Below, one piece after another: positions 1 to 64,000 of a stretch of 64,000 nucleotides of DNA. A program made the position numbers and the translations under genes. Source of the stretch: Nesterenkonia xinjiangensis (GTDB lineage: Bacteria > Actinomycetota > Actinomycetes > Actinomycetales > Micrococcaceae); assembly GCF_013410745.1 (NCBI RefSeq), contig NZ_JACCFY010000001.1:1364001-1428000 (forward strand), given 5' to 3'. Positions within the stretch are counted from its first letter, which is position 1; every line of letters starts with the position of its first letter. A model generated the notes under the pieces. It was not told the DNA's origin, did no database searches, and worked only from the letters and a program-made list of their open reading frames with translations.

Positions 1-557
1 GGAGCCTCGGAGGCGGCGAACAGTAGGACCGGCTCGCCGTCGGCGGCCCGGAGGTCCTCGGTCAGCGGCACCGCGCAGATGGTCCCGTCGCCGACCTGGA
101 CCCATTCGTGGCAGAACACCATCCAGGGCCGGCCAGCCTGATCCACATGGAGGGTCCCGTCCAGGCATTCCCAGTCAGGCGGGGTGACCGGCCCGTCGCT
201 GTGCGGCACATAGGGGCCCTCCGGCCGGTCGGCGACCAGGATCGCGGTGCCGCGGCGACTGATCGCAGCACCCGGACCGGAACTCGGCCCGAAGGTCGCG
301 AACATGAACCAGCGCCCGCGGTGCTCATGGACCTCGGGCGCCCAGTACTCTGTCTGCGACCAGAAGCCCTCCGGCGCGCGGAACGCCGGCTCCGGGCCCT
401 CCCAGTCGTGCAGATCGGCGGAGGTGTAGACGTCGAAGCCGGTGGCCCGCCCCTTCCAGATGTCGGCGTCGGTGGAGCCGAAGAGCAGGTGCCGGCCTCG
501 GGCGGGATCGGGCAGCACATACGGGTCACGGATCTGGATGTCCTGGATGCTCAGCAC
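1..557 (-). CDS. Glycoside hydrolase family 43 protein (3' part outside window)
   Basis: The minus strand from a GTG at 557 reads MLSIQDIQIRDPYVLPDPARG and stays open to the window edge (about 185 residues visible). This is the start of a five-bladed GH43 propeller: the RDPYVL aspartate fits the catalytic base, WAPEVH with a following FMFATF strand is a typical blade motif, and LDGTLH near residue 142 fits the pKa-modulating aspartate. The general-acid glutamate would lie beyond the edge. GH43 enzymes remove arabinose, xylose or galactose from plant side chains. There is no signal peptide, so it is probably intracellular. It starts 7 bases after the stop of the upstream glycosidase, so it is the third gene of that operon. 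The start lacks a clear ribosome site and could lie further upstream, overlapping the previous gene. Confidence 0.8.
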   Translation of the reverse strand, partial: MLSIQDIQIRDPYVLPDPARGRHLLFGSTDADIWKGRATGFDVYTSADLHDWEGPEPAFRAPEGFWSQTEYWAPEVHEHRGRWFMFATFGPSSGPGAAISRRGTAILVADRPEGPYVPHSDGPVTPPDWECLDGTLHVDQAGRPWMVFCHEWVQVGDGTICAVPLTEDLRAADGEPVLLFAASEA

Positions 558-564
558 GGGCCCA

Positions 565-2274
565 TCACCGCCCGTGCCGCGGCGCGATGAACTCGGGCCC
601 GCCACGGTCGACGACGACGCCGGCCTCCCAGCGGATGCGCTCATCCGGGGCCACCGTCAGCTCCTCGGTGCCGCCTCCGGGAGCACCGGGGCCGTCCAGC
701 CGTCCGGTCACCGGATGCGGGGCCACACCGACGACGGCGGTCACCGCGCCGAGGCCGTCGAGCTCCACCCGCCAGCCACGAGGGATGCTCAGGTGCTCGA
801 CGCCCTCGCGCAGCAGCACCGTGCCGACGTCATCGGAGAGCGCCTCCCACGCGGTGCCGGCCACGCGGCGCGAACAGGCCACCGCCTGCGCGGCCGCACC
901 GTGGTCCAGCCGGGTGGGCGCCAGCGAGGTGACCGCGAACCCACCGAGGGGCAGCGGCAGGACCCCGCAGAGCCGCTCCACGGCGTCGAGCATCCACAGC
1001 ACCGCAGGCGAGTAGCCCGAGGTGTAGCCGGCCTCCCCGCTCCAGGGGTCCAGGCACTGCGGGAAGCTCTCGGCCACGGCCAGCGCGGTGAGCACCGGCC
1101 GGGTGACCACGGCGAGCTCGGCGGGGCGGCCGTGGTGTTCGAAGGCGTGCGGGGCGCGGATCATGGTCAGGAAGTTCACCGGCCCGCCCCAGGAGTTGCG
1201 GGTGTGGTCGGCGTCGAACCGGGGGTCGTCCATGGCCAGGGAGGTGAACCCGTAGTGGGCGAGGAACCGGGCGGTGTTGAACAGGTGACGACGCAGCGCC
1301 TCGGCGAAGAGATCGCCGTCGCCGACCTCGCAGGCGAGCACGCGCAGCAGCACGTCGCCGAGCACCCGCACCGGCTCGCCGGTGGCATCGAGGTCGTAGA
1401 AGGTGCCGTCCTCGGAGTTCCAGCACTGGGCGAACAGCGCCTCGAGGCTGGTGCGCGCCGCCTGCCGCCACGGCTCAGGGTCCTCTCCGAGCTCCTCGGC
1501 GATGAGCGCCAGATACGCCCGCTGGCAGGCGACGTTCGCCGTGAGGTCCGGTGCCACATAGGGCACCCCGGGCGCTTCGGGGTCGCAGCGGGAGGCCTCG
1601 CCGTCCAGGCAGCGGTCCGGAGCGAACCAGAACCGCGGGGAGAGGTCGTGGCCGGTGTCGAAGGTGCAGAACGCCTCGACGCCTCCAGTGCCGCGGGTGT
1701 TCCGATGGCGGGCCAGCCAGTCGTCGTTGCGGCTCATCGCCGCGTACATGCGGCGCAGCCAGGTGGCGTCTGCTCCGGCGCCCGGGCCGGCCTCCGCACC
1801 GTGCAGCCGATGGTGGGTCCACACGGACCGTGCCAGCGGAGTGACGATCTGGATCTGGCTGAAGGCCGGGCCGTCCTGGGTGACCTTGTACGGGATGAGC
1901 CCGTCCTCGCGCTGATGCTCGGCCCAGAGGCTGAAGGTGTCGGTGGCCACCTCCGGGACGAACCGTGAGAGCACCTCCGCACTGATGGTACCGGTGGACT
2001 CGATCCAGGCGCCGTCGTAGGCCCCGCCCTCATGCAGCACCGGCACCCCGCGCTGATCACGGATGCAGGCGTCCAGCTCGAGCATCGCCTGCTCCCAGCG
2101 CCGCTGCAGCGGACCGCCGACGGCGGCGAACCCCGCCCCGGTCTGAGCCAGCCCGCCGGCCAGCGTGGAGCTCAGAAGGGAGCGATCAGGCGAGCGGAGG
2201 CGGGTGAGCGCCTCGGTCAGCCCGGGACGCAGGGCCTGGTCAGCATGGTCTCGACGTGCCGAGTGGTCACTCAA
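565..2274 (-). CDS. (alpha/alpha)6-barrel glycosidase, MGH1/GH63-like
   Basis: This 569-residue protein has no signal peptide and probably acts in the cytoplasm. Repeated helical-hairpin motifs typical of (alpha/alpha)6 glycosidases are visible: DGLIPYK near residue 125, CQRAYLALIAEEL, ALFAQCWNSEDGTFYDLD, and NSWGGPVNFLTMIRA near residue 345. The last resembles the core of GH63/mannosylglycerate-hydrolase-like (MGH1) proteins. The substrate cannot be read from sequence; the neighbours suggest an oligosaccharide taken up by the binding protein encoded just upstream. The start is a TTG at 2274 that overlaps the binding-protein stop by 8 bases, with GGAGGG about 5 bases before it, so translation is probably coupled. 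A shorter start cannot be excluded. Family placement is moderately sure; the exact GH number is not. Confidence 0.75.
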   Translation of the reverse strand: MSDHSARRDHADQALRPGLTEALTRLRSPDRSLLSSTLAGGLAQTGAGFAAVGGPLQRRWEQAMLELDACIRDQRGVPVLHEGGAYDGAWIESTGTISAEVLSRFVPEVATDTFSLWAEHQREDGLIPYKVTQDGPAFSQIQIVTPLARSVWTHHRLHGAEAGPGAGADATWLRRMYAAMSRNDDWLARHRNTRGTGGVEAFCTFDTGHDLSPRFWFAPDRCLDGEASRCDPEAPGVPYVAPDLTANVACQRAYLALIAEELGEDPEPWRQAARTSLEALFAQCWNSEDGTFYDLDATGEPVRVLGDVLLRVLACEVGDGDLFAEALRRHLFNTARFLAHYGFTSLAMDDPRFDADHTRNSWGGPVNFLTMIRAPHAFEHHGRPAELAVVTRPVLTALAVAESFPQCLDPWSGEAGYTSGYSPAVLWMLDAVERLCGVLPLPLGGFAVTSLAPTRLDHGAAAQAVACSRRVAGTAWEALSDDVGTVLLREGVEHLSIPRGWRVELDGLGAVTAVVGVAPHPVTGRLDGPGAPGGGTEELTVAPDERIRWEAGVVVDRGGPEFIAPRHGR

Positions 2275-3613
2275 GGACGCCCTCCATCTCCCGATACACG
2301 CTCTCCGCGGCCTCCTGCGGACTGAGCCGCTCGAAATACAACTCGTCCTCGTAGCGCATCATGATCTCCTGCAGCGAGGAGAAGCCCAGCGCCGGGATGG
2401 GCTCAGGGCCGGCGATGTCGTCCTCGATCTCCTCGATGAAGTCCGCGGAGACCAGGTCCTGACCCTCGATCGCCTCCAGCACGGCCTCCCGCACCTCCTG
2501 GTTGGCCGGCAGGCCACGGTCGGTGAGGCCCAAGAGGCCGGCGTCGACGTCGTTGACCATGAAGTCGATGAAGAGCTGCGCCTCCTCCGGGTGCTCGGTC
2601 TGTGCGGAGGCGGAGAGGAACATGGAGGACTTGTACCAGTGGCCGCTGTCCTCGGCCCTGCCCGTCTGGCTCGGAAATCGCAGCAGCTCCATGTCGACTC
2701 CGGCCGACTCGGAGATGCCTGCCAGGGAGCTGGTCCACATCGGCGCCAGGGCCACTCGACCGGTATGGATGAGCTGCTGCTCAGGGTCCGCCCCGCGGTT
2801 CTCCGCCATCACGCCGGCGACGGGCATCGCCCCGGCGTGCATGAGCTCCAGCCAATACTCGTAGTACTCGGTGAGGTCCCCGACGTCGAAGCCGAGCTCG
2901 CCGTCGTCGGTGGTGAGGTGCTTGTCCTGCTGCCGCAGCCACACCTGGAACCCTCCGGGCTCATTGGTCTCGTTGGTGCCGTAGGCGTCGTCGAGATTCG
3001 CGCTGAGCTCCTCGGTGATCTCGGCGAAGTCCTCCCAGGTCCAGGTCGTGTCATCCGGGATGTCCACCCCCGCCTCCTCGAAGAGCTCCGGGTTGGCGCC
3101 CAGGGCCAGCGAGTTGATGCCGGTGGTGATCCCGAACAGCCCCTCCTCGGTGCGACCGTTGTCCACCGAGTCCTGGTCGATGCCCGAGGTGTCCACCTCG
3201 GTGAGGTCCAGCAGGGCACCGCGATCCGCGTACTCGCGCAGGTACTTGTCATCCATCTGGATGATGTCCGGGGCGTCACCGCCTGCGGTCTGGGTGGCCA
3301 GCAGCTCCCAGTGCCCGCCGAAGTCCGAGTAGGTGCCCTCGATGCTGATATGCGGGTGCTGCTCCTCGAAGGCATCGATGATCGCCTCCGACTGCTCCAC
3401 CCGCAGCCCGCTGCCCCACCAGGTGAAACGCAGCTCGATCTCCTCATCGGCGGAGCCGTCGGCACCGCCAGCGTCGGCGTCGGAGGAGCAAGCAGTCAGC
3501 GCCAGTGCGGCCACGACGGCGAGCGCGGCCGTGGTGCGAGCAGCGGGGCGTGAAGCGGTCCGAGACAGGGGGCGATCGGATGCGCAGGGGATGCTGGACA
3601 GGGGCCTGGCCAT
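2267..3613 (-). CDS. Sugar ABC transporter solute-binding lipoprotein (paralogue family, copy 1)
   Basis: This is a CUT1-type extracellular binding protein of 448 residues. The ATG at 3613 is chosen because GGAAGG lies 9 bases upstream; the longer reading frame to 3700 runs through the promoter. A long basic N-terminus leads to a lipobox ending LTAC (Cys 42), so the mature protein should be lipid-anchored outside the membrane. Family hallmarks are TWWGSG, DIIQMDDKYLREYADRGALLDL, DDTTWTWEDFAEI and WLRQQDKH, and a C-terminus with DRGLP and GPEPIPALGFSSLQEI. No permease gene is adjacent; two glycoside hydrolases follow in the same operon. It is one of seven closely similar binding proteins in this window. 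The ligand is probably a plant oligosaccharide, not identified. Confidence 0.9.
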   Translation of the reverse strand: MARPLSSIPCASDRPLSRTASRPAARTTAALAVVAALALTACSSDADAGGADGSADEEIELRFTWWGSGLRVEQSEAIIDAFEEQHPHISIEGTYSDFGGHWELLATQTAGGDAPDIIQMDDKYLREYADRGALLDLTEVDTSGIDQDSVDNGRTEEGLFGITTGINSLALGANPELFEEAGVDIPDDTTWTWEDFAEITEELSANLDDAYGTNETNEPGGFQVWLRQQDKHLTTDDGELGFDVGDLTEYYEYWLELMHAGAMPVAGVMAENRGADPEQQLIHTGRVALAPMWTSSLAGISESAGVDMELLRFPSQTGRAEDSGHWYKSSMFLSASAQTEHPEEAQLFIDFMVNDVDAGLLGLTDRGLPANQEVREAVLEAIEGQDLVSADFIEEIEDDIAGPEPIPALGFSSLQEIMMRYEDELYFERLSPQEAAESVYREMEGVLE

Positions 3614-3663
3614 GGCGGGAGCCTTCCGGAAGGGTGCCGTCCGATGATGGGCGACACGCTGAT

Positions 3664-3707
3664 TTAATCGTTTCATGAGACTATTTGTGACCCGCTTCAC
3701 CGGTCAA
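3664..3707 (-). promoter_or_regulatory. Promoter and LacI-type operator for binding protein copy 1
   Basis: On the minus strand TTGACC (3702-3707) and TAGTCT (3678-3683) are 18 bases apart. Immediately downstream lies the imperfect CG-centred palindrome TTAATCGTTTCA (3664-3675, plus-strand reading), which fits a LacI-family site. The same half-site recurs before the binding protein at 30403. Confidence 0.6.
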
Positions 3708-3721
3708 CGCCCAGGGCCATG

Positions 3722-4618
3722 TCAGTGCGACATGAAGTCATACCGGCGGCGATACCCCGACGGAGAAGTGCCGACGTCGCGCTTGAAATGCACATAGAAG
3801 CTGCTCTGCGAAGAGAACCCGGACGCGTGGGCGACGTCGGCGGCCGACCAGTCGGTGGTCAGCAGCAGCCGCTTCGCCTCGGCCAGCCGACACATGGTCA
3901 GATACTCGGCGACCGTCATGCCCAGCACCTTCTTGAACACGCCCATCGCATAGGTGGGCGAGAGGTGGACCGCACCGGCGGCGTCGGAGACCGAGACCGG
4001 AAGCCGGTGATGCGCGGCCAGGTAGCGGGCCATGGCCACGGCGTGCTCGGCCGCACCCTGCCCGGAGTGCGCCGCACCCTCAGGCTCCTGCGGCGCCCCG
4101 CACGTCCCGCCCGACGCACCCGCCGCCGCCCCGGACCTGCGATGGCCGGCGAGCACGCGCCGCACCAGCGCCTGCGCTTCGAGCAGGGCGATCTCGGCGT
4201 CGTCGCCGGCCAGCTCGGTGCGCCAGACTTCGAAGAGGTCCACCACGCGGACCGGGACCTCCTGAAGCGGGACCACCACCGGACGCATCCGCAGCAGCGT
4301 GCCGATCTCCTGCTCACCCAGACCCCAGCCGAGCACCGTGCTCAGGGGCAGATGCACCCAACAGACGTCCGCTTCGCCCGGATCGATGAGCCGATGCGGG
4401 AAGGCGGCCCAGAACAGCGCGATCTCGCCCGGGCCGATGGAGATCCGCCGCCCGCCGAGCAGGTAGTCCAGCCTGCCGCGGACCACGATGTTGATCTCGA
4501 GATCATCATGACGGTGGGCGCGCTCCATGGCCGGAGGCCGCCCGCGGCGGACCCAGATGGCCGGTGGGATGTCCTGCACGTCGAGCATGCCGAGTGTGTC
4601 CTGAATCACTCGGTCCAC
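3722..4618 (-). CDS. AraC-family transcriptional regulator (MelR-like context)
   Basis: The N-terminal half is a cupin-like sensor (HRHDDLEINIVVRGRLDYLLGGRR, ISIGPGEIALF), as in AraC regulators that bind a sugar. The C-terminal 100 residues hold the double helix-turn-helix: LPVSVSDAAGAVHLSPTYAMGVFKKV and WSAADVAHASGFSSQSSFYVHFKRDVGTSPSGYRRR. It is divergent from the alpha-galactosidase operon, so it is probably its activator. The open frame extends to ATG 4702, but that start would overlap the divergent gene, so a GTG near 4618 is preferred; GTG 4609, which has AGGGTGG in front, is equally possible. A low-complexity Ala/Gly linker sits between the domains. Confidence 0.85.
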   Translation of the reverse strand: MDRVIQDTLGMLDVQDIPPAIWVRRGRPPAMERAHRHDDLEINIVVRGRLDYLLGGRRISIGPGEIALFWAAFPHRLIDPGEADVCWVHLPLSTVLGWGLGEQEIGTLLRMRPVVVPLQEVPVRVVDLFEVWRTELAGDDAEIALLEAQALVRRVLAGHRRSGAAAGASGGTCGAPQEPEGAAHSGQGAAEHAVAMARYLAAHHRLPVSVSDAAGAVHLSPTYAMGVFKKVLGMTVAEYLTMCRLAEAKRLLLTTDWSAADVAHASGFSSQSSFYVHFKRDVGTSPSGYRRRYDFMSH

Positions 4619-4687
4619 CCTACCCGGAGAGGAGGATCCGGGAAATTCTCCCGACTTCGACGGAGGCTCCTTCAGCATCGGCAGGCC

Positions 4688-4701
4688 TACTGTGACTTTC
4701 A
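4688..4701 (+). promoter_or_regulatory. Putative -10 box of the alpha-galactosidase operon (leaderless)
   Basis: TACTGT at 4688-4693 would place transcription start at or within a base or two of the ATG at 4701. There is no convincing -35 hexamer, which would suit an AraC-activated promoter. The nearest GGAGG is about 30 bases upstream, too far to be the ribosome site. Confidence 0.35.
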
Positions 4702-6149
4702 TGACCTACGTCACAGCCGAAGCTCCCGCCCCTGCCCTCGACGACCACGCACCCGCCGGACCCCGGATCGCCATCATCGGCGCCGGCGGGTTCGTCTTCC
4801 CCTTCCGCCTCATCGGCGATCTCATCAGCTTCCCCGCACTGCGCGGCGCCACCCTCGCCCTGATGGACATCGACCCCGGCCGACTCGACCGCGTGGCCAC
4901 CGCCGCCCGGCGACTCGTCGACCATCACGGCTTCCCCACCGTCGTCGAGCAGACCACTGACCGCCGCGAAGCCCTGCGCGACGCCGACGTCGTCATCATC
5001 ACGTTCCAAGTGGGCGGCATCGACTCCTACCGGCACGACGTCGAGATCCCGCGGCGCCACGGCATCGACCAGGCCGTGGGAGACACCCTGGGCCCCGGCG
5101 GAGTGTTCCGCTTCCTGCGCTCCGTGACCGCCTACGAGGCGATCGCCGAGGACGCAGTGGAGCTGTGCCCGGACGCGCAGTTCATCAACTACGCCAACCC
5201 CATGGCCATGGCCACCGCCTATCTGAACGCCAGAGGACTGCGCACCGTGGGACTGTGCCACAGTGTGCAGGGCACCACCCGGATGCTGGCCCGCACCCTC
5301 GGAGTGCCCTATGACGAGGTGACCTTCACCAGCGCCGGCATCAACCACCAGGCCTGGATCCTCTCCTTCCGCCGCGGGGACGAAGACCTCTACCCGCGGC
5401 TGCGGGACGTCATGGGCGGCCGGCATCAGCGCGGCCGGGCGGCGTCATCCCTCACCGCCGACGACGGCGACCACAGCGGCGAGGCCGAGGCGGCCAGCGA
5501 CTACGAGGGCGGCAACGAGCAGGTCCGCACCGCGATCATGCAGACCTTCGGGCATTTCCAGACCGAGTCCAGCCACCACGCCTCCGAGTACCTGCCCTAT
5601 TTCCGCAAGAACCCCGAGCTGGTGGAGGAGTACATCCCCAGTCGCTGGGACTACTTCGAGATCTGCGCCGCCCACGACGCGTCCGGGGACCTCGGCGACC
5701 AGCTGGCCGAGCTCAAGGCGGAGCTGAAGCCTTCGCTGGAGTACGGGGCGATCATCGTCAACTCGATGATCACCGGAGAGCCGGCCGTGGTGCACGGCAA
5801 CGTGCCCAACAGCGACGCCGGCTTCGCCCCCGGCGCGCAGGGCTCGGTCATCACCAACCTGCCGGCCGCAGCCTGCGTGGAGGTGGCCTGCCTGGTGGAC
5901 GGCGCCGGTCTGCGCCCGACCCGATTCGGCGACCTGCCCCCGCAGCTGGCCGCGGTGAACCGGACCAACGTCAACGTGCAGGAGCTCGCCGTGCGCGCCG
6001 CGCTGGAGGGATCACGCGAACACGTGCATCACGCCGTCGCCCTGGACCCGCTCACCGCCGCGCTGCTCACCGTGGAGGAGATCCACCAGATGACCGAGGA
6101 GCTGCTCGACGCGCATGCGGAGCTGCTGCCGGAGACGCTGCGGAGCTGA
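4701..6149 (+). CDS. melA: Alpha-galactosidase, glycoside hydrolase family 4
   Basis: GH4 enzymes use NAD+ and a divalent metal in an oxidation/elimination mechanism and hydrolyse alpha-galactosides such as melibiose inside the cell. Visible features are the Rossmann start RIAIIGAGGF near residue 17, DADVVIITFQVGG, NYANPMAMAT, the metal-binding Cys in GLCHSVQGTTRM, the metal-binding His in GINHQAW, and HHASEYLPYFRK. This pattern matches MelA-type alpha-galactosidases better than phospho-glucosidases. At 482 residues it is slightly long, with an acidic insert around residues 240-270. ATG 4701 is preferred to GTG 4692. It heads an operon with a binding protein and two permeases. Confidence 0.9.
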   Translation: MTYVTAEAPAPALDDHAPAGPRIAIIGAGGFVFPFRLIGDLISFPALRGATLALMDIDPGRLDRVATAARRLVDHHGFPTVVEQTTDRREALRDADVVIITFQVGGIDSYRHDVEIPRRHGIDQAVGDTLGPGGVFRFLRSVTAYEAIAEDAVELCPDAQFINYANPMAMATAYLNARGLRTVGLCHSVQGTTRMLARTLGVPYDEVTFTSAGINHQAWILSFRRGDEDLYPRLRDVMGGRHQRGRAASSLTADDGDHSGEAEAASDYEGGNEQVRTAIMQTFGHFQTESSHHASEYLPYFRKNPELVEEYIPSRWDYFEICAAHDASGDLGDQLAELKAELKPSLEYGAIIVNSMITGEPAVVHGNVPNSDAGFAPGAQGSVITNLPAAACVEVACLVDGAGLRPTRFGDLPPQLAAVNRTNVNVQELAVRAALEGSREHVHHAVALDPLTAALLTVEEIHQMTEELLDAHAELLPETLRS

Positions 6150-6152
6150 GCG

Positions 6153-7472
6153 ATGCCCCTGCACCGAGAAGGACGGACGCGATCATCGACAGGGGGTCAT
6201 GGACCGACCCGGCGGCGGTTCATCGCGCTCGCCGGCATCTCCGCAGCCGGCGCCCTGGCCGCCTGCACCGGCGAACCCACCGGGACGACCCACCTGAGAC
6301 TCTCGTCCTGGAACATCCCTCTGGACCTCGAGTCCTACCAGCAGATGGCCGACGAGTTCGTCGCCGACCACCCCGGGACCTCCGTCGCCGTCGAGGTGAC
6401 CACCGGTCAGTTCCACCAGTGGTTCATCACCCGGCTGGCAGCCGACCTGGCCCCGGACATCATCCGCATCACGCCCCAGCAGATCGGACGATACGCCGCC
6501 AACGGCAGCCTGGTGGACCTCTCCTCGGCGATCCCAGGCAGCTATCGGCAGGACTACTCGGACGCGTTCTGGGCCATCGGGGACCGGGAGGACGGCCTCT
6601 ACGGCGTCTTCCAGCACACCGACAACTTCATCACCTACTACAGGCATGACGTGATGGAGACGATCGGCGTCACCCCGCCGGGAAGGCTCCAGGACGCCTG
6701 GACGTGGCAGGAGTTCCTCGAGATCGCCGAGGAGGCCAGGAAGGTCACCGGCGGCTACGGGTTCGGCTACGGCTGGACAGGGCCAGAGACCGCCTACCGG
6801 TGGATGCCTCTCATCCACCAGAACGGCGGCACGTTCCTGGGCGACGACGGCGAGACACCTTCCATGGACACGCCGGAGGCGATCGAGGCGCTCTCGTTCG
6901 GGCGGCGCTGGTACGCCGACGGACTGGTCTCCCCGGGGAACATGGCCAAGTCCGGTGGCGGGGACGTCGCACGGAACCTCTTCCTGACCGGCCAGATCGG
7001 CCTCATGCTCAACAACCCGGAGTCCATCGCTCAGCTGGACGAGGAGATGCCGGACGAGTGGGGCACCACGTACATGATCAGGAACTCCCAGGAGGCCTCC
7101 GACCTCGGAGGAAACGCATTGGCCGTCACACGCTCGTCCAAGCACCCTGAGCTCGCGGCCGAGCTGGTCGCCCACATCACGAGTCGCGAGAAGGTCATCA
7201 CGTTCTGCCAGCACGGGAACTGGCTCCCCGCACGCGCCTCGCTCGACGCCGATGACATCGGATACTCCGCCCACCCGGAGACGATGCAGCGGTTCATCGA
7301 CCAGGGCTCGACCATCCCGATCGAGATGGTCCGCGCCCAGACAGGGCGCTTCTTCAGCTCCCTGAACGCCGTATTCGCCGACTTCCTCGACCTGTGCTTC
7401 CTCGGTGAGCTCTCACCGGACGAGACGGCCCGACAGATGATGGAGGCGATGGAGAGTGTCACTGATCAGTGA
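6153..7472 (+). CDS. Sugar-binding lipoprotein of the alpha-galactoside operon
   Basis: This 439-residue CUT1-type binding protein starts with a twin-arginine motif TRRRFIAL followed by a lipobox GALAAC (Cys 38), so it is probably Tat-exported and lipid-anchored. The body has the usual binding-protein pattern: APDIIRITPQQIGRYAANGSLVDL, DAWTWQEFLEIAEEA, and a C-terminal ELSPDETARQMMEAM. It begins 3 bases after the GH4 stop, with GGAG in front, and overlaps the next permease by 17 bases. It is clearly different in sequence from the seven-member binding-protein family elsewhere in the window. Likely ligands are melibiose, raffinose or galactosyl oligosaccharides, judged from the neighbouring alpha-galactosidase. 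Confidence 0.9.
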   Translation: MPLHREGRTRSSTGGHGPTRRRFIALAGISAAGALAACTGEPTGTTHLRLSSWNIPLDLESYQQMADEFVADHPGTSVAVEVTTGQFHQWFITRLAADLAPDIIRITPQQIGRYAANGSLVDLSSAIPGSYRQDYSDAFWAIGDREDGLYGVFQHTDNFITYYRHDVMETIGVTPPGRLQDAWTWQEFLEIAEEARKVTGGYGFGYGWTGPETAYRWMPLIHQNGGTFLGDDGETPSMDTPEAIEALSFGRRWYADGLVSPGNMAKSGGGDVARNLFLTGQIGLMLNNPESIAQLDEEMPDEWGTTYMIRNSQEASDLGGNALAVTRSSKHPELAAELVAHITSREKVITFCQHGNWLPARASLDADDIGYSAHPETMQRFIDQGSTIPIEMVRAQTGRFFSSLNAVFADFLDLCFLGELSPDETARQMMEAMESVTDQ

Positions 7473-8433
7473 AGCCCCCCGGCGGACCCCCGGACGCCCG
7501 GCGGACCAAGAGTCCGTCCCCGCTGGCCGATCCGGCCGAGCAGGCCGCCCAAAGCAGCTCCGACGACGCCGACCTCGCACCACGGCCCCCTACGTGTTCA
7601 TCGCCCCGGCGGCGGTGCTGTTCCTGACCTTCGCGCTGCTGCCGATCATCATCGCGGTGACGCTCAGCTTCCAGGAGACCACGGCACTCGGAGGCGGTGA
7701 CTGGGTGGGCCTGGACAACTACGCGACGATGACGCAGGACCGCCTCCTGATGACCGCGCTGACGAACACGCTCGTGTTCACCGTCGGAACCGTCCCGACC
7801 TCCATGGGGATCGGACTGGCGCTCGCCGTCGCGCTCAACCGAAACCTCCCGGGACGATCGATCCTCCGAGCCGCGTTCTTCGTCCCGATGGTCGCCGCCG
7901 GCGTCGTGGTCGGCGTCGTGATGTCCTGGATATTCCATGGCGACTACGGGGTCGTCAACAACCTCCTCGCAGCTCTCGGAGGCGACCGGGCACCCTGGCT
8001 CACCTCGCCGCAGCTGGCCATGTTCACGCTCATCGCCGTCGTCGTCTGGACGCGCATCGGATTCTGCATGGTGATCTATCTGGGCGCCCTGCAGTCGGTG
8101 CCCACCGAGCTCCAGGAGGCCGCGACGGTGGACGGGGCGTCCGCCTGGACCCGCTTCCGCAGCATCACCTGGCCCCTGCTCGGCCCGACGACCTGGATCC
8201 TCCTCATCCTGAACGTGGTGTTCTCCATCCAGGCCTTTGACGTCATCTACGTCATGACAGGAGGCGGGCCCGGATTCTCCACGACAGTGCTGATCCAGTA
8301 CATCTTCCGGTCGGCATTCGCCGACGCCCGCATGGGATACGCCGCGGCACTCGGCCTGCTCCTCGTGGCGATCCTCCTGGTGTTCACCGTCCTGAGACAA
8401 CGTGCCGCACGACGCGCAGAGGAGATCGCATGA
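7456..8433 (+). CDS. Sugar ABC transporter permease (MalF/MsmF type)
   Basis: This is an integral membrane component of the alpha-galactoside importer (325 residues, about six membrane segments: APYVFIAPAAVLFLTFALLPIIIAV, RAAFFVPMVAAGVVVGVVMSWIF, and others). The cytoplasmic EAA loop that contacts the ATPase is ELQEAATVDGASAWTRFRSITWPLL. The start is the GTG at 7456 inside the end of the binding-protein gene, with GGAGG about 10 bases upstream. The basic N-terminus (RPKQLRRRRPRTTA) fits the cytoplasmic side. The ATPase is not encoded here. Confidence 0.92.
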   Translation: MSLISEAPRRTPGRPADQESVPAGRSGRAGRPKQLRRRRPRTTAPYVFIAPAAVLFLTFALLPIIIAVTLSFQETTALGGGDWVGLDNYATMTQDRLLMTALTNTLVFTVGTVPTSMGIGLALAVALNRNLPGRSILRAAFFVPMVAAGVVVGVVMSWIFHGDYGVVNNLLAALGGDRAPWLTSPQLAMFTLIAVVVWTRIGFCMVIYLGALQSVPTELQEAATVDGASAWTRFRSITWPLLGPTTWILLILNVVFSIQAFDVIYVMTGGGPGFSTTVLIQYIFRSAFADARMGYAAALGLLLVAILLVFTVLRQRAARRAEEIA

Positions 8434-9275
8434 GAACCGGCGACCCCAGAACCAGCCGTCGCAGACGCCGCTGGGCCCTGACGGCAGCCCTGACGGCGCT
8501 GGCCGTCGTCATGGTGTTCCCCATCTACTGGATGGCCGTCACCGCCTTCACGCCTGGGGGACAGTCCCAGTCCCAGGAGCCCTACCTGTGGCCCACGGAG
8601 TCCACCACGCAGAACTTCACCGAGGTCTTCACCGAGCAACCCGTCTGGCAGTGGCTCGGGAACTCGCTGTTCATCGCAGGGCTGGGCACCGCACTCAGCG
8701 TCTGTGTCTCCCTGGGAGCCGGCTACGCCCTCGCGAAGTTCCGCTTCTGGGGTCGGGGCGTCATCTACGCGTCCTTCCTGGTGACGATCATGATGCCCAT
8801 CCAGGTGACGCTGGTCCCCGCCTTCCTCATCGTCGCCCGCATGGGCCTGGTCGACTCTCCGTGGGCGGTGATCCTGCCGACCCTGTTCGACGTCGTCGGC
8901 ATCTTCATCGCCAGGCAGTACATGCTCGGCCTTCCCGACGCGCTGTTGGAAGCCGCGAGGCTCGACGGCGCCGGCGAGTTCACGACGTTCATGAAGGTGG
9001 TGCTGCCCACCTGCGGACCTCTGGTCGGCGTGCTGGTCATCCTCGGCTTCATGACCCGATGGAACGACTTCCTCTGGCCCCTGGTGGTGCTGCAGGGCAA
9101 TGAGAACCTCACCGTGCCGGTGGGACTGTCCACGCTGACCAACAATCCTGCCTTCAGCTCCCCGTGGGGTGCGGTGATGGCCGTGGCCACGGTGACGGTC
9201 CTGCCGCTGCTGGCGGTGTTCCTGATCTTCCAACGGCAGTTCGTCCAGGGGATCGCCAACACCGGGATCAAGTGA
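8430..9275 (+). CDS. Sugar ABC transporter permease (MalG/MsmG type)
   Basis: This second permease of the pair has 281 residues. Membrane segments include ALTALAVVMVFPIYWMAVTAF and VIYASFLVTIMMPIQVTLVPAFLIV; the EAA loop is DALLEAARLDGAGEFTTFMKVVLP. The C-terminus GIANTGIK is typical of MalG-type subunits. It overlaps the first permease by four bases (ATGA) with GAGGAG before the start. It is the last gene of the operon; the next gene converges 8 bases later. Confidence 0.92.
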   Translation: MRTGDPRTSRRRRRWALTAALTALAVVMVFPIYWMAVTAFTPGGQSQSQEPYLWPTESTTQNFTEVFTEQPVWQWLGNSLFIAGLGTALSVCVSLGAGYALAKFRFWGRGVIYASFLVTIMMPIQVTLVPAFLIVARMGLVDSPWAVILPTLFDVVGIFIARQYMLGLPDALLEAARLDGAGEFTTFMKVVLPTCGPLVGVLVILGFMTRWNDFLWPLVVLQGNENLTVPVGLSTLTNNPAFSSPWGAVMAVATVTVLPLLAVFLIFQRQFVQGIANTGIK

Positions 9276-9282
9276 GGGTCGC

Positions 9283-10395
9283 TCATCCGGAGCTGAGCGG
9301 GACCGGCTCCGGGCGCTTCACCGTGGTGGTCATGACGACGGCGCGGCCCGACTCGGCAGAGGCCAGCAACCCCTCCATGACCTCCAGCACGTGGAGGCCC
9401 AGTTCGCCCTGGGACCGGCCCTTCCGGGGGTCCCCGTCCCAGGCGCCGGACCAGAGCAGGTCAGCGATCCCGTACCCCCGGGAGGCTCCCCGGTAACCGG
9501 CGGAGACCGGCAGCTCCTGCCACGGGGCTCCTCTGCGGGCCAGGGAGACCGTTCCGTCGAAGTGGTTCGGGTCCGGCACCGCCAGCGCCCCCTCCGTGCC
9601 CTGGATCTCGATCGGCGCCGCGTGGGTGGCGGCGCCGTCGAAGCTCATCACCACAGTGGAGACGGCGCCGCCGGCGTGGACGAGGGCCCCGGTGACGTGG
9701 CTCGGCGTCGTCACCGGGATGCGCTCGCCGGTGCGTGGACCGGAACCGATGATGCGTTCGTCCCGCAGGGCGCTGGCCGCGCCGATCACCTGCTGCACCG
9801 GCCCCAGCAGGGTGACCAGGGCGGTGAGGTAGTAGGGGCCCATGTCCATCAGGGGCCCGCCGCCGGGCTGGTAGTAGAAGTCCGGGTTCGGGTGCCAGGC
9901 CTCGTGCCCGGGGATGATCAGCGTGGCCGTGGCGCTCGTCGGGGTGCCGATGCGGCCGGCGTCGAGCGCGGCACGGGCGGTCTGCACGCCGCTGCCCAGC
10001 ACGGTGTCCGGGGCGCTGCCAATCACCACCTGCGCCCGGCGCGCCTGGTTGAGCACCTCGCGCCCGGCCGCGACGTCGGCCGCGAAGGGCTTCTCCACGT
10101 ACACACCCTTGCCCGCGCGGATCGCCGCCGAGGACACCTGGGCATGGGCCTGAGGGACCGTCAGATTGAGCACGACGTCGACGTCGGCACGGCCGAGCAG
10201 CCCGTCCAGGTCCTCCGTCACCGCGCCGTGGGCGGTGGCCACCGCCTCGGCCCGGCTCAGGTCCAGGTCGGCGACGGCCGTGAGCTCGAGAGCGTCCAGT
10301 CGACTGATGGTCTTCAGGTACTGGCCGCTGATGTTCCCCGCACCGACCATGCCGATGCGCACGCGGCCGCCCTTCCCGTTCACCGGCTGGCCCAC
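9283..10395 (-). CDS. Gfo/Idh/MocA-family oxidoreductase
   Basis: This 370-residue NAD(P)-dependent sugar or inositol-type dehydrogenase is probably cytoplasmic. The N-terminal Rossmann fold shows RIGMVGAGNISGQYLKTI, AVADLDLSRA and the EKPFA signature (residues about 98-102) that positions the catalytic lysine. The C-terminal half is the alpha/beta substrate domain (GGPLMDMGPYYLTALVTLLGPV). The GTG at 10395 overlaps the upstream ThuA-like gene by 16 bases; GTG 10383, which gives a GTGA overlap, is an alternative. Substrate unknown. Confidence 0.88.
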   Translation of the reverse strand: MGQPVNGKGGRVRIGMVGAGNISGQYLKTISRLDALELTAVADLDLSRAEAVATAHGAVTEDLDGLLGRADVDVVLNLTVPQAHAQVSSAAIRAGKGVYVEKPFAADVAAGREVLNQARRAQVVIGSAPDTVLGSGVQTARAALDAGRIGTPTSATATLIIPGHEAWHPNPDFYYQPGGGPLMDMGPYYLTALVTLLGPVQQVIGAASALRDERIIGSGPRTGERIPVTTPSHVTGALVHAGGAVSTVVMSFDGAATHAAPIEIQGTEGALAVPDPNHFDGTVSLARRGAPWQELPVSAGYRGASRGYGIADLLWSGAWDGDPRKGRSQGELGLHVLEVMEGLLASAESGRAVVMTTTVKRPEPVPLSSG

Positions 10396-11072
10396 AGCAT
10401 CCCCCGCTCAATGATGGTGCGCACACTGGGGTGCTCCAGGACCTCCACCCGATGGCCGGGGGTGGAGACGAAGATCCTCCCCTTCCCCCACCGGCGGGTC
10501 CAGATCGCCGGATTCACATGGGGGCGCTCCCACTCATCGAAGCTGCGGCGCGGCAGGGTGGTGGTGGCCAGCACGTCGATCAGGTCGTCATGGAGCACCC
10601 AGTACTGTTCGGTGACCAGCTCGAAGCTCTCCAGGCCGCGGGTGATCGGGTGGTCCTGCGCCTCAGGCAGGATGTCCACGCGGTAGGGGATGTAGAAGTC
10701 CGACTGCTCCCCGGTGCGTTCGGCCGGGGGCACGGGCGGATGGTGGGCGAACTGCCCGCCGATGAGCTGCAGGTAGGCGTCGCTGCTCCGATACGAGTCC
10801 GCGATGCCTCCGTGCCAGCCGGCCAGCCCGGCACCTGCGGCGACGGCGGCCCGCAGCCCCTGGACCTGGTCCTTCTCGATGGTGGACATGGTCATGCACT
10901 GCACGATCAGGTCCACCCCGGACATCGTGTCCTCCTCGGCGTACACCGCCGGGGAGTCGTGCACCTGGCAGTCGTAGCCGTTCTGCCTCAGGAACGGCAG
11001 GAAGAGCTCGGTGGCCTCCACAGGCTGGTGGCCCTCCCAGCCGCCCCGGACGATGAGCGCTCTCTTGGTCAT
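10380..11072 (-). CDS. ThuA-like domain protein
   Basis: This 230-residue protein has the ThuA fold (glutamine-amidotransferase-like, no catalytic triad expected): ALIVRGGWEGHQPVEATELF at the start, AGLAGWHGGIADSYRSSDAYLQLIGGQFAHHP in the middle, DHPITRGLESFELVTEQYWVLHDD, and the end TRRWGKGRIFVSTPGHRVEVL. ThuA proteins accompany sugar catabolism genes and related members have been linked to keto-sugar metabolism, but no reaction can be assigned here. It lies between two Gfo/Idh/MocA genes, probably one operon. AGAGGAG precedes the ATG. Confidence 0.85.
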   Translation of the reverse strand: MTKRALIVRGGWEGHQPVEATELFLPFLRQNGYDCQVHDSPAVYAEEDTMSGVDLIVQCMTMSTIEKDQVQGLRAAVAAGAGLAGWHGGIADSYRSSDAYLQLIGGQFAHHPPVPPAERTGEQSDFYIPYRVDILPEAQDHPITRGLESFELVTEQYWVLHDDLIDVLATTTLPRRSFDEWERPHVNPAIWTRRWGKGRIFVSTPGHRVEVLEHPSVRTIIERGMLWASR

Positions 11073-11104
11073 GGTGTCTCCTCTGGGAATCCTCGGCCGC
11101 CGCG

Positions 11105-12280
11105 TCAGCGGGCCACGGGCGTGTAGCGGCTGGCATCAGCCGCGCTGGCCTCCACCGCATGGAGGACTCGCTGCACGTCCAGCGCCTCCTGGAAGTCCGG
11201 CCGGGCAGGCTCCTCCGTGTCCAGGGCGGTGAGCACATCGGCCACCTGGTGGACGAAGAGGTCCCCGTAGCCCAGTCCGTGCCCGACAGGCCACCAGTGG
11301 TCCGTGTACGGGTGGACGGCGTCGGTGACATGGATGGTGCGGAACCCCTGGGCCTCTTGGGGGTCCCCGCCGTCGAAGTACTCGAGCTGGTTCATCCGCT
11401 CGAAGTCGAAGGCCACCGATCCCTTGCTGCCGTTGATCTCCAGGCGGTTGGCGTTGCGTCGGCCGAGCGCGAACCGGGTGGCCTCGAAGACTCCGACGGC
11501 CCCGCCGGAGAATCGAGCGGTGAAGGCGGCGGCGTCGTCGACGGTGACCGGGCCCCGCTCCCCGGACAGGTCCCCCGCGCCTCCGAGCCCCTGGGATGAG
11601 CCGGAGACCGGACGGGAGGTCACGAAGGTGTGCATCAGTGCTGAGACACCCTCGATGTGCTGGCCGCTGACCCATTGCGCGGCGTCGACGGAGTGGGCGC
11701 CGATGTCGCCCAGCGCCCCGCTGCCCGCGGTCTCCTTGTCCAGCCTCCAGGTCAGCGGGGCATCGGCGTCGGAGAGCCAGTCCTGCAGGTATTGGGCCCG
11801 GACGTGTCGAATCTCCCCGAGACGACCCTCCTCCACGAAGCGTCGGGCCAGCGCCAGGGCGGGGGTGCGGCGGTAGCTGAATCCGCAGAAGGTGCGGACC
11901 CCGCGCTGGGCGGCCTGGGCCGCGGCGGCCGCCATCGATTCCGCCTCGGCCACGGAGTTCGCCAGCGGCTTCTCGCAGAGCACGTGCTTGCCGGCGGCCA
12001 GCGCCGCCTCGGCGATCGCCGCATGGGTGTCTCCGGGAGTGCAGATGTCGACGACGTCGATGTCCGGCCGGGTCACGGCGGACCGCCAGTCGGTCGCGAT
12101 CTCGGGGATGCCCAGGCGGTCGGCGGCAGCCTGGGTGCGTGCCTCGTCCCGCCCGACGAGCAGCGTGGCCTCGGGCTGCCGGGGCAGATCGAAGAAGCGC
12201 GGCGCCGTGCGCCACGCATGGGCGTGGGCGGCACCCATGAAGGCATGACCGATGATGGCGATCCGCACTGGTTCGGGCAC
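11105..12280 (-). CDS. Gfo/Idh/MocA-family oxidoreductase
   Basis: This NAD(P)-dependent dehydrogenase of 391 residues starts at a GTG preceded by AGGAG. It has the Rossmann start VRIAIIGHAFMGAAHAHAW, the DVVDICTPGDTHAAIAEAALAAGKHVLCEKPLA block with the EKP lysine signature near residue 100, and ALGDIGAHSVDAAQWVSG, where Asp/His fit the usual catalytic positions. It is first in a three-gene run with the ThuA-like protein and a second dehydrogenase; such trios usually oxidise a sugar and process the keto product. The promoter region carries TATCGATA near 12324, a possible regulator site. Confidence 0.88.
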   Translation of the reverse strand: MPEPVRIAIIGHAFMGAAHAHAWRTAPRFFDLPRQPEATLLVGRDEARTQAAADRLGIPEIATDWRSAVTRPDIDVVDICTPGDTHAAIAEAALAAGKHVLCEKPLANSVAEAESMAAAAAQAAQRGVRTFCGFSYRRTPALALARRFVEEGRLGEIRHVRAQYLQDWLSDADAPLTWRLDKETAGSGALGDIGAHSVDAAQWVSGQHIEGVSALMHTFVTSRPVSGSSQGLGGAGDLSGERGPVTVDDAAAFTARFSGGAVGVFEATRFALGRRNANRLEINGSKGSVAFDFERMNQLEYFDGGDPQEAQGFRTIHVTDAVHPYTDHWWPVGHGLGYGDLFVHQVADVLTALDTEEPARPDFQEALDVQRVLHAVEASAADASRYTPVAR

Positions 12281-12352
12281 TCTGGACTCCTGATGAAAAT
12301 ACGTACAGTGGCGAAACTAACTCTATCGATACATCGGCCGCCCCACCAGGCC

Positions 12353-12390
12353 TTGACATGCAAGTAAGCTCTTGCCTAATCTCTGGTGGC
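12353..12390 (+). promoter_or_regulatory. Leaderless promoter with ArsR operator between -35 and -10
   Basis: TTGACA (12353-12358) and TAATCT (12377-12382) are 18 bases apart, and the ATG of the ArsR gene begins 8 bases after the -10 box. Between the boxes lies the inverted repeat GCAAG-N6-CTTGC (12360-12375), well placed for autorepression by ArsR-type winged-helix dimers. Confidence 0.6.
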
Positions 12391-12723
12391 ATGGCCGACG
12401 TCTTCAAAGCCCTCGCCGACCCCACGCGCCGGGCGATACTCGACGGACTCACGGAGAACGAGGAGCAGACGCTGTTCGAGATCTGTTCGCGGCTCTACGC
12501 GACCCAGCGGCTGAGCTCCTCGCGACAGGCGATCTCCCAGCACATCTCCGTACTCGAGGAGTCCGGCCTGGTGGAGACCTCCCGCCGGGGCCGCTACAAG
12601 CTCCACCGCATCAACACGGCGCCGCTGGAGCCGATCGTGACGCGCTGGCTGCGACCGACAACGCCGGCCCCGACTGCCGACACGCCAGAGACACCCCCAC
12701 CCACACCCGAGGAGAACCCCTGA
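12391..12723 (+). CDS. ArsR-family winged-helix regulator
   Basis: This 110-residue DNA-binding protein has MADVFKALADPTRRAILDGL at the start, a recognition-helix region SSSRQAISQHISVLEESGLVETSRRGRYKLHRIN, and a Pro/Thr-rich tail. No metal-binding cysteine pair is visible, so it is more like the SdpR/YdfF-type ArsR proteins found beside VOC or SRPBCC genes than a metal sensor. The ATG at 12391 is chosen over the upstream ATG at 12358 because the promoter predicts a leaderless transcript starting there. The stop overlaps the next start (TGATG), so the two genes are co-translated. Confidence 0.85.
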   Translation: MADVFKALADPTRRAILDGLTENEEQTLFEICSRLYATQRLSSSRQAISQHISVLEESGLVETSRRGRYKLHRINTAPLEPIVTRWLRPTTPAPTADTPETPPPTPEENP

Positions 12724-13112
12724 TGAGACTCCACCAGTTCAGCGTCCTGGTCGACGACCAAGACACGGCACGCACGTTCTACACCGAGATCCTGGGCTTC
12801 CAGGTGCGCCATGACATTCCGATGGGCGAGGCGCGGTGGCTGACCGTCGTCTCTCCGGAGGACCCCGACGGCACCGAGCTGGTCCTCGAGCCCAGCATGC
12901 ATCCGGCCGTCCCTCCCTTCAAGGAAGCCCTGGTGGCCGACGGCATCCCCTTCACGTCCTTCGCCGTGGACGACGTCCACGCGGAGCACGCGCGCCTCAC
13001 CGGCCTGGGCGTGGCGTTCACCCAACCCCCGATGGACGTCGGCCCGGCCATCATGGCGGTGCTGGACGACACCTGCGGCAATCTCATCCAGCTCCTCCAG
13101 CACAAGACGTGA
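12723..13112 (+). CDS. VOC (glyoxalase/bleomycin-resistance fold) protein
   Basis: This 129-residue vicinal-oxygen-chelate protein begins MRLHQFSVLVDDQDTARTFYTEILGFQV and ends with GNLIQLLQHKT; the paired beta-alpha-beta-beta-beta modules are evident. VOC proteins bind metals and act on small ketoaldehydes, catechols or antibiotics; the function here is not known. The acidic VVSPEDPDGTELVLEP hairpin is typical. It follows the ArsR gene with a one-base overlap, a common autoregulated pair. It converges on galK. Confidence 0.85.
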   Translation: MRLHQFSVLVDDQDTARTFYTEILGFQVRHDIPMGEARWLTVVSPEDPDGTELVLEPSMHPAVPPFKEALVADGIPFTSFAVDDVHAEHARLTGLGVAFTQPPMDVGPAIMAVLDDTCGNLIQLLQHKT

Positions 13113-13127
13113 ACACCCACCGCGGGC

Positions 13128-14300
13128 TCACAGCACCCTGCGGGCCCCGTCGGCCGGGGGCGCCCGGAAGACCGCAGGGGCGCTGAAGCCGGCCTCGGCG
13201 AAGGCGGCCGTCACGGCCTCCTCGACCTGTTGGTGCACGCCCAGCGGTGCCAGGGCGATCACACAGCCGCCGAAGCCCCCACCGGTGATCCGGGCGCCGA
13301 GCACCCCGGCGCCGGAGACGACGTCGAACGCCAGGTCGATCTCTGGGACGGTCACCTCGTAGTCGTCCCGCAAGGAGAGATGGGAGCCACGCATCCGCTC
13401 CCCCACGGCGGCGAGGTCTCCGTCGCGCAGCAGCGCCACGGCCTCGGAGACCCGGCGATTCTCGGTGATGACATGCCGGGCACGACGCCGCAGCGTCTCA
13501 TCGGTCAGCGGTGCCAGCAGCTCCGCCACCTCAGTCTCGGTGTCGCTGAGCTCCCGCAGGGACGTCACGCCGAGCGCGTCCGCGGCCTCCTCACACTGCC
13601 GACGGCGCTCGGCGTACTCGCCGTCCACCAGCCGGTGCGGGGCGCGGGTGTCGATCACCAGCACCTCTGCGTCGCCCGTCGGCGCCAACGGCACCAGGGT
13701 CGGCGTCAGCGAGCGCGTGTCGAAGAGCACCGCATGCCCGGCCTCGCCGAGCATCGAGATCATCTGATCCATCAGCCCGCAGGGCATGCCGACGAAGTCG
13801 TTCTCCACCCGCTGGGCGATGCGCGCCAGCGCCAGCGGCTCCAGCACGGTACCGGAAAGCTCGACGACGGCCAACCCCACCGAGCACTCCAGCGCCGCCG
13901 AGGAGGACAGCCCGGCCCCGTGCGGCACCGTCGAGTCGATCAGCAGATCCACGCCGACGACGGCGACGTCGGCCTCGCGCAGGCCCCAGCACATGCCGGC
14001 CACATAGGCGGCCCAACCGTCCACACTGCCCGGGCGCAGGCCCTCCAGGGCGAACTCCGCAGTCTCCTCGGTGAAGAGCGAATGCACCCGTACCTGGCCG
14101 TCGCTGCGCCGACGAGCGGCCACATAGGTGGACTGCGGAAGGGCGAAGGGCAGCACGAAACCCTCGTTGTAGTCCGTGTGCTCGCCGATCAGGTTCACCC
14201 GGCCTGGTGCGGCCCAGACGCCGTCGGGATCCTGGCCGAAGACCTCCCGGAAGCCGCTCTGCAGCGCCTGTGCCCGGACGCGGTCGTCCTGCTGGTTCAC
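13128..14300 (-). CDS. galK: Galactokinase
   Basis: Galactokinase phosphorylates alpha-D-galactose with ATP to galactose 1-phosphate, the first step of the Leloir pathway. The 390-residue protein carries the galactokinase signature GRVNLIGEHTDYNEGFVLPFAL (residues about 33-54), the GHMP ATP loop VPHGAGLSSSAALE near 130, a MPCGLMDQMIS segment with the catalytic Asp, and the C-terminal ITGGGFGGCVIAL. The GTG start overlaps the galT stop by four bases (GTGA), with GGGAGGG in front. It is last in the deoR-galT-galK operon and would use galactose released by the GH4 and GH35 enzymes nearby. Confidence 0.97.
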   Translation of the reverse strand: MNQQDDRVRAQALQSGFREVFGQDPDGVWAAPGRVNLIGEHTDYNEGFVLPFALPQSTYVAARRRSDGQVRVHSLFTEETAEFALEGLRPGSVDGWAAYVAGMCWGLREADVAVVGVDLLIDSTVPHGAGLSSSAALECSVGLAVVELSGTVLEPLALARIAQRVENDFVGMPCGLMDQMISMLGEAGHAVLFDTRSLTPTLVPLAPTGDAEVLVIDTRAPHRLVDGEYAERRRQCEEAADALGVTSLRELSDTETEVAELLAPLTDETLRRRARHVITENRRVSEAVALLRDGDLAAVGERMRGSHLSLRDDYEVTVPEIDLAFDVVSGAGVLGARITGGGFGGCVIALAPLGVHQQVEEAVTAAFAEAGFSAPAVFRAPPADGARRVL

Positions 14301-15403
14301 GTCGTCCCTCCCGATTCGCGCAGCCGCTGAGCGATCTGCTCCGGCGGAATGTCATTGATGAACACGCCCACCCCGGACTCCGAGCCGGCCAGATACTTGA
14401 GCTTGTTCTCCGCCCGGCGGATGGAGAACAGCTGCAGGTGGAGGCGGAAGTCCGTGTCCCCGGCAGAGGCGGGCGCCTGCTGCCAGCCCGAGATGTAGGG
14501 CAGGGCCGTGCCGAAGAGCCGGTCCCCGCGCTGCAGGATGTCCAGGTAGAGGGCGGCGAAGTCATCGCGCTCGGCATCGGAGAGCTCCGGGAGGGTGCGC
14601 ACCGCCCGGTGGGGCATGAGGTGGATCTCCACCGGCCAGCGCGCCCAAGCGGGCACGAACGCCGTCCAGTGCTCGGTGCGGGAGATGATGCGCTCCCCCG
14701 CAGCCTGCTCAGCGGCCAGAGTCCGGGCGAAGAGGTCCTCCCCGGTGGCCTTCCGCGTGGCCCGCGCGGACTCGAGCATCCGGGCGGTGCGCGGGGTGGG
14801 GAAGGGGTACCCGTAGATCTGCCCGTGCGGGTGATGCAGCGTCACGCCGATCTCCTCGCCCCGGTTCTCGAAGCAGTAGACCTGATCCACTTCGGGCAGC
14901 GCCAGCAGCGCGGCGGTGCGATCCGCCCAGGCGTCGACGACGGTGCGCAGCCTGCGCGGATCCAGCTGGGCCAGCGAGGTGGTGTGCTCCGGGGTGAAGC
15001 AGACGACCTCGCAGCGTCCCGCCCCCGGGTGCCGCAGCGCGGTGAGGTCCTCCCCGGCGGCGAGCGCCTGCTCGGGTTTGTCCAGCGGCAGCTCCGGGCC
15101 TCCGGCCAGCGAGGGGAACCGATTCTCGAAGACGACGACGTCATAGTCGTCCTGCGGGATCTCGGTGGCCCGCTCGTCGGTGGTCGGGCACAGCGGGCAC
15201 AGGGCCGTGGCCGGCTTGTGCGTGCGGTGCTGGCGCGCCGCGGCCACCGCCACCCATTCCCCCAGGTAGGCGTCCCAGCGCAGCTCGGAGCCTCCGTCGG
15301 GGCGGACGATGTCTCGGGTGTCGTGAACGGTTCGGGTGCGGGGTACGTCGTCGTAGAAGAAGATCTCGCGGCCGTCGGCGAGGGTGGCCTGGGTTCTGTT
15401 CAC
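14297..15403 (-). CDS. galT: Galactose-1-phosphate uridylyltransferase
   Basis: GalT swaps UMP between UDP-glucose and galactose 1-phosphate. The 368-residue protein shows the zinc-type CPLCP motif near residue 65, FENRFPSLAG, the nucleophile motif HHPHGQIYGYPF, in which the HPH histidine is uridylylated, and a C-terminal RLHLQLFSIRRAENKLKYLAGSE. GTG 15403 is chosen because AGGAG lies about 7 bases upstream and it overlaps the DeoR stop by four bases (GTGA); the longer frame to 15559 only reads an Arg-rich shadow of the DeoR gene. Confidence 0.96.
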   Translation of the reverse strand: MNRTQATLADGREIFFYDDVPRTRTVHDTRDIVRPDGGSELRWDAYLGEWVAVAAARQHRTHKPATALCPLCPTTDERATEIPQDDYDVVVFENRFPSLAGGPELPLDKPEQALAAGEDLTALRHPGAGRCEVVCFTPEHTTSLAQLDPRRLRTVVDAWADRTAALLALPEVDQVYCFENRGEEIGVTLHHPHGQIYGYPFPTPRTARMLESARATRKATGEDLFARTLAAEQAAGERIISRTEHWTAFVPAWARWPVEIHLMPHRAVRTLPELSDAERDDFAALYLDILQRGDRLFGTALPYISGWQQAPASAGDTDFRLHLQLFSIRRAENKLKYLAGSESGVGVFINDIPPEQIAQRLRESGGTT

Positions 15404-16197
15404 CGGTGCTCTCTCCTGAGTGGGCGGGGTCCGACGAGGATGACCTCGTCGATGTGGTCGCGCAGGGCGGCGGCCGCCTCCTCGGAGAGGGCGTCGTCGA
15501 GGATGACGGTGTCGACGTCGGCCAGTTCGGCGAAGGTGGAGATGCCCAGCACCCCCCACTTGCTGTGGTCCGCCAGGACGATCCGGCGCTGGGCGGTGGC
15601 GAGCAGCGCCCGGTTGGTCTCGGCCTCGAGGAAGTTGGGGGTGGTGAACCCCTCCGGAACGGCGACCCCGTGGGCGCCCAGGAAGGCCAGGTCGACATGC
15701 AGGGTGCGCAGCGAGGCCGCCGCCAGGGGGCCCACCAGGGCGTCTGAGGGAGTGCGGACTCCGCCGGTGAGGATCACCGTGCGGTCCGGCCGGGGGTCGG
15801 CCTGGAAGACGTCGGAGATGCGCGTGGAGTTGGTGACCACGGTGAGGTCCTCCACGGCGCGCAGCCGGCGGGCCAGCGCCCAGGTGGTGGTGCCGGCAGA
15901 GAGCGCCACGGACGTGCCGGGCTGGACCAGCTGGGCTGCTTCGTCGGCCACGGACGCCTTCTCCGCCTCCATCTGCACCGACTTGACCTCGAAGCCGGGC
16001 TCCTCGGTGCGGCGCGTCTGACTGAGCACGGCGCCGCCGTGGACCTTGACGACCAGGCCACGTCCGGCGAGCGCGTCGAGGTCACGCCGGATGGTCATGT
16101 CGGAGACGCCGAACTGATCCACCAGTTCGGTGACGCTGACGGCTCCTCGGCTCTGGACGATCTCGGTGATGCGGGTCTGACGCTGAGCTGCCAGCAT
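15400..16197 (-). CDS. DeoR-family regulator of the gal operon
   Basis: This 265-residue repressor has an N-terminal helix-turn-helix, RQTRITEIVQSRGAVSVTELVDQFGVSDMTIRRDLDALAGRGL. A C-terminal sugar-phosphate sensor of the DeoRC type follows: IALSAGTTT-like VALSAGTTTWALARRL, VTNSTRISDVF, LTGGVRTPSDALVGP and KWGVLGISTFAEL. It is first in an operon with galT and galK, so it probably senses a galactose-derived phosphate and represses its own operon. ATG 16197 is preferred over the GTG at 16209 because GAGG lies 6 bases before it and family members begin MLAAxRQ. Confidence 0.92.
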   Translation of the reverse strand: MLAAQRQTRITEIVQSRGAVSVTELVDQFGVSDMTIRRDLDALAGRGLVVKVHGGAVLSQTRRTEEPGFEVKSVQMEAEKASVADEAAQLVQPGTSVALSAGTTTWALARRLRAVEDLTVVTNSTRISDVFQADPRPDRTVILTGGVRTPSDALVGPLAAASLRTLHVDLAFLGAHGVAVPEGFTTPNFLEAETNRALLATAQRRIVLADHSKWGVLGISTFAELADVDTVILDDALSEEAAAALRDHIDEVILVGPRPLRREHR

Positions 16198-16224
16198 ATG
16201 GGGCCTCACTGGGTCGAGTAACGC

Positions 16225-16262
16225 GTATCACAGCTATTGAACCATCACATTCAAACATGAAT
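16225..16262 (-). promoter_or_regulatory. Putative DeoR operator of the gal operon
   Basis: The minus strand reads TTCATGTTTGAATGTGATGG and then TTCAATAG, with repeated TTGAA/TTCAA elements as expected for DeoR-type sites. It overlaps candidate -35 elements (TTGATT, TTGAAT). Exact promoter boxes are uncertain. Confidence 0.35.
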
Positions 16263-16280
16263 CAACACGAACGCGACAGT

Positions 16281-18608
16281 TCAGCCCGTGACCACCACCC
16301 GTTCGCGTCGGATGAGCCGGGCCGACCGCACCACGACGCCGTCCTCCACCTCCCGTACGGACGGATGGACCCACACGCCCGATGCGGCGCACCAGGGCAG
16401 CAGCTCCAGGGTCAGCGAGCCGCGCCGGAGCTCCTCCCGCCACGGAGTCAGGTCCATCTCCCACTCCCGGCCATGCCAGAAGTGGTCGCTGATCAGCCGG
16501 TCCCCCAGTCGAGCACGGCCGACGTCGCCGGTCCAGTCCACGCGCAGGAGCAGCTGCCCGGACCCTTGGTCCTCGTCCTCCAGATGCTCCTCGGGGATCG
16601 ACAGCTCCACGACGGCGGCGCCGCTGAAGTCCGCGGGAGCCGCGAGCCTCTCCTCCGGGCCTCCCACCCTGGGCTGCGGGGCCGTCGCCGGCAGGACCAG
16701 ACTGCGACACAGCACCTCCTGCTGCCCCGCTCGCGGCGCGGACACCAGCCGACGCCGCCACCGCGGCGAGGTGCCGGCGCCCTGCCAGACGTCGAGCGTC
16801 ACCTCGGGCTCCTCGGTGTGGACCACCAGCCGGGTCGCGGCGGGGCGCACCGAATCAGCGTGCACCGGCTCAGCGTGCACCGGGGCGGAGCAGAGCACCA
16901 TCGACTCCCGGCCGTCCACGGGCAGCACGGCGAGCTGGTCGGCGGTGGCCTCGTCGAGGATCAGCAGGCGGACGCTCCCGCAGGTCAGCAGGACCTCCGG
17001 ACCGGGGTCGGCGGTCAGCTCGACGAACGTGTCGCCGTCGTCGGTGCCGGTGGCACGGCACGGACCGGAGACCTCCACCGCCCCGGCGAGCAGCAGCTGC
17101 ACCGGGATACCGCGCCGCGCCGTGAGCACGACGACGGCGCCGCCCTCCTCCTCGCGGCGGGTCAGCAGCTCCGCGGTGGCGCTGACCAGCCGGGTGCGCT
17201 CGTCCAGCGGCAGGTTCACCGGCCACACGGTGGAGATGCCGGCCGGCAGATCCACCGGCTCATGGGGCACCAGCTGGGAGGCGTCCAGCCCCTGCTCGGG
17301 ACCGAGGCGCAGCTGCAGGGCGGGCTGAGGGTCGAGGTGGCCGTCGGGGACGTAGGTGCTGAGGAAGAGGTAGCCGGAGTCGCCGTCGGAGCGGACCGCC
17401 CAGCGCAGGCTGTGCGGGTCCTCGGCGGACCCGCCTCCGACCCGGCTGCGCATCGCGGCCAGCCGGTGCCCGTCTGCGGCGAGCCACAGGTGTTGGCGCC
17501 GCAGCATCTCGTAGTGCGGACGGATGCGGCCGTGCTCCCCGATGGGTGCACCGAAGTCGTAGCTGATCTGCGGGACGTCGTTGGGGTAGCCGGTGGCCTG
17601 GGACTCCTGCTCGCCGTCGGGATGCGCGGCTCCGCCCCCGAACGGGTTGCTGCCGCCGGCGTACATGTAGAAGCCCTGCCACACGGAACCGCTGCCGATG
17701 GTGGCCAGGGCGAGGGCGGCCACGTCCTCCCCGCTGACCAGGGGGCGTCGGTGATAGGCCACGTGCATGCCGCCGCCGAGCTCACAGGTGAGGAAGGGGG
17801 TCTGCGGGTCCGGGGACTGCGGAGCAGTGGGGAGCGGTGCCGCGGACGGTGAGACCGACGTGGCCTCGGCGGCCAGTGCCCGGGCGACGTCGTCGCCGAC
17901 GCCGAGATCATCGCGGACCTCCTCATAGTGAAAGTGGACCCGGCAGAACGACGGCCATGCGGCCAGCGAATCCGCCCAGAACCCGTCCGCGTAGCCGCTG
18001 CACACCGGCAGCAGGCTCTCGGGCAGGCGGGCGCCGCCCCATCCGGTGGCGGTCCACAGCGGGACCTGCAGCCCCAGCTCCTCAGCCATGGTCCGGAGGG
18101 TGGCCAGATGCTCGGGCTGATCTGCCAGCTCGTTCTCGATCTGAGCGGCGATGACCGGGCCGCCGTCGTCGTGGGTCAGCCCCTCCAGCTGGGCGACGAT
18201 CTGCGCGTAGAAGGCGCGCACCCGCCCCAGATACTCCGGATGGTCGCGCCGGGTGGGGACTCCCGAACCCACCAGCCAGTCCGGGAAGCCGCCGTGGCGC
18301 ACCTCTCCATGGGACCAGGGGCCCAGGCGGACGACGACCTCGAGCCCGTGGGCCGCCGCACGGCGGATGAAGCCCCTCAGGTCACGGGGCCCGGACCAGT
18401 CGAACTCCCCGGGACGAGGCTCATGGTGTCTCCAGAAGACGTAGGTCGCCACCGAGGTCAGCCCGCCGGCGCGGGCCAGGCCCAGCACGTCCGACCAGCG
18501 CTCCGGGGAGATGCGGCTGTAGTGGATCTCCCCGGTGACGGGGAACCAGGGCACACCGTCCCGGGCGATCCAGCGCGGGGTGACGGTGATGTCGGCGGGC
18601 GGGTTCAT
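16281..18608 (-). CDS. Beta-galactosidase, glycoside hydrolase family 35
   Basis: This 775-residue (beta/alpha)8 glycosidase begins with the GH35 pattern RDGVPWFPVTGEIHYSRISPERWSDVL and TYVFWRHHEPRPGEFDWSG. The acid/base glutamate fits AAQIENEL near residue 142, and the nucleophile glutamate fits FLTCELGGGMH near 268. The C-terminal half consists of beta-sandwich domains, the last being a jelly-roll (DFSGAAVVELSIPEEHL and following). No signal peptide is seen, so it probably acts inside on imported galacto-oligosaccharides, for example pectic galactan fragments. ATG 18608 with AGGAGG in front is chosen; the longer frame reads through a 16-base tandem repeat. It follows a binding-protein gene in the same direction. 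Confidence 0.9.
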   Translation of the reverse strand: MNPPADITVTPRWIARDGVPWFPVTGEIHYSRISPERWSDVLGLARAGGLTSVATYVFWRHHEPRPGEFDWSGPRDLRGFIRRAAAHGLEVVVRLGPWSHGEVRHGGFPDWLVGSGVPTRRDHPEYLGRVRAFYAQIVAQLEGLTHDDGGPVIAAQIENELADQPEHLATLRTMAEELGLQVPLWTATGWGGARLPESLLPVCSGYADGFWADSLAAWPSFCRVHFHYEEVRDDLGVGDDVARALAAEATSVSPSAAPLPTAPQSPDPQTPFLTCELGGGMHVAYHRRPLVSGEDVAALALATIGSGSVWQGFYMYAGGSNPFGGGAAHPDGEQESQATGYPNDVPQISYDFGAPIGEHGRIRPHYEMLRRQHLWLAADGHRLAAMRSRVGGGSAEDPHSLRWAVRSDGDSGYLFLSTYVPDGHLDPQPALQLRLGPEQGLDASQLVPHEPVDLPAGISTVWPVNLPLDERTRLVSATAELLTRREEEGGAVVVLTARRGIPVQLLLAGAVEVSGPCRATGTDDGDTFVELTADPGPEVLLTCGSVRLLILDEATADQLAVLPVDGRESMVLCSAPVHAEPVHADSVRPAATRLVVHTEEPEVTLDVWQGAGTSPRWRRRLVSAPRAGQQEVLCRSLVLPATAPQPRVGGPEERLAAPADFSGAAVVELSIPEEHLEDEDQGSGQLLLRVDWTGDVGRARLGDRLISDHFWHGREWEMDLTPWREELRRGSLTLELLPWCAASGVWVHPSVREVEDGVVVRSARLIRRERVVVTG

Positions 18609-18617
18609 GCTCCTCCT

Positions 18618-18657
18618 GGTGCTGGGTCCTGCTCGTGCTGGGTCCTGCTGGTGCTGG
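18618..18657. repeat. 16-bp tandem repeat in the GH35 leader
   Basis: About 2.5 copies of a 16-base unit (GGTGCTGGGTCCTGCT, with one C/G difference) lie just upstream of the GH35 ribosome site. No function can be assigned. Confidence 0.6.
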
Positions 18658-18676
18658 CCGGGCATGCGAGCAGGGC

Positions 18677-18696
18677 GGCCCCTCTGCTGAGGGACC
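18677..18696 (-). terminator. Intercistronic hairpin after binding protein copy 2
   Basis: An 8-bp stem (one G-U pair in the RNA) with a 4-base loop lies about 65 bases after the binding-protein stop and before GH35. There is no T-run, so partial termination or protection of the upstream mRNA is more likely than full termination. Confidence 0.45.
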
Positions 18697-18759
18697 ACCC
18701 TGAAGGCTCATCCGAACCCTGACCCGCATTCGCGCTCTCGACCGAGCCGAGGCGCCTGA

Positions 18760-20052
18760 TCAGCGCAGCTCGGCCTCCATCTCGGAGATCATGTTCTCCG
18801 CCGCGTCCTCGGGCGACTGACGGTCGAAGAACACCTCCATCTCGTAGCGGTAGATGATGTCCTGCAGGCCGGAGAAGCCGAGCGACGGCACCGGCTCCGG
18901 TCCGGCCAGCTCATCCTCGATCTCCTCGATGAACTCGGCGGAGGTCAGGTCCGGACCCTCCAGCTCGGGCAGGATGGCCTCGCGCACCGAGTTGTTGCCC
19001 GGCAGGCCGCGGTCCACCAGGTTCAGCAGCCCGGCCTCCTCGGAGTTGACGAAGTAGTCGATGAACAGCTGCGCCTCCTCCGGGTGGTCGGTGGTGGCCG
19101 AGGCCGACATCAGCATCGAGGACTTGTACCACATGCCGTTGTCCTCCGCGCTGCCGGTGCTGCTGGGGAACCGCAGCAGCTCCAGGTCCACGCCGGAGGC
19201 CTCGGAGAGCCCGTTGATCTGGTTGGTCCACCACGGGGCCATGGCCACCTGGCCGGTGCCCAGCAGGGACTGGTCCGGGCCGCTGGACTGGTTCTCCGAC
19301 ATCACCGCGGCCGAGGGAATGCCCTCGTCCACCAGGTCCAGGTAGTACTGGAAGTACTCGGCGGCGTCGTCGGCGTCGAAGCCCAGCTCGCCCTCGTCGG
19401 TGGTCATGTGCTGGTCCTGCTGGCGCAGCCAGATCTGGAAGCCGCCGGGCTCGTTGGGGTCATTGGTGCCGTAGCCGTCGTCGAGGTTCTCGCTCAGCTC
19501 GGCGCTGATCTCGGCGAAGTCGTCCCAGGTCCACGTGGTGTCGTCCGGAATCTCGACGCCGGCTTCGTCGAAGAGCTCCGGGTTGGCGATCAGCGCCAGG
19601 GAGTTGATGCCGGTGGTGATGCCGAACAGACCGTCCTCGGTGCGGCCGTTGTCCACGGAGTCCTGGTCGAACTCGGAGACGTCGACGTCGCTGAGGTCCA
19701 GCAAGGCTCCGCGGTCCGCGTACTCGCGCAGGTACTTGTCGTCCATCTGGATGATGTCGGGCATCTCTCCGCCGGCGGACTGGGTGGCCAGCTGGTCCCA
19801 GTAGCCGGACCAGTCGCCGTACTCGGCGGAGATCGAGATGTGCGGGTGCTCCTCCTCGAAGGCGTCGATGATCTCCTGGGTGGTCTGGTGGCGTGAGTCC
19901 GAGCCCCACCAGGTGAAGCGCAGCTGGACGTCCTCGTCTCCACCCGCCTCACCCCCTCCTCCGCCGTCGGCGTCGCCGCCGCAGGCCGTCAGGGCCACGG
20001 CGGACAGGGACGTCACGGCCACAATCCTGGAAAGTCGCGTGAAGTTCTTCAT
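18760..20052 (-). CDS. Sugar ABC transporter solute-binding lipoprotein (copy 2)
   Basis: This 430-residue member of the window's binding-protein family has ATG 20052 with GAGG in front and a lipobox ALTAC (Cys 24). It has TWWGSDSRHQTTQEIIDAFEEEHP, DIIQMDDKYLREYADRGALLDL, DDTTWTWDDFAEI, IWLRQQDQHMTTDEGELGFD, WWTNQINGLSEASG and RFPSSTGSAEDNGMWYKSSM. The mature chain is strongly acidic. It precedes the GH35 beta-galactosidase gene in the same direction, with a hairpin between, so its ligand may be a galacto-oligosaccharide. No permease is adjacent. By eye it is closest to copy 1. Confidence 0.92.
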   Translation of the reverse strand: MKNFTRLSRIVAVTSLSAVALTACGGDADGGGGGEAGGDEDVQLRFTWWGSDSRHQTTQEIIDAFEEEHPHISISAEYGDWSGYWDQLATQSAGGEMPDIIQMDDKYLREYADRGALLDLSDVDVSEFDQDSVDNGRTEDGLFGITTGINSLALIANPELFDEAGVEIPDDTTWTWDDFAEISAELSENLDDGYGTNDPNEPGGFQIWLRQQDQHMTTDEGELGFDADDAAEYFQYYLDLVDEGIPSAAVMSENQSSGPDQSLLGTGQVAMAPWWTNQINGLSEASGVDLELLRFPSSTGSAEDNGMWYKSSMLMSASATTDHPEEAQLFIDYFVNSEEAGLLNLVDRGLPGNNSVREAILPELEGPDLTSAEFIEEIEDELAGPEPVPSLGFSGLQDIIYRYEMEVFFDRQSPEDAAENMISEMEAELR

Positions 20053-20129
20053 AGGTTCCTCATTCATCGAACGGTACGGTGCGAAGCCCCGCCGGCCACG
20101 GTCGATGTGAAATGTGATCAGCATCACTC

Positions 20130-20176
20130 AGCAAGCGGTTTCCATGACTGTAGGGCGGCGGCTGACAGCGCGTCAA
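20130..20176 (-). promoter_or_regulatory. Promoter and LacI-type operator for binding protein copy 2
   Basis: On the minus strand TTGACG (20171-20176) and TACAGT (20147-20152) have an 18-base spacer. GGAAACCGCTTGCT (20130-20143) follows directly and resembles a CG-centred LacI-family site, with a left half like the AAACC half of the operator shared by three other promoters. Confidence 0.55.
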
Positions 20177-20357
20177 CGACGTTCCACCGGTTCACCATTG
20201 CCGCTTCGACATGCAGTGATTCACTACGCGTATGAACAACGCCGCTCAACTGAGCATTCGTGCATCACTGAGTCGGAGGGGGACGTCACCCTGAAAACTC
20301 GGGCCGACCTACAGAGGCCTCTGACCTGGACCTCTGCGGTGCGGGAGCGAGGACCGC
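20177..20357. other. Non-coding stretch between serine hydrolase end and promoter
   Basis: Together with the promoter and leader to its left this makes about 305 bases without a gene (20053-20357). It contains the palindrome CAGAGGCCTCTG (20312-20323), which could be part of a weak terminator for the serine hydrolase gene, with TTTT a little downstream on the minus strand. I see no coding potential. Confidence 0.5.
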
Positions 20358-21941
20358 TCACACCTGGCGGCCGATGAGCAGCCCGTCGAACTCCTGAGCG
20401 AAGAGCTCGGCCGAGGCGCGCATGCGGCACACCATCTGGGCGCCGTCGCCGACATGGACGAGCAGCTGGATCTGCGCGAGCCAGTCCCCTACGACGTGCG
20501 CGTGAACGGAGAGCGTATTCCCGTCGATCCAGGCTCCGGAGGTGTGCGTCTCGTAGCCGTAGCCGGGCAGATCATGCCGCGCGTGCCCGCCAAACCGATA
20601 GGGGAACCTCAGGCGTCTCCCGTCCGCGGTGCGCAGCGTCAGCTCGCCGAGATCCCCGGTGGAGCGGATCTCCAGGCCGACGAGCTCCTCCCCGGCCCCA
20701 AGCGCCTCGGACTGCCTGCCGGGCCCGGTCTCGAGGGCGAAGCTGGCGCGGTAGGTGCCGGCGTCATGGGCGAGCCCCATCGGCAGCGGGGCCCCGGAGA
20801 CCCAGGCGAGCTCGCGTGGGGCGGTGACGTCGTCGGGACTCTCCAGCAGCGGAGCCGGACCGTCGGCCACGGGACCCGAAGCCCCTTCGCGGACCTCACC
20901 CGGGGCTGCCCCGACCTGTTCCGCGAGCGGATCGAGCAGCTCGCCCCACAGCGCGTCGTGGAGGAGCTGAGCGTCGGATTCGATGTGCTGGTTGTCCCCG
21001 GTCACGACGACGGCGGCCTCCAACCAGGGCACCACGAGCATGATCTGCCCGCCCATCCCCCAGGCGGCGAAGCTGTTCCGGCGGCATCGCCAGAACTGGT
21101 GGCCGTAGCCCAGCTGCGCCTCCGGGTGGGCGAAGCCGCCGGCGACGGTGGGCGTCTGCACACTGGTGGCGGCGCGCAGAAACTCCCCGGAGATCACCTG
21201 CCTTCCGCCCGCGCGGCCCTGCTGCAGGCAGAGCTGGGCGATGCGGGCGAGGTCCCGTGGAGTGGCCAGCAGCCCGGAGCCGCCGTGGGCGACCCCGGCC
21301 GGGTTCTCGGCGACCTCTCGCCAAGTGGGGTGGTGGTCGAAGGCCTCTGAGGGGAGCCCCAGGGGGCTCCTCAGGGCGCGCAGCGGAGCCTCCAAGCCCA
21401 GATGCCGGCCGATCCGCTCGGCGAAGAACTCCTCGAAGGGCAGCCCGGTGAGCCGCTCCACCAGCGCGGTGAGCACCAGGGTGGCCGAGGTGTCATAGGC
21501 GAACACCGTCCCCGGCGGACGGCTGGGCGGCACGGTGAAGAAGGTGCGCACCCAGTCCGGGTCCGACACCTGGGCGTAGGTGTTCTGCCCATGGGCCGTG
21601 CGCATGCTCAGCAGGTCCTCCACACGCATCGCCCGCACCCAGGGGTGTGCCCGGGGACGATGCTCAGGGAAGTGGTCCACCAGGAGATCGTCCAGAGCGA
21701 GGGCGCCGTCGTCGATCAGGGCACCGACGGCGAGGGACACCAGCGACTTCCCCGCCGAGTACAGCCGATGCGGCCGCTCGGGACCGTAGGGGAGCCAGTA
21801 GGTCTCGTGCCGGAGCCGCCCCTGGTGGACCGCCAGGAGCGAGTGCATGACCAGCCCGTGGGCCTGCAGCCGCGGGATCAGGTGCCCCTCGACCCGCTGA
21901 CGGAACCAGTCCGCCGTCGGGGACTGCGGTCGGTGCGGCAT
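20358..21941 (-). CDS. Serine hydrolase, beta-lactamase/class C esterase family
   Basis: This 527-residue protein has a penicillin-binding/transpeptidase fold. The nucleophile motif SAGKSLVS (SxxK) lies near residue 61, FAYDTSAT near 148 fits the YxN-type tyrosine motif, and HGGSGLLATPRDLARIAQL supplies the third motif region. A C-terminal beta-rich domain of about 170 residues follows (TYRASFALETG onward). No signal peptide is evident. Proteins of this family in plant-polysaccharide loci are often esterases, so removal of acetyl groups from pectin fragments is possible but unproven. ATG 21941 is chosen for the AGGAG in front; it lies 38 bases after the isomerase stop. Confidence 0.8.
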   Translation of the reverse strand: MPHRPQSPTADWFRQRVEGHLIPRLQAHGLVMHSLLAVHQGRLRHETYWLPYGPERPHRLYSAGKSLVSLAVGALIDDGALALDDLLVDHFPEHRPRAHPWVRAMRVEDLLSMRTAHGQNTYAQVSDPDWVRTFFTVPPSRPPGTVFAYDTSATLVLTALVERLTGLPFEEFFAERIGRHLGLEAPLRALRSPLGLPSEAFDHHPTWREVAENPAGVAHGGSGLLATPRDLARIAQLCLQQGRAGGRQVISGEFLRAATSVQTPTVAGGFAHPEAQLGYGHQFWRCRRNSFAAWGMGGQIMLVVPWLEAAVVVTGDNQHIESDAQLLHDALWGELLDPLAEQVGAAPGEVREGASGPVADGPAPLLESPDDVTAPRELAWVSGAPLPMGLAHDAGTYRASFALETGPGRQSEALGAGEELVGLEIRSTGDLGELTLRTADGRRLRFPYRFGGHARHDLPGYGYETHTSGAWIDGNTLSVHAHVVGDWLAQIQLLVHVGDGAQMVCRMRASAELFAQEFDGLLIGRQV

Positions 21942-21979
21942 GGGGACTCCTGGGACAGAGGCGGGGTCTCTCGTGCCGC

Positions 21980-22765
21980 TCAGCGCAGCGTCTTCTCGAA
22001 CCACTGGGCGGTGGCGGCCAGCGGCACGGAGATCTCAGGGATGTCCGGGTACCAGGCGCGCTCCCACTCCAGGGAGATCCATCCCGAGCCGCCAGTCAGC
22101 AGCCGGCCGATCTCCTCCAGGGGCAGGTCCCCCTCACCGGTGACGGCAGGCTTCCAGTCCTGGGCCATGGAGGCGTCCTTGACCTGCACATAGTGCACCC
22201 GCCCACCCAGCAGACTGGCAGTCGTGGAGGGCTCCTCGCCGTTGATGAACGGATGCAGGATATCCCAGAGCACCCCGACGCGCGGGTCCTCGCCGAAGGG
22301 GGCGAGCAGCTCGAGGACGTCCTCGGCGGTGGGGTGGGAGTCGTGGGTCTCCACCAGGAGCTGGACGCCGGTGGACGTGAGGTCCTCCAGCACGGCCTCG
22401 ATCCGTCGGTGCGCCGCCTGCCGCCCGGCGTGCGTGCCGCCGGGGAAGACCCGCACGGACGGTGCGCCCATCACCTCCGCCAGCCGGATCAGGGCCCCCA
22501 GCTCCTCGATGACGGCGTCGTCGTCCTCCTCGGTGCCGCCGCAGACCCGCACGTAGCCGGCCAGGCAGGAGATCTCCAGCCCTGCGTCGGTGACATGCCG
22601 GGCGGCGTCCCGGGCGGCGCCGTCGCCCATCCCGAGGGTCACCTCCTCGTCGGGGTGCACGCGAAGCTCGACACCGTCGCAGCCGTGGTCGAGCGCGGTA
22701 CGCACCGACTCCACCACCGGACGGCCGGGCATTCCCAGGGTGCTGACGCTGAGCTTCCAGCTCAT
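21980..22765 (-). CDS. Sugar phosphate isomerase/epimerase (xylose-isomerase-like TIM barrel)
   Basis: This 261-residue AP-endonuclease-2-type TIM barrel has LSVSTLGMPGRPVVESVRTALDHGCDGVELRVHPDE, LLVETHDSHPTAEDVLELL, VGVLWDILHPFINGEE, VHYVQVKDASM and WISLEWERAWYPD. The Glu, Asp/His and Glu at the strand ends fit the divalent-metal site of the family. It probably isomerises or epimerises a sugar or keto-sugar released by the GH106/GH154-like enzymes; the substrate is unknown. The start ATG at 22765 overlaps the upstream stop (ATGA). Confidence 0.85.
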   Translation of the reverse strand: MSWKLSVSTLGMPGRPVVESVRTALDHGCDGVELRVHPDEEVTLGMGDGAARDAARHVTDAGLEISCLAGYVRVCGGTEEDDDAVIEELGALIRLAEVMGAPSVRVFPGGTHAGRQAAHRRIEAVLEDLTSTGVQLLVETHDSHPTAEDVLELLAPFGEDPRVGVLWDILHPFINGEEPSTTASLLGGRVHYVQVKDASMAQDWKPAVTGEGDLPLEEIGRLLTGGSGWISLEWERAWYPDIPEISVPLAATAQWFEKTLR

Positions 22766-24783
22766 GATCCCTCGCCTCCTTCGTGCCGGCTGACCTCCGC
22801 CGGGTCGAAGCGCACCGTGGTGAGCACGTCCTCGTCGGCCCAGCGGAAGGACACTCCCTCGGAGGTCACGGTCAGGTCCACCACGCCGACGGCGGAGTCT
22901 CCGGCAGCACCGGCACCACCGACGTCGGCTGTCCGGCAAGTGTCACCGCCAGCCTCACCTGCGGCAAGGCCTGATGACTCGGCCGCGGGCACGCGGCCGC
23001 GCAGCTGCGCCCGGGACACCAGCACCGAAGAGCCGCTCACCCCGGCGCGCAGGCACGGGATCTCGCACCATTCGGCGAAGGCGGTGCCCGCCGGGGAGGT
23101 CAGCTGCTCGTGGGCCTCCCAGCCGTGGAGCCCTTCCAGCGTGGAGGTCAGTTCACCACCGGGGGGCACCGCCCAGCCGGTGTGCTGGACCTCCATCGGG
23201 AAGCACGCCCCGAGGATCCGATCGATGCGGACCTCCTCGGCCCCGCGGGCGACCACATAGGACTCCAGGCGCAGCCCCGGCATGGCCACCGATCCGCCCG
23301 GGAAGATGGGCCGGTGCCAGGAGGCCGCCCAGGCCCAGCCTCCACCGCCGCCGGCTCCCAGCGGGTGCAGACGGCACCGTGCGCTGCTGCGCCCGCGGAA
23401 GCGCAGCGCCACATGGTTGTCCGGCACGTCGCCACGCGGCGTCGGGCCGGTGGCGGTGGAGTAGGCCAGTCGGGAGTACAGCGGATCTTCTCTGCCGGCG
23501 TCCTCGGCCTGATGGGGCCGCAGGTGGTCGCTGCCGTGGTTGTGCACCCGGACGATGCCGTCCTCGCGGGTGGCCTGGACGGCCCAGCCGGTGGAGGTCA
23601 TGCCGAAGGCGACGTCGTGATGATCCAGCGGCCGCTCCCCTTCGGCTGCGCTCCACAGCGGAGCATCGGCGGGCAGCAGCAGCCCGATCAGTGACTTGGT
23701 GGCCCACAGCGGGGAGGCCGGTCCCGAGTAAGGCTGGACCGTGGCAGGGTGCGAGCCGTGCCAGCCGAGGCTGAGCAGCCCGTGGTCGGTGAAGGCCCCC
23801 CGGTCCAGGAAGTACTTCAGCGTGGAGTTCAGCAGCCGCTTGGACTCCCCCGGGGGCATCGGAGTGTCTCCGGTGACCGCGCCGAGGGCGACGGCGGCGC
23901 CGGCTGCGAAGCGGTAGGTCATCGACCGGCCCTGGAAGAGCGGAGCCCCGTCAGCGCCGAAAAGGTGCCGATACTCCTGGAGGAACTCCTCCAGCCGGGT
24001 GCCGTGGATCCCGGATTCGCCGCGCAGGTGGGCGTCCAGCACCGGATAGAGATGCAGCGCCCAGCCGTTGTAGTGGTCGAAGGCCTGACCGTCGCCGTCG
24101 GTGTACCAGCCCTGGCCCCTGTCCCAGGTCTCCAGCAGGTGCAGGGCCCGTTCCTGGGCGGCGGCGGTGAGCTCGTCCCCGCGTCCCACGGACTCCAGGA
24201 ACCCGGCCACCGAGTAGGGGAACAGGTACCAGTTGTTGGGCGCCGGCACCGAGGTGATGGCCCCGCGCAGCCAGGTCTCCACAGAGTCCTGGACGTCCTC
24301 GTCGAGCTGATCCCACAACCAGGGGCGGGTCAGCCGCAGGGACAGCGCGACGGAGGCGGACTCCACCATGGGCTGTCCCTGCACATCATGATCCCGGATG
24401 GTCAGCCACGGCTCGGCCCCGCGGACTCCGGCCGCTGCCGTCCCGGCTCGCAGACCCTCTGCATAGCGTTCCAGCCAGCCGTGCGGGTCAGCGCCGTCGG
24501 CGCCACGGACCCGGAAGGCAGCCGCCAGCATGGAGCGGGCGAACCCCTCGAGCCCGTCGGATCGGACCCCGCTGCGCGAGGCCCGGCCAGGAAGGTTCAG
24601 GTGCGCCCGGCCCGGGCTGGCCCAGCGCCAGGCCGAACCGACGAGGTGGTCGGCCATGGCCTCCCAATGGGCGCGGGTGTACCCGGTGTACGGGCTGGCG
24701 TCGCGGTCCTCCTCCGGGAAGAGGATCCCGGATCCGGGCAGGGTGGCTCCTGGCTGGACGACATGCGCTCCACCTGAGGTCAT
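22762..24783 (-). CDS. DUF2264 protein, GH154-like
   Basis: This 673-residue protein resembles DUF2264, a family that includes CAZy GH154 beta-glucuronidases. Recognisable parts are YTRAHWEAMADHLVGSAWRWASPGRAHLNLPGR, NNWYLFPYSVAGFLESVG, GWYTDGDGQAFDHYNGWALHLYPVL near residue 235, RHLFGADGAPLFQGRSMTYRFAAGAA and LSLGWHGSHPATVQPYSGPASPLWATKSLIGLLLP. The fold is (alpha/alpha)6 with a C-terminal beta-sandwich. In this pectin context removal of glucuronic or galacturonic acid is plausible. No signal peptide. ATG 24783 is used; a GTG at 24795 has its purine run immediately adjacent and is less likely. Confidence 0.82.
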   Translation of the reverse strand: MTSGGAHVVQPGATLPGSGILFPEEDRDASPYTGYTRAHWEAMADHLVGSAWRWASPGRAHLNLPGRASRSGVRSDGLEGFARSMLAAAFRVRGADGADPHGWLERYAEGLRAGTAAAGVRGAEPWLTIRDHDVQGQPMVESASVALSLRLTRPWLWDQLDEDVQDSVETWLRGAITSVPAPNNWYLFPYSVAGFLESVGRGDELTAAAQERALHLLETWDRGQGWYTDGDGQAFDHYNGWALHLYPVLDAHLRGESGIHGTRLEEFLQEYRHLFGADGAPLFQGRSMTYRFAAGAAVALGAVTGDTPMPPGESKRLLNSTLKYFLDRGAFTDHGLLSLGWHGSHPATVQPYSGPASPLWATKSLIGLLLPADAPLWSAAEGERPLDHHDVAFGMTSTGWAVQATREDGIVRVHNHGSDHLRPHQAEDAGREDPLYSRLAYSTATGPTPRGDVPDNHVALRFRGRSSARCRLHPLGAGGGGGWAWAASWHRPIFPGGSVAMPGLRLESYVVARGAEEVRIDRILGACFPMEVQHTGWAVPPGGELTSTLEGLHGWEAHEQLTSPAGTAFAEWCEIPCLRAGVSGSSVLVSRAQLRGRVPAAESSGLAAGEAGGDTCRTADVGGAGAAGDSAVGVVDLTVTSEGVSFRWADEDVLTTVRFDPAEVSRHEGGEGS

Positions 24784-24953
24784 CGCGGGTCTCACCTTTC
24801 ACTCGTCTGCTTCCATTCGTCTCATGTCAGGAGGCCCGACCGGAAGGCCCCGCCCCCCGACCCCGACCCGGTTGAGATGGTGTGTTTCGGCCGGAAAGAC
24901 GCCCCCACGAGCGGAGTTCGGGCGGAAACTCACCGGCTCAACGAGAGGGCGGC

Positions 24954-27617
24954 TCACTCCACCCGCAGGCGCGGGACGGCCAGCAGCCCGGAGGCGACGT
25001 CGGCGAGCGCGAGCTCCAAAGCCTGCATGCCGAATCGGCGTCCGTGATGGGCGCGGGCGGTCTCCACCATGCGGGGCAGCCCCTCGTCGGCGGCGAGCCG
25101 ATGGCTGGTGACGTTGGCGACCTCCACGCTCAGCTCATGCTCCTGGCCCGGGGTGACCAGGTCGGTGAGGTCCAGACGGTAGGGCGGCCTCCAGACCGTG
25201 CCGGCCCGGCGACCGTCCACACGGACCACGGCGATCACCCCCACAGGGGGCTCCACCTCGGCGCGGAAGGAGGCCTCCATGAGGCCGTTGGAGGCAGGGT
25301 CGACCAGCTGGTGAGGTGCGGCCTCCCCGAAGTCCAGGATGACCTGCCGGCTCCCATCGGGGACGCTGATCCGGGTGGTGTACTCGGCGGCGCCGGAGTA
25401 CATCTGCCGGCCATCGATCTGCTCCCACTGGTGCGGCGGGGTGACCTCGGCGGCCGCGTCCTCGTCCGGGAAGCGCACCTGCCAGGTCTCCAGCTCGACG
25501 ACGGCGCCGGCCGGAATTTCGGCGGCCTCACGGAAGGACACCGGAGGAAGCGCCCGGGGCGCCTCCTCGCCGTGCTGGATCAGCACAGCGGACTCATAGG
25601 CCTCCAGGCGCAGATCCAGGTGCCTGGACCCGTGGAGCGGCAGCGCATGGAATCCCAGCACCTGCCCCGTCTCGGGATCCCAGCGCTCCAGCACGTCCCC
25701 GGAGGGGGCTCGCTCGGCGTCGTCCCGGAACCTCAGCCGCACCTCAGCCGGCTCTGAACCGGTGTTGGCCACGAAGTGCACCCGGAGGCCTCCTCCCCCG
25801 GACCCGTCCCTCTCGAGCTGCCGGGTGGTCACGGCCACAGAGTCGTTGGGTGAGCCATCCCCCCTGCTCAGGCTCACCGGACCGGTCACCCCGCGGGCGG
25901 CCTCGGCGGCGGAGTCCACGGCCACACCCAGATGCGCCTGGCCGCCGAGGTCCAGCACGGCGCCTCCGGCCTCGAGCACCGACCTCAGCCAGGCACGGGT
26001 ACGCTCCGGGATGTCCCGGGCATAAGGAAGCACCACCACAGGGAACCGCGTGGGCTCCAGGCGGTCGACGGCGTCGTCGTCGAAGAGGTCATAGTCCGCC
26101 CCGGTGGTGCGCAGGGCATGGGGCAGCTCGTCTCCGATGTGCCGCCGGGTCTCCTTGTAGAGGTCGGTGCGACCGGCCGCCGCGAAGCCGGCGTAGACGT
26201 CCCGGGCGGGCACATAGACCCCGACGTCGGAGAGCCGGCTTCCCTGCCGCATGAGCCAGGAGAGCCGGTGGATCGTGCCCCACAGGGCCGGGGCGGCCGC
26301 CCACCACGTGTTGCGATCATCGAGCGCCCCGGAGGCGTAGAAGACCCGACCCAGGGTGCCGTCCTCCGGCCGCGGAGAGTTCGGCCAGCCGTGACCGATG
26401 AAGTGGTTGATCCCCATCAGCAGGTGATCCTGGGCCTCGGCGAGGATGTCCAGCGGCGTGGAGCGGTACGAGGGCGAATGCGTCCAGGTCCACGCCTCGG
26501 AGGACACGACCTGCTGACCGTAGATCTGCCCGGCGGAGCTGGCCCACCGGCAGGCGGTCACCACGTCCCAGCCCCAGCCTTCGCCCTCGAAACGGTCCGC
26601 ATGGCGGTAGGAGCTCACGGTCGCCGCGGGGACGCCGTAGCCCTGGATGCGGAAGGGCACGCCCCGTGAGCGTGCCCAGTCGCCGAAGACCCGGATGAAG
26701 TTCTCCTCCAGCAGCTCGGTGACGGTGCGGTGATGGTCGGCGCGGAACGCGGCGCCGCCCTGCCCGGGCAGCGTGAGCCGCCAGAGGTGAGGCAGGACGT
26801 CGTAGCCACGCCGAGCCCTGAACTCCTGAGGGAAGGACGGCGTCCAGTCGGCGTCGTAGACCTCGAGGCTGTCGCAGAAGACAGTGCCTAGGCGCTCGGC
26901 CCCCACCGCGTCGACCAGCGGCTCGGCCACGGCGGCGATGTGCGCCCGTGCGGCCTCGGCCGAGAGGTGGTCCAGCGCCCAGCCCTCGGCACCGACGGCC
27001 GCACGCTTGAGCGACTGGCGGGTCAGCCGGGAGACAGCCAGGAGCACCACCCGTGGACCCCGTCCGGCGGGGATGATGAGCTCCTCGCCGTCGATCTCGA
27101 GCGGGCTGAAGGACTCCGGGGTCTCGTGGGCGGTGCCGTCTCCGATGTAGCCGGCGATGAACTCGTCGCCGGGCCAGATGGCAGGGATCGGCAGCCGATG
27201 CTCTCCCATCGGGACCTCTTCATGGGTCCAGCTGAGCTTCCGTGCCCCGGTGGTCTCGTCCACGTGCGGGCCGCCGTAGGGCCACCCGGAGCCGAGGGTG
27301 ACGTCGAAGCGCAGCCCTCGCTCCTCGGCCGCCTCGGCGGCGTGCCGCAGATCGGCCAGGAAGGTCTCGGAGAGAAAGCGGTCGGTGGTCTCGCTGAGCG
27401 GGTACACGACGGCGACCTCCACACCTCCGATCCCGGCCTCGCGCATCCTGTCCAGGTCCCGGACCAGATCCTCCCGGGCGACGTCGGGCCCGAACCACCA
27501 CCAGCGCATCATCGGGCGTGCGGCGGGGTCCGGGGCGCGGAACCCCTCCAAGAGCTCGGCGCGAGCGGCGGGGGTCGACGTCGTGCTGCGCGGATCTGGG
27601 GCGGCGGCCGGGGTCAT
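24954..27617 (-). CDS. Alpha-L-rhamnosidase, glycoside hydrolase family 106
   Basis: This 887-residue GH106 enzyme removes alpha-L-rhamnose, as in rhamnogalacturonan. Family hallmarks are RPMMRWWWFGPDVAREDLVRDLDRMREAGIGGVEV at residues 35-70, DVTLGSGWPYGGP near 105, LGTVFCDSLEVYDADWTPSFPQEF near 245, VVSSEAWTWTHSPSYRSTPLDI near 365 and HFIGHGWPNSPR. The C-terminus is a jelly-roll (GRRAGTVWRPPYRLDLTDLVTPG). It has no signal peptide and is probably intracellular. It follows two binding-protein genes and precedes the DUF2264, isomerase and serine hydrolase genes. Confidence 0.9.
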   Translation of the reverse strand: MTPAAAPDPRSTTSTPAARAELLEGFRAPDPAARPMMRWWWFGPDVAREDLVRDLDRMREAGIGGVEVAVVYPLSETTDRFLSETFLADLRHAAEAAEERGLRFDVTLGSGWPYGGPHVDETTGARKLSWTHEEVPMGEHRLPIPAIWPGDEFIAGYIGDGTAHETPESFSPLEIDGEELIIPAGRGPRVVLLAVSRLTRQSLKRAAVGAEGWALDHLSAEAARAHIAAVAEPLVDAVGAERLGTVFCDSLEVYDADWTPSFPQEFRARRGYDVLPHLWRLTLPGQGGAAFRADHHRTVTELLEENFIRVFGDWARSRGVPFRIQGYGVPAATVSSYRHADRFEGEGWGWDVVTACRWASSAGQIYGQQVVSSEAWTWTHSPSYRSTPLDILAEAQDHLLMGINHFIGHGWPNSPRPEDGTLGRVFYASGALDDRNTWWAAAPALWGTIHRLSWLMRQGSRLSDVGVYVPARDVYAGFAAAGRTDLYKETRRHIGDELPHALRTTGADYDLFDDDAVDRLEPTRFPVVVLPYARDIPERTRAWLRSVLEAGGAVLDLGGQAHLGVAVDSAAEAARGVTGPVSLSRGDGSPNDSVAVTTRQLERDGSGGGGLRVHFVANTGSEPAEVRLRFRDDAERAPSGDVLERWDPETGQVLGFHALPLHGSRHLDLRLEAYESAVLIQHGEEAPRALPPVSFREAAEIPAGAVVELETWQVRFPDEDAAAEVTPPHQWEQIDGRQMYSGAAEYTTRISVPDGSRQVILDFGEAAPHQLVDPASNGLMEASFRAEVEPPVGVIAVVRVDGRRAGTVWRPPYRLDLTDLVTPGQEHELSVEVANVTSHRLAADEGLPRMVETARAHHGRRFGMQALELALADVASGLLAVPRLRVE

Positions 27618-27660
27618 GAGGGGCTTCCCTTCGGGAGTGGGGGTCGGGTGTGCGGACGTG

Positions 27661-27699
27661 TTGGAGGGGACGACCTCGCACCAGGGCCGTCCCCTCCAA
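27661..27699 (-). terminator. Long hairpin between binding protein copy 3 and GH106
   Basis: A perfect 12-bp inverted repeat (TTGGAGGGGACG and its complement) with a 15-base loop. It is the second of two hairpins in this 168-base gap, and may attenuate transcription or protect the upstream binding-protein mRNA. Confidence 0.5.
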
Positions 27700-27759
27700 G
27701 AAACCCCGTGGGGTCTCCGTCGCCGGGCGGATCACAGGGACCCGACGACGCGCCTGTGG

Positions 27760-27780
27760 GGCGGGCGGCTGACGCCCGCC
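27760..27780 (-). terminator. Hairpin just after binding protein copy 3
   Basis: A perfect 8-bp GC stem (GGCGGGCG/CGCCCGCC) with a 5-base loop begins 5 bases after the stop codon. There is no T-run; it may act as a stabiliser or partial terminator. Confidence 0.55.
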
Positions 27781-27785
27781 GGATC

Positions 27786-29060
27786 TCAGCCGAGCGTGGA
27801 CTCGAACTCGGCGTGCATGGCCTCTGCGGCCTCGGCCGGGGTCATCCGTTCGAAGAACACCTCCGCCTCGTACCGGTGGATGACGTCAGCCAGCTGCCCG
27901 AAGCCGGTGGCAGGCACCGGTGCGGGCTCTCCGAGCTCGTCCTCGATCTCATCCATGAACTCGGCGGCGGCCGCGTTGGCCTCGTCCATGGTGTCCATCA
28001 GCTGGGGCCGGATCTCGGTGTTGGCTGAGAGTCCGCGGTCTGTCATGTTGATCTCCGCCGAGCGCAGATCGTTGACGAAGAAGTCCAGGAACTCCACCAC
28101 CTCCTCCGGATGATCGGTGCTGGAGGAGGCCGAGACCATGCCGGTGTTGTACCACTGCTGGGCATCGGCGACGTCCCCGGTGGGGCTGGGCAGCCGCAGC
28201 AGCTCGAGCTCCTCCCCGCCGGCGTCCTGCAGCGCGCCGAGGAGGTTGGTCCAGCTGAACGCCATCGCGGCACCGCCGGACGCCTCCAGGGACTGGTCCT
28301 GCGGAGCGGTGAGCTCCTCCACCATGACCTCCGCCGGAGGGTAGGCCCCTGCTCGGCGCAGCTCATCGACGTAGCTCAGATAGTCCTCCAGGTGCTGGAC
28401 CTCCACACCGAGCTCACCGTCGGCGTCAGTCAGCTGCACACCCTGCTGACGGACCCACGCCTGCAGCGACTGCGGCTCAGCCGGCCCGGAGGCACCGTAG
28501 ACGCCGTCGAGGCTCTCGGTGATCTCCGTGGCGATGTCCGCGAAGTCCTCCCAGGTCCAGGTGGTGTCGTCCGGCATCTCCACCCCGGCCTCCTCGAAGA
28601 GCCGCGGATTGACCACCACCGCCACCGCGTTCACCCCTGAGGCGAGTCCGTAGTACTCGCCGTCGATGCTGCCCGACTCGACGATGTCCTCGGGCATGGC
28701 GCTGAGATCGACGTCGGAGAGGTCCAGCAGTGCGCCGCGCTCCCCGTATTCACGCAGGTACGGGGCGTCCATCTGGAAGATGTCCGGAGCCTCGCCGCCG
28801 GCGGCCTGGGTGGCCAGCTGATCCCAGAAGCCGTCCCAGTCGTTGTACTCGATGACGACCTCGATGTGCGGATGCTCCTCCTCGAAGACCTCGATGATCT
28901 CCTCGGTGTTCTGCACCCGGGTGTCCGAGCCCCAGAAGGCGAAGCGCAGGGTGACATCCTCGTCCTCACCGTCACCGCCACCACCTCCGCCGCCGCAGGC
29001 CGTCAGGCCCAGGGCGGCGACAAGCGCCGCACCGGTCAGGCGTGCCGTACGTGTGCTCAT
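27786..29060 (-). CDS. Sugar ABC transporter solute-binding lipoprotein (copy 3)
   Basis: This 424-residue family member has lipobox GLTAC (Cys 22) followed by a Gly run. It has FAFWGSDTRVQNTEEIIEVFEEEHP, DIFQMDAPYLREYGERGALLDL (the otherwise common IIQMDDKY is changed), DDTTWTWEDFADI, WVRQQGVQLTD and SWTNLLGALQDAGG. It lacks the usual GMWYKSSM, having QQWYNTGM instead, so its ligand may differ from copies 1 and 2. It is encoded directly after copy 4 (62 bases apart) with no promoter visible between, so the two are probably co-transcribed. AAGGAGAG precedes the ATG. Confidence 0.9.
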   Translation of the reverse strand: MSTRTARLTGAALVAALGLTACGGGGGGGDGEDEDVTLRFAFWGSDTRVQNTEEIIEVFEEEHPHIEVVIEYNDWDGFWDQLATQAAGGEAPDIFQMDAPYLREYGERGALLDLSDVDLSAMPEDIVESGSIDGEYYGLASGVNAVAVVVNPRLFEEAGVEMPDDTTWTWEDFADIATEITESLDGVYGASGPAEPQSLQAWVRQQGVQLTDADGELGVEVQHLEDYLSYVDELRRAGAYPPAEVMVEELTAPQDQSLEASGGAAMAFSWTNLLGALQDAGGEELELLRLPSPTGDVADAQQWYNTGMVSASSSTDHPEEVVEFLDFFVNDLRSAEINMTDRGLSANTEIRPQLMDTMDEANAAAAEFMDEIEDELGEPAPVPATGFGQLADVIHRYEAEVFFERMTPAEAAEAMHAEFESTLG

Positions 29061-29122
29061 GTCTCTCCTTCTGATGGTCGGCCTGCCGTGCGAGTCGGGC
29101 TGCCGCGCGGGGCGGGCTCAGC

Positions 29123-30403
29123 TCACTCGAGGATGCGGTTCGCGGCGTCCACGAAGGACTCGCCGGCTTCATCGGCGTCCATACGGCCGAAGAAGACGTC
29201 CTGGCTGCGCAGCGAGAGCTCGTCCGAGATGCCGGTGAAGCCGACCGGCGGCATCGGCTCGGCGGAGGTGATCTCGCCCCCGAGGGCGTCCACCAGCTCG
29301 GCGACCACGAGATCCTGACCGTCGACCTCCTCGACGACGGCTTCGCGCACCTCCTCGTTGGAGGGCAGGCCACGGTCCATGAGGTTGTGCATGCCGGCGT
29401 CCACCGAGTTGATGAAGTGGTCGATGAACAGCTGAGCCTCCTCCGGATGGTCCGTGCCGGAGGTGGCGCCCATCAGCATCGTGTTCTTGAACCAGAGGCC
29501 GTTGTCCTCAGCCTGACCCGTGGGGCTCGGGAAGCGCAGCGGGACCAGCTCCACTCCGGATGCCTCGGTCAGCGCCGGCAGCTGGTTGGTCCAGGACATG
29601 CCCATGGCGGACCGATGCGTGGCGATCAGCGAGTCCTCCATGACGGCCGACTCCTCCTCCGCCATCTCGGAGGCGCTGGGCAGCGCCCCCTCCTCGACGA
29701 GCTCCTCGAGGAAGGCGAAGTACTCCGCGGCGTCGTCGGCCTCGATGCCGAGCTGACCGTCCTCGGTGAAGAGACCCTTGTCCTGCTGCCGCAGCCAGAC
29801 CATGAGTGTCTGGGCGATGGGATTGTTGGTGCCGTAGGCCCCAGTCTCCTCCTGGATGGTGGAGGAGACGTCGATGAATTCCTCCCAGGTCCACGTGGTG
29901 TCATCGGGCATCTCTACCCCGGCCTCCTCGAAGAGCTCCGGGTTGGCCATCATGACCAGCGCATTCACGCCCGTGGGAATGGCGTACTGGACCCCTTCGG
30001 ACTGGCCGCCCTCCACGATGGTGGGGTCGATGCCGGAGGTGTCGACGTCGGTGAGCTCCAGCAGCGCCCCGCGGTCCGCGTACTCACGGATGAACTCGTC
30101 GTCGAGCTGGACGACGTCAGGGGCGTCCCCGGAGGCCACCTGGGTGGCGAGAGTGTCCTGGTAGCCGGTCCAGTCGTTGAACTCTCCGTCGATGGTGATG
30201 TGCGGGTGCTCTTCGGTGAAGTCGTCGATGATCGCCTCGGTGTTGGCGTGGCGGTGGTCAGAGCCCCACCAGGCCACGCGCAGGTGGACCTCTTCGACGT
30301 CTCCTGCGCCGTCGGCGCCACCTTCGTCGCCGCCGCAGGCGGTGAGGGCCACAGCGCCGATCACTGCTGCTGCTGAGAGTCTGGCCAGCTTCGTGTGCTT
30401 CAT
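29123..30403 (-). CDS. Sugar ABC transporter solute-binding lipoprotein (copy 4)
   Basis: This 426-residue family member has ATG 30403 with AGGGG in front and lipobox ALTAC (Cys 23); the longer frame to 30577 runs through the promoter. It has AWWGSDHRHANTEAIIDDFTEEHP, DVVQLDDEFIREYADRGALLEL, DDTTWTWEEFIDV, VWLRQQDKGLFTEDG and GLWFKNTMLMGATSGTDHPEEAQLFIDHF. It is more divergent than copies 1 and 2. It is first in a minus-strand run leading through copy 3 to GH106 and the downstream enzymes, so a rhamnose-containing oligosaccharide is a reasonable guess for the ligand. Confidence 0.9.
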   Translation of the reverse strand: MKHTKLARLSAAAVIGAVALTACGGDEGGADGAGDVEEVHLRVAWWGSDHRHANTEAIIDDFTEEHPHITIDGEFNDWTGYQDTLATQVASGDAPDVVQLDDEFIREYADRGALLELTDVDTSGIDPTIVEGGQSEGVQYAIPTGVNALVMMANPELFEEAGVEMPDDTTWTWEEFIDVSSTIQEETGAYGTNNPIAQTLMVWLRQQDKGLFTEDGQLGIEADDAAEYFAFLEELVEEGALPSASEMAEEESAVMEDSLIATHRSAMGMSWTNQLPALTEASGVELVPLRFPSPTGQAEDNGLWFKNTMLMGATSGTDHPEEAQLFIDHFINSVDAGMHNLMDRGLPSNEEVREAVVEEVDGQDLVVAELVDALGGEITSAEPMPPVGFTGISDELSLRSQDVFFGRMDADEAGESFVDAANRILE

Positions 30404-30480
30404 GTGCGTCCCCTGGTGTGTGCGGTGAGGTGCGGAGCGGGGGCCCTGCGAAGCATGTGCCGCGCGGCCGCCGTCATCAA

Positions 30481-30572
30481 TGGAACGATTCAACTGTGCG
30501 CTCCGCCCTGAGTGATGAGAGTGACACCAGGCTAGGATGTGACGCACGGCACAGTCAATAAAACGATTCATA
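30481..30572 (-). promoter_or_regulatory. Promoter with two LacI-type operators before copy 4
   Basis: On the minus strand TTGACT (30553-30558) and TAGCCT (30529-30534) are 18 bases apart. One site, TAAAACGATTCA (about 30559-30570), overlaps or precedes the -35; a second, TGGAACGATTCA (30481-30492), lies downstream of the start. Both match the half-site seen before copy 1. A further TGGAACGAT lies near 30593. Two spaced sites could allow looping. Confidence 0.55.
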
Positions 30573-30619
30573 TCCATGATGCGGATCCCGCATGGAACGA
30601 TGCGGCCACGAGATGATCG

Positions 30620-30649
30620 CCGGGGTGCCGCCTCGCAGCGGCACCCCGG
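30620..30649 (-). terminator. Hairpin terminator after PL9
   Basis: A perfect 12-bp GC-rich stem with a 6-base loop starts 6 bases after the PL9 stop codon. It lacks a T-run but is a strong terminator candidate for a high-GC genome. Confidence 0.65.
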
Positions 30650-30655
30650 AGAGGC

Positions 30656-33202
30656 TCAGCCGTGGACCGGGTGATCCACCACGCCCCGACCCTGTCCCTG
30701 GCCCGGGTTCTCTCCGGGGCCATGGCCCCGGCCGTTGTTGCTGCCTGGACCGCGCGGCGGCGCGCCGACGCCGTCCTCCCCACCCTCGGAGCCGCTGCCG
30801 ACCTCCGGCAGCAGCTCGATGATCGTGGGCTCCTCGATGGCGCCGATGCGGGCACCAGTGCCCTCGGGGGCGACGTCGGTCAGCTCCAGCAGACCGTGCA
30901 TCTGCACCGAGCCGTCCTCGCCGATCTCGGGGCGGATGTCGTCGACGTCCATGGACTCGAACCAGTCCTCGGCCACCGCGGCCGGGCGGGAGTCGTCCTC
31001 GCCGGCGCGTTGCCCGTCGAAGTAGTTGCTCGGGTCCTGCAGCAGCCAGGTGTCCTCCTGGTCCAGCTGCAGCGAGTCCTCACGGCTGCCCCGCCAGGAC
31101 AGCGCACCAGTGATCTCATAGGCGGTCTCCGCCGCGTTGGTGTGCAGCTGGATGCCGGACCCAGACATCTCCTCGGAGACCATCCCGTTGCCTACCGTGG
31201 TCACCTCCTCCAGACGGACGTCCGGCCCAGAGTTGGAGGTGACCCCGTGGGAGAGGTTGTTGTAGGAGACAGAATTGCGCAGCAGGTGGTCACCCGGCAT
31301 GGACTCGCCGCCCAGCTTGAAGCCGTTTCCCTGCCGCAGCACGTCCAGACCCTCCTCCTTGAGCCAGCCGTTGTTGTAGGCCACGGAGTCCTCGATGGTC
31401 ACCGTGCCGATCGAGCCAGTGGTGGACTTCGCGTAGAGGTCGTAGCCGTCGTCGATATTGTGGTGCGAGATGGTGTGACGGAACACGTTGCCTTCTCCCA
31501 CCGTGAGCTTCGCGGCGAAGCCGTCGGCGTCGTTGACGTTGGGGTCGGCATTGTTGTGTGACTCCGAGGAGACCACCAGGTTGTGCAAGGGCCACATCTC
31601 AAAAGGCTCGTGGCCGTTGCCGGAGATCTGCAGTCCGGTGTCCCCGTTGTGGTGGGTCTCGATCCGCTCGATCACATTGTGGTGGCCCTGGATGAGCAGC
31701 GGCTTCTGATAGCCCCGGGACCGGGTGATCTCCAGGTCATGGAGGTGCCAGTGGTCGCCGCGCAGCACCAGGCCGCCGCTGGAAGACTCCGAAAGGTCCA
31801 GGGTGGCCCGGCCGTGGGGCGAGGACATCAGTGTGATGGGCTCCTCCGCGGTGCCGTCGCGGCCCCGCTCGACGACGATCGCCTCCTGGGGCTGATACGT
31901 ACCCTCGGCCAGCACGATCTGCTGACCCGGCTGGGCGTAGGCGACGGCGGTGGGCAGGTCCAGCGGGCCCGCCTGGGTCCCGTCGCCGTCGGCATCGCCG
32001 TCCGGGGCCACGTGGAGGGACTCCCCCGGGTCGCCGAAGCGTGCCACATGGAAGCTCAGCTCCAGCTCCACCGGATCCGTGGAGGCCAGCTCCTCCCAGT
32101 CCTCATAGTGCGGCTGCTCCTCGTCCGGGGTGAGCCGGGCGGTGAAGGAGTTGTCGCCGGACTCCAGGCCGCCGAGCGGCACCCGCTCGCGCTGGCCGGG
32201 CTCGAGGTCCACCGTCTCGGTGACCTCCTCGCCGTCCTCGTCGAGGATGACAGCCTCGCCGTAGGCGTCGGCGAGCAGCGGCACCTCGATCTCGGAGTGC
32301 GGGGTGGTGCTCGTGATGTCCGTACTCAGCGTCGGTGTCACCTGCTCGGTGGGACGCTCCAGCGGATCCTCGTCGTCGTCCGGGTGGATGGTGGTGAAGC
32401 TCCAGTCGGTGACGGCGGTGCGGATGTTGCGCGCGGTGAACAGCCCCACGTAGTAGCGCTCGTCGTCCTGGACCAGCAGCATGTCCGGGTCATAGCTGAT
32501 GGACTCGAGCTCCTCGCCGTCGCGATGCCAGATCGCGTGGAAGCCGGTGTTGGACTTCCGCAGGGTCAGCTCGTAGACGTCGCCGGCTTCGAAGCGCGGC
32601 GGGTTCGCGTTGTCTCCCTCGACCAGCCCGTCCTTGTGGTGCCAGTCGAAGGCACGGGAGTCGCTCATGTCCCGGTCGGAGGAGTTCTGAGTGGAAGACT
32701 CCGTGTAGCCGTGGACGACCTTCCCGCCGGGAGTGCCGTAGCGGGTGCCGGTCTCACCGTCCAGGCTGGTATGGAACTTGGCGATCTGGGTGCCGGCGGA
32801 GTTGAAGTAGCGGGCTGCGCCGGAGTCAGGGATGAAGTCGTCGACGGCGATGAGCCCGAAGCCGGATTGGTTGTCCTTCTGCGCAGCCTCCTCCACCTCG
32901 AAGGTGGCCTCGAGGGTGAAATTCTCGGCCTCCGGGTCGATCTCCGTGTAGTGATACCAGAAGCCGTCCTCGGAGTCAGCGACCTTGCCACTGTTGCCGA
33001 CGGCGTCAAAGGTCAGCGTGCCGTCGTCGTGCTCTGTCACCTCACCGCCGGAGCCGACCCCGGCATGGGCGGTGTGCCATCGCTCAACCTCCTCAGGGCC
33101 AGTGGAGGCCTCGGGCGATGCGGTGGCGCCGGCCATACTGGTGGCCAGCAGCGCGGAGGCAGTGAGCAGCGCCAACGAGGCGCGGCGACGTGTGGAGTGC
33201 AT
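30656..33202 (-). CDS. Secreted pectate lyase-like protein, polysaccharide lyase family 9
   Basis: This 848-residue secreted protein starts at ATG 33202 (GAGGGG in front) and has a Sec signal peptide, MHSTRRRASLALLTASALLATSMAGATA. Residues about 55-270 form a laminin/LamG-like beta-sandwich region, about 290-375 an Ig-like segment, and about 390-740 a right-handed parallel beta-helix. The helix contains DADGFAAKLTVGEGNVFRHTISHHNIDDGYDLYAKST and VTIEDSVAYNNGWL, the signature of PL9 pectate/rhamnogalacturonan lyases with calcium-binding aspartates and the catalytic lysine (AKL). It would cut polygalacturonate or rhamnogalacturonan by beta-elimination. The C-terminal 40 residues are a Gly/Asn/Gln/Pro-rich tail of unknown role. 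Confidence 0.88.
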   Translation of the reverse strand: MHSTRRRASLALLTASALLATSMAGATASPEASTGPEEVERWHTAHAGVGSGGEVTEHDDGTLTFDAVGNSGKVADSEDGFWYHYTEIDPEAENFTLEATFEVEEAAQKDNQSGFGLIAVDDFIPDSGAARYFNSAGTQIAKFHTSLDGETGTRYGTPGGKVVHGYTESSTQNSSDRDMSDSRAFDWHHKDGLVEGDNANPPRFEAGDVYELTLRKSNTGFHAIWHRDGEELESISYDPDMLLVQDDERYYVGLFTARNIRTAVTDWSFTTIHPDDDEDPLERPTEQVTPTLSTDITSTTPHSEIEVPLLADAYGEAVILDEDGEEVTETVDLEPGQRERVPLGGLESGDNSFTARLTPDEEQPHYEDWEELASTDPVELELSFHVARFGDPGESLHVAPDGDADGDGTQAGPLDLPTAVAYAQPGQQIVLAEGTYQPQEAIVVERGRDGTAEEPITLMSSPHGRATLDLSESSSGGLVLRGDHWHLHDLEITRSRGYQKPLLIQGHHNVIERIETHHNGDTGLQISGNGHEPFEMWPLHNLVVSSESHNNADPNVNDADGFAAKLTVGEGNVFRHTISHHNIDDGYDLYAKSTTGSIGTVTIEDSVAYNNGWLKEEGLDVLRQGNGFKLGGESMPGDHLLRNSVSYNNLSHGVTSNSGPDVRLEEVTTVGNGMVSEEMSGSGIQLHTNAAETAYEITGALSWRGSREDSLQLDQEDTWLLQDPSNYFDGQRAGEDDSRPAAVAEDWFESMDVDDIRPEIGEDGSVQMHGLLELTDVAPEGTGARIGAIEEPTIIELLPEVGSGSEGGEDGVGAPPRGPGSNNGRGHGPGENPGQGQGRGVVDHPVHG

Positions 33203-33210
33203 GGATCCCC

Positions 33211-33267
33211 TCATGGAACGGGCAGAGCGACTCCATGACCCTATGTGTGAGGTGTGTCACGCCTCAA
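33211..33267 (-). promoter_or_regulatory. Promoter and inverted repeat before PL9
   Basis: TTGAGG (33262-33267) and TAGGGT (33238-33243) on the minus strand are 18 bases apart. The inverted repeat TCATGGA-N14-TCCATGA (33211-33238) lies right after the -10 and may be an operator. Confidence 0.45.
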
Positions 33268-33340
33268 TGGGCGAGAGGTCATTCCACAGTGCCGGTTCGA
33301 CATGCGACGATACGGCTCGGGAATGAACCTGAGCACCCGC

Positions 33341-34657
33341 CTAGCGCAGCTCGCCCTCCATCTCGCCGACCATCGCCTCGGCAGCCTCGGCCGGGGACAT
33401 CCGCTCGAAGAGCACCTCGTCCTGATAGCGGTAGAGGATCTGCTGGAAGGCCGATCCACCCATCGCCGGCACCGGCTCCGAGGGGCCGAGCTCACCCTCG
33501 ATCTGGTCGATGTACTCAGCCATGGCCAGCTGAGGGCCCTCGAGCTCCTCCGTGACGGTCTGCCGGATCTCGTTGTTCGGCGGGATGCCGCGCTCCGCCA
33601 TGTCGATCAGCGCAGCCTCCTCAGAGTTCACGAAGAAGTCGATGAACAGCTGCACCTCCTCGGGATGATCCGTGGCAGCGCTGCCGGAGAGGAACATGGA
33701 GGATTTGTACCAGGGCGCGGCGTCCTCAGCATCGCCGGTGTGGCTCGGGAAGCGCAGCAGCTCCAGCTCCGTGCCAGTCGACTCGGAGAGCGCCACCGAC
33801 TGGTTCGACCACCAGGCGCGCATGGCGACCTCCCCGGCAGTGGTCAGCGACTGGTCCGGACCGACACCCTGGTCCTCCGCGAGCGCCGAGGCCGCAGGCG
33901 TAGCCCCGGCGTCCAGCAGTTCCGCGATGTACTCGAAATAGCTCTCGGCATCCTCGACGTCGAAACCGAGCTCACCCTCGTCATTGCTCAGATGTCCGCC
34001 CTGCTGGCGCGCCCAGGTCTGGAATCCGCCGGTCTCGTCGAAGCCGCCGGCACCCCAGGCGCCGTCGAGGTCCTCACTGAGCTCCACGGCGATGTCCCGG
34101 TAGTCGTCCCAGGTCCAGGTGGCGTCGTCGGGCATCTCCACGCCTGCCTCGTCGAAGAGGTCCGGGTTGGCCAGGATGGTGAAGGCGTTGATGCCGATGG
34201 TGATCCCATAGAGACCCCCTTCGGTGCGCCCGTTGTCCACGACCGTGTCGTCCATCTGCGAGGTGTCGACCTGGTCCAGGTCCAGCAGCGATCCACGGTC
34301 CGCGTATTCGCGCAGGTAGAGCTCGTCCATCTGGATGATGTCCGGGGAGTCTGCGGCGGCGGTCTGGGTGGCGAGCTGGTCCCAGTACCCGTCCCAGTCG
34401 CCGAAGTCACCACTGATGGTGATGTCCGGGTGCTCCTCCTCGAAGGCATCGATGATCTCCTGGGTGTTCTGGTGGCGCGCATCGGAGCCCCACCAGACGA
34501 AGCGCAGGGTGACCTCATCGTCGTCGCCACCCCCTCCTCCCCCGCAGGCGGTGAGCGCCAGAGCGGCGGCAAGCCCGGCGGTCAGGGCAGAGGCCCCGCG
34601 ACGTCGGCGCGGCTGCAGCGTCCAGGCAGGTCTGGCGGCGGAACGGCGGTGTTCCAT
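33341..34657 (-). CDS. Sugar ABC transporter solute-binding lipoprotein (copy 5)
   Basis: This 438-residue family member has an Arg-rich N-terminus and lipobox ALTAC (Cys 38). It has VWWGSDARHQNTQEIIDAFEEEHP, DIIQMDELYLREYADRGSLLDL, DDATWTWDDYRDI, TWARQQGGHLSNDEGELGFD, WWSNQSVALSESTG and APWYKSSMFLSGSAATDHPEEVQLFIDFF. AGGGGGAC precedes the ATG. It is upstream of the secreted PL9 gene and divergent from a LacI regulator, so it probably imports oligogalacturonides or related lyase products. No permease is adjacent. Confidence 0.92.
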   Translation of the reverse strand: MEHRRSAARPAWTLQPRRRRGASALTAGLAAALALTACGGGGGGDDDEVTLRFVWWGSDARHQNTQEIIDAFEEEHPDITISGDFGDWDGYWDQLATQTAAADSPDIIQMDELYLREYADRGSLLDLDQVDTSQMDDTVVDNGRTEGGLYGITIGINAFTILANPDLFDEAGVEMPDDATWTWDDYRDIAVELSEDLDGAWGAGGFDETGGFQTWARQQGGHLSNDEGELGFDVEDAESYFEYIAELLDAGATPAASALAEDQGVGPDQSLTTAGEVAMRAWWSNQSVALSESTGTELELLRFPSHTGDAEDAAPWYKSSMFLSGSAATDHPEEVQLFIDFFVNSEEAALIDMAERGIPPNNEIRQTVTEELEGPQLAMAEYIDQIEGELGPSEPVPAMGGSAFQQILYRYQDEVLFERMSPAEAAEAMVGEMEGELR

Positions 34658-34670
34658 GGTGTCCCCCTAT

Positions 34671-34725
34671 GGTGTGATCGTTCACCTTGTCCTGACAATC
34701 TAGGGTGACATGTCTCACAGGTCAA
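34671..34725 (-). promoter_or_regulatory. Promoter and operator before binding protein copy 5
   Basis: TTGACC (34720-34725) and TAGATT (34697-34702) on the minus strand have a 17-base spacer. The near-palindrome GGTGTGATCGTTCACC (34671-34686) follows, a CG-centred LacI-type site. The divergent LacI gene at 34818 is the natural candidate regulator. Confidence 0.6.
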
Positions 34726-34817
34726 TGATGGTGCCGCAGCCCAACTATCCCCGAAGAGATGTGGGAGAGTCCCGGATATGCTGGCCACGATCTCCGTCAA
34801 CGTGCCGAGGAGTCCAC

Positions 34818-35825
34818 ATGAGTCGTCGCCCCACCGGTCGGCCGACGGTCTGGCAGGTCGCAGAGCGCGCGGGCGTGTCCGCTCAGACCGTGTCGCGCTA
34901 CCTCCGGCGCGACGGCGGCTTTCGCACACGAACCGCCGAAAGCATCGAGGCTGCCATCACCGAGCTGGGCTACCGCCCGAACCTGGTGGCCCGATCCATG
35001 CGAACTCGTCTGACAGGCGTCCTCGCCCTGGTCATGCCCCCGCGGATCCAAGCCGTCCCCACGCGCTCCGTGATGGCGGCCGCCGACGTGGCACACCAGG
35101 CCGGATTCGCCCTGGAGATCACCCTGACCGAGGGGGCCCCGGAAGACCGGGCGCGCGTCGTGGAGGATCTCGTGGACTCAGGCCGCGTCGAGGGGGTCCT
35201 GTCGTTCGGCTCCATCTCAGGCCTCGCAAGCCATGGCCCGACGGCGACCTCCTGCGCGCTGCACATATTCGACCACTTCGATGCCGACTTCCGCGGCCAG
35301 GGCCCGCTGGCTGACAGCACATTGGTCGGGGGCATCATCGAACACCTGGCCGAACTCGGGCACCGCCGATTCATCCACCTGGCGGGCCCCCAGGAGTGGA
35401 CCACCGCTGCCTCGCGACGACGCGCCTATGACGAAGCGATCGCTGCGCTCGGCCTGACATCGCGTGGCGTCAAGGAATGCGGATGGTCTGTCACCTCAGG
35501 CCATCAGGCGATGACCTCACTTCTGGACCTGGACGCGACGGCCGTCGTCTCAGCCAGCGACCACATCGCGATCGGCGCCATTCGGGCAGCCTGGGAAGCA
35601 GGCTTGAGCACTCCCGAGGATCTCAGCGTCACGGGATGGGACGACCTTGACGTCAGCCACGCCCTCGTCCCTTCCTTGACGACAGTGGCCGTCGACAGAG
35701 AAGCTCAGGGTCGATTCGCGATGCAGGCACTCCTGTCCCGCGTCACAGGGAGACCATGCCCCGAGGAGCCGCAGGAGATCAATGAGCTGATTATCCGCGA
35801 GTCAACAGGACCCGCGCCCTCCTGA
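34818..35825 (+). CDS. LacI-family transcriptional regulator
   Basis: This 335-residue repressor has the helix-turn-helix and hinge PTVWQVAERAGVSAQTVSRYLRRDGGFRTRTAESIEAAITELGYRPNLVARSM. The periplasmic-binding-like sensor domain follows (VLALVMPP, GVLSFGSISGL, HLAELGHRRFIHLAGP, VSASDHIAIGAIRAAWEAGL, VTGWDDLDVSHALVPSLTTVAVDREAQG). ATG 34818 has GAGGAG in front. It is divergent from binding protein copy 5 and convergent with copy 6, so it probably controls one or both in response to an imported sugar. Confidence 0.92.
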   Translation: MSRRPTGRPTVWQVAERAGVSAQTVSRYLRRDGGFRTRTAESIEAAITELGYRPNLVARSMRTRLTGVLALVMPPRIQAVPTRSVMAAADVAHQAGFALEITLTEGAPEDRARVVEDLVDSGRVEGVLSFGSISGLASHGPTATSCALHIFDHFDADFRGQGPLADSTLVGGIIEHLAELGHRRFIHLAGPQEWTTAASRRRAYDEAIAALGLTSRGVKECGWSVTSGHQAMTSLLDLDATAVVSASDHIAIGAIRAAWEAGLSTPEDLSVTGWDDLDVSHALVPSLTTVAVDREAQGRFAMQALLSRVTGRPCPEEPQEINELIIRESTGPAPS

Positions 35826-35870
35826 GCGACCGATCTCTCCCGGGGACTGCGAGCATGTGGATCATGCAGG

Positions 35871-37139
35871 TCACGAGAGCTGAGCAGAGGCTTCTTCGAC
35901 CAATGAACGCCCAGCCTCATCGGGGCTCAGCCGACCAAAGATGACCTCGAGCTCATATCTCGCCAACACTGAACTGAAATCAGACCCACCCTCTGGCGTG
36001 ATCGGCTCCGGTCGGCCAAGGTCCGACTCGATTCCGTCGATATAGTCGAGCGTCTCAGCAGCCATACCGCTGAGATCCTCCGCGACCAGCTCGCGCATCT
36101 CCTGGTTCGGCGGGATACCGCGCTCCACTCCCACGATTTCCGCTGCGGATTCTGAATTGACGAAGAAGTCGATGAAGTCCTGCACCTGCTCAGGATGATC
36201 TGTGCCGGCGGACGCCGAGAGGTACATCGACGATTTGTACCAGGGCTCGGCATCCGCGGCGTCGCCGGTGAAGCTCGGGTACCTCAAGATCTCCAGGTCA
36301 CGATCCGCAGCGGCGGACAGGGCCACAGCCTCGTTGCTCCACCACGTGGAGATCGCCTGCTGACCCGTAGCCGCAAGGGACTGCTCCATCGTGCTCCCCG
36401 CGTTCTCCTGGATGAGTTCAGCCGGGGGCAAGACTCCGTCATCCATGAGGGCCTGGAAGTACTGGAAATATCCGCTGGCGTCCGAGGCCTCAAAGCCAAG
36501 CTCTCCCGCGTCCGTGGCCACGCTCTTTCCTTGTTGACGCATCCACGTCTGGAAGGCACCCATGCCACCTGGGATGGAGGTCCCCCAGGCATCCTCGTGC
36601 TGCTCGGTGATCTGCGCGGAGATGGACGCGTAGTCCTCCCAGGTCCATGTCATGGGATCGGGAAGCTCGACCCCCGCCTCCTCGAAGACCTGCGGGTCGG
36701 CGACGAGCACCTGGGCGTTGATCCCCATGGTGACGGCGAACTGCTGGCCGTCTACCTTCCCGTTCTCTACGGCCGCCTCGTCATGCTTGGTCAGATCGAT
36801 GCCCTCAAGCTCCAGCAGGGAGCCGCGATCTGCGTACTCACGCAGGTACTGTTCATCCATCTGGATGATGTCCGGAGCCTGGCCTCCCGCCGTCTGGGTG
36901 GCCAGCTGATCCCAGTGATCGTCGAACCCGCCATACTCAGCACTGATCGAGACCCCCGGATTCTCCTCCTCATAGGCTTCGATAACCTCTTCCGTGAGGG
37001 CATGACGCGTATCCGAACCCCACCAGAGGAAGCGGAGCTCCACATCCCCCTCCTCACCTTCGGAGTTTCCGCACCCAGCCACCAACAGGGCGGTCACGGC
37101 AACGATCGTCACGCCTAGTCCATGGGTCGTAGTCTTCAT
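35871..37139 (-). CDS. Sugar ABC transporter solute-binding lipoprotein (copy 6)
   Basis: This 422-residue family member has ATG 37139, AAAGGTGG in front, and a lipobox VAGC (Cys 23). It has LWWGSDTRHALTEEVIEAYEEENP, DIIQMDEQYLREYADRGSLLEL, DPMTWTWEDYASI, TWMRQQGKSVATDAGELGFE and EPWYKSSMYLSASAGTDHPEQVQDFIDFF. Its third-position GC looks lower than its neighbours, with more A/T in the gene, which may mean a different history. It stands alone: no enzyme or permease shares its strand downstream, and a LacI gene lies upstream in the same direction. Confidence 0.92.
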   Translation of the reverse strand: MKTTTHGLGVTIVAVTALLVAGCGNSEGEEGDVELRFLWWGSDTRHALTEEVIEAYEEENPGVSISAEYGGFDDHWDQLATQTAGGQAPDIIQMDEQYLREYADRGSLLELEGIDLTKHDEAAVENGKVDGQQFAVTMGINAQVLVADPQVFEEAGVELPDPMTWTWEDYASISAQITEQHEDAWGTSIPGGMGAFQTWMRQQGKSVATDAGELGFEASDASGYFQYFQALMDDGVLPPAELIQENAGSTMEQSLAATGQQAISTWWSNEAVALSAAADRDLEILRYPSFTGDAADAEPWYKSSMYLSASAGTDHPEQVQDFIDFFVNSESAAEIVGVERGIPPNQEMRELVAEDLSGMAAETLDYIDGIESDLGRPEPITPEGGSDFSSVLARYELEVIFGRLSPDEAGRSLVEEASAQLS

Positions 37140-37187
37140 GCCGCCACCTTTCACCAGGCCTGCCTTCTGCGCCTTGCGAAAGCAAAC

Positions 37188-37243
37188 GTTATCGATAACA
37201 TTAGGACGCCGTCACGCTATATGAGATCTTGATCACACGTCAA
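37188..37243 (-). promoter_or_regulatory. Promoter and perfect palindrome before binding protein copy 6
   Basis: TTGACG (37238-37243) and TAGCGT (37214-37219) on the minus strand have an 18-base spacer. GTTATCGATAAC (37188-37199), a perfect CG-centred 12-bp palindrome, follows and fits a LacI-family operator. Confidence 0.6.
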
Positions 37244-37373
37244 TGCATGGACGCGTAAGGATCGAGGGCTCGAAAGCGGGGGCCCGTCCCGCCGGCTCTG
37301 ACGAGCAACTTGGGGCCCACGAGGCGTCAGAAGTCCCGGAACATCCTGCGGTGCACGCGGCCGGGGCCGGGGC

Positions 37374-38387
37374 TCAGTCCAGCCGAGTGGAATCGCGCAG
37401 AACGGGCGTGCCCTCCACGACCATGCGGCGCTCCGCCTCGCCGTTGTTGAGCGTCATCGATGCCGTCATGCGGCCGATCTCCTCCAGCGGCAGCCGCACC
37501 GTGGTGATCGAGGGGAACTGGTCGCCCAGCGTGGGGATGTCGTCGAAACCGGCCAGCGCGACGTCGTCGGGAACTCGCAGACCCGCCGCCCGGATCGCAG
37601 CCATCGCGCCCAGCGCCATGACGTCGTTGACGCAGAACACGCACAGCGGCGCCGACGAGGACGCCACAACGCCGGAGCTGATCAGCTCACTCATCATGAA
37701 GTAGCCGCCGTCGCGGGTGAAAGTGCCCTCACGGACCACCTCAGGGACGACGCCGGCCGACTTCAGCTTGGCCAGGAACCCTGCCGAGCGCTGAGCGGAG
37801 GTGGAGAGCTCAGCCTCGCCGCCGAGCACCGCGAACCGCCGATGTCCGAGCTTCAGCAGCTCCGCGGCCAGGGCGGCGGCCCCGCCCTCGTTGTCGATCT
37901 GCACGCCCCCGGCACTGGGAAAGGGCTGGCCGATCATGGCAACCTTGCCGCCGTTGTCCTGATAGGTCTCCAGGACCTTCTGCAGCAGCGCGTCGTCCTG
38001 CGTACCCCGGGAACCCGCAAGAAGTATCGCGTCAGTCCGATAAGACATGAAAGCACGGACAGCTTCGATCTCGGCGGCGGCCTCGCGCTCAGTGGAGGCC
38101 AGCATGAGCTGCACCCCGGTGCCGGCCAGGCCACGCTGTGCGCCGCGGGCGATCGAGGAGAAGTACGGGTCCGCGATGTCATGGACGATCAGCCCCATGA
38201 GCCCTGCCGAGGATCGGGCAAGCGCTTGCGCCTGCGCATTGGGGAAGTACCCGAGCTCCTCGGCCGCAGCACGCACGCGGTCGGCGATCTCAGGCTTGGG
38301 CCGGCGCGTGGATCCGTTGAGAACACGCGAGGCCGTGGACTGGGAGACCCCTGCGGCTTTGGCCACATCAGCCAGGCGGACAGCCAT
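37374..38387 (-). CDS. LacI-family transcriptional regulator
   Basis: This 337-residue repressor has the N-terminal MAVRLADVAKAAGVSQSTASRVLNGSTRRPKPEIADRVRAAAEELGYFPNAQAQALARS and the sensor domain GLIVHDIADPYFSSIARGAQRGL, LLKLGHRRFAVLGGE, FCVNDVMALGAMAAIRAAGLRVPDDVALAGFDDI. It is divergent from the Gfo/DUF993/isomerase operon, whose promoter carries a palindrome just after the -10, so it probably represses that operon. It could also act on binding protein copy 6, which lies downstream. Confidence 0.93.
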   Translation of the reverse strand: MAVRLADVAKAAGVSQSTASRVLNGSTRRPKPEIADRVRAAAEELGYFPNAQAQALARSSAGLMGLIVHDIADPYFSSIARGAQRGLAGTGVQLMLASTEREAAAEIEAVRAFMSYRTDAILLAGSRGTQDDALLQKVLETYQDNGGKVAMIGQPFPSAGGVQIDNEGGAAALAAELLKLGHRRFAVLGGEAELSTSAQRSAGFLAKLKSAGVVPEVVREGTFTRDGGYFMMSELISSGVVASSSAPLCVFCVNDVMALGAMAAIRAAGLRVPDDVALAGFDDIPTLGDQFPSITTVRLPLEEIGRMTASMTLNNGEAERRMVVEGTPVLRDSTRLD

Positions 38388-38408
38388 CTGACGCTCCTAC
38401 TGTGACAG

Positions 38409-38452
38409 TTGACACACACTTTCCCTCGATACTACCGTGGAAAGCGCATTCC
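38409..38452 (+). promoter_or_regulatory. Promoter and operator of the DUF993 operon
   Basis: TTGACA (38409-38414) and TACCGT (38433-38438) have an 18-base spacer. The near-palindrome GGAAAGCGCATTCC (38439-38452) abuts the -10, covering the likely start site, as expected for a LacI-type repressor. Confidence 0.65.
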
Positions 38453-38494
38453 GACCTCATCGGCCCGCCACCACCTTCAAGGAGCCCCGATCCC

Positions 38495-39661
38495 ATGACC
38501 GAGCCCCGCGTCCTCCGCATCGCCATGAACGGCATCACCGGCCGGATGGGCTACCGCCAGCACCTGCTGCGGTCCATCCTCCCGATCCGCGACCAGGGCG
38601 GCATCACACTGCCCGACGGCTCCCAGGTGACCGTCGAGCCGATCCTCATCGGCCGCAACGAGGCCAAGATCAAGGAGCTCGCCGCCACGCACGACGTCGA
38701 GCACTTCACGACCGACCTCGACGGCGCCATCAACGACCCCTCCATCGACATCGTCTTCGACGCCTCGATGACCTCCCTGCGCTACGCGACGCTCTCCAAG
38801 GCCATCTCCGCCGGCAAGCACGTCTTCACGGAGAAGCCCACCGCCGAGAGCCTCGAGGAGGCCGTGGCCCTCGCATCCCAGGCCAAGTCCGCCGGCATCA
38901 CCGCCGGCGTCGTGCATGACAAGCTCTACCTCCCCGGCCTGGTCAAGCTGCGCCGCCTGGTGGAGGAGGGCTTCTTCGGCCGCATCCTCTCGCTGCGCGG
39001 CGAGTTCGGCTACTGGGTCTTCGAGGGAGACCACCAGCCCGCCCAGCGACCCTCCTGGAACTACCGCCTGGCCGACGGCGGCTCCATGACCACGGACATG
39101 TACTGCCACTGGAACTACGTGCTCGAGGGCATCATCGGCAAGGTCAAGTCCGTGACCTCCAAGACCGCCACCCACATCCCGAAGCGCTGGGACGAGAACG
39201 ACAAGCCCTATGACGCTGACGCCGACGACGCCGCCTACGGCATCTTCGAGCTGGAGACCCCCGAGGGCGACGAGGTCGTCGGCCAGATCAACTCCTCCTG
39301 GGCCGTGCGCGTGTACCGCGACGAGCTCGTCGAGTTCCAGATCGACGGCACGCACGGCTCCGCCGTCGCCGGGCTGAACAAGTGCGTGGCCCAGCAGCGC
39401 GCCCACACCCCGAAGCCCGTGTGGAACCCCGACCTGCCCGTCACCGAGTCCTTCCGGGACCAGTGGATGGAGGTGCCCGCCAACGCCGAGCTGGACAACG
39501 GTTTCAAGCTGCAGTGGGAGGAGTTCCTCGCCGACGTCGTCGCCGGCCGTGAGCACCGCTTCGGCCTGCTCTCCGCCGCCCGCGGCGTCCAGCTGGCCGA
39601 GCTCGGGCTGCAGTCCGCCGCCGAACGCCGCACCATCGACATTCCGGAGATCACCCTGTGA
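38495..39661 (+). CDS. Gfo/Idh/MocA-family oxidoreductase
   Basis: This 388-residue NAD(P)-dependent dehydrogenase starts at ATG 38495 with AAGGAG in front. It has LRIAMNGITGRMGYRQHLLRSI at the nucleotide-binding site, DIVFDASMTSLRYATLSKAISAGKHVFTEKPTA with the EKP lysine near residue 115, and WNYRLADGGSMTTDMYCHWNYVLEGIIG, where Asp and His fit the catalytic positions. It is larger in its N-terminal insert (LPDGSQVTVEPILIG) than classic members. It is first in a translationally coupled operon with DUF993 and isomerase genes. Substrate unknown. Confidence 0.9.
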   Translation: MTEPRVLRIAMNGITGRMGYRQHLLRSILPIRDQGGITLPDGSQVTVEPILIGRNEAKIKELAATHDVEHFTTDLDGAINDPSIDIVFDASMTSLRYATLSKAISAGKHVFTEKPTAESLEEAVALASQAKSAGITAGVVHDKLYLPGLVKLRRLVEEGFFGRILSLRGEFGYWVFEGDHQPAQRPSWNYRLADGGSMTTDMYCHWNYVLEGIIGKVKSVTSKTATHIPKRWDENDKPYDADADDAAYGIFELETPEGDEVVGQINSSWAVRVYRDELVEFQIDGTHGSAVAGLNKCVAQQRAHTPKPVWNPDLPVTESFRDQWMEVPANAELDNGFKLQWEEFLADVVAGREHRFGLLSAARGVQLAELGLQSAAERRTIDIPEITL

Positions 39662-40938
39662 GCACCCTCAGCACCGAGACCCCCGTGGCGAACGCGCAGG
39701 CCGCCGGCCTGCCCACGCTGACCCTGCCCACCCTCGAGGGCGGCACCGCCGAGTACACGATGACTGGCCAGGCCGACTCCTCGCTGGGCCCTTTCACTCG
39801 CCCTGAGAAGCCGCTGACCTCCCGGAAGGTCTATGCGGCCGCCCACGTGGTGCCGGTGATGACCGCCGACAACACCCCCGGCTCCCCCGCCCAGCTGGAC
39901 TGGGACGCCACCCTCGCCTACCGCCATGAGCTGTGGTCCTACGGGCTCGGCGTCGCCGACGCCATGGACACCGCCCAGCGCGGCATGGGCCTGGACTTCG
40001 AGGCCACCAAGGAGCTGATCCGCCGGTCCGCCGCCGAGGCCGCCTCGGTCGTCGACGCCGGCACCTACCCCGCCCTGGCCGGTCGCACCGTGCGCGACCT
40101 GGTCGCCTGCGGGGCCGGCACCGACCAGCTCGACCCCACCACGGTGGAGCCCGGCGAGGCCGGGGTCAAAGCCGTGCTGGACGCCTATCTGGAGCAGCTG
40201 GAGGTCGTCGAGGCCTCCGGGGCGAAAGTGATCCTCATGGCTTCCCGCGCCCTGGCGAAGGTCGCCTCCAGCCCCGAGGACTACCTGGGCATCTACTCCC
40301 ATCTGCTCCAGGCGGCCCAGCAGCCGGTGATCCTGCACTGGCTGGGTCCGATGTTCGACCCGGCCCTGGCCGGCTACTGGGGCTCCGACGACGTCGCCGC
40401 CGCCACCGAGACGTTCCTGACCCTGATCCGGCAGAACCCGGCGAAGGTCGACGGCGTCAAGGTGTCACTGCTCGACGCCGACCACGAGACCCAGCTGCGC
40501 GCCGCGCTGCCCGAGGGGGTGCGGCTCTACACCGGGGACGACTTCAACTATCCGGAGCTGATCGACGGCGACGAGACCGCCTACTCGGATGCGCTGCTGG
40601 GCATCTTCGCCGCCATCTACCCAGCGGCCTCAACAGCCCTGCAGGCCTACGACGCCGGCGACGCCGCCCGCGGCCGGGCGATCCTGGACTCCACCCGGGA
40701 GCTGGGCAAGCACATCTTCTCCGCGCCCACGCTCTACTACAAGACCGGCATCGCCTTCCTCTCTTGGCTCAACGGGCACCAGGCCGGCTTCCAGCTGGTC
40801 GGGGGCCTGCACTCGGGACGCTCGCTGCCGCATCTGGCGCACACCTTCGTGCTCGCCGATCAGGCCGGCCTGCTGACCGACCCGCAGCTCGCCGCCGAGC
40901 GGATGACCACGCTGCTGAAGACTGGAGGCGTCTCATGA
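39658..40938 (+). CDS. DUF993 (dihydrodipicolinate-synthase-like) protein
   Basis: This 426-residue TIM-barrel protein matches the DUF993 family, distantly related to DHDPS/NAL aldolases. Features are KVYAAAHVVPVMTADNTPGSPAQLDWDATLAYRHELWSYGLGVADAMDTAQRG, KVILMASRALAKVASSPEDYLGIYSHLL, QQPVILHWLGPMFDPALAGYWGS and KVDGVKVSLLD, where the lysine could be the Schiff-base residue. A retro-aldol step on a keto-sugar acid is a reasonable guess but unproven. The GTG start overlaps the preceding stop (GTGA), and its stop overlaps the next start (ATGA). Confidence 0.85.
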   Translation: MSTLSTETPVANAQAAGLPTLTLPTLEGGTAEYTMTGQADSSLGPFTRPEKPLTSRKVYAAAHVVPVMTADNTPGSPAQLDWDATLAYRHELWSYGLGVADAMDTAQRGMGLDFEATKELIRRSAAEAASVVDAGTYPALAGRTVRDLVACGAGTDQLDPTTVEPGEAGVKAVLDAYLEQLEVVEASGAKVILMASRALAKVASSPEDYLGIYSHLLQAAQQPVILHWLGPMFDPALAGYWGSDDVAAATETFLTLIRQNPAKVDGVKVSLLDADHETQLRAALPEGVRLYTGDDFNYPELIDGDETAYSDALLGIFAAIYPAASTALQAYDAGDAARGRAILDSTRELGKHIFSAPTLYYKTGIAFLSWLNGHQAGFQLVGGLHSGRSLPHLAHTFVLADQAGLLTDPQLAAERMTTLLKTGGVS

Positions 40939-41855
40939 GCTTCGACCTGTCACTGAACACCGGCACCACCCCGAAGCTGTCCCTGCAGGAGGCGGTCGAC
41001 GCCGTCGCCGCGGCCGGCCTGCGGCACATCGGCCCCTGGCGGCACCTGCTCGAGCAGGCCGGAGGGGCGGAGAAGGCCGCGCAGATCATCTCCGGCGCTG
41101 GCCTGACCGCCACCACGCTCTGCCGCGGCGGCTTCCTCACCCCGGCCGATGCCGAAGGCCGGTCCGCCGCGCTGGAGTCCAATCGGGCGGCGATCCGTGA
41201 GGCCGCGACGATCGGCACCCGTGAGCTGATCATGGTCGTCGGGGGGCTCCCCTCGGCCGCGCACCTGCTCGGCGGGACGGGAGACCGCGCCGACAGGTCC
41301 GTGGTGGACGCCCGAGCCCGGGTGGCCGACGGGATCGCCGAGCTGGTGCCCTATGCCGCCGAGCACGACGTCCGCCTGGTGCTGGAGCCCCTGCATCCGA
41401 TGTATGCCGCCGATCGCGCGGTGCTCTCCACCCTGGGCGAGGCACTCGAGATCGCAGCGCCGCACCCGGCCGAGACGGTCGGCGTCGTGGTCGACACCTT
41501 CCATGTGTGGTGGGACCCGCAGCTTCAGCAGCAGATCGCCCGCGCCGGCCGCGAGGGTCGGCTGGCGAGCTACCAGGTGTGTGATTTCAACCTGCCGATC
41601 GCCGATGACGCGCTGAAGTCCCGCGGGATGATGGGCGACGGTCATGTGGACTTCCCGACGATCTCCCGCTGGGTGGCCGACGCCGGGTACACGGGGCCGG
41701 TCGAGGTGGAGATCTTCAACCGCGAGATCAACGACCAGGACGCCGCGGTGACCCTGGAGACCATGAAGGAGCGCTACGCCGAGCTGGTGAAACCGTTCCT
41801 GAGGGCCGCGTCCGCAGACGCCTCCTCTGCACCCACCTCATCCGCCACCGTCTGA
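40935..41855 (+). CDS. Sugar phosphate isomerase/epimerase (TIM barrel)
   Basis: This 306-residue AP-endonuclease-2-type protein has LSLNTGTTPKLSLQEAVDAVAAAGLRHIGPW at the start, HDVRLVLEPLHPMYAADRAVL (metal-ligand Glu), VGVVVDTFHVWWDPQ (Asp/His), QVCDFNLPIADD and GYTGPVEVEIFNREI (final Glu). These fit the metal-dependent isomerase/epimerase pattern. It is third in the operon after the oxidoreductase and DUF993 genes; the three form a recurrent actinobacterial module whose sugar is, as far as I know, not defined. Confidence 0.88.
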   Translation: MSFDLSLNTGTTPKLSLQEAVDAVAAAGLRHIGPWRHLLEQAGGAEKAAQIISGAGLTATTLCRGGFLTPADAEGRSAALESNRAAIREAATIGTRELIMVVGGLPSAAHLLGGTGDRADRSVVDARARVADGIAELVPYAAEHDVRLVLEPLHPMYAADRAVLSTLGEALEIAAPHPAETVGVVVDTFHVWWDPQLQQQIARAGREGRLASYQVCDFNLPIADDALKSRGMMGDGHVDFPTISRWVADAGYTGPVEVEIFNREINDQDAAVTLETMKERYAELVKPFLRAASADASSAPTSSATV

Positions 41856-41868
41856 CCACCCCATCCGT

Positions 41869-41946
41869 CGAGTGGCCATGAATCACGGAACCTCCTGCCT
41901 GACACGCCGTGTCGGGAGGGCAGATACCGCGATCCGTGGCCACTCG
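41869..41946. repeat. Nested inverted repeats upstream of the Gfo-DUF6807 gene
   Basis: The outer arms CGAGTGGC (41869-41876) and GCCACTCG (41939-41946) pair. Further in, CACGGA pairs with TCCGTG, CTGCC with GGCAG and GACAC with GTGTC around a 3-base loop. The whole 78-base element begins 13 bases after one stop codon and ends 26 bases before the next start. It may be a structured leader, a terminator or an mRNA end stabiliser. Confidence 0.5.
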
Positions 41947-41972
41947 ATGCGTCTGTCACTCCAAGGAGAGCC

Positions 41973-44048
41973 ATGACTGCTGAAGGAACCACCCCGACGT
42001 CGGTGCTGCTGGTGGGCCTGGACGGCTTCGGCCGCCAGCATCTGCGGAACCTGAGGCGGCTCTCCGAGCTGGGCCGGGCCAGGCTGATCGCCGGCGCCAG
42101 CTACAGCGACCCCGGGCCCGAGGTCCGCGGGGACATCCCGGTCCATAAGACCCTCGCCGAGGCACGCGAGGCCGGGCACCGTCCCGACGTCGTGATCATC
42201 TCCACCCCGATCAACACGCATCATGACCTGGCGCTGGAAGCCCTGGCGATGGGCGCCGACGTGCTGCTGGAGAAACCCCCGACGGCGACCTTCGCCCAGT
42301 TCGAGGACCTGCTCGCCGCGGCGGAGCGTGCCGGACGGCGGGTGCAGGTGGGCTTCCAGTCCATCGGCTCCCACGCCCTGCCCGCCCTGGAAGAGCTTCT
42401 CAGCACCCCCGAGGCCCCCGGCGGCATCGGTGAGCTGCGCGCCGTCGGCGCCACCGGGCTCTGGCTGCGCCGAGAGGCCTACTACGCTCGGGCTCCCTGG
42501 GCGGGCCGCCGCGTGCTCGACGGAGTCCAGGTGGTCGACGGCGTGGTCACCAATCCGCTGGCCCACGCGGTGCGCACGGCCCTGCACATCGCCGGGGCCC
42601 GCGACACCGACGACGTCGCCGGACTCGCCACCGAGCTGCACCACGCCCACCGCATCGAGGCCGATGACACGTCGATCGTCTCGCTGCGCACCACCGCCGG
42701 AATCCCGGTGACCGCCGCGCTGACACTCTGCGCTCCGGAAGACCACCGGCCGCCGTGGGTGACGATCTACGGCACCGAGGGGCAGGCGCAGCTCTACTAC
42801 ACGGAGGATCGCCTCGAGATCACGCCCAACCGCGAGGCTCCGTTCAACGCGGGCGAGGCCGGACGTCCGCGCACAGTGGAGTTCGCCCGCACCGACCTGC
42901 TGGAGAACCTCCTGGACGTGCGCGAGGGCAGGGCCGAGGCGCTGCTCTCCCCGCTGCGCGAGGCCGGGGCGTTCATGCGGGTGCTGGAGGCGGTGCGCAC
43001 GGCGGAGGACCCGGCACCGATCGAGGAGCGGCATGTGCAGCAGGTGGACTCCGGGCCCGAGAGGCACCCGGTGATCCCGCACATCGAGGACTACCTCGCC
43101 CGCGCGGTGAAGGCTCCTTCGACCTTCTCTTCGCTCGGCGCCCCCTGGGCCGCTTCCGCCGCCGCCAGCGGTGAGCTGAGCCTGCCCGGAGGCCCGACGA
43201 TCGCCCAGCTCCGCACCGGGGAGGACATCTCCCCCACTGACTCCCCGCGCCCCTTCCTGGACCAGGTGCGGACCCGGGCCGGCGTCGTCGTCACCGACCA
43301 GCAGCCGCTGGACCACACCTGGCATCTCGGCGTGAACGTGGCCCTGCAGGACGTGGACGGCACCAACTTCTGGGGCGGACGCACCTACGTGCGCTCCGCA
43401 GGCCGCTACATCTGGCGCGACGACCACGGCCGCATCCTCACCCGCGCGGAGCAGATCGACGACGTCGACGACGGCCAGCGGCTGACCCAGCAGCTGGAGT
43501 GGCTCGACCGCTCCGGGGAGGCGCTGCTTCGCGAGGAGCGGACCGTCACCGTGACCGCCCGGGACGAAAGCGCCTGGGAGCTCGACGTCGCCTTCGCTCT
43601 CACGCCTGCGGTGGAGCGGCCCGTCTCGCTGGGGAGTCCGGGCTCCAACGGTCGGGTGGGCGGCGGCTACGGCGGCTTCTTCTGGCGGCTGCCCGCGCTG
43701 GCGGACGCGCAGATCTTCACGGCGGAGGCCTCCGGAGAGGAGGCTGTGCACGGCAGCGTCAGCGACTGGCTGGCGGTCTCCGGGCGGTTCGGTTCCGTGC
43801 ACGGCCCGGGCGACGCGACGTTGGTGCTGGTCTCCACGGACGAGGACCCCTGGTTCGTGCGGCACGCCGGCTACCCCGGTGTGGGCATGTCCCTGGCCTG
43901 GGACTCCCCGGTGCTGGCCGCTCCGGATGAGCCGGTGGCACGCCGGGTGCGGGTCGCCGTCGTCGACGGCCTGCTGGACCGTGCGGAGGCCGCCGCACTG
44001 GGGAGCGGACTGTCGGCAGAGCTGACCGCGACCCGCATCTCACGATGA
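41973..44048 (+). CDS. Gfo/Idh/MocA oxidoreductase fused to DUF6807 (PmoA) domain
   Basis: This 691-residue fusion has residues 1-370 as a Gfo/Idh/MocA dehydrogenase: SVLLVGLDGFGRQHLRNLRRL, DVVIISTPINTHHDLALEALAMGADVLLEKPPT with the EKP signature near 100, and WVTIYGTEGQAQLYY. Residues about 395-685 form a DUF6807 beta-rich domain: RPFLDQVRTRAGVVVTDQQPLDHTWHLGVNVALQDVDGTNFWGGRTY, GRVGGGYGGFFWRLP and DPWFVRHAGYPGVGMSLAWDSPV. DUF6807 was once labelled methane oxygenase PmoA; nothing here suggests methane oxidation. The domain may bind a carbohydrate or keto-sugar. A very similar domain is fused to the LacI regulator at 48527. AAGGAG precedes the ATG. Confidence 0.88.
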   Translation: MTAEGTTPTSVLLVGLDGFGRQHLRNLRRLSELGRARLIAGASYSDPGPEVRGDIPVHKTLAEAREAGHRPDVVIISTPINTHHDLALEALAMGADVLLEKPPTATFAQFEDLLAAAERAGRRVQVGFQSIGSHALPALEELLSTPEAPGGIGELRAVGATGLWLRREAYYARAPWAGRRVLDGVQVVDGVVTNPLAHAVRTALHIAGARDTDDVAGLATELHHAHRIEADDTSIVSLRTTAGIPVTAALTLCAPEDHRPPWVTIYGTEGQAQLYYTEDRLEITPNREAPFNAGEAGRPRTVEFARTDLLENLLDVREGRAEALLSPLREAGAFMRVLEAVRTAEDPAPIEERHVQQVDSGPERHPVIPHIEDYLARAVKAPSTFSSLGAPWAASAAASGELSLPGGPTIAQLRTGEDISPTDSPRPFLDQVRTRAGVVVTDQQPLDHTWHLGVNVALQDVDGTNFWGGRTYVRSAGRYIWRDDHGRILTRAEQIDDVDDGQRLTQQLEWLDRSGEALLREERTVTVTARDESAWELDVAFALTPAVERPVSLGSPGSNGRVGGGYGGFFWRLPALADAQIFTAEASGEEAVHGSVSDWLAVSGRFGSVHGPGDATLVLVSTDEDPWFVRHAGYPGVGMSLAWDSPVLAAPDEPVARRVRVAVVDGLLDRAEAAALGSGLSAELTATRISR

Positions 44049-44049
44049 C

Positions 44050-44107
44050 TCCGCACTGTGGGCCCTTGTGATCGCTGATCGTCGCTCATCAGGGCCCACA
44101 CCGCGGA
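44050..44107. repeat. Long inverted repeat after the Gfo-DUF6807 gene
   Basis: TCCGC-AC-TGTGGGCCCT (44050-44066) pairs with AGGGCCCACA-CC-GCGGA (44091-44107), giving 15 bp with a 2x2 internal loop and a 24-base terminal loop. It starts 1 base after the stop codon. It is a terminator or mRNA-stabilising structure, or a regulator target for the next gene. Confidence 0.55.
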
Positions 44108-44141
44108 GGCAACGCCGATCACATCGACCACGAGGAGAAGC

Positions 44142-45263
44142 ATGACCCCTGAGCAGGAGTTCCACGCGAAGCACGCCCGTCTGACAGGCATCCTCGAGGA
44201 GGCCGGGGCCGACGCCCTCGTGCTCTCCACCGCGGGCTCGCTGTCCTGGCTGCTCGCAGGGGCACGGGTCCACATCAGCCTGGCGGGCCCACCGATCCTG
44301 CGCGCGGTGGTGCACCGTGACGGGGTCGCGGTGGGGGTGTTCAGCAACGAGTCGGCACGCATCCGCGAGGAGGAGCTGTCACCTCTGGTTTCACTCCTCG
44401 ACGACGGTACGGTGAGCCTCCATGAGCTGGACTGGTACGCCGACGTCGACGACGTCCGCGCCTGGCTCCCGCAGGCCGCCGGCTGGACGCTCACCGGCGA
44501 GTCCGCCGCCGCCCTGCCGCTGCGCAGCGCCCGCGCCTCGCTGCTCGAGGTGGAGGTGGAGCGCTACCGCGCGCTGTGCCGGGCCTCCGCCGAGGCGCTG
44601 ACCGATGTGCTCGGCGAGGTCACCCCGGAGACGACCGAGCGGCAGCTGGCCGCGGCCCTGGCGCCACGGATCATCGAGGCCGGGGCGGATCCCGTGGTGC
44701 TGCTGGTCAACGGGGAGTCCCGGGCGGTGCACCGCCACCCGCTGCCCACCGATGCGCCGCTGGGCCGCCGGGCGATGGCTGTGGTGTGCGCGCGTCGGCA
44801 GGGCCTGATCGCCAATGTGACCCGCTGGGTCGGGTTCGGCGACGTCGTCGCCGGAGAGGAGGAGATGGACGCCCGCATCCTCTCCGTGGAGGCCGAGGCC
44901 TTCGCGGCGCTGAGCCCGGGCGCCCGGCTGGAGTCTGTGCTCGACACCCTCAAGGAGTCCTATGTGCGCCACGGCTTCGCCGCCGATGAATGGACGAAGC
45001 ATCATCAGGGTGGGGCCGCCGGCTATGAAGGCCGTGACCCACGCGTCTTCCCCGGGGTCCCGGACCTGATCCATGAGAATCAGGCCTTCGCCTGGAACCC
45101 GACCGGCTGGGACCGGCAGCTCGGCCTCGGGGCGAAGGTGGAGGACACCGTGGTGCTGCGCGCCGGGACCGACGGGAGCCGGATCGACGTGCTCAGCGTA
45201 GACGAGCGCTGGCCCACCGTCGAGGTGGCCGGCATCGCCCGCCCTGCGGTGCTGCGCCGCTGA
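44142..45263 (+). CDS. M24 (creatinase/aminopeptidase-fold) family protein
   Basis: This 373-residue protein has a creatinase-type N-terminal domain (LTGILEEAGADALVLSTAGSLSWLLAGARVHISL) and a pita-bread C-terminal domain (RASAEALTDVLGEVTPETTERQLAAALAP, HHQGGAAGYEGRDPRVFPGVPDLIHENQAFAWNPTG, LGAKVEDTVVLRAG). The two aspartates that normally bind metals are missing: the corresponding stretch reads VVCARRQGLIANVTRWVGFG. The His and the final Glu are kept. It is therefore probably not a metallopeptidase; like creatinase, it may catalyse metal-free C-N cleavage or another reaction. GAGGAGAAG precedes the ATG. Confidence 0.82.
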   Translation: MTPEQEFHAKHARLTGILEEAGADALVLSTAGSLSWLLAGARVHISLAGPPILRAVVHRDGVAVGVFSNESARIREEELSPLVSLLDDGTVSLHELDWYADVDDVRAWLPQAAGWTLTGESAAALPLRSARASLLEVEVERYRALCRASAEALTDVLGEVTPETTERQLAAALAPRIIEAGADPVVLLVNGESRAVHRHPLPTDAPLGRRAMAVVCARRQGLIANVTRWVGFGDVVAGEEEMDARILSVEAEAFAALSPGARLESVLDTLKESYVRHGFAADEWTKHHQGGAAGYEGRDPRVFPGVPDLIHENQAFAWNPTGWDRQLGLGAKVEDTVVLRAGTDGSRIDVLSVDERWPTVEVAGIARPAVLRR

Positions 45264-45294
45264 GCCTGACCGGCCCCGGATGGGGCGGCGGCGC

Positions 45295-45359
45295 GGCCAG
45301 GGGCAGCTCGGTCGACATCCCACGATGCCGGACCGACACCGTCGATCCCAGCCCTGGCC
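45295..45359. repeat. Inverted repeat after the M24-like gene
   Basis: GGCCAGGG (45295-45302) pairs with CCCTGGCC (45352-45359), and TCGGTC (45308-45313) with GACCGA (45331-45336) inside. It ends one base before the -35 of the next promoter, so a terminator role is the simplest reading. Confidence 0.4.
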
Positions 45360-45360
45360 C

Positions 45361-45424
45361 TTGACGGTCCCCAGGAGTCTCACTAACGTCGTGGTCCAAC
45401 ACCTCTGAGAAACCGGTTTCTCAG
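45361..45424 (+). promoter_or_regulatory. Promoter and 20-bp perfect palindromic operator, copy 7
   Basis: TTGACG (45361-45366) and TAACGT (45384-45389) have a 17-base spacer. Centred about 25 bases after the -10 is a 20-bp perfect palindrome (45405-45424) with the core GAGAAACCGGTTTCTC, a LacI-family operator form also present at 56284 and 57116. Confidence 0.75.
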
Positions 45425-45449
45425 CACCATGACGCGGATGGAGACCATC

Positions 45450-46745
45450 ATGTTCACCCCCATCACCCGCCCCGCCCCTCGGGGTCCACGCGCTGCGGCC
45501 CTCGGCCTCGCCGCCGCCGTCGTCGGGCTGACCGCCTGCGGCGACGGCGGAGCCACGCAGGGGTCCGACGATGACGTCACCCTGGAGTTCGCCTTCTGGG
45601 GATCCGACTATCGGCTGCAGCTCACCGAGGAGATCATCGAGACCTTCGAGGCCGCCCACCCGGGGATCACCGTGGAGGCCGCCTATGGCGACTCCGGCTA
45701 CTGGGACCAGATGGCCACCCGCACCGCAGCCGGGGACATGCCCGACATCGTGCAGATGGACGACAAGTATCTGCGCGAATACGCCGACCGTGACGCGCTG
45801 ATGGAGCTCTCCGCCGTGGACGTCGACGGCCTGGACCCGGACATCGTGGACAACGGCCGCACCGAGGACGGCCTCTACGGCGTGACCATCGGCATCAACT
45901 CCTTCGCCCTGGTGGCCAATCCGGACCTCTTCGACGAGGCCGGAGTGGACATGCCGGACGACTCCAGCTGGACCTGGGACGACTACCGGGACATCACCGT
46001 GGAGCTCAGCGAGAACCTCGACGACGGCTGGGGCGCGGTCTCGCTGAACCAGCCCGGCGCCTTCCAGGTGTGGCTGCGGCAGCACGGCGCCAACCTGACC
46101 ACCGAGGACGGCGAGCTCGGCTTCGACGAGGAGCTCGCCACCGACTACTTCCAGTACTTCCGCGACCTCATGGACGACGGCGGCATGCCCCCGGCCGATG
46201 CGCTGTCGGAGGACATGGAGCTGGGCCCGGAGCAGTCCCAGGCCGGGCTCGGACACGCCGCGCTGAGCGGCTGGTGGACCAACGAGCTGCCCACCCTGGC
46301 CAACGCGAGCGGCGCCGAGATGGAGCTGCTGCGCTTCCCGTCCGAGACCGGACAGGCCGAGGACCACGGCATGTGGTTCAAGTCCTCCATGCTGCTCTCC
46401 GCCTCCTCCGACACCGAGCACCCCGAGGAGGTCCAGGCGTTCATCGAGCACTTCATCAGCTCCGAGGACGCCGGCCTGATCTCCCTGACGGACCGCGGCC
46501 TGCCGGCCGATGAGAACGTCCGCGCCGCGGTGCTGGACGAGCTCGAGGGCGCGGACGCGCGCTCTGCGGAGTTCGTCCAGGACATCGAACCGGAGCTCGG
46601 CGAGCCGGAGCCGGTGCCCGCCATCGGGTTCTCCACGATGCGCGAGACGCTCTTCCGCTACGAGTCCGAGGTCTACTTCGACCGCCTGACCCCGCAGGAG
46701 GCAGCCGCGGAGATGATGGCCGAGATGGAGTCCTCCCTGCAGTGA
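45450..46745 (+). CDS. Sugar ABC transporter solute-binding lipoprotein (copy 7)
   Basis: This 431-residue family member has ATG 45450 with GGAG 7 bases upstream, and lipobox GLTAC (Cys 30). It has AFWGSDYRLQLTEEIIETFEAAHP, DIVQMDDKYLREYADRDALMEL, DDSSWTWDDYRDI, VWLRQHGANLTTEDGELGFD, WWTNELPTLANASG and GMWFKSSMLLSASSDTEHPEEVQAFIEHF. It is followed by a strong hairpin and then a GH43 gene and the LacI-DUF6807 regulator in the same direction. Its promoter shares an operator with the pectinase gene and the complete transporter operon nearby, so it probably binds a pectin oligosaccharide. Confidence 0.93.
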   Translation: MFTPITRPAPRGPRAAALGLAAAVVGLTACGDGGATQGSDDDVTLEFAFWGSDYRLQLTEEIIETFEAAHPGITVEAAYGDSGYWDQMATRTAAGDMPDIVQMDDKYLREYADRDALMELSAVDVDGLDPDIVDNGRTEDGLYGVTIGINSFALVANPDLFDEAGVDMPDDSSWTWDDYRDITVELSENLDDGWGAVSLNQPGAFQVWLRQHGANLTTEDGELGFDEELATDYFQYFRDLMDDGGMPPADALSEDMELGPEQSQAGLGHAALSGWWTNELPTLANASGAEMELLRFPSETGQAEDHGMWFKSSMLLSASSDTEHPEEVQAFIEHFISSEDAGLISLTDRGLPADENVRAAVLDELEGADARSAEFVQDIEPELGEPEPVPAIGFSTMRETLFRYESEVYFDRLTPQEAAAEMMAEMESSLQ

Positions 46746-46789
46746 CCCACCGATCCGGGGCGGGCGCCTGAGCGGTGCGTCCCGTCCCT

Positions 46790-46821
46790 GGGCCGCCCCT
46801 CTGGTGCGAGAGGGGCGGCCC
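46790..46821 (+). terminator. Strong hairpin after binding protein copy 7
   Basis: A perfect 13-bp stem (GGGCCGCCCCTCT and its complement) with a 6-base loop lies 44 bases after the stop. A run of C, not T, follows. It is a terminator or an mRNA-protecting structure between the binding protein and GH43. Confidence 0.7.
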
Positions 46822-46868
46822 GCCCCCCCCGTCAGCTTGAGCCAGCGACCCCGGCAGAGAAGGACCCG

Positions 46869-48527
46869 ATGGACCACCCCCACCTGATGACCTCGTCCCC
46901 CGCGCCCTCCACCACGGCCGACCCGAGCACCACCCGGTCCGGGGCGACGTACTCCAATCCGATCCTCGACGCCGACTGGCCGGATCCGGACGCCATCCGG
47001 GTCGGCGAGGACTACTGGATGGTCGCCTCCAGCTTCAACCGGGCGCCGGGGCTTCCCGTGCTGCACTCCCGGGACCTCGTGAACTGGGAGCATGTGACCA
47101 ACGCACTGCTGGCCGTGCCGCCGGCACCGCACTTCGCCGTGCCTCGCCACGGTCAGGGCGTCTGGGCACCGAGCCTGCGCCACCACGACGGCGTCTTCCA
47201 CATCGTCCACCCGGACCCGGACCACGGCATCTTCGTCACCTCCGCGACGGACCCGCGGGGGCCGTGGAGCACCCCGCATCTGCTGCTGAGGGGCCGCGGG
47301 CTCATCGATCCGTGCCCAGTGTGGCACGAGGATGGCAGCGCCCACCTGGTCTTCGGCTGGGCGCGGAGCCGCGCCGGGGTGAAGAACCGGATCAGCCTGG
47401 TGGAGGTGGATCCGCAGCTGCGTGGACCGTTGGACGACGCCCGGGTCATCATCGACGGCGACGCCATACCCGACTGCACCACGCTGGAAGGCCCCAAGAT
47501 CTACCGCCGGGACGGCTGGCACTGGATCTTCGCGCCCGCCGGCGGGGTCGCCACCGGCTGGCAGTACGTGTTCCGCTCCCGGGACATCGCTGGCCCGTAT
47601 GAGCACCGCATCGTCCTGGAGCAGCATGACACCGACGTCAACGGTCCGCACCAGGGCGCCTGGGTCACCACCCCGTCCGGCGAGGACTGGTTCCTGCACT
47701 TCCAGGACCGCGGTCCCTTCGGCCGGGTGGTCCACCTGCAGCCGATGCGCTGGGGCGACGACGGATGGCCCCGCCTGGGCGAGCCGGTGGACGAGATCAG
47801 CGGCCGCCCCGTGCGTCGGTACGCGCTGCCTCATCCGCCATCGCCCGCCGGGGACGCATCCGGTGCGCCGTCGCAGCGCGAACCGTCCCGCAGCGACGGG
47901 TTCCGCAGCACCGTACTCGCCCCTCGCTGGCACTGGCAGGCCAACCCGCAGCCACACTGGATCCACGTTCGGGGGGATGGCACGATCGACCTCGCCGCCC
48001 TGCCGGCCTCCAGCGACGACCTGCGCCAGCACGGCGCTGTGCTGGGCCAGCAGCTGCCGGGCCGGGCCAGCAGCTGGACGACGCGTCTCCATCTGACCGG
48101 GGCTGTCCCCGGCGCGCAGGCAGGCCTGACCCTGCTCGGAAGCACCTATGCCTGGATCGGCCTGGAGCAGAGGCCGGACGGCACCTGGTTGACCTGCCGC
48201 ACGGGCGACGACGCCGGCGAGAACGTGGTGCACGAGGAGCCGGTCTCCTCCGCAGTGGAGCTGAGCATGGCCCACGACGACGACGCCCGAGCCACCTTCC
48301 GCTGGCGGCACCACCCGCAGGACGACTGGCACGACGTCTCCCCCGGCTTCACCGCCACCAAGGGACGGTGGATCGGGTCTGAGGTCGGGCTCTTCGCACG
48401 GTGCGTCTCCGGTGCTCAGGCCGGTGCGTCGATGCCGTCCGGTCCTGCGGACGGAGGCACGGCTCCCCGTGACGCCCGCGGTGTATTCTCTGCCGTGACG
48501 GTCTGTATGGACGGCAGGAGAGTGTGA
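46869..48527 (+). CDS. Glycoside hydrolase family 43 protein
   Basis: This 552-residue beta-xylosidase/arabinofuranosidase-type enzyme has all three catalytic positions of the GH43 propeller: the base Asp in DADWPDPDAIRVGEDYWMVASSF (near residue 40), the pKa-modulating Asp in GLIDPCPVWHEDG, and the acid Glu in TTLEGPKIYRRDGWHWIFAPAGG (near 205). A C-terminal beta-sandwich (residues about 340-552; FRSTVLAPRWHWQANP, LTLLGSTYAWIGLEQ) is typical of GH43 members acting on oligosaccharides. There is no signal peptide. AGAAGGA precedes the start, and the stop overlaps the LacI-DUF6807 start (TGATG). Confidence 0.92.
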   Translation: MDHPHLMTSSPAPSTTADPSTTRSGATYSNPILDADWPDPDAIRVGEDYWMVASSFNRAPGLPVLHSRDLVNWEHVTNALLAVPPAPHFAVPRHGQGVWAPSLRHHDGVFHIVHPDPDHGIFVTSATDPRGPWSTPHLLLRGRGLIDPCPVWHEDGSAHLVFGWARSRAGVKNRISLVEVDPQLRGPLDDARVIIDGDAIPDCTTLEGPKIYRRDGWHWIFAPAGGVATGWQYVFRSRDIAGPYEHRIVLEQHDTDVNGPHQGAWVTTPSGEDWFLHFQDRGPFGRVVHLQPMRWGDDGWPRLGEPVDEISGRPVRRYALPHPPSPAGDASGAPSQREPSRSDGFRSTVLAPRWHWQANPQPHWIHVRGDGTIDLAALPASSDDLRQHGAVLGQQLPGRASSWTTRLHLTGAVPGAQAGLTLLGSTYAWIGLEQRPDGTWLTCRTGDDAGENVVHEEPVSSAVELSMAHDDDARATFRWRHHPQDDWHDVSPGFTATKGRWIGSEVGLFARCVSGAQAGASMPSGPADGGTAPRDARGVFSAVTVCMDGRRV

Positions 48528-50518
48528 TGGGACGGGTGCTGAAGGACGGCCCGAAGATCGGCGAGGTCGCCGTGGCTGCGGGCGTCTCTCGGGCCACCGT
48601 CTCCCGAGTCATGAACGGCCAGGACACTGTCGCCCCGGACATCGCCGACCGCGTGAGGGAGGCCGCCGCGCAGCTGAACTACCGCCCCAGCACCCTGGCC
48701 CGCAGCCTCTCCCTGGGGCGCTCCAGCACAGTAGCCGTCGTCGTGCCGGATCTGCGCAACCCGATGTTCCACCAGGTGCTGCGCGGCGTCATGGACGCCT
48801 CCGAGGCGCAGGGCTACCGCACCCTGGTGGCCGAGACTGCGGACCGCACCGCCGATGAGGCCACCCTCGCCCAGGAGGCCCGGACCCGCTGCGATGCGCT
48901 CATCCTGGTGAACCCGCGCATGCCGCAGCAGACCCTGGATGAGCTGCTGCCCCAGCTGCGCCCCGTGGTGCTGGTCAATCGCACCAGTTCCCACGCGGAC
49001 ATCCCCAGCCTGGTGATCGACCACGCCCAGGGGATCCATCGGCTGGTGGAGCATCTCACCAGCCTGGGCCACCGGCACCTCGCCTATCTGGGCGGGCCCG
49101 ACGGCAGTCTCTCCGACATCCCCCGCCGGGAGGCCCTGGAGACCTCGCTGACCCGCCACCCCGATCTGCGGATCGACCAGCTGCCGGGCGGGGCGACCAT
49201 CGACGCGGGATTCGAGGCAGCCGAGCAGGTGCTGGCCTCGGAAGCCACTGCCGTGGTGGCGTTCAACGATCTGACCGCCTTCGGGCTGCTGGCTCGCCTC
49301 AACGAGTCCGGGGTGAGGGTGCCGGACGGCCTCTCGGTCACCGGCTTCGACGACATCGAGCTCGCCCGCTATGCGAATCCGGCGCTGACGACCGTCAACG
49401 TGCCGCATGCGGAGCTGGGACGCCGGGCCTGGCAGCTGCTGGCCGAGGCCATTGCCGCCGCTTCAGGCAGCACAGCTCCGGGGACGGGGCGGGGCACCGC
49501 ACCGGAGACGTTCACCCCGGAGCTCACGGTGCGCACCAGCACCGGCCCGGTGCCGCCGGCCCGGGAGCTCACCGCCCCCTCCACCGATCTCTCCGGCACC
49601 GCGCACCGGCCCGCTCGTGGATCTGCGGGCGACGACGACGGGGCCCGCTGGTCCCGGCGCGGCGCAGGCTGGCAGCTGCGGCTCGGTGAGCTGGTCCTCG
49701 CGCACAGCATGGGCGGGGAGCGGATGCCGACAGTCCACAGCCCTCGACCCCATCTGCACCCGGTGCGGAGTCTGCGTGGGCGGCTGCTGACGGACCGCAG
49801 CCCGGATGACCACCGGCATCATTACGGCGTCTCCATGACGATCCCTGATGTGGACGGCACCACCTACTGGGGCGGTCGCACCTTCGACGCCGACCACGGC
49901 CCGATGCTGTTGCCGAACCATGGACACCAGCATGTGGAGCACATGGAGACTCTCCACGGAGGGGCCACGCTGCACCAGCAGATCCGCTGGATCGACCAGG
50001 ACCAGCGCCTCCAGCTGCAGGAAAGCCGGGAGATCACCGGGACCGGGATGGCGGAGACGGAGGCCTGGGCAATGCGCTGGTCCTCCCTGCTGCGGGCGGA
50101 GCGGCCGCTGACCATCGCCAGCCCGGCGGTCCGGGGCCGCCCGGGTGCCGGCTATGGAGGCTTCTTCTGGCGCCTGGCCTCCGGCGCGGAGGTGGAGGTG
50201 ATGAACTCCGAAGGGGTTCAGGACGTCCATGGGACACCCGCCCGGTGGGTCTCGGTGGCGGTCCGCCACGACGAGCGCTGGGCGAGCCTGGTACTGGCCC
50301 AGCAGTCCGAGGACCCGTCGCCCTGGTTCGTGCGGGCCTCCGACTACATCGGGCTCGGTCCGGCCCTGGCCTGGGACGTCCCGCTGACGCTGGCCGCCGG
50401 TCAGGTGCACCCGGTGGAGCTGCTCGCCGTCGTGGTGGATCGACGGGTCGGCGCCGGCGAGGTGGACCGTCTGCTGGAGCTCGGTGAAGGCCGGGTGCGG
50501 GCTGCCCGGAGCGCCTGA
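48527..50518 (+). CDS. LacI-family regulator fused to a DUF6807 (PmoA) domain
   Basis: This unusual 663-residue regulator has residues about 8-60 as a LacI helix-turn-helix (PKIGEVAVAAGVSRATVSRVMNGQDTVAPDIADRVREAAAQLNYRPSTLARSLSLG). Residues about 65-335 are the sugar-sensor domain (VAVVVPDLRNPMFHQVLRGVMDASEAQG, TSLGHRHLAYLGGP, VVAFNDLTAFGLLARLNESGVRVPDGLSVTGFDDI). After a linker, residues about 370-655 form a DUF6807 domain (RHHYGVSMTIPDVDGTTYWGGRTFDADHG, GRPGAGYGGFFWRLA, SPWFVRASDYIGLGPALAWDVPL). Typical LacI proteins end near 340 residues. It is continuous with no frameshift. The ATG at 48527 has AGGAGAG in front and overlaps the GH43 stop. It is the best candidate to bind the AAACCGGTTT operators nearby. 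Confidence 0.93.
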   Translation: MGRVLKDGPKIGEVAVAAGVSRATVSRVMNGQDTVAPDIADRVREAAAQLNYRPSTLARSLSLGRSSTVAVVVPDLRNPMFHQVLRGVMDASEAQGYRTLVAETADRTADEATLAQEARTRCDALILVNPRMPQQTLDELLPQLRPVVLVNRTSSHADIPSLVIDHAQGIHRLVEHLTSLGHRHLAYLGGPDGSLSDIPRREALETSLTRHPDLRIDQLPGGATIDAGFEAAEQVLASEATAVVAFNDLTAFGLLARLNESGVRVPDGLSVTGFDDIELARYANPALTTVNVPHAELGRRAWQLLAEAIAAASGSTAPGTGRGTAPETFTPELTVRTSTGPVPPARELTAPSTDLSGTAHRPARGSAGDDDGARWSRRGAGWQLRLGELVLAHSMGGERMPTVHSPRPHLHPVRSLRGRLLTDRSPDDHRHHYGVSMTIPDVDGTTYWGGRTFDADHGPMLLPNHGHQHVEHMETLHGGATLHQQIRWIDQDQRLQLQESREITGTGMAETEAWAMRWSSLLRAERPLTIASPAVRGRPGAGYGGFFWRLASGAEVEVMNSEGVQDVHGTPARWVSVAVRHDERWASLVLAQQSEDPSPWFVRASDYIGLGPALAWDVPLTLAAGQVHPVELLAVVVDRRVGAGEVDRLLELGEGRVRAARSA

Positions 50519-50573
50519 TCATCCGGGCCGGGAGCGGCGTCAGCAGGACCATCGGTGCTGGCCCCGCACGCTC

Positions 50574-52901
50574 TCAGCCGCGCCGCAGCTCCAGGGTCAG
50601 CGGCTCCTCCCCCAGCTCCACGGTGCGGCTCGGCGCCCCGTCGGCGTGCCGCCAGCCGGTTCCGGCCGTGAACTCCAGCCACCGTGACGTCCAGGCCGCC
50701 TGGGACCCGGGGCGACGGCGCAGCGTCGCGCGGGCGTGCCCCGGGTCCCAGGCGAGTTCCTCGAGGATGAGCCCTTCCGGTCCGCACAGACCGCTGACGG
50801 CGCCGGTGGACCACCTCTGGGGCAGCGCCGGCAGCAGCACGGCCTGGCCGGGCCGGCTGGTCAGCAGCATCGCGGCGACGACGGCCGGGAAACCCCCCGA
50901 GGCATCAGCGTTGAGGATGGATGACGGGTCGTGGGTGGACATCATGCTGGGGTGCCAGTGCTGCTGGGCGAGCGTGTGCACGATCCTCAGCGCCAACTCG
51001 GCCTCGCCGAGGCGGGCCGCCACCACACCGAGCTCGCACAGGCCGAAGGCCATCTGCATGCTCTCCGGCGGGTCCGACTCGCGGTAGGTGAGCCGCTGCC
51101 GCACCGTGGTCAGGGCGGCCGCCCGCATCTGCGGGGTGTCGAAGGCCTCGTCCCCCTCGGCTCCGAAGGCGTACAGGTGGGAGGCGTGCCGATGGTGCGG
51201 CTCATCAGGGAAGCCGGGATGCGCCCACTCGGCCAGCGCGCCGGCGGGGGTCAGCATCGGCGCCGGGAGGCTCTCCCGCAGCCGAGCCCAACGCCGGGCA
51301 TGCGTCTCATCGCCGACCAGCCGCCCGATCCGGGTCGCCACGACGGCGGCGTCGCGGATCGCAGCGATGTCGGAGGTGGCGTCCACGGCCAGCGGGTTCG
51401 GCGCCCGGTGCGGGGTGTTCTCCGGCGAGTAGCTGGGCACCAGATGGACGGTGCCGTCGTGGTGGTGCACGGCGGTCTCGCAGCAGCGCATCACCTCCTG
51501 GGCGAAGGACCACAGCCACGGCAGCAGGGTGGTGTCTCCGGTCGCCGAGAACAGGTCCCAGCCCTGCCGCAGCACCCAGGGCCCGCAGCCGATCCAGAAG
51601 AGGTGAGGAAATTCCACGGAGAAGTGGGTGGAATGCCCGTGGGTGCTCAGCCGAGCGGGCAGCAGCAGCCCCTCGGCGCCGAGGACCCGGCGCGCATTCT
51701 CTCGGAAATCCGGCAGGTGGCGGGAGATCAGTCGCAGCAGACTCCATCGCAGCTCCGGCATGCCGGTGGAGATCATCGAGGCGGTCGCCCCCAGCGTGAC
51801 GTTGCCGTTGAGCGTATAGTCCCCGGACCAGGCGGGAGACCGCGTGCCCTGCCACAGGCCCGTCAGGTTCGGCGGCAGCACCCCGGTGGAGGAGATGATC
51901 GTATGCCGAGAGGCCGCGTAGACCAGCTCCACCAGGGCATCTTCGGCTGCGGGCTCGCCCTGGCGGGCGGCGGCGAGCAGCTCCTCGGTGGACCGATCGG
52001 TCCAAGAATGCTCCGCGGCCTCGTGCCGCACCCCGAGGCTGAACCGGCTGCGCGCTGCCAGCACCTCCCGCGGCGTCGACAGGCATGAGGCGTTCGCGCC
52101 CAGGAGGGGGTCATGGGCCGGCGCCCCCTCCACCGTCACATGGAGCCGCAGCACGGTCTCGACTCCGGGCCGCAGGGGCAGCCGCGCGACGACGGCGCCG
52201 TCGCCGTGCCGCTCGGCCTCCGGCAAGGGGCCCACTGTCGTCTCCGCCGTCTCATGAGCTGTCCGCTCGGCGCCGACGCGCAATCGTGCCTGCCCCTCGT
52301 CAAGGAAAACGTGGGACCGCATCTGAGCGGCGGGGCCCTCTGTGGACGAATCCCCGCCCCCCTCCGAGAGTCGCAGTCCGAGCTCGCCCGAAGCCTGGGA
52401 GCTGAGCGTGAGGAGGACGCTCTGCTGACCGTGGTGCGGCTGCATCCGCAGCGTCTGCCGGCCTCGACGGGCGTCCTCCCAGCTGATCTCGGCGACGCCG
52501 GTGCTCAGATCCACGTGCCGTCGTCGGCTGCCCGGCACGGGTGCGGCCTCCGGATCGGTGATCGTCAGCCGTGCCGCCGGAACGAAGGGATCCGTCCAGA
52601 TCAGGGACCCGTCCGGGCTGTGCTCGGCGGCCGCGGCGGCCAGCAGATCACCGGCTCTCGCGGCGTCACCCTCCATCATCGCCTGCCGCATGCCCGGAAG
52701 TCGGGACCGCAGATCCGGCGCCGGACCGCGCGGATTGACCGGGAGGAAGAACTCCTCATGGGTGAGGTCCACCCGGTGCTCCCCGGGAGCCCCGTGCAGG
52801 AGGGCGCCCACCCGGCCGGTGCCCACCGGGATGCCATGCTCCCAGTCCTCTCCGGCGGAGATGCTGGTGAACGTGGCAGGGGGCGGAGATGGCGCGACCA
52901 T
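50574..52901 (-). CDS. Glycoside hydrolase family 95 protein (alpha-L-fucosidase/galactosidase type)
   Basis: This 775-residue GH95 enzyme has an N-terminal beta-sandwich starting DWEHGIPVGTGRVGALLHGAPGEHRVDLTHEEFF, then an (alpha/alpha)6 barrel with PPNLTGLWQGTRSPAWSGDYTLNGNVTLGATASMI (residues about 345-380; the LNGN motif fits the catalytic Asn pair), HFSVEFPHLFWIGCGPWVLRQGWDLF and VPSYSPENTPHR, whose Glu fits the general acid, and a C-terminal beta domain with PSSILNADASGGFPAVVAAMLLTSRPG, whose Asp fits the base. GH95 members cleave alpha-1,2-L-fucose or alpha-L-galactose, both present in rhamnogalacturonan II. It has no signal peptide and is last in the transporter operon. Confidence 0.9.
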   Translation of the reverse strand: MVAPSPPPATFTSISAGEDWEHGIPVGTGRVGALLHGAPGEHRVDLTHEEFFLPVNPRGPAPDLRSRLPGMRQAMMEGDAARAGDLLAAAAAEHSPDGSLIWTDPFVPAARLTITDPEAAPVPGSRRRHVDLSTGVAEISWEDARRGRQTLRMQPHHGQQSVLLTLSSQASGELGLRLSEGGGDSSTEGPAAQMRSHVFLDEGQARLRVGAERTAHETAETTVGPLPEAERHGDGAVVARLPLRPGVETVLRLHVTVEGAPAHDPLLGANASCLSTPREVLAARSRFSLGVRHEAAEHSWTDRSTEELLAAARQGEPAAEDALVELVYAASRHTIISSTGVLPPNLTGLWQGTRSPAWSGDYTLNGNVTLGATASMISTGMPELRWSLLRLISRHLPDFRENARRVLGAEGLLLPARLSTHGHSTHFSVEFPHLFWIGCGPWVLRQGWDLFSATGDTTLLPWLWSFAQEVMRCCETAVHHHDGTVHLVPSYSPENTPHRAPNPLAVDATSDIAAIRDAAVVATRIGRLVGDETHARRWARLRESLPAPMLTPAGALAEWAHPGFPDEPHHRHASHLYAFGAEGDEAFDTPQMRAAALTTVRQRLTYRESDPPESMQMAFGLCELGVVAARLGEAELALRIVHTLAQQHWHPSMMSTHDPSSILNADASGGFPAVVAAMLLTSRPGQAVLLPALPQRWSTGAVSGLCGPEGLILEELAWDPGHARATLRRRPGSQAAWTSRWLEFTAGTGWRHADGAPSRTVELGEEPLTLELRRG

Positions 52902-52957
52902 CCGATTCCTCTCAGCTGAGGGTGATACCCCTGGCAGGACGGGCCGTCACGCCAGGA

Positions 52958-53896
52958 TCACTTCAGGCCTGTGGTGGCGATGCCCTTGACCAGGTATTTC
53001 TGACCCATGATGAAGAATGCCACGATCGGAAGCAAGGACACCACTGACATCGCGAACATCGGACCCCACGCGGACTGACCTTCGGCATCCATGAACTGCC
53101 GCAGAGCCAGCGGCACGGTGTAGAGGTTGGGATCGGTGATGTAGATGAGCGGGGAGAAGAACTCGTTCCAGGTGCTGATGAAGGTGAAGATCGCCGTCGT
53201 GGCGAAGGCGGGCACGCACAGCGGGGCGATGATCTGGAAGAAGATCCGGAAGGGACCGCAGCCGTCGATCCGGGCGGCGTCGTCGAGCTCCTTGGGCAGG
53301 GCCCTCATGAACTGGACCATCAGGAAGATGAAGAAGGCGTTCGAGGCCAGGAAGTTCGGCACCACCAGCGGCAGGTAGGTGTTCAGCCAGCCGAGCTCGG
53401 AGAAGATGATGTACTGCGGGATCAGCAGCACATGGCCGGGCAGCATCAGGGTGATCAGCGCGAGTCCGAAGAAGAACCGCCGTCCCGGGAACTCGAGACG
53501 GGCGAAGGCGTAGGCGGCCAGAGCCGAGCTGACCACGGTGCCCACGATGCTGAGGCTGACCACGATCGCCGAGTTGACGATGTAGTGCCCGAAGGGGTGC
53601 TGCAGCGAGTTCCAGCCGTCCGCGTAGTTCTCGAACCGCCACTCCGAGGGCCACAGCCCCTGCTCGGTGAAGATGTTGGCATCCGGCTTCACCGAGCTGG
53701 AGAGCATCCACAGCAACGGGTACATCATCAGCAGCGCGACGCCGCACAGGATCACATGCCTCAGGAACCTCCGCTGGGCGGTGTCCTGGGCGTCCACCGG
53801 GCCCGGATCGAGGTCCCCGGAGTCGCGTCGAGACCGCTGTCTCCGGGTCAGTGCACGGGCCGCCGTCGGGGTGGCCGTGGTGGTGGGGATGGCCAT
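52958..53896 (-). CDS. Sugar ABC transporter permease (MalG type)
   Basis: This 312-residue inner-membrane subunit has a 45-residue polar N-terminus, then RFLRHVILCGVALLMMYPLLWMLSSSV and further segments (FFFGLALITLMLPGHVLLIPQYIIF and others). The EAA loop is ELDDAARIDGCGPFRIFFQIIAPL, and the chain ends KGIATTGLK. ATG 53896 follows the stop of the MalF-type permease by 17 bases; the longer frame to 54211 is not used because it runs through that gene. It could also serve the orphan binding proteins in the window, which is an inference. Confidence 0.93.
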   Translation of the reverse strand: MAIPTTTATPTAARALTRRQRSRRDSGDLDPGPVDAQDTAQRRFLRHVILCGVALLMMYPLLWMLSSSVKPDANIFTEQGLWPSEWRFENYADGWNSLQHPFGHYIVNSAIVVSLSIVGTVVSSALAAYAFARLEFPGRRFFFGLALITLMLPGHVLLIPQYIIFSELGWLNTYLPLVVPNFLASNAFFIFLMVQFMRALPKELDDAARIDGCGPFRIFFQIIAPLCVPAFATTAIFTFISTWNEFFSPLIYITDPNLYTVPLALRQFMDAEGQSAWGPMFAMSVVSLLPIVAFFIMGQKYLVKGIATTGLK

Positions 53897-53913
53897 CTCA
53901 AGCCTGCTTTCTG

Positions 53914-54870
53914 TCAGTTCTCGTAATAGACCCAGTACTTCTGCGCGATGAAGTTCACCGCGGTGAACGCGGCGATGATCACCAGCAGCAGCCAGGCCAT
54001 GGCTGAGGCGTAACCCATGTTGAAGCGGCTGAAGCCCTCGATGTAGAGGTTCAGGTTGTAGAAGAGCGTGGAGCCGGCCGGCCCTCCGGAGCCGTTGGAG
54101 AGGACGTAGCCCTGGGTGAAGGTCTGCAGCGTCCCGATGGTGGCCAGCACCAGGTTGAAGAAGATGATCGGGCTGATCAGCGGCAACGTGATGGACCGGA
54201 ACTGCCGCCACCGGGTGGCACCGTCGACGGCGGCGGCCTCGTAGTACATGGTGGGGACCTGTCGCAGCGAGGCGAGAAAGATCACCATGGGGGCGCCGAA
54301 GGTCCAGACATTGAGGATGATCAGCACGCTCAGCGCCGTGCTGGGGTCAGAGACCCACGCCGGACCGTCGATTCCGAACCAGCCCAGGAAGGTGTTCACG
54401 ATCCCCCGGGTGCCGAAGATCTGCCGCCACAGCATGACGATGGCGACGCTGCCGCCCAACAGCGAGGGCAAGTAGTACACGGCTCGGTAGAGCGGAAGTC
54501 CCCGCAGGCCTCGGTTCAGCGCGAGCGCCACCCCGAGAGCCGCGATCAGCGACAGCGGCACCGAGACCAGCGTGTAGGTGAAGGTCACGATCAGCGACTG
54601 GCCCACCCGCGGATCCCGGAAGAGCTCGATGAAGTTCTCGAGGCCCACCCAGCTGGGCGGGGTGAGCAGGTCATAGTCCGTGAACCCCAGGTACAGGGAC
54701 GCACCGAAGGGCACGATCGTGAACAGCATCCCGAGGAACCAGGGCAGCAGGAAGATGTATCCGGCCCACTGGATCGGGCGGCGCCGTCGTCGGGTCCTTC
54801 GCTGCGGCGACGGCGCCGGCCGCGCCTCGTCGGACGCCCGCTGAGGGGCCTCGGTCGCCATCACCGCCAT
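53914..54870 (-). CDS. Sugar ABC transporter permease (MalF type)
   Basis: This 318-residue subunit has an Arg-rich cytoplasmic N-terminus (RRTRRRRRPIQW) and about six membrane segments: GYIFLLPWFLGMLFTIVPFGASLYLG, PLYRAVYYLPSLLGGSVAIVMLW, and others. The EAA loop is TMYYEAAAVDGATRWRQFRSITLPLIS. It begins 28 bases after the binding-protein stop, with GGAGGAG in front. The operon order is binding protein, MalF-type, MalG-type, GH95. No ATPase gene is present. Confidence 0.93.
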   Translation of the reverse strand: MAVMATEAPQRASDEARPAPSPQRRTRRRRRPIQWAGYIFLLPWFLGMLFTIVPFGASLYLGFTDYDLLTPPSWVGLENFIELFRDPRVGQSLIVTFTYTLVSVPLSLIAALGVALALNRGLRGLPLYRAVYYLPSLLGGSVAIVMLWRQIFGTRGIVNTFLGWFGIDGPAWVSDPSTALSVLIILNVWTFGAPMVIFLASLRQVPTMYYEAAAVDGATRWRQFRSITLPLISPIIFFNLVLATIGTLQTFTQGYVLSNGSGGPAGSTLFYNLNLYIEGFSRFNMGYASAMAWLLLVIIAAFTAVNFIAQKYWVYYEN

Positions 54871-54898
54871 GTCAGACTCCTCCCCCTCGATGCCCGGA

Positions 54899-56239
54899 TC
54901 ATGCCAGCCCCATGGCGCTGTCGGCCGTCTCGCGAAGTCGGGCGGCGGCCTCCTGCGGCGTCAGCCGACCGAACTGGACCTCTTCGTCGACCTCGGTCAG
55001 CATGTCCTGCACTGCCGAACCTCCCGCCGGGTCCGGCCGGGACTCGGGCAGATCCTCCTCGGACAGGTCCATGAGGTACTGCATGGACTCCTGGTCGGCC
55101 TCGCTGAGGGAGTCGGCGATCTCCTCGGCGACGGCTTCGCTGCAGGGCAGGCCCCGGGTGACCCCGACGGCGGCGTTGCCCTCGGCGTCGTTGACGATGA
55201 AGTTGAGAAGGTCCAGCGCGCCTTCGACGTTCGGGGCCTCGGCACCGATGGACCAGTACATGGCTGTGTCGATCGACATCCCACGACGCACAGACTGCAC
55301 CTCGCCCGGGAAGCGGCAGAGCTGCAGCGGACCATCGACGACCTCGCCGTGGACCTCGAGGTTGTTGGTGGGGATGACCTGCCCGGCCACCCGGCCCGCC
55401 GCGATGGCGGACTCGGCGGCCGAGCTGCCGGTCACGTCGAGGAATCCTGCCGGCGGAAGTCCCCCACTCTCGCGCTGCTCCACGGACATCTCGAACCACG
55501 CGGCCAACGTCTCCTCGCTGGCGCCGAAGAGGCCGTCCTCGGTATAGAGGTCCTCCCCGGCCTGCCGCACCCAGACCACCAGGTTCTGGATGGTGGCGAA
55601 GGAGAGGTCGACTCCGTAGACCTCGTCGCCCCCGGACCGTGCGGCTTCGGTGATCTCCCGGCTGAAGTCCCAGAGATCGTCCCAGGACCAGGTCAGGTGA
55701 TCGGGGACTTCGGCCCCGTAGCTGCCCGCCAGGTCCGTGTTGATGATGAACCCGACCGTGTTGAGGCCGGCAGGGATGCCGTAGAGGTCATCGCCGACGC
55801 GTCCCAGGGGGTACGTGTCTGGCACATCGCTCAGGTCCAGGACGTCGAGGTGGTCATTGAGGTTGAGCAGCGTCCCGCGGTCCGCGTACTCCCGGAGGCC
55901 GTCACGACGCTGGTTCATGATGTCGGGGATGTCTCCGGCGGCGAACCGTGTCGCCATGCGGTCCTGGTAGGGCCCGGAGTCCGCGTAGTCGGTGACGATG
56001 GTGACGTCGGAGTGACGGCCCCGGTAGACGTCGAGCATGGCTTCGGTCTGCTCGGACCGTGCCGCATCGCCCCACCAGATCATGTTGATCGAGTCGGCAG
56101 CTCCGCCCGCGGAGGCGCTGCCGCCCCCGAACCGATCGCAGCCGGCGAGGGTCAGCGCGGCCGCACCTCCCATTCCGAGGTTGAGAAGTGTGCGTCGGGA
56201 GAGCCCCGAGCGCGCCGTGTGTCGCCGATCCTGTTCCAT
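54899..56239 (-). CDS. Sugar-binding lipoprotein with Tat signal (complete transporter operon)
   Basis: This 446-residue protein has ATG 56239 with AAGGAGG 5 bases upstream, a twin-arginine motif (LSRRTLLNLG) and lipobox LAGC (Cys 34). It is a distant relative of the seven-copy family: MIWWGDAARSEQTEAMLDVYRGRH, DIMNQRRDGLREYADRGTLLNL, HLTWSWDDLWDF, VWVRQAGEDLYTEDGLFG and VTRGLPCSEAV. IIQMD is lost. It is the only pectin-side binding protein in the window followed by its own complete permease pair. GH95 downstream suggests a fucose- or galactose-decorated oligosaccharide as ligand. Confidence 0.92.
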   Translation of the reverse strand: MEQDRRHTARSGLSRRTLLNLGMGGAAALTLAGCDRFGGGSASAGGAADSINMIWWGDAARSEQTEAMLDVYRGRHSDVTIVTDYADSGPYQDRMATRFAAGDIPDIMNQRRDGLREYADRGTLLNLNDHLDVLDLSDVPDTYPLGRVGDDLYGIPAGLNTVGFIINTDLAGSYGAEVPDHLTWSWDDLWDFSREITEAARSGGDEVYGVDLSFATIQNLVVWVRQAGEDLYTEDGLFGASEETLAAWFEMSVEQRESGGLPPAGFLDVTGSSAAESAIAAGRVAGQVIPTNNLEVHGEVVDGPLQLCRFPGEVQSVRRGMSIDTAMYWSIGAEAPNVEGALDLLNFIVNDAEGNAAVGVTRGLPCSEAVAEEIADSLSEADQESMQYLMDLSEEDLPESRPDPAGGSAVQDMLTEVDEEVQFGRLTPQEAAARLRETADSAMGLA

Positions 56240-56283
56240 GCAGACCTCCTTGTCGCTGGGGACGGATCCCCGCCACACCGGCT

Positions 56284-56344
56284 AGAAACCGGTTTCTCAC
56301 TGTGAGTGAGCGTCACGATACTCTGTGATTCAGAACACTTTCAA
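56284..56344 (-). promoter_or_regulatory. Promoter and operator of the GH95/transporter operon
   Basis: On the minus strand TTGAAA (56339-56344) and TATCGT (56315-56320) have an 18-base spacer. The palindrome AGAAACCGGTTTCT (56284-56297) lies downstream of the start region, identical in core to 45405 and 57116. Confidence 0.7.
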
Positions 56345-56512
56345 CAGGTCGCAGGGGCCTGGATCATGCCCGTTGTATGTCCCTCCATGCCCAGCGCGCA
56401 TGAACCCGGCACGGCCTGGGGACCGAGAGACCCACCCCACCCACTCCCGCGACAACGCGTCCTCGACTACGCTGAACACGTCACATCGCGCAGTCCCATG
56501 AAGGAGCACACC

Positions 56513-56941
56513 ATGTCAGGTCCGATCATCGTCGGCGTCGACGGCAGCCCCACGGCCCGCAAGGCCGCGGAGAAGGCCCGCGCCCTCGCCATCAAGCTGA
56601 ACGCCCCGCTGCATGTGGTCTCGGCCTACGCCGACGACCGCACCGAGGTCGTCAGCAGCGGATCGGACCAGTGGGTCGTCTCCGACGCTGACAACGCCCG
56701 CTACATCGCCGAGAAGGTCGCCGAGACCCTCAAGGCGCCCGAGGCGGAGATCCTGCCCCGCTCGGTGCACGGCAAGCCTGCCGATGCGCTGATCGGCTAT
56801 GCGGAGAAGGTCGACGCCGACATCATCGTCGTCGGCAACCAGCGCATGCGCGGCGTGAGCCGAGTGCTGGGCAGCGTGGCCAACTCGGTCTCGCACAACG
56901 CCACCTGCGACGTCTACATCGCCAACACCTACGCCGACTGA
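56513..56941 (+). CDS. Universal stress protein (UspA family)
   Basis: This single-domain, 142-residue universal stress protein begins GPIIVGVDGSPTARKAAEKARALA and ends GNQRMRGVSRVLGSVANSVSHNATCDVYIAN. The G-x2-G-x9-G-type loop (GNQRMRGVSRVLGSVANS) is the ATP-binding signature, so it is the nucleotide-binding kind. ATG 56513 has AAGGAG 7 bases upstream; the frame open from 56306 is not needed. It has no evident link to the sugar genes around it and ends at a strong terminator. Confidence 0.9.
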   Translation: MSGPIIVGVDGSPTARKAAEKARALAIKLNAPLHVVSAYADDRTEVVSSGSDQWVVSDADNARYIAEKVAETLKAPEAEILPRSVHGKPADALIGYAEKVDADIIVVGNQRMRGVSRVLGSVANSVSHNATCDVYIANTYAD

Positions 56942-56967
56942 CGCCCCGCGTCACCACCAGCGCGACG

Positions 56968-56997
56968 ACGGCCCCGGCAGTGATCTGCCGGGGCCGT
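56968..56997 (+). terminator. Terminator hairpin after the universal stress protein
   Basis: A perfect 13-bp stem (ACGGCCCCGGCAG and its complement) with the loop TGAT lies 26 bases after the stop. Flanking CAGCGCG/CGCGCTG can extend it. Confidence 0.75.
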
Positions 56998-57085
56998 CGC
57001 GCTGCGCCGTGCTTCCACCCCTAATCCGGCAGGCGCAGCCCATTACGCAGTGCGTGCAGGGAATCGCGTGATGCCTGATCGGTCC

Positions 57086-57131
57086 TGGACCCTGGAGGAG
57101 CCCCGATCTACGGTCGAGAAACCGGTTTCTC
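57086..57131 (+). promoter_or_regulatory. Promoter and operator of the secreted pectinase gene
   Basis: TGGACC (57086-57091) and TACGGT (57109-57114) have a 17-base spacer, and the 16-bp perfect palindrome GAGAAACCGGTTTCTC (57116-57131) starts 2 bases after the -10. Occupancy would block initiation directly. Confidence 0.7.
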
Positions 57132-57180
57132 AGTGATTCCGGTCACATCAAGGTACTGATTCTCGCCGGAAAGGCCCCAG

Positions 57181-60100
57181 ATGCCCCTGCCCGCCCCTGA
57201 ACCTCAGATCAGACCATCGGCACGACGCCGAGCTCGGCGGTCCGCCGCCGCGGCGCTGCTGACGACCACCATGCTCGCGAGCGCCGGCCTGGCCCCTGTT
57301 CAGGCCGCGCCGTCGCCGGCGGCCCCGGCGCCGTCACACTCCCCCTCCGCCGCACTCTCCGCGGAAGACCAGCTGGCCCGGGAGACGCTCTCCCCCGGTG
57401 ACGGCTGGGCCTCGGCCGAAGGCGGCACCACCGGCGGTGCGGAAGCCGCGGAGATCATCGAGGTCTCCAGCCGAGCCGAGCTCGTGGACGCCGTCGCCGG
57501 CGACGAGCCCAAGATCGTGCGGGTCACCGAAGACATCCACGCCGATGAGGCCGACGACGGCTCCCTCATGACCTGCGAGGACTACCAGCGCGACGGCTAC
57601 ACCTGGGAGGGCTATCTGGAGGCCTTCGACCCCGAGCATTGGGAGGACGCCGCCGAGGGCCCGCTCGAAGAGGCGCGCCGCGCCTCCCACCAGGCGCAGG
57701 GAGAGCAGATCCGCCTGCTGCTGGGAGCCAACACCACGCTGATCGGCGCCGAGGACACCAGGCTCACCGGGTTCCAGGTGGAGCTCTCGGAGGTGGACAA
57801 CGTCATCGTGCGGAACCTGCGCATCTCCGACCCCTACGACTGCTTCCCGCAGTGGAAGGGCGATGAATGGGACGTCGAATGGGACAACGTGACGCTCTCG
57901 GGCGCCACCCACGTCTGGCTCGACCACCTGACGCTCGACGGCGGCGAGACCGCCCACGCTGAGCAGCCGGAGGTCTTCGGCCAGCAGGTCCATCGGCATG
58001 ACGGGATGCTGGACATCGTCCGCGAGTCTGATCTGGTGACCGTGTCCTGGGGCCGGTTCGCCGGACACGACAAGGCGATGCTCTTCGGCAACGGCGATGA
58101 CAGGATCACCGACCGTGGCACCCTGCGTGTCACCATGCACCACAACGAGTTCGTCGACCTCGTCCAACGCGCCCCGAGGGTCCGCTTCGGCCAGGTCCAC
58201 GTCTACAACAACCTCTACCGTGCCACCGACTCGTCCCCGTACCTGTACTCCTGGGGCGTGGGCGTGGAGTCCAGCATCACGGCCCGGAACAACGCCTTCG
58301 AGCTCGCCGACGACGTCGCGGCGGCGGACATCATCCACGCCTGGGGCGGCGAGGGGATCGTGGAGGAGGGCACCCGAATCAACGGCGAGCCCGTCGACGT
58401 GCTGGGCGCCTACAACGAGGCACACCCGGAGTCGCCGCTGAGCGATGAGATCGCGGGCGAGGCAGGCCCGCACGGCGTGGTCCAGACCGCGGAGCGCGCC
58501 GCTGCGGCCGTCGAGGAGCACGCCGGGGCGAACCTCACCCCGGAGTGGACCGACCCCACCGATCCGGTCGCCGCCGGCGAGCAGGTCCTGGAGCGCATCA
58601 AGGCTCCGGACACCACCACGGAGGCCGGTCCCGTCTGGTCGCCCACACCCACCGGATTCGCCGCTTCCCCCACCGACGACTTCCCTCAGGGGACCACAGG
58701 CGGAACCGGCGGCCCTGCCGTGACCGTGAAGGACTCCGATGAGCTCGCGCACTGGGCCGGACTCGAGGAGCCGGTGACGATCTTCATCCACGGCGCCATC
58801 GAGGTCGAGGAGCTCGGAGAGATGATCCGGGTGGCCGGCGACAAGACGATCGTGGGGCTGAACTCCCGCGCTGCGCTCGTCGGCGGCGGGTTCTCCCTGG
58901 ACGAGGTGCAGAACGTGATCATCCGCAACCTGCGCATCCGCGACTCCTACGTCCCCGGAGATTGGGACGGCAAGGACAACGACAACGACGGCGTCCGCGT
59001 GGACACCTCCTCCCATGTGTGGCTGGACCACGTCGACTTCACCCGGATCGGTGACGGCGAGGCGGACCTGCGCAAGGACTCCACCGCCATGACGCTGTCC
59101 TGGAACATCTTCCGGGACCACAACAAGGCCATCGGAGTGGGCTGGACGGACAATGTGGAGACCACCCTGACCATGCACCACAACTGGTTCTCCAACTCCT
59201 ATCAACGCAACGCGAGCATCGACAACGTCGCCGCCGGCCACCTGTACAACAACCTCGTGGAGGGCTTCGGCCAGTACGGGACCATGTCCCGGGGGGCCGC
59301 GCAGCTGGTGATCGAGAACAGCGTCTACGCCCATGGCGAGGACCCTGTGGTCGCCAAGGACCCGGAGTCCCAGGTCGACCTCCGCGGCAACAGCTTCACC
59401 GACGCCCGCGGGCGCCGGGACGACACCGGCCCGACCTTCGAGCCCACCGATCACTACGACTACACCGCGGATCCCGTGGATGACGTGCGGCGCATCGTCA
59501 CCGCAGACGCGGGCCCGCTCGGCGCGCCGGAGAAGGTCAGCCGGACGGTGACCGTGGCCTTGGACGGCAGCGGCGACTACGGATCGATCGGTGCCGCCGT
59601 CGGCGCCGCCTGGCGCGCAAACCGGCCTGTGGACATCGACATCAAGCCGGGCGTCTACGAGGAGGTCGTACGGATCTGGCCCGGCATGGAGGGCATCACC
59701 CTGCGCGGCGCCACCGGTGATCCGGAGGACGTCGTGATCTCCTACGACCTGGCCGCCGGACAGGAGAAGTTCTACGGCGGCACGTTCGGCCTCACCGGCT
59801 CCCCCACGGTGGCGGTGCTCGCGGAGGACGTCACCCTGCAGAGCCTGACGATCGAGAACGCCTATGACGAGGAGGAGCACGGCCCCAGCCAGGCGGTGAC
59901 GCTGCGCACCGCCGCTGATCGGGTGATCCTCGACGATGTGCGGCTGCTGGGGAACCAGGACACGTTCCTGGCCGACACGCCGTCGCGCGATGAGAGCGCC
60001 CGGGTCTACATGCGGGATTCGTACCTGGAGGGCGATGTGGACTTCCTCTTCGGCGGGGCCACCGCCGTCGTCGAGAATTCCCAGATCCACTCGCTGGACC

Positions 60101-60498
60101 GGGGTGACGAACTGAACAACGGCTACGTCGGCGCACCGGCCACCCACCCGGGATCGCCGGGCTTCCTGATCCTGCACAGCACCTTCACCTCGGACGCGGC
60201 CGAGGGCACCGTGCACCTGGGACGGCCCTGGCACCCCAGCAGCAACCCGGACGTGGAGCCGTCGATGATCGTGCGCGATTCCGAGCTGGGGGCCCATATC
60301 GCCACGCCGGCCTGGGCGGACATGGGCGGCCACTCGTGGGAGGAGAGCCTGCTGGCCGAGTACGGCAACGCCGGTCCGGGTGCCGTGCCCGAGGGTGAGA
60401 CCTGGGACGGTCGACCGCAGCTGACCGAGGTGGAAGCCTCCGAGCACACGCGCGAGACGTATCTCAGCGGCGAAGACCGCTGGCGCCCCTGGCGCTGA
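57181..60498 (+). CDS. Secreted pectate lyase-pectinesterase fusion (PL1-PL1-CE8)
   Basis: This 1105-residue secreted protein has a signal peptide at about 1-42 (RRSAAAALLTTTMLASAGLAPVQA). Residues about 90-420 form a first PL1 beta-helix: VWLDHLTLDGG, HDGMLDIVRESDLVTVSWGRFAGHDK, and VQRAPRVRFGQVHVYNN with the RxPxxR catalytic motif. Residues about 510-770 form a second PL1 domain: VWLDHVDFTRIGDGEADL, TLSWNIFRDHNKAIG, and YQRNASIDNVAAGHLYNN, where the second arginine is lost. Residues about 785-1100 form a CE8 pectin methylesterase: QAVTLR, GNQDTF with the acid Asp, GDVDFLFG with the nucleophile Asp, and LGRPW with the Arg. It would de-esterify and cleave pectin outside the cell. GGAAAGG precedes the start. 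Confidence 0.93.
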   Translation: MPLPAPEPQIRPSARRRARRSAAAALLTTTMLASAGLAPVQAAPSPAAPAPSHSPSAALSAEDQLARETLSPGDGWASAEGGTTGGAEAAEIIEVSSRAELVDAVAGDEPKIVRVTEDIHADEADDGSLMTCEDYQRDGYTWEGYLEAFDPEHWEDAAEGPLEEARRASHQAQGEQIRLLLGANTTLIGAEDTRLTGFQVELSEVDNVIVRNLRISDPYDCFPQWKGDEWDVEWDNVTLSGATHVWLDHLTLDGGETAHAEQPEVFGQQVHRHDGMLDIVRESDLVTVSWGRFAGHDKAMLFGNGDDRITDRGTLRVTMHHNEFVDLVQRAPRVRFGQVHVYNNLYRATDSSPYLYSWGVGVESSITARNNAFELADDVAAADIIHAWGGEGIVEEGTRINGEPVDVLGAYNEAHPESPLSDEIAGEAGPHGVVQTAERAAAAVEEHAGANLTPEWTDPTDPVAAGEQVLERIKAPDTTTEAGPVWSPTPTGFAASPTDDFPQGTTGGTGGPAVTVKDSDELAHWAGLEEPVTIFIHGAIEVEELGEMIRVAGDKTIVGLNSRAALVGGGFSLDEVQNVIIRNLRIRDSYVPGDWDGKDNDNDGVRVDTSSHVWLDHVDFTRIGDGEADLRKDSTAMTLSWNIFRDHNKAIGVGWTDNVETTLTMHHNWFSNSYQRNASIDNVAAGHLYNNLVEGFGQYGTMSRGAAQLVIENSVYAHGEDPVVAKDPESQVDLRGNSFTDARGRRDDTGPTFEPTDHYDYTADPVDDVRRIVTADAGPLGAPEKVSRTVTVALDGSGDYGSIGAAVGAAWRANRPVDIDIKPGVYEEVVRIWPGMEGITLRGATGDPEDVVISYDLAAGQEKFYGGTFGLTGSPTVAVLAEDVTLQSLTIENAYDEEEHGPSQAVTLRTAADRVILDDVRLLGNQDTFLADTPSRDESARVYMRDSYLEGDVDFLFGGATAVVENSQIHSLDRGDELNNGYVGAPATHPGSPGFLILHSTFTSDAAEGTVHLGRPWHPSSNPDVEPSMIVRDSELGAHIATPAWADMGGHSWEESLLAEYGNAGPGAVPEGETWDGRPQLTEVEASEHTRETYLSGEDRWRPWR

Positions 60499-60563
60499 CG
60501 GCGTCACCCTATGGTGTGACGTCTCGGGTCATGCGGTCTTCCACTGTGTATCCCCTTCTTGTG

Positions 60564-60597
60564 CGTCTGTCCTCGTGACGTTCCACGGGGACAGACG
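60564..60597. terminator. Bidirectional terminator between pectinase and SDR genes
   Basis: A 14-bp inverted repeat (CGTCTGTCCTCGTG / CACGGGGACAGACG, one G-T pair) with a 6-base loop lies between two convergent genes. Confidence 0.7.
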
Positions 60598-60614
60598 AAC
60601 AAGACGGGGACAGA

Positions 60615-61520
60615 TCAGGAGACCGGCTCACTCACCAGCTCGGTGCGCCAGCTCCGCCTAGGCTCCCAGCCGAGCACCCGGCGGGCCTTCTCGATGGAGA
60701 ACGCCGGAGCATCCCCCGTGAGATCCCCGGCCAGATGCGCCAGGGCGGGGAAGTGCTCCGGGATCAGCTCGGCGAGCGGCCGCCGGGCCAGCGCATCCCT
60801 GGCTCCGACGAAGAACACCGAGCCGTTCTCCACCTGGTCGATCTTCGCCAACAGCGTCAGCAGGAAGTCGGTGACGTCTCGGGCATCCACATAGTTGAAC
60901 ATCGCCACCGCGGAGAGCGCCGGGTCGTCGAGCCGTTCGGCCAGCGTGTGGCCCTGCTGGGTGGGAGCGCCCTCCCACTCCTCGGGCGCGATCACGTAGC
61001 AGGGCCGGAAGGAGACGAACGTGACCTCATCCGTCTGCTGGGCGAACATCGCGGCCACCTGCTCGGCCACATGCTTGCTCAGACCGTAGGCATGCCACGG
61101 CTGCGGCGGCACGTCCTCATCCAGAGGCAGACGCGGCGGCACCCAGCCGGCGGGAGATCCGTATCCCATGATCGAAGGACTGGAGGCGATCACGACCTTC
61201 GTGGCCCCGGAGGCCACGGCCGCAGCGGTCACATTGTGCGCGATCCCCGCGTTGGTCTTGAGGATCACGTCCTCGGGAGCGCTGAAGGGCACGGCGATGG
61301 CGGCCAGCGAGACCACCGCAGTCGGTGCCAGCTCCTCGAAGAGCTCCCGCGTGGCCTCAGCATCGAGCAGGTCGATGCTGCGATACGCCACCCCGTCAGT
61401 GGGCTCCTCGGGCAGCGCGCGGTCCACGCTGATGATCTCGTGCTCGGTGGCGGCGAAGCCTGCCACCACGCTGCGGCCCAGGCGGCCGGAGCCGCCGGTG
61501 ACGATGATGCGTTCGGCCAT
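60615..61520 (-). CDS. NAD-dependent epimerase/dehydratase-family (extended SDR) protein
   Basis: This 301-residue extended SDR has the nucleotide loop IIVTGGSGRLGRSVV at residues 5-19, VVSLAAIAVPFSAPEDVILKTNAGIAHNV, IASSPSIMGYGSP and the YGLSK (YxxxK) active site near 146. In a pectin locus uronate dehydrogenase (galacturonate to lactone) is an attractive candidate, and the size and NxG/YxxxK layout fit, but sugar epimerase activity is equally possible. AGGAGG precedes the ATG. It starts 28 bases after the stop of a Gfo/Idh/MocA gene in the same direction, so the two are co-transcribed. Confidence 0.82.
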   Translation of the reverse strand: MAERIIVTGGSGRLGRSVVAGFAATEHEIISVDRALPEEPTDGVAYRSIDLLDAEATRELFEELAPTAVVSLAAIAVPFSAPEDVILKTNAGIAHNVTAAAVASGATKVVIASSPSIMGYGSPAGWVPPRLPLDEDVPPQPWHAYGLSKHVAEQVAAMFAQQTDEVTFVSFRPCYVIAPEEWEGAPTQQGHTLAERLDDPALSAVAMFNYVDARDVTDFLLTLLAKIDQVENGSVFFVGARDALARRPLAELIPEHFPALAHLAGDLTGDAPAFSIEKARRVLGWEPRRSWRTELVSEPVS

Positions 61521-61548
61521 CGGAGGCCTCCTGTGCTCTGCTCGAGTG

Positions 61549-62910
61549 TCAGTTCGCGACGGCGGCGGCGCCGGCCGCCTCGGAGAGGCCCAGGTCGACG
61601 TCGGCCGCCCGGACCGGGCCGCCGCTCTCCAGGGACGTGTTGCCGCACACGCCCACGATGATCGCCTGGATGCCGTCGACCAGCCCTGCCGGGCGCTTGT
61701 ACGGATCCTCGCCGGGACCGTTGAAGATGTCGGCCAGCAGCAGCCCGTCGCCGCCGCCGTGGGACCCTTCGCCCTGGACGATCTCGATCTCCTGAGCCTC
61801 GCCCCAGTGCCGCTGCAGCACCAGGCGCTCCCCCTTGGAACGGAGCGCTCCGGACTGGCCGTCGTCCGAGACCGAGGGGTCCACCGGGGCCCCGCCCTCA
61901 GCCGGGAGCACGGCGGCCCGCTCGACCACCTCGAGCTCCAGCCGACCCTCGGTGCCGTTGACGGCCACCTGGTAGCCCTCCCAGGGCGCGTGGGCGTTGA
62001 GCGAGTAGTTCAGCACCGCGCCGCGGGCGTAGTCCACGATCAGCGCGAGGTTGTCCTCGATGGTGATGCCCTCGCCGAAGACGTCCTGGTCACGGATATA
62101 GCCGTCGTGGTGCTCGTTGTCGAGGTAGAGCTTCTGCAGCTTCTCGTCACTGCGCAGGTCCAGCGCGAAGGGGTCCTGCTCGGAGCCCTCACGGGTGCCG
62201 CGCTCAGCAGGAGCGATGCCCCGAGCCGCGGCGTTCTCCGCTCCGTAGAACTTCAGTCCCCCGGAGGCGTAGACGCGTGCCGGGACGTCGGCGAGCCACC
62301 AGTTGACCAGGTCGAAGTGGTGGGAGGCCTTGTGGATCAGCAGGCCACCGGAGTTCTTCTTGTTCCGGTGCCAGCGGCGGAAGTAGTCGGCGCCGTGGAC
62401 GGTGTCGAGCACCCAGGTGAAGTCGATCGAGGTGACTTCCCCGATCTTCCCGTCGAGGATGGCGGCCTTCAGCGCGGTGTTGCGCGGAGAGTACCGGTAG
62501 TTGAAGGTCACGATGACCTCGCGCCCGGTGGCCTCCACGGTCCGGGCGATCCGCGCACTGGAGTCTGCGTCCACGGTCAGCGGCTTCTCCACGACGACGT
62601 CGGCGCCCGCCTCCAGGGACTCAACGATGTAGTCCGCGTGAGTGAAGTCAGGGCTGGTGATGATGACTCGATCGATGCCCTCGGCCTGGATGCGGGTGGT
62701 CAGCTCAGCAGGGTCGAAGGTCGCGATCTCCGCGCCGTGGACCTCCGCGATGCGCTGCTGGTGGTAGGCCGCGCGGCCAGGATTGGTGTCGGCCAGTCCG
62801 ACGAGCTCGGCGACGTCGGCGTGGGGCCCGTGGATCGCGTCGATGTACATCTGGCAGCGGCTGCCCATGCCGATGATCGCGTAGCGGGTTCGTGTGTTCT
62901 CAGTGCTCAC
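61549..62910 (-). CDS. Gfo/Idh/MocA-family oxidoreductase (long form)
   Basis: This 453-residue NAD(P)-dependent dehydrogenase has GTG 62910 with AAGGAG about 11 bases upstream. It has RYAIIGMGSRCQMYIDAI, DRVIITSPDFTHADYIVESLEAGADVVVEKPLT with the EKP signature near 108, FNYRYSPRNTALKAAILDGKIGEV, and KKNSGGLLIHKASHHFDLVNWWL, which is typical of long Gfo members from plant-polysaccharide loci. The C-terminal GGDGLLLADIFNG is also family-typical. It lies between the SDR gene and a permease gene, so it probably works on a sugar from the same importer. Confidence 0.88.
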   Translation of the reverse strand: MSTENTRTRYAIIGMGSRCQMYIDAIHGPHADVAELVGLADTNPGRAAYHQQRIAEVHGAEIATFDPAELTTRIQAEGIDRVIITSPDFTHADYIVESLEAGADVVVEKPLTVDADSSARIARTVEATGREVIVTFNYRYSPRNTALKAAILDGKIGEVTSIDFTWVLDTVHGADYFRRWHRNKKNSGGLLIHKASHHFDLVNWWLADVPARVYASGGLKFYGAENAAARGIAPAERGTREGSEQDPFALDLRSDEKLQKLYLDNEHHDGYIRDQDVFGEGITIEDNLALIVDYARGAVLNYSLNAHAPWEGYQVAVNGTEGRLELEVVERAAVLPAEGGAPVDPSVSDDGQSGALRSKGERLVLQRHWGEAQEIEIVQGEGSHGGGDGLLLADIFNGPGEDPYKRPAGLVDGIQAIIVGVCGNTSLESGGPVRAADVDLGLSEAAGAAAVAN

Positions 62911-63061
62911 GGGGGAGCCAGCTCCTTCTGCGGTGTGCGCTGGGGATGTCCTCCCCAACAGTCTTGTCGTGTCGGCAGGGAATGAGAAGGCGTGCTCTCA
63001 TGCTTTCCGTGGATCGCAGGTGTTCCGTCGGGGTATCTCACCCTGAGACGCCGACGACGGC

Positions 63062-63086
63062 CGCCCGCCGCGGGGAGCGGCGGACG
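63062..63086 (-). terminator. Hairpin after the right-edge permease gene
   Basis: A 7-bp GC stem (CCGCCGC/GCGGCGG) with the loop GGGGA, extended by 2 bp past one mismatch, lies 29 bases after the stop. Confidence 0.5.
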
Positions 63087-63114
63087 ACCGTCGTACGGAC
63101 GGTGCGGCACGGAC

Positions 63115-63963
63115 CTACTTGATGCCGGTGGTGGCCATGCCCTTGATGAGGAACCGCTGACCGAAGAGGAAGATCAGGAACAGCGGCAGGATCGAGATGA
63201 TCGACATCGCGAACATGCCTCCCCAGTTCGACTCGCCGGTGGAGTCGATGAAGGCTCGCAACGCCAGTGGCACCGTGTACATGTCCGGCGAGGTCAGGAA
63301 GATCAGCTGGCTGAAGAAGTCGTTCCACGTCCACATGAAGGTGAAGATCGTGGTGGTCGCCAGGGCGGGGACCATCAGCGGCAGGATCACCTGGAAGAAG
63401 ATCCGGATGTGACCGGCGCCGTCGATGCGGGCGGCCTCGTCCAGGTCCTTCGGGATGCCGCGGATGAACTGCACCATCAGGAAGATGAAGAACGAGTCCG
63501 TGGCGAGGATCTTGGGCACGATCAGCGGCAGGAACGTGTTCACCCAGCCGAGGTTCGAGAACAGGATGTATTGCGGAATGATCACCACGTGCACCGGCAG
63601 CATGATGGTCAGCAGCATCGCCGCGAACATCGGGACCTTGAACTTGAAGTCCAGGCGGGCGAACGCGTAGGCCGCCATCGAGCAGGCGATGAGGTTCGCC
63701 AGGATCGAGGCGAAGACGACGATCGCCGAGTTCCACAGGAAGTGGCTGAACGGATGGCTCAGCGCGTTCCAGCCCTGGACGTAGTTGTTGAACTCCAGGG
63801 TCGTGAGCAGGATCCCCGGCTCCCGGAAGATCGCCTCGTTGGGGCGCAGCGAGGAGACCAGCATCCACAGCAACGGATAGATCATCGCCAACGAGGCGAG
63901 GATCATCAGGATGTGCTTGACGGTGGCCTTGACCGCCCGCTGGGTCGGCGTCGTCGACTTCAT
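63115..63963 (-). CDS. Sugar ABC transporter permease (MalG type), 5' end uncertain
   Basis: This 282-residue permease begins KHILMILASLAMIYPLLWMLVSSLRPNEAIF. The EAA loop is DLDEAARIDGAGHIRIFFQVILPLMVP, and the chain ends KGMATTGIK. It closely resembles the MalG-type subunit at 52958. ATG 63963 is used, but it has only a weak ribosome site, and the frame stays open to the window edge (GASSLTSEDRAP), so the true start may be outside. A MalF-type partner and binding protein are expected beyond 64 kb. Confidence 0.88.
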   Translation of the reverse strand: MKSTTPTQRAVKATVKHILMILASLAMIYPLLWMLVSSLRPNEAIFREPGILLTTLEFNNYVQGWNALSHPFSHFLWNSAIVVFASILANLIACSMAAYAFARLDFKFKVPMFAAMLLTIMLPVHVVIIPQYILFSNLGWVNTFLPLIVPKILATDSFFIFLMVQFIRGIPKDLDEAARIDGAGHIRIFFQVILPLMVPALATTTIFTFMWTWNDFFSQLIFLTSPDMYTVPLALRAFIDSTGESNWGGMFAMSIISILPLFLIFLFGQRFLIKGMATTGIK

Positions 63964-64000
63964 CGGCGCCCGGTCCTCGGAGGTGAGGGAGCTCGCCCCG

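Follow-up and report, generated by a model that had tools for sequence, protein, structure and literature searches.

The pectin locus and its fusion gene

The window, by which we mean the entire 64,000-nucleotide stretch of Nesterenkonia xinjiangensis DNA that was analyzed, contains a pectin locus in which one plus-strand gene (48527..50518) encodes a 663-residue protein joining a LacI-type repressor to a DUF6807 domain. Its ATG overlaps by one base (TGATG) the stop codon of the gene directly 5', which encodes a GH43 glycosidase with a GH43_C2 domain (46869..48527, plus strand). Further upstream on the same strand lie a Gfo/Idh/MocA oxidoreductase that is itself fused to the second DUF6807 domain of the locus (41973..44048, with the Gfo half at 41973-43178; DUF6807 at residues 406-676, E 1.8e-63) and the solute-binding protein of a sugar ABC transporter (45429..46745). 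Downstream, genes for a GH95 glycosidase (50574..52901), a permease (53914-54870) and a further solute-binding protein (54899-56278) occupy the minus strand and possibly form one operon, and a pectate lyase-pectinesterase protein of 1105 residues (57181..60498, plus strand) follows; a relative of the latter (60-61%) lies after the fusion in two Kribbella loci. Two other LacI genes are present in the window, and a GTG situated one codon 5' of the ATG at 48527 is the mechanical start of the open-frame listing.

The initial annotation had described a continuous frame through a LacI helix-turn-helix, a sugar sensor and DUF6807, and this was borne out: the single open frame is unbroken from the ATG at 48527 to the stop at 50518, and its Pfam domains are complete. 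The plus-strand features within it begin with the LacI helix-turn-helix (PF00356; residues 11-55, 48557..48691, E 2.3e-14), which scored 53.3 bits against a curated cut-off of 27. The effector-binding domain begins near residue 67 (Peripla_BP_1 match, residues 67-311), and its Peripla_BP_3 match (PF13377; residues 174-339, 49046..49543, E 9.2e-30) spans profile positions 1-167 of 167. The LacI part stops near residue 343, in agreement with the earlier remark that LacI proteins end near 340 residues, and the reading of residues 1-343 as a complete LacI repressor is well supported by these profile matches. A linker of approximately residues 344-390 (49556..49696) follows, with pLDDT below 50 for the segment 337-370 in the full-length model, and leads into the DUF6807 domain (PF14100; residues 391-650, 49697..50476), which matched nearly the full profile (positions 12-269 of 270; 181.9 bits against a curated cut-off of 27, E 2.4e-53). 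The only Pfam families matched at E 0.001 were LacI, three Peripla_BP families and DUF6807, and the profile search disposes of the suggestion that the C-terminal part might be something other than DUF6807. Third-position GC is high throughout (0.90 in the LacI part, 0.80 in the linker and 0.87 in the DUF6807 part).

Predicted operators 1 (45407..45422), after which the upstream solute-binding protein gene is the first gene, and 3 (57116..57131), before the pectate lyase-pectinesterase gene, both read GAGAAACCGGTTTCTC, and predicted operator 2 (56283..56298), with one mismatch, lies before the genes for the solute-binding protein, permease and GH95 glycosidase on the minus strand. This palindrome had previously been named as a likely operator in the pectin locus, a proposal supported by our finding that at 0-1 mismatch it has three sites genome-wide, all inside the locus. 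Upstream of the fused genes, 43 sites were found in 23 of 41 regions, compared with approximately 0.004 expected per region from shuffled controls in which dinucleotides were conserved approximately. In most of the relatives examined, similar sites lie 5' of the fusion operon or of its transporter genes, which suggests that the LacI half probably functions as a repressor; a convincing operator was not seen in 7 of the 31 loci of the wider search. Even palindromes with a central CG, placed before putative target genes, are what the sequence of a LacI-family operator would look like.

Distribution and origin of the fusion

A search for other proteins combining LacI and PF14100, as the initial annotation had proposed, demonstrated that the fusion is no singleton: it forms a subfamily established both in the window's order and among certain Kribbella-like genomes. 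Full-length fusions at 47-54% identity were present at 10 loci in Kribbella, Demequina, Cellulomonas, Sediminihabitans and Paraoerskovia, one of which (L014) has a frameshift near its end; the L014 row in alignment A1 closes with about 60 residues that are out of frame. Relatives with a broken frame were Nesterenkonia PF2B19 (L006, 83%) and Demequina litorisediminis (L017, 41%), and within the window's own genus the fusion is rare, as 30 genomes yielded a single intact copy and a single broken one. Among 396 sampled genomes of the order, with three candidates scored per genome, at least 43 full-length matches occurred in 41 genomes, and a further 5 genomes had both halves in the same frame with a short linker. 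Profile search at the locus was used to check 30 of the 43 full-length matches; for the remaining 13 the evidence is the span of the match and its open frame, joined by tblastn for the second G475 row. Profile search on the fetched loci gave 49 fused open frames, 41 of them distinct, the duplicate loci L003, L109, L139-L143 and L145 having been dropped before the tree, operator and linker counts. Flanks of 8 kb, or less at contig ends, were covered for L004-L014 and flanks of 1.5 kb for most other loci. No full-length match at E 1e-75 or better was found in 240 genomes near a relative that we take to be of Verrucomicrobiota or in 249 near one that we take to be of Bacillota, judging by their organism names, a weak result with at most four candidates scored per genome and no positive control there. 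A plasmid-collection search returned one joined place covering more than 80% of the query, in Nonomuraea and in two pieces (32.5%).

The fused state changed twice on the LacI tree (41 fused and 27 unfused rows) and three times on the DUF6807 tree, two of the latter changes being the frameshifted drafts L006 and L017. These two broken frames were excluded from the LacI tree, counted as unfused in the DUF6807 tree and the operator count, and treated as LacI-linked in the residue comparison. The trees of both halves, with SH-aLRT support from quick searches and with their agreement judged without a formal test, appear to fit about one origin of the fusion, and splits were few (G586, plus the drafts L006/G001, L014 and L017). 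In L120 and L121, LacI and DUF6807 are separate neighbors in different frames, and on the DUF6807 tree their DUF6807 is the nearest outgroup to the fused domains; we therefore propose that the fusion probably arose from two operon neighbors, adjacent lacI and DUF6807 genes that would have lost the stop codon between them. Both halves are under purifying selection, as dN/dS was below 1 in 15 of 15 pairs for each (LacI, 0.009-0.345; DUF6807, 0.065-0.504), with the higher value in the DUF6807 half in 12 of the 15. Judged from these comparisons, the joined gene looks old and kept in many related bacteria.

DUF6807 recurs adjoining, or fused to, a Gfo/Idh/MocA oxidoreductase. A Gfo gene lies directly 3' of 23 of the 41 distinct fused genes (24 counting the frameshifted L014), and for 17 (18 without counting L014) none lies directly behind within the stretch examined. 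In 10 of 27 fusion genomes the fused copies were the only DUF6807 found, nine having one copy and one having two fused copies; the Cellulomonas genomes of L008 and L013 are among those with no other DUF6807. Eight of the ten were searched for Gfo: it follows a fusion in G781, G786, G123, G233 and G475, and was not found near it in G539, G229 and G778. The window genome has a third DUF6807 elsewhere in addition to the Gfo-DUF6807 fusion, so the fused domain is not its sole source.

Structure and conservation of the DUF6807 domain

Modelled alone, the DUF6807 domain formed a beta-sandwich with pTM 0.87, while the full-length monomer model (pTM 0.46) had a poorly ordered domain arrangement with unreliable contacts. 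Among the closest solved folds were galactose mutarotase/aldose 1-epimerase structures, although these matches were weak (Foldseek best match 3dcd, E 2e-5, TM 0.42-0.44, rmsd 8.0; 4bze, TM 0.43-0.44), and phosphorylase, lyase and YidC domains scored like the mutarotases (TM approximately 0.4). Sequence homology to aldose epimerases was dropped because profile-profile comparison was negative: the fusion had no Pfam match to aldose 1-epimerase (PF01263), and hhalign gave a probability of 0.2% against 10 PF01263 members. No solved PDB relative was found by sequence at a useful E-value.

Asp428, His429, Glu499, Arg501, Arg538, Tyr543, Trp548-Arg549 and Arg603 are common to fused, unfused and Gfo-fused DUF6807, and this polar core is retained in most copies, a pattern that would allow either catalysis or mere ligand binding. 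Residue 432 is His in 17 of 17 stand-alone and in all 4 readable Gfo-fused domains, but 10 of the 43 domains linked to LacI have Gln there, and in L164 Asp428 is missing as well; some fused copies may therefore be inactive. His in place of Trp at residue 431 was considered as a mark of the fusion and rejected, since the unfused LacI neighbors L120 and L121 share it, indicating that His431 probably predates the fusion; eight additional unfused DUF6807, of which seven have frames of 308-353 residues and one (L168) a frame of 685 residues, carry Trp there.

Pfam assigns no function to DUF6807, and we found no reported activity in the literature. A metagenome study assigns a PF14100 gene and two beta-galactosidases to one probable operon (PMC5342196); there and in PMC10291797, where PF14100 served as the model for methane monooxygenase PmoA, the family is labelled methane oxygenase or PmoA. 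We reject that identity for the fusion, which has no Pfam match to the methane/ammonia monooxygenase subunit A family.

Relation to known regulators

A survey of the LacI family describes its factors as two-domain proteins of about 340 residues, and neither "fused" nor "additional domain" occurs in the text examined (PMC4052901). The window's protein resembles those factors in its PF00356 helix-turn-helix, its PF13377/PF00532 sensor, its 16-bp even palindrome with central CG and its likely sugar-utilization targets, and differs in adding approximately 290-320 residues with a complete DUF6807 domain. The earlier statement that no such regulator was known agrees with our finding no description of one in the literature searched. 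Compared with other DUF6807 proteins, the domain is likewise near-complete with its polar core mostly kept, but here it forms the C-terminus of a repressor instead of standing alone beside, or being fused to, Gfo/Idh/MocA. This conserved fusion ties a domain of no assigned function to one pathway.

Trigger enzymes such as PutA, BirA and NadR would be analogous, with one chain that both binds DNA and catalyzes, as we propose here; none of these is known to have a LacI sensor. If DUF6807 is active, LacI regulators would join the proteins that combine an enzyme and a gene switch.

Proposed function and alternative explanations

We tentatively favor a LacI-type repressor of a regulon for pectin, a plant cell-wall saccharide, with a tethered domain or enzyme of the pathway, over the close rival of a second sensor. 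The probable targets of the LacI half are AAACCGGTTT-type palindromes 5' of the genes for the transporter, GH43-LacI-DUF6807 and pectate lyase, and by analogy with the LacI family it would release DNA when a pectin-derived sugar occupies its sensor. DUF6807, which we infer to be a mutarotase-fold domain on a flexible linker, may act on an intermediate that is also handled by the neighboring Gfo/Idh/MocA oxidoreductase, and a pathway enzyme carried aboard the repressor may convert either the inducer itself or a closely related compound. A sugar from the pathway under the switch's control is the probable target of the extra domain. A bolder form of this proposal, which we consider rather unlikely, is that this LacI-family repressor is the first to carry a working enzyme in its chain, DUF6807 converting the inducer or a Gfo-made keto-sugar at the repressor; if true, the regulator would read pathway flux, beyond sugar level alone, and DUF6807 would gain its first function. 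The predictable operators and pathway genes open a direct assay, in which the inducer is identified and the effect of DUF6807 on it is then determined.

It is also conceivable, at a somewhat lower probability than our preferred reading, that DUF6807 binds a pathway sugar or keto-sugar without turnover and thereby modulates DNA binding, in the manner of the MocR/PdxR regulators, which join a GntR helix-turn-helix to an aminotransferase fold. Like the fusion, those are bacterial regulators with an enzyme-derived C-terminal domain, although their helix-turn-helix family and fold are different and the fusion retains a normal LacI sensor as well. The Gln at residue 432 in some LacI-linked domains and the loss of Asp428 in L164 would suit a binding role, as would the sugar-binding habit of mutarotase-like folds (given the weak fold match), and in the window genome the other DUF6807 copies could catalyze instead. 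However, the LacI sensor is already complete, more than a third of the fusion genomes yielded no DUF6807 besides the fused copies, and the full-length model, compared with that of the domain alone, predicts no fixed interface for the monomer. The linker, moreover, differs greatly in length among fused genes, with 18 to 96 residues separating the two profile matches, and together with the poorly ordered model this variation would speak mildly against rigid allosteric coupling.

Variable linkers are also consistent with a passive fusion of operon genes, joined for equal expression only and without functional contact between repressor and DUF6807, as are the operon neighbors of the unfused state and the Gfo fusion in the same locus, which shows that the domain joins its neighbors readily. 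We consider this improbable, however: a cell normally requires much less of a repressor than of an enzyme, and a fusion of about one origin, retained in at least 46 of the 396 sampled genomes with few splits, suggests that the joining matters. An artefact of sequencing or misassembly, to which the unfused neighboring genes and the few frameshifted drafts (L006, L014 and L017) might point and which absence of the fusion from relatives would have betrayed, is ruled out for practical purposes by full-length fusions of the same architecture in independent genomes of many genera and by purifying selection on both halves, confirming that the fusion is one genuine protein.

A separate DUF6807 product made from an internal start was likewise rejected, as no conserved start with a ribosome-binding sequence was found among the fused genes; starts paired with GGAG, GAGG or AGGA occurred in 11 of the 41 distinct genes at differing positions, and so resemble chance. 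In the window itself, such a product could possibly begin at the GTG of residue 335, which has GGAG six bases 5' of it.

Fusion gene and distribution

The LacI-DUF6807 gene (48527-50518, plus strand) is a single open frame; counted from the ATG, it encodes 663 residues. Pfam profiles place a LacI helix-turn-helix at residues 11-55, a complete LacI-type sugar sensor (Peripla_BP_3) at 174-339 and a near-complete DUF6807 domain (PF14100) at 391-650, the last scoring 181.9 bits where the cut-off is 27, bearing out the initial annotation of a LacI repressor with a complete DUF6807. Third-position GC is high in all three stretches of the gene. A candidate internal start, GTG 335 with GGAG ahead, was noted; such starts near the linker occur in 11 of 41 distinct fused genes, at differing positions, and none is conserved. 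The ATG shares one base with the stop of the upstream GH43 glycosidase gene (TGATG), indicating that the two are probably translated together.

A sequencing artefact was rejected, since the same fusion occurs in several genera and in 41 of 396 sampled genomes of the order (43 full-length matches, own genome counted). In five further genomes of these 396, a short linker joins the two halves within one frame. Across the class, five of 394 sampled genomes had full-length matches and five the short-linker form, including two from one family outside the order. Among the 80 of 221 relatives kept from a scan of GTDB species genomes, fusions at 47-54% identity were found in Kribbella, Demequina, Cellulomonas, Sediminihabitans and Paraoerskovia (10 loci, one of which, L014, has a frameshift near its end), and broken-frame fusions in Nesterenkonia PF2B19 (locus L006, 83%) and Demequina litorisediminis (L017, 41%). 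On the fetched loci a profile search detected 49 open frames that contain both LacI and DUF6807, of which 41 are distinct. Within the genus, some DUF6807 is present in 18 of 30 genomes, and the intact fusion only in the genome that holds the window; genome G001 has it as two overlapping pieces in different frames, as in L006, and five others (G006, G007, G017, G020, G027) carry a closely related LacI (E 1e-120 to 1e-125), with the match stopping short of the DUF6807 part.

Origin

The fused state required two changes on the LacI tree (41 fused and 27 unfused rows) and three on the DUF6807 tree, two being the frameshifted drafts L006 and L017; the main fused groups recurred in both trees, compared informally. 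In loci L120 and L121 a LacI orthologue adjoins a DUF6807 gene in a different frame, and these DUF6807 sequences are the nearest outgroup to the fused ones, with which they form a group at SH-aLRT 93. The simplest history would be the loss of one stop between two neighbouring operon genes. The window fusion clusters with Kribbella and other loci, apart from its own family, which suggests that the locus carrying it was transferred. Over 15 pairs dN/dS was 0.009-0.345 in the LacI half and 0.065-0.504 in the DUF half (higher in the latter in 12), values indicating that both halves are maintained.

Predicted operators

The palindrome GAGAAACCGGTTTCTC has three places with 0-1 mismatch in the 3.57 Mb genome. 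One precedes the solute-binding protein gene that leads on to GH43 and the fusion, one the transporter and GH95 glycosidase genes of the minus strand, and one the gene for the pectate lyase-pectinesterase. At up to 3 mismatches there were 7 places, compared with 4 for a reversed control pattern. When the 400 bases preceding the LacI domain were searched for AAACCGGTTT, allowing one mismatch, 43 sites turned up in 23 of the 41 fused loci, where about 0.004 per locus would be expected; loci counted as unfused held 7 sites in 4 of 24, one of these four being the frameshifted fusion L017. Many such sites are paired, 34-35 or 46 bases apart. The window fusion has none in that stretch, and its site precedes the upstream transporter gene. 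A wider look at 31 loci, under a looser criterion (up to 2 mismatches in a 12-base core, not controlled by shuffling), placed a site before transporter, GH43, Gfo/Idh/MocA oxidoreductase or LacI genes in 24, with another gene intervening in some; the other seven (L197-L203) had no convincing site at that threshold.

The window holds two other LacI genes (34710-35822, 37377-38387). Since the predicted sites accompany the fusion from genus to genus, we attribute them to it, and its LacI half would bind them. That the fusion is a LacI repressor of the pectin regulon, and in many relatives also regulates its own gene, is well supported by sequence. The predicted sites are even palindromes centred on CG, the form that a survey of LacI regulons gives for LacI factors (PMC4052901). 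The same survey treats the family as two-domain, whereas here DUF6807 is added. No description of a LacI-DUF6807 fusion was found, and it appears undescribed within the literature searched.

The DUF6807 half

The domain was well modelled, with a pLDDT of 85.9 and pTM of 0.87. Its top PDB match in Foldseek was weak (galactose mutarotase-related 3dcd, E 2e-5, TM 0.42-0.44), and phosphorylase, lyase, galactosidase and YidC periplasmic domains scored on a par with it. A search for a sequence link to aldose epimerases found none, nor was a sequence-related solved structure found. Asp428, His429, Trp448, Glu499, Arg501, Arg538, Tyr543, Trp548-Arg549, Trp600 and Arg603 are conserved whether the domain is LacI-linked, Gfo-fused or stand-alone, and each varies in no more than one of the LacI-linked copies. 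The profile matches of the 41 fused genes are separated by a linker of 18 to 96 residues, and the full-length model (pTM 0.46) has low confidence at 337-370.

We tentatively prefer to read DUF6807 as an active domain on the repressor, because its polar core is mostly kept, because more than one third of fusion genomes lack another copy, and because the linker is loose. An unfused DUF6807 was not found in 10 of 27 fusion genomes searched, some of them drafts: G123, G233, G539, G499, G597, G229, G778, G781 and G786 have one copy, fused, and G475 has two, both fused. The domain would be sugar-acting, coupled to the Gfo step and tethered flexibly to the repressor. Less probably, though quite conceivably, it is a second sensor, which would suit the loss of His432 in some lines (Gln in 10 of 43 LacI-linked domains). 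A passive fusion is unlikely.

Gene neighborhoods and other DUF6807 copies

Of 41 distinct fused genes, 23 have a Gfo/Idh/MocA gene immediately behind them (24 when frameshifted L014 is included), and 11, among them that of the window, have a GH43 gene immediately ahead; six others (L004, L113, L155, L162-L164) lacked both within the sequence covered. Many fusions have permease and solute-binding genes nearby that resemble the window's, and in two Kribbella loci a relative (60-61%) of the 1105-residue protein combining pectate lyase and pectinesterase domains (57181-60498) is encoded just 3' of the fusion. A metagenome study reports that a PF14100 gene probably shares an operon with two beta-galactosidases (PMC5342196). 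A metatranscriptome paper takes PF14100 as the model for PmoA (PMC10291797); since PF14100 is now DUF6807, those PmoA counts may represent sugar-pathway proteins.

A second DUF6807, fused to Gfo/Idh/MocA (41973-44048), lies 4.5 kb upstream of the fusion and is about 38% identical to the LacI-fused domain; the genome has another outside the locus, adjoining a Gfo-like gene. At 38402-40938 lie a Gfo/Idh/MocA gene and, behind it, a DUF993 gene. Relatives of this pair (78%, 67%) occur together beside the second fusion of G475 (L208 from 11972), which suggests one wider sugar pathway. Between sugar genes sits an M24 metallopeptidase-like protein (44142-45263) with no NCBIfam match. The order Gfo-DUF6807 then M24-like gene recurs in Arthrobacter gandavensis (L015) and in genus relatives (L093, L098), and in L015, L115, L134 and L164 M24-like relatives have LacI or Gfo genes nearby.
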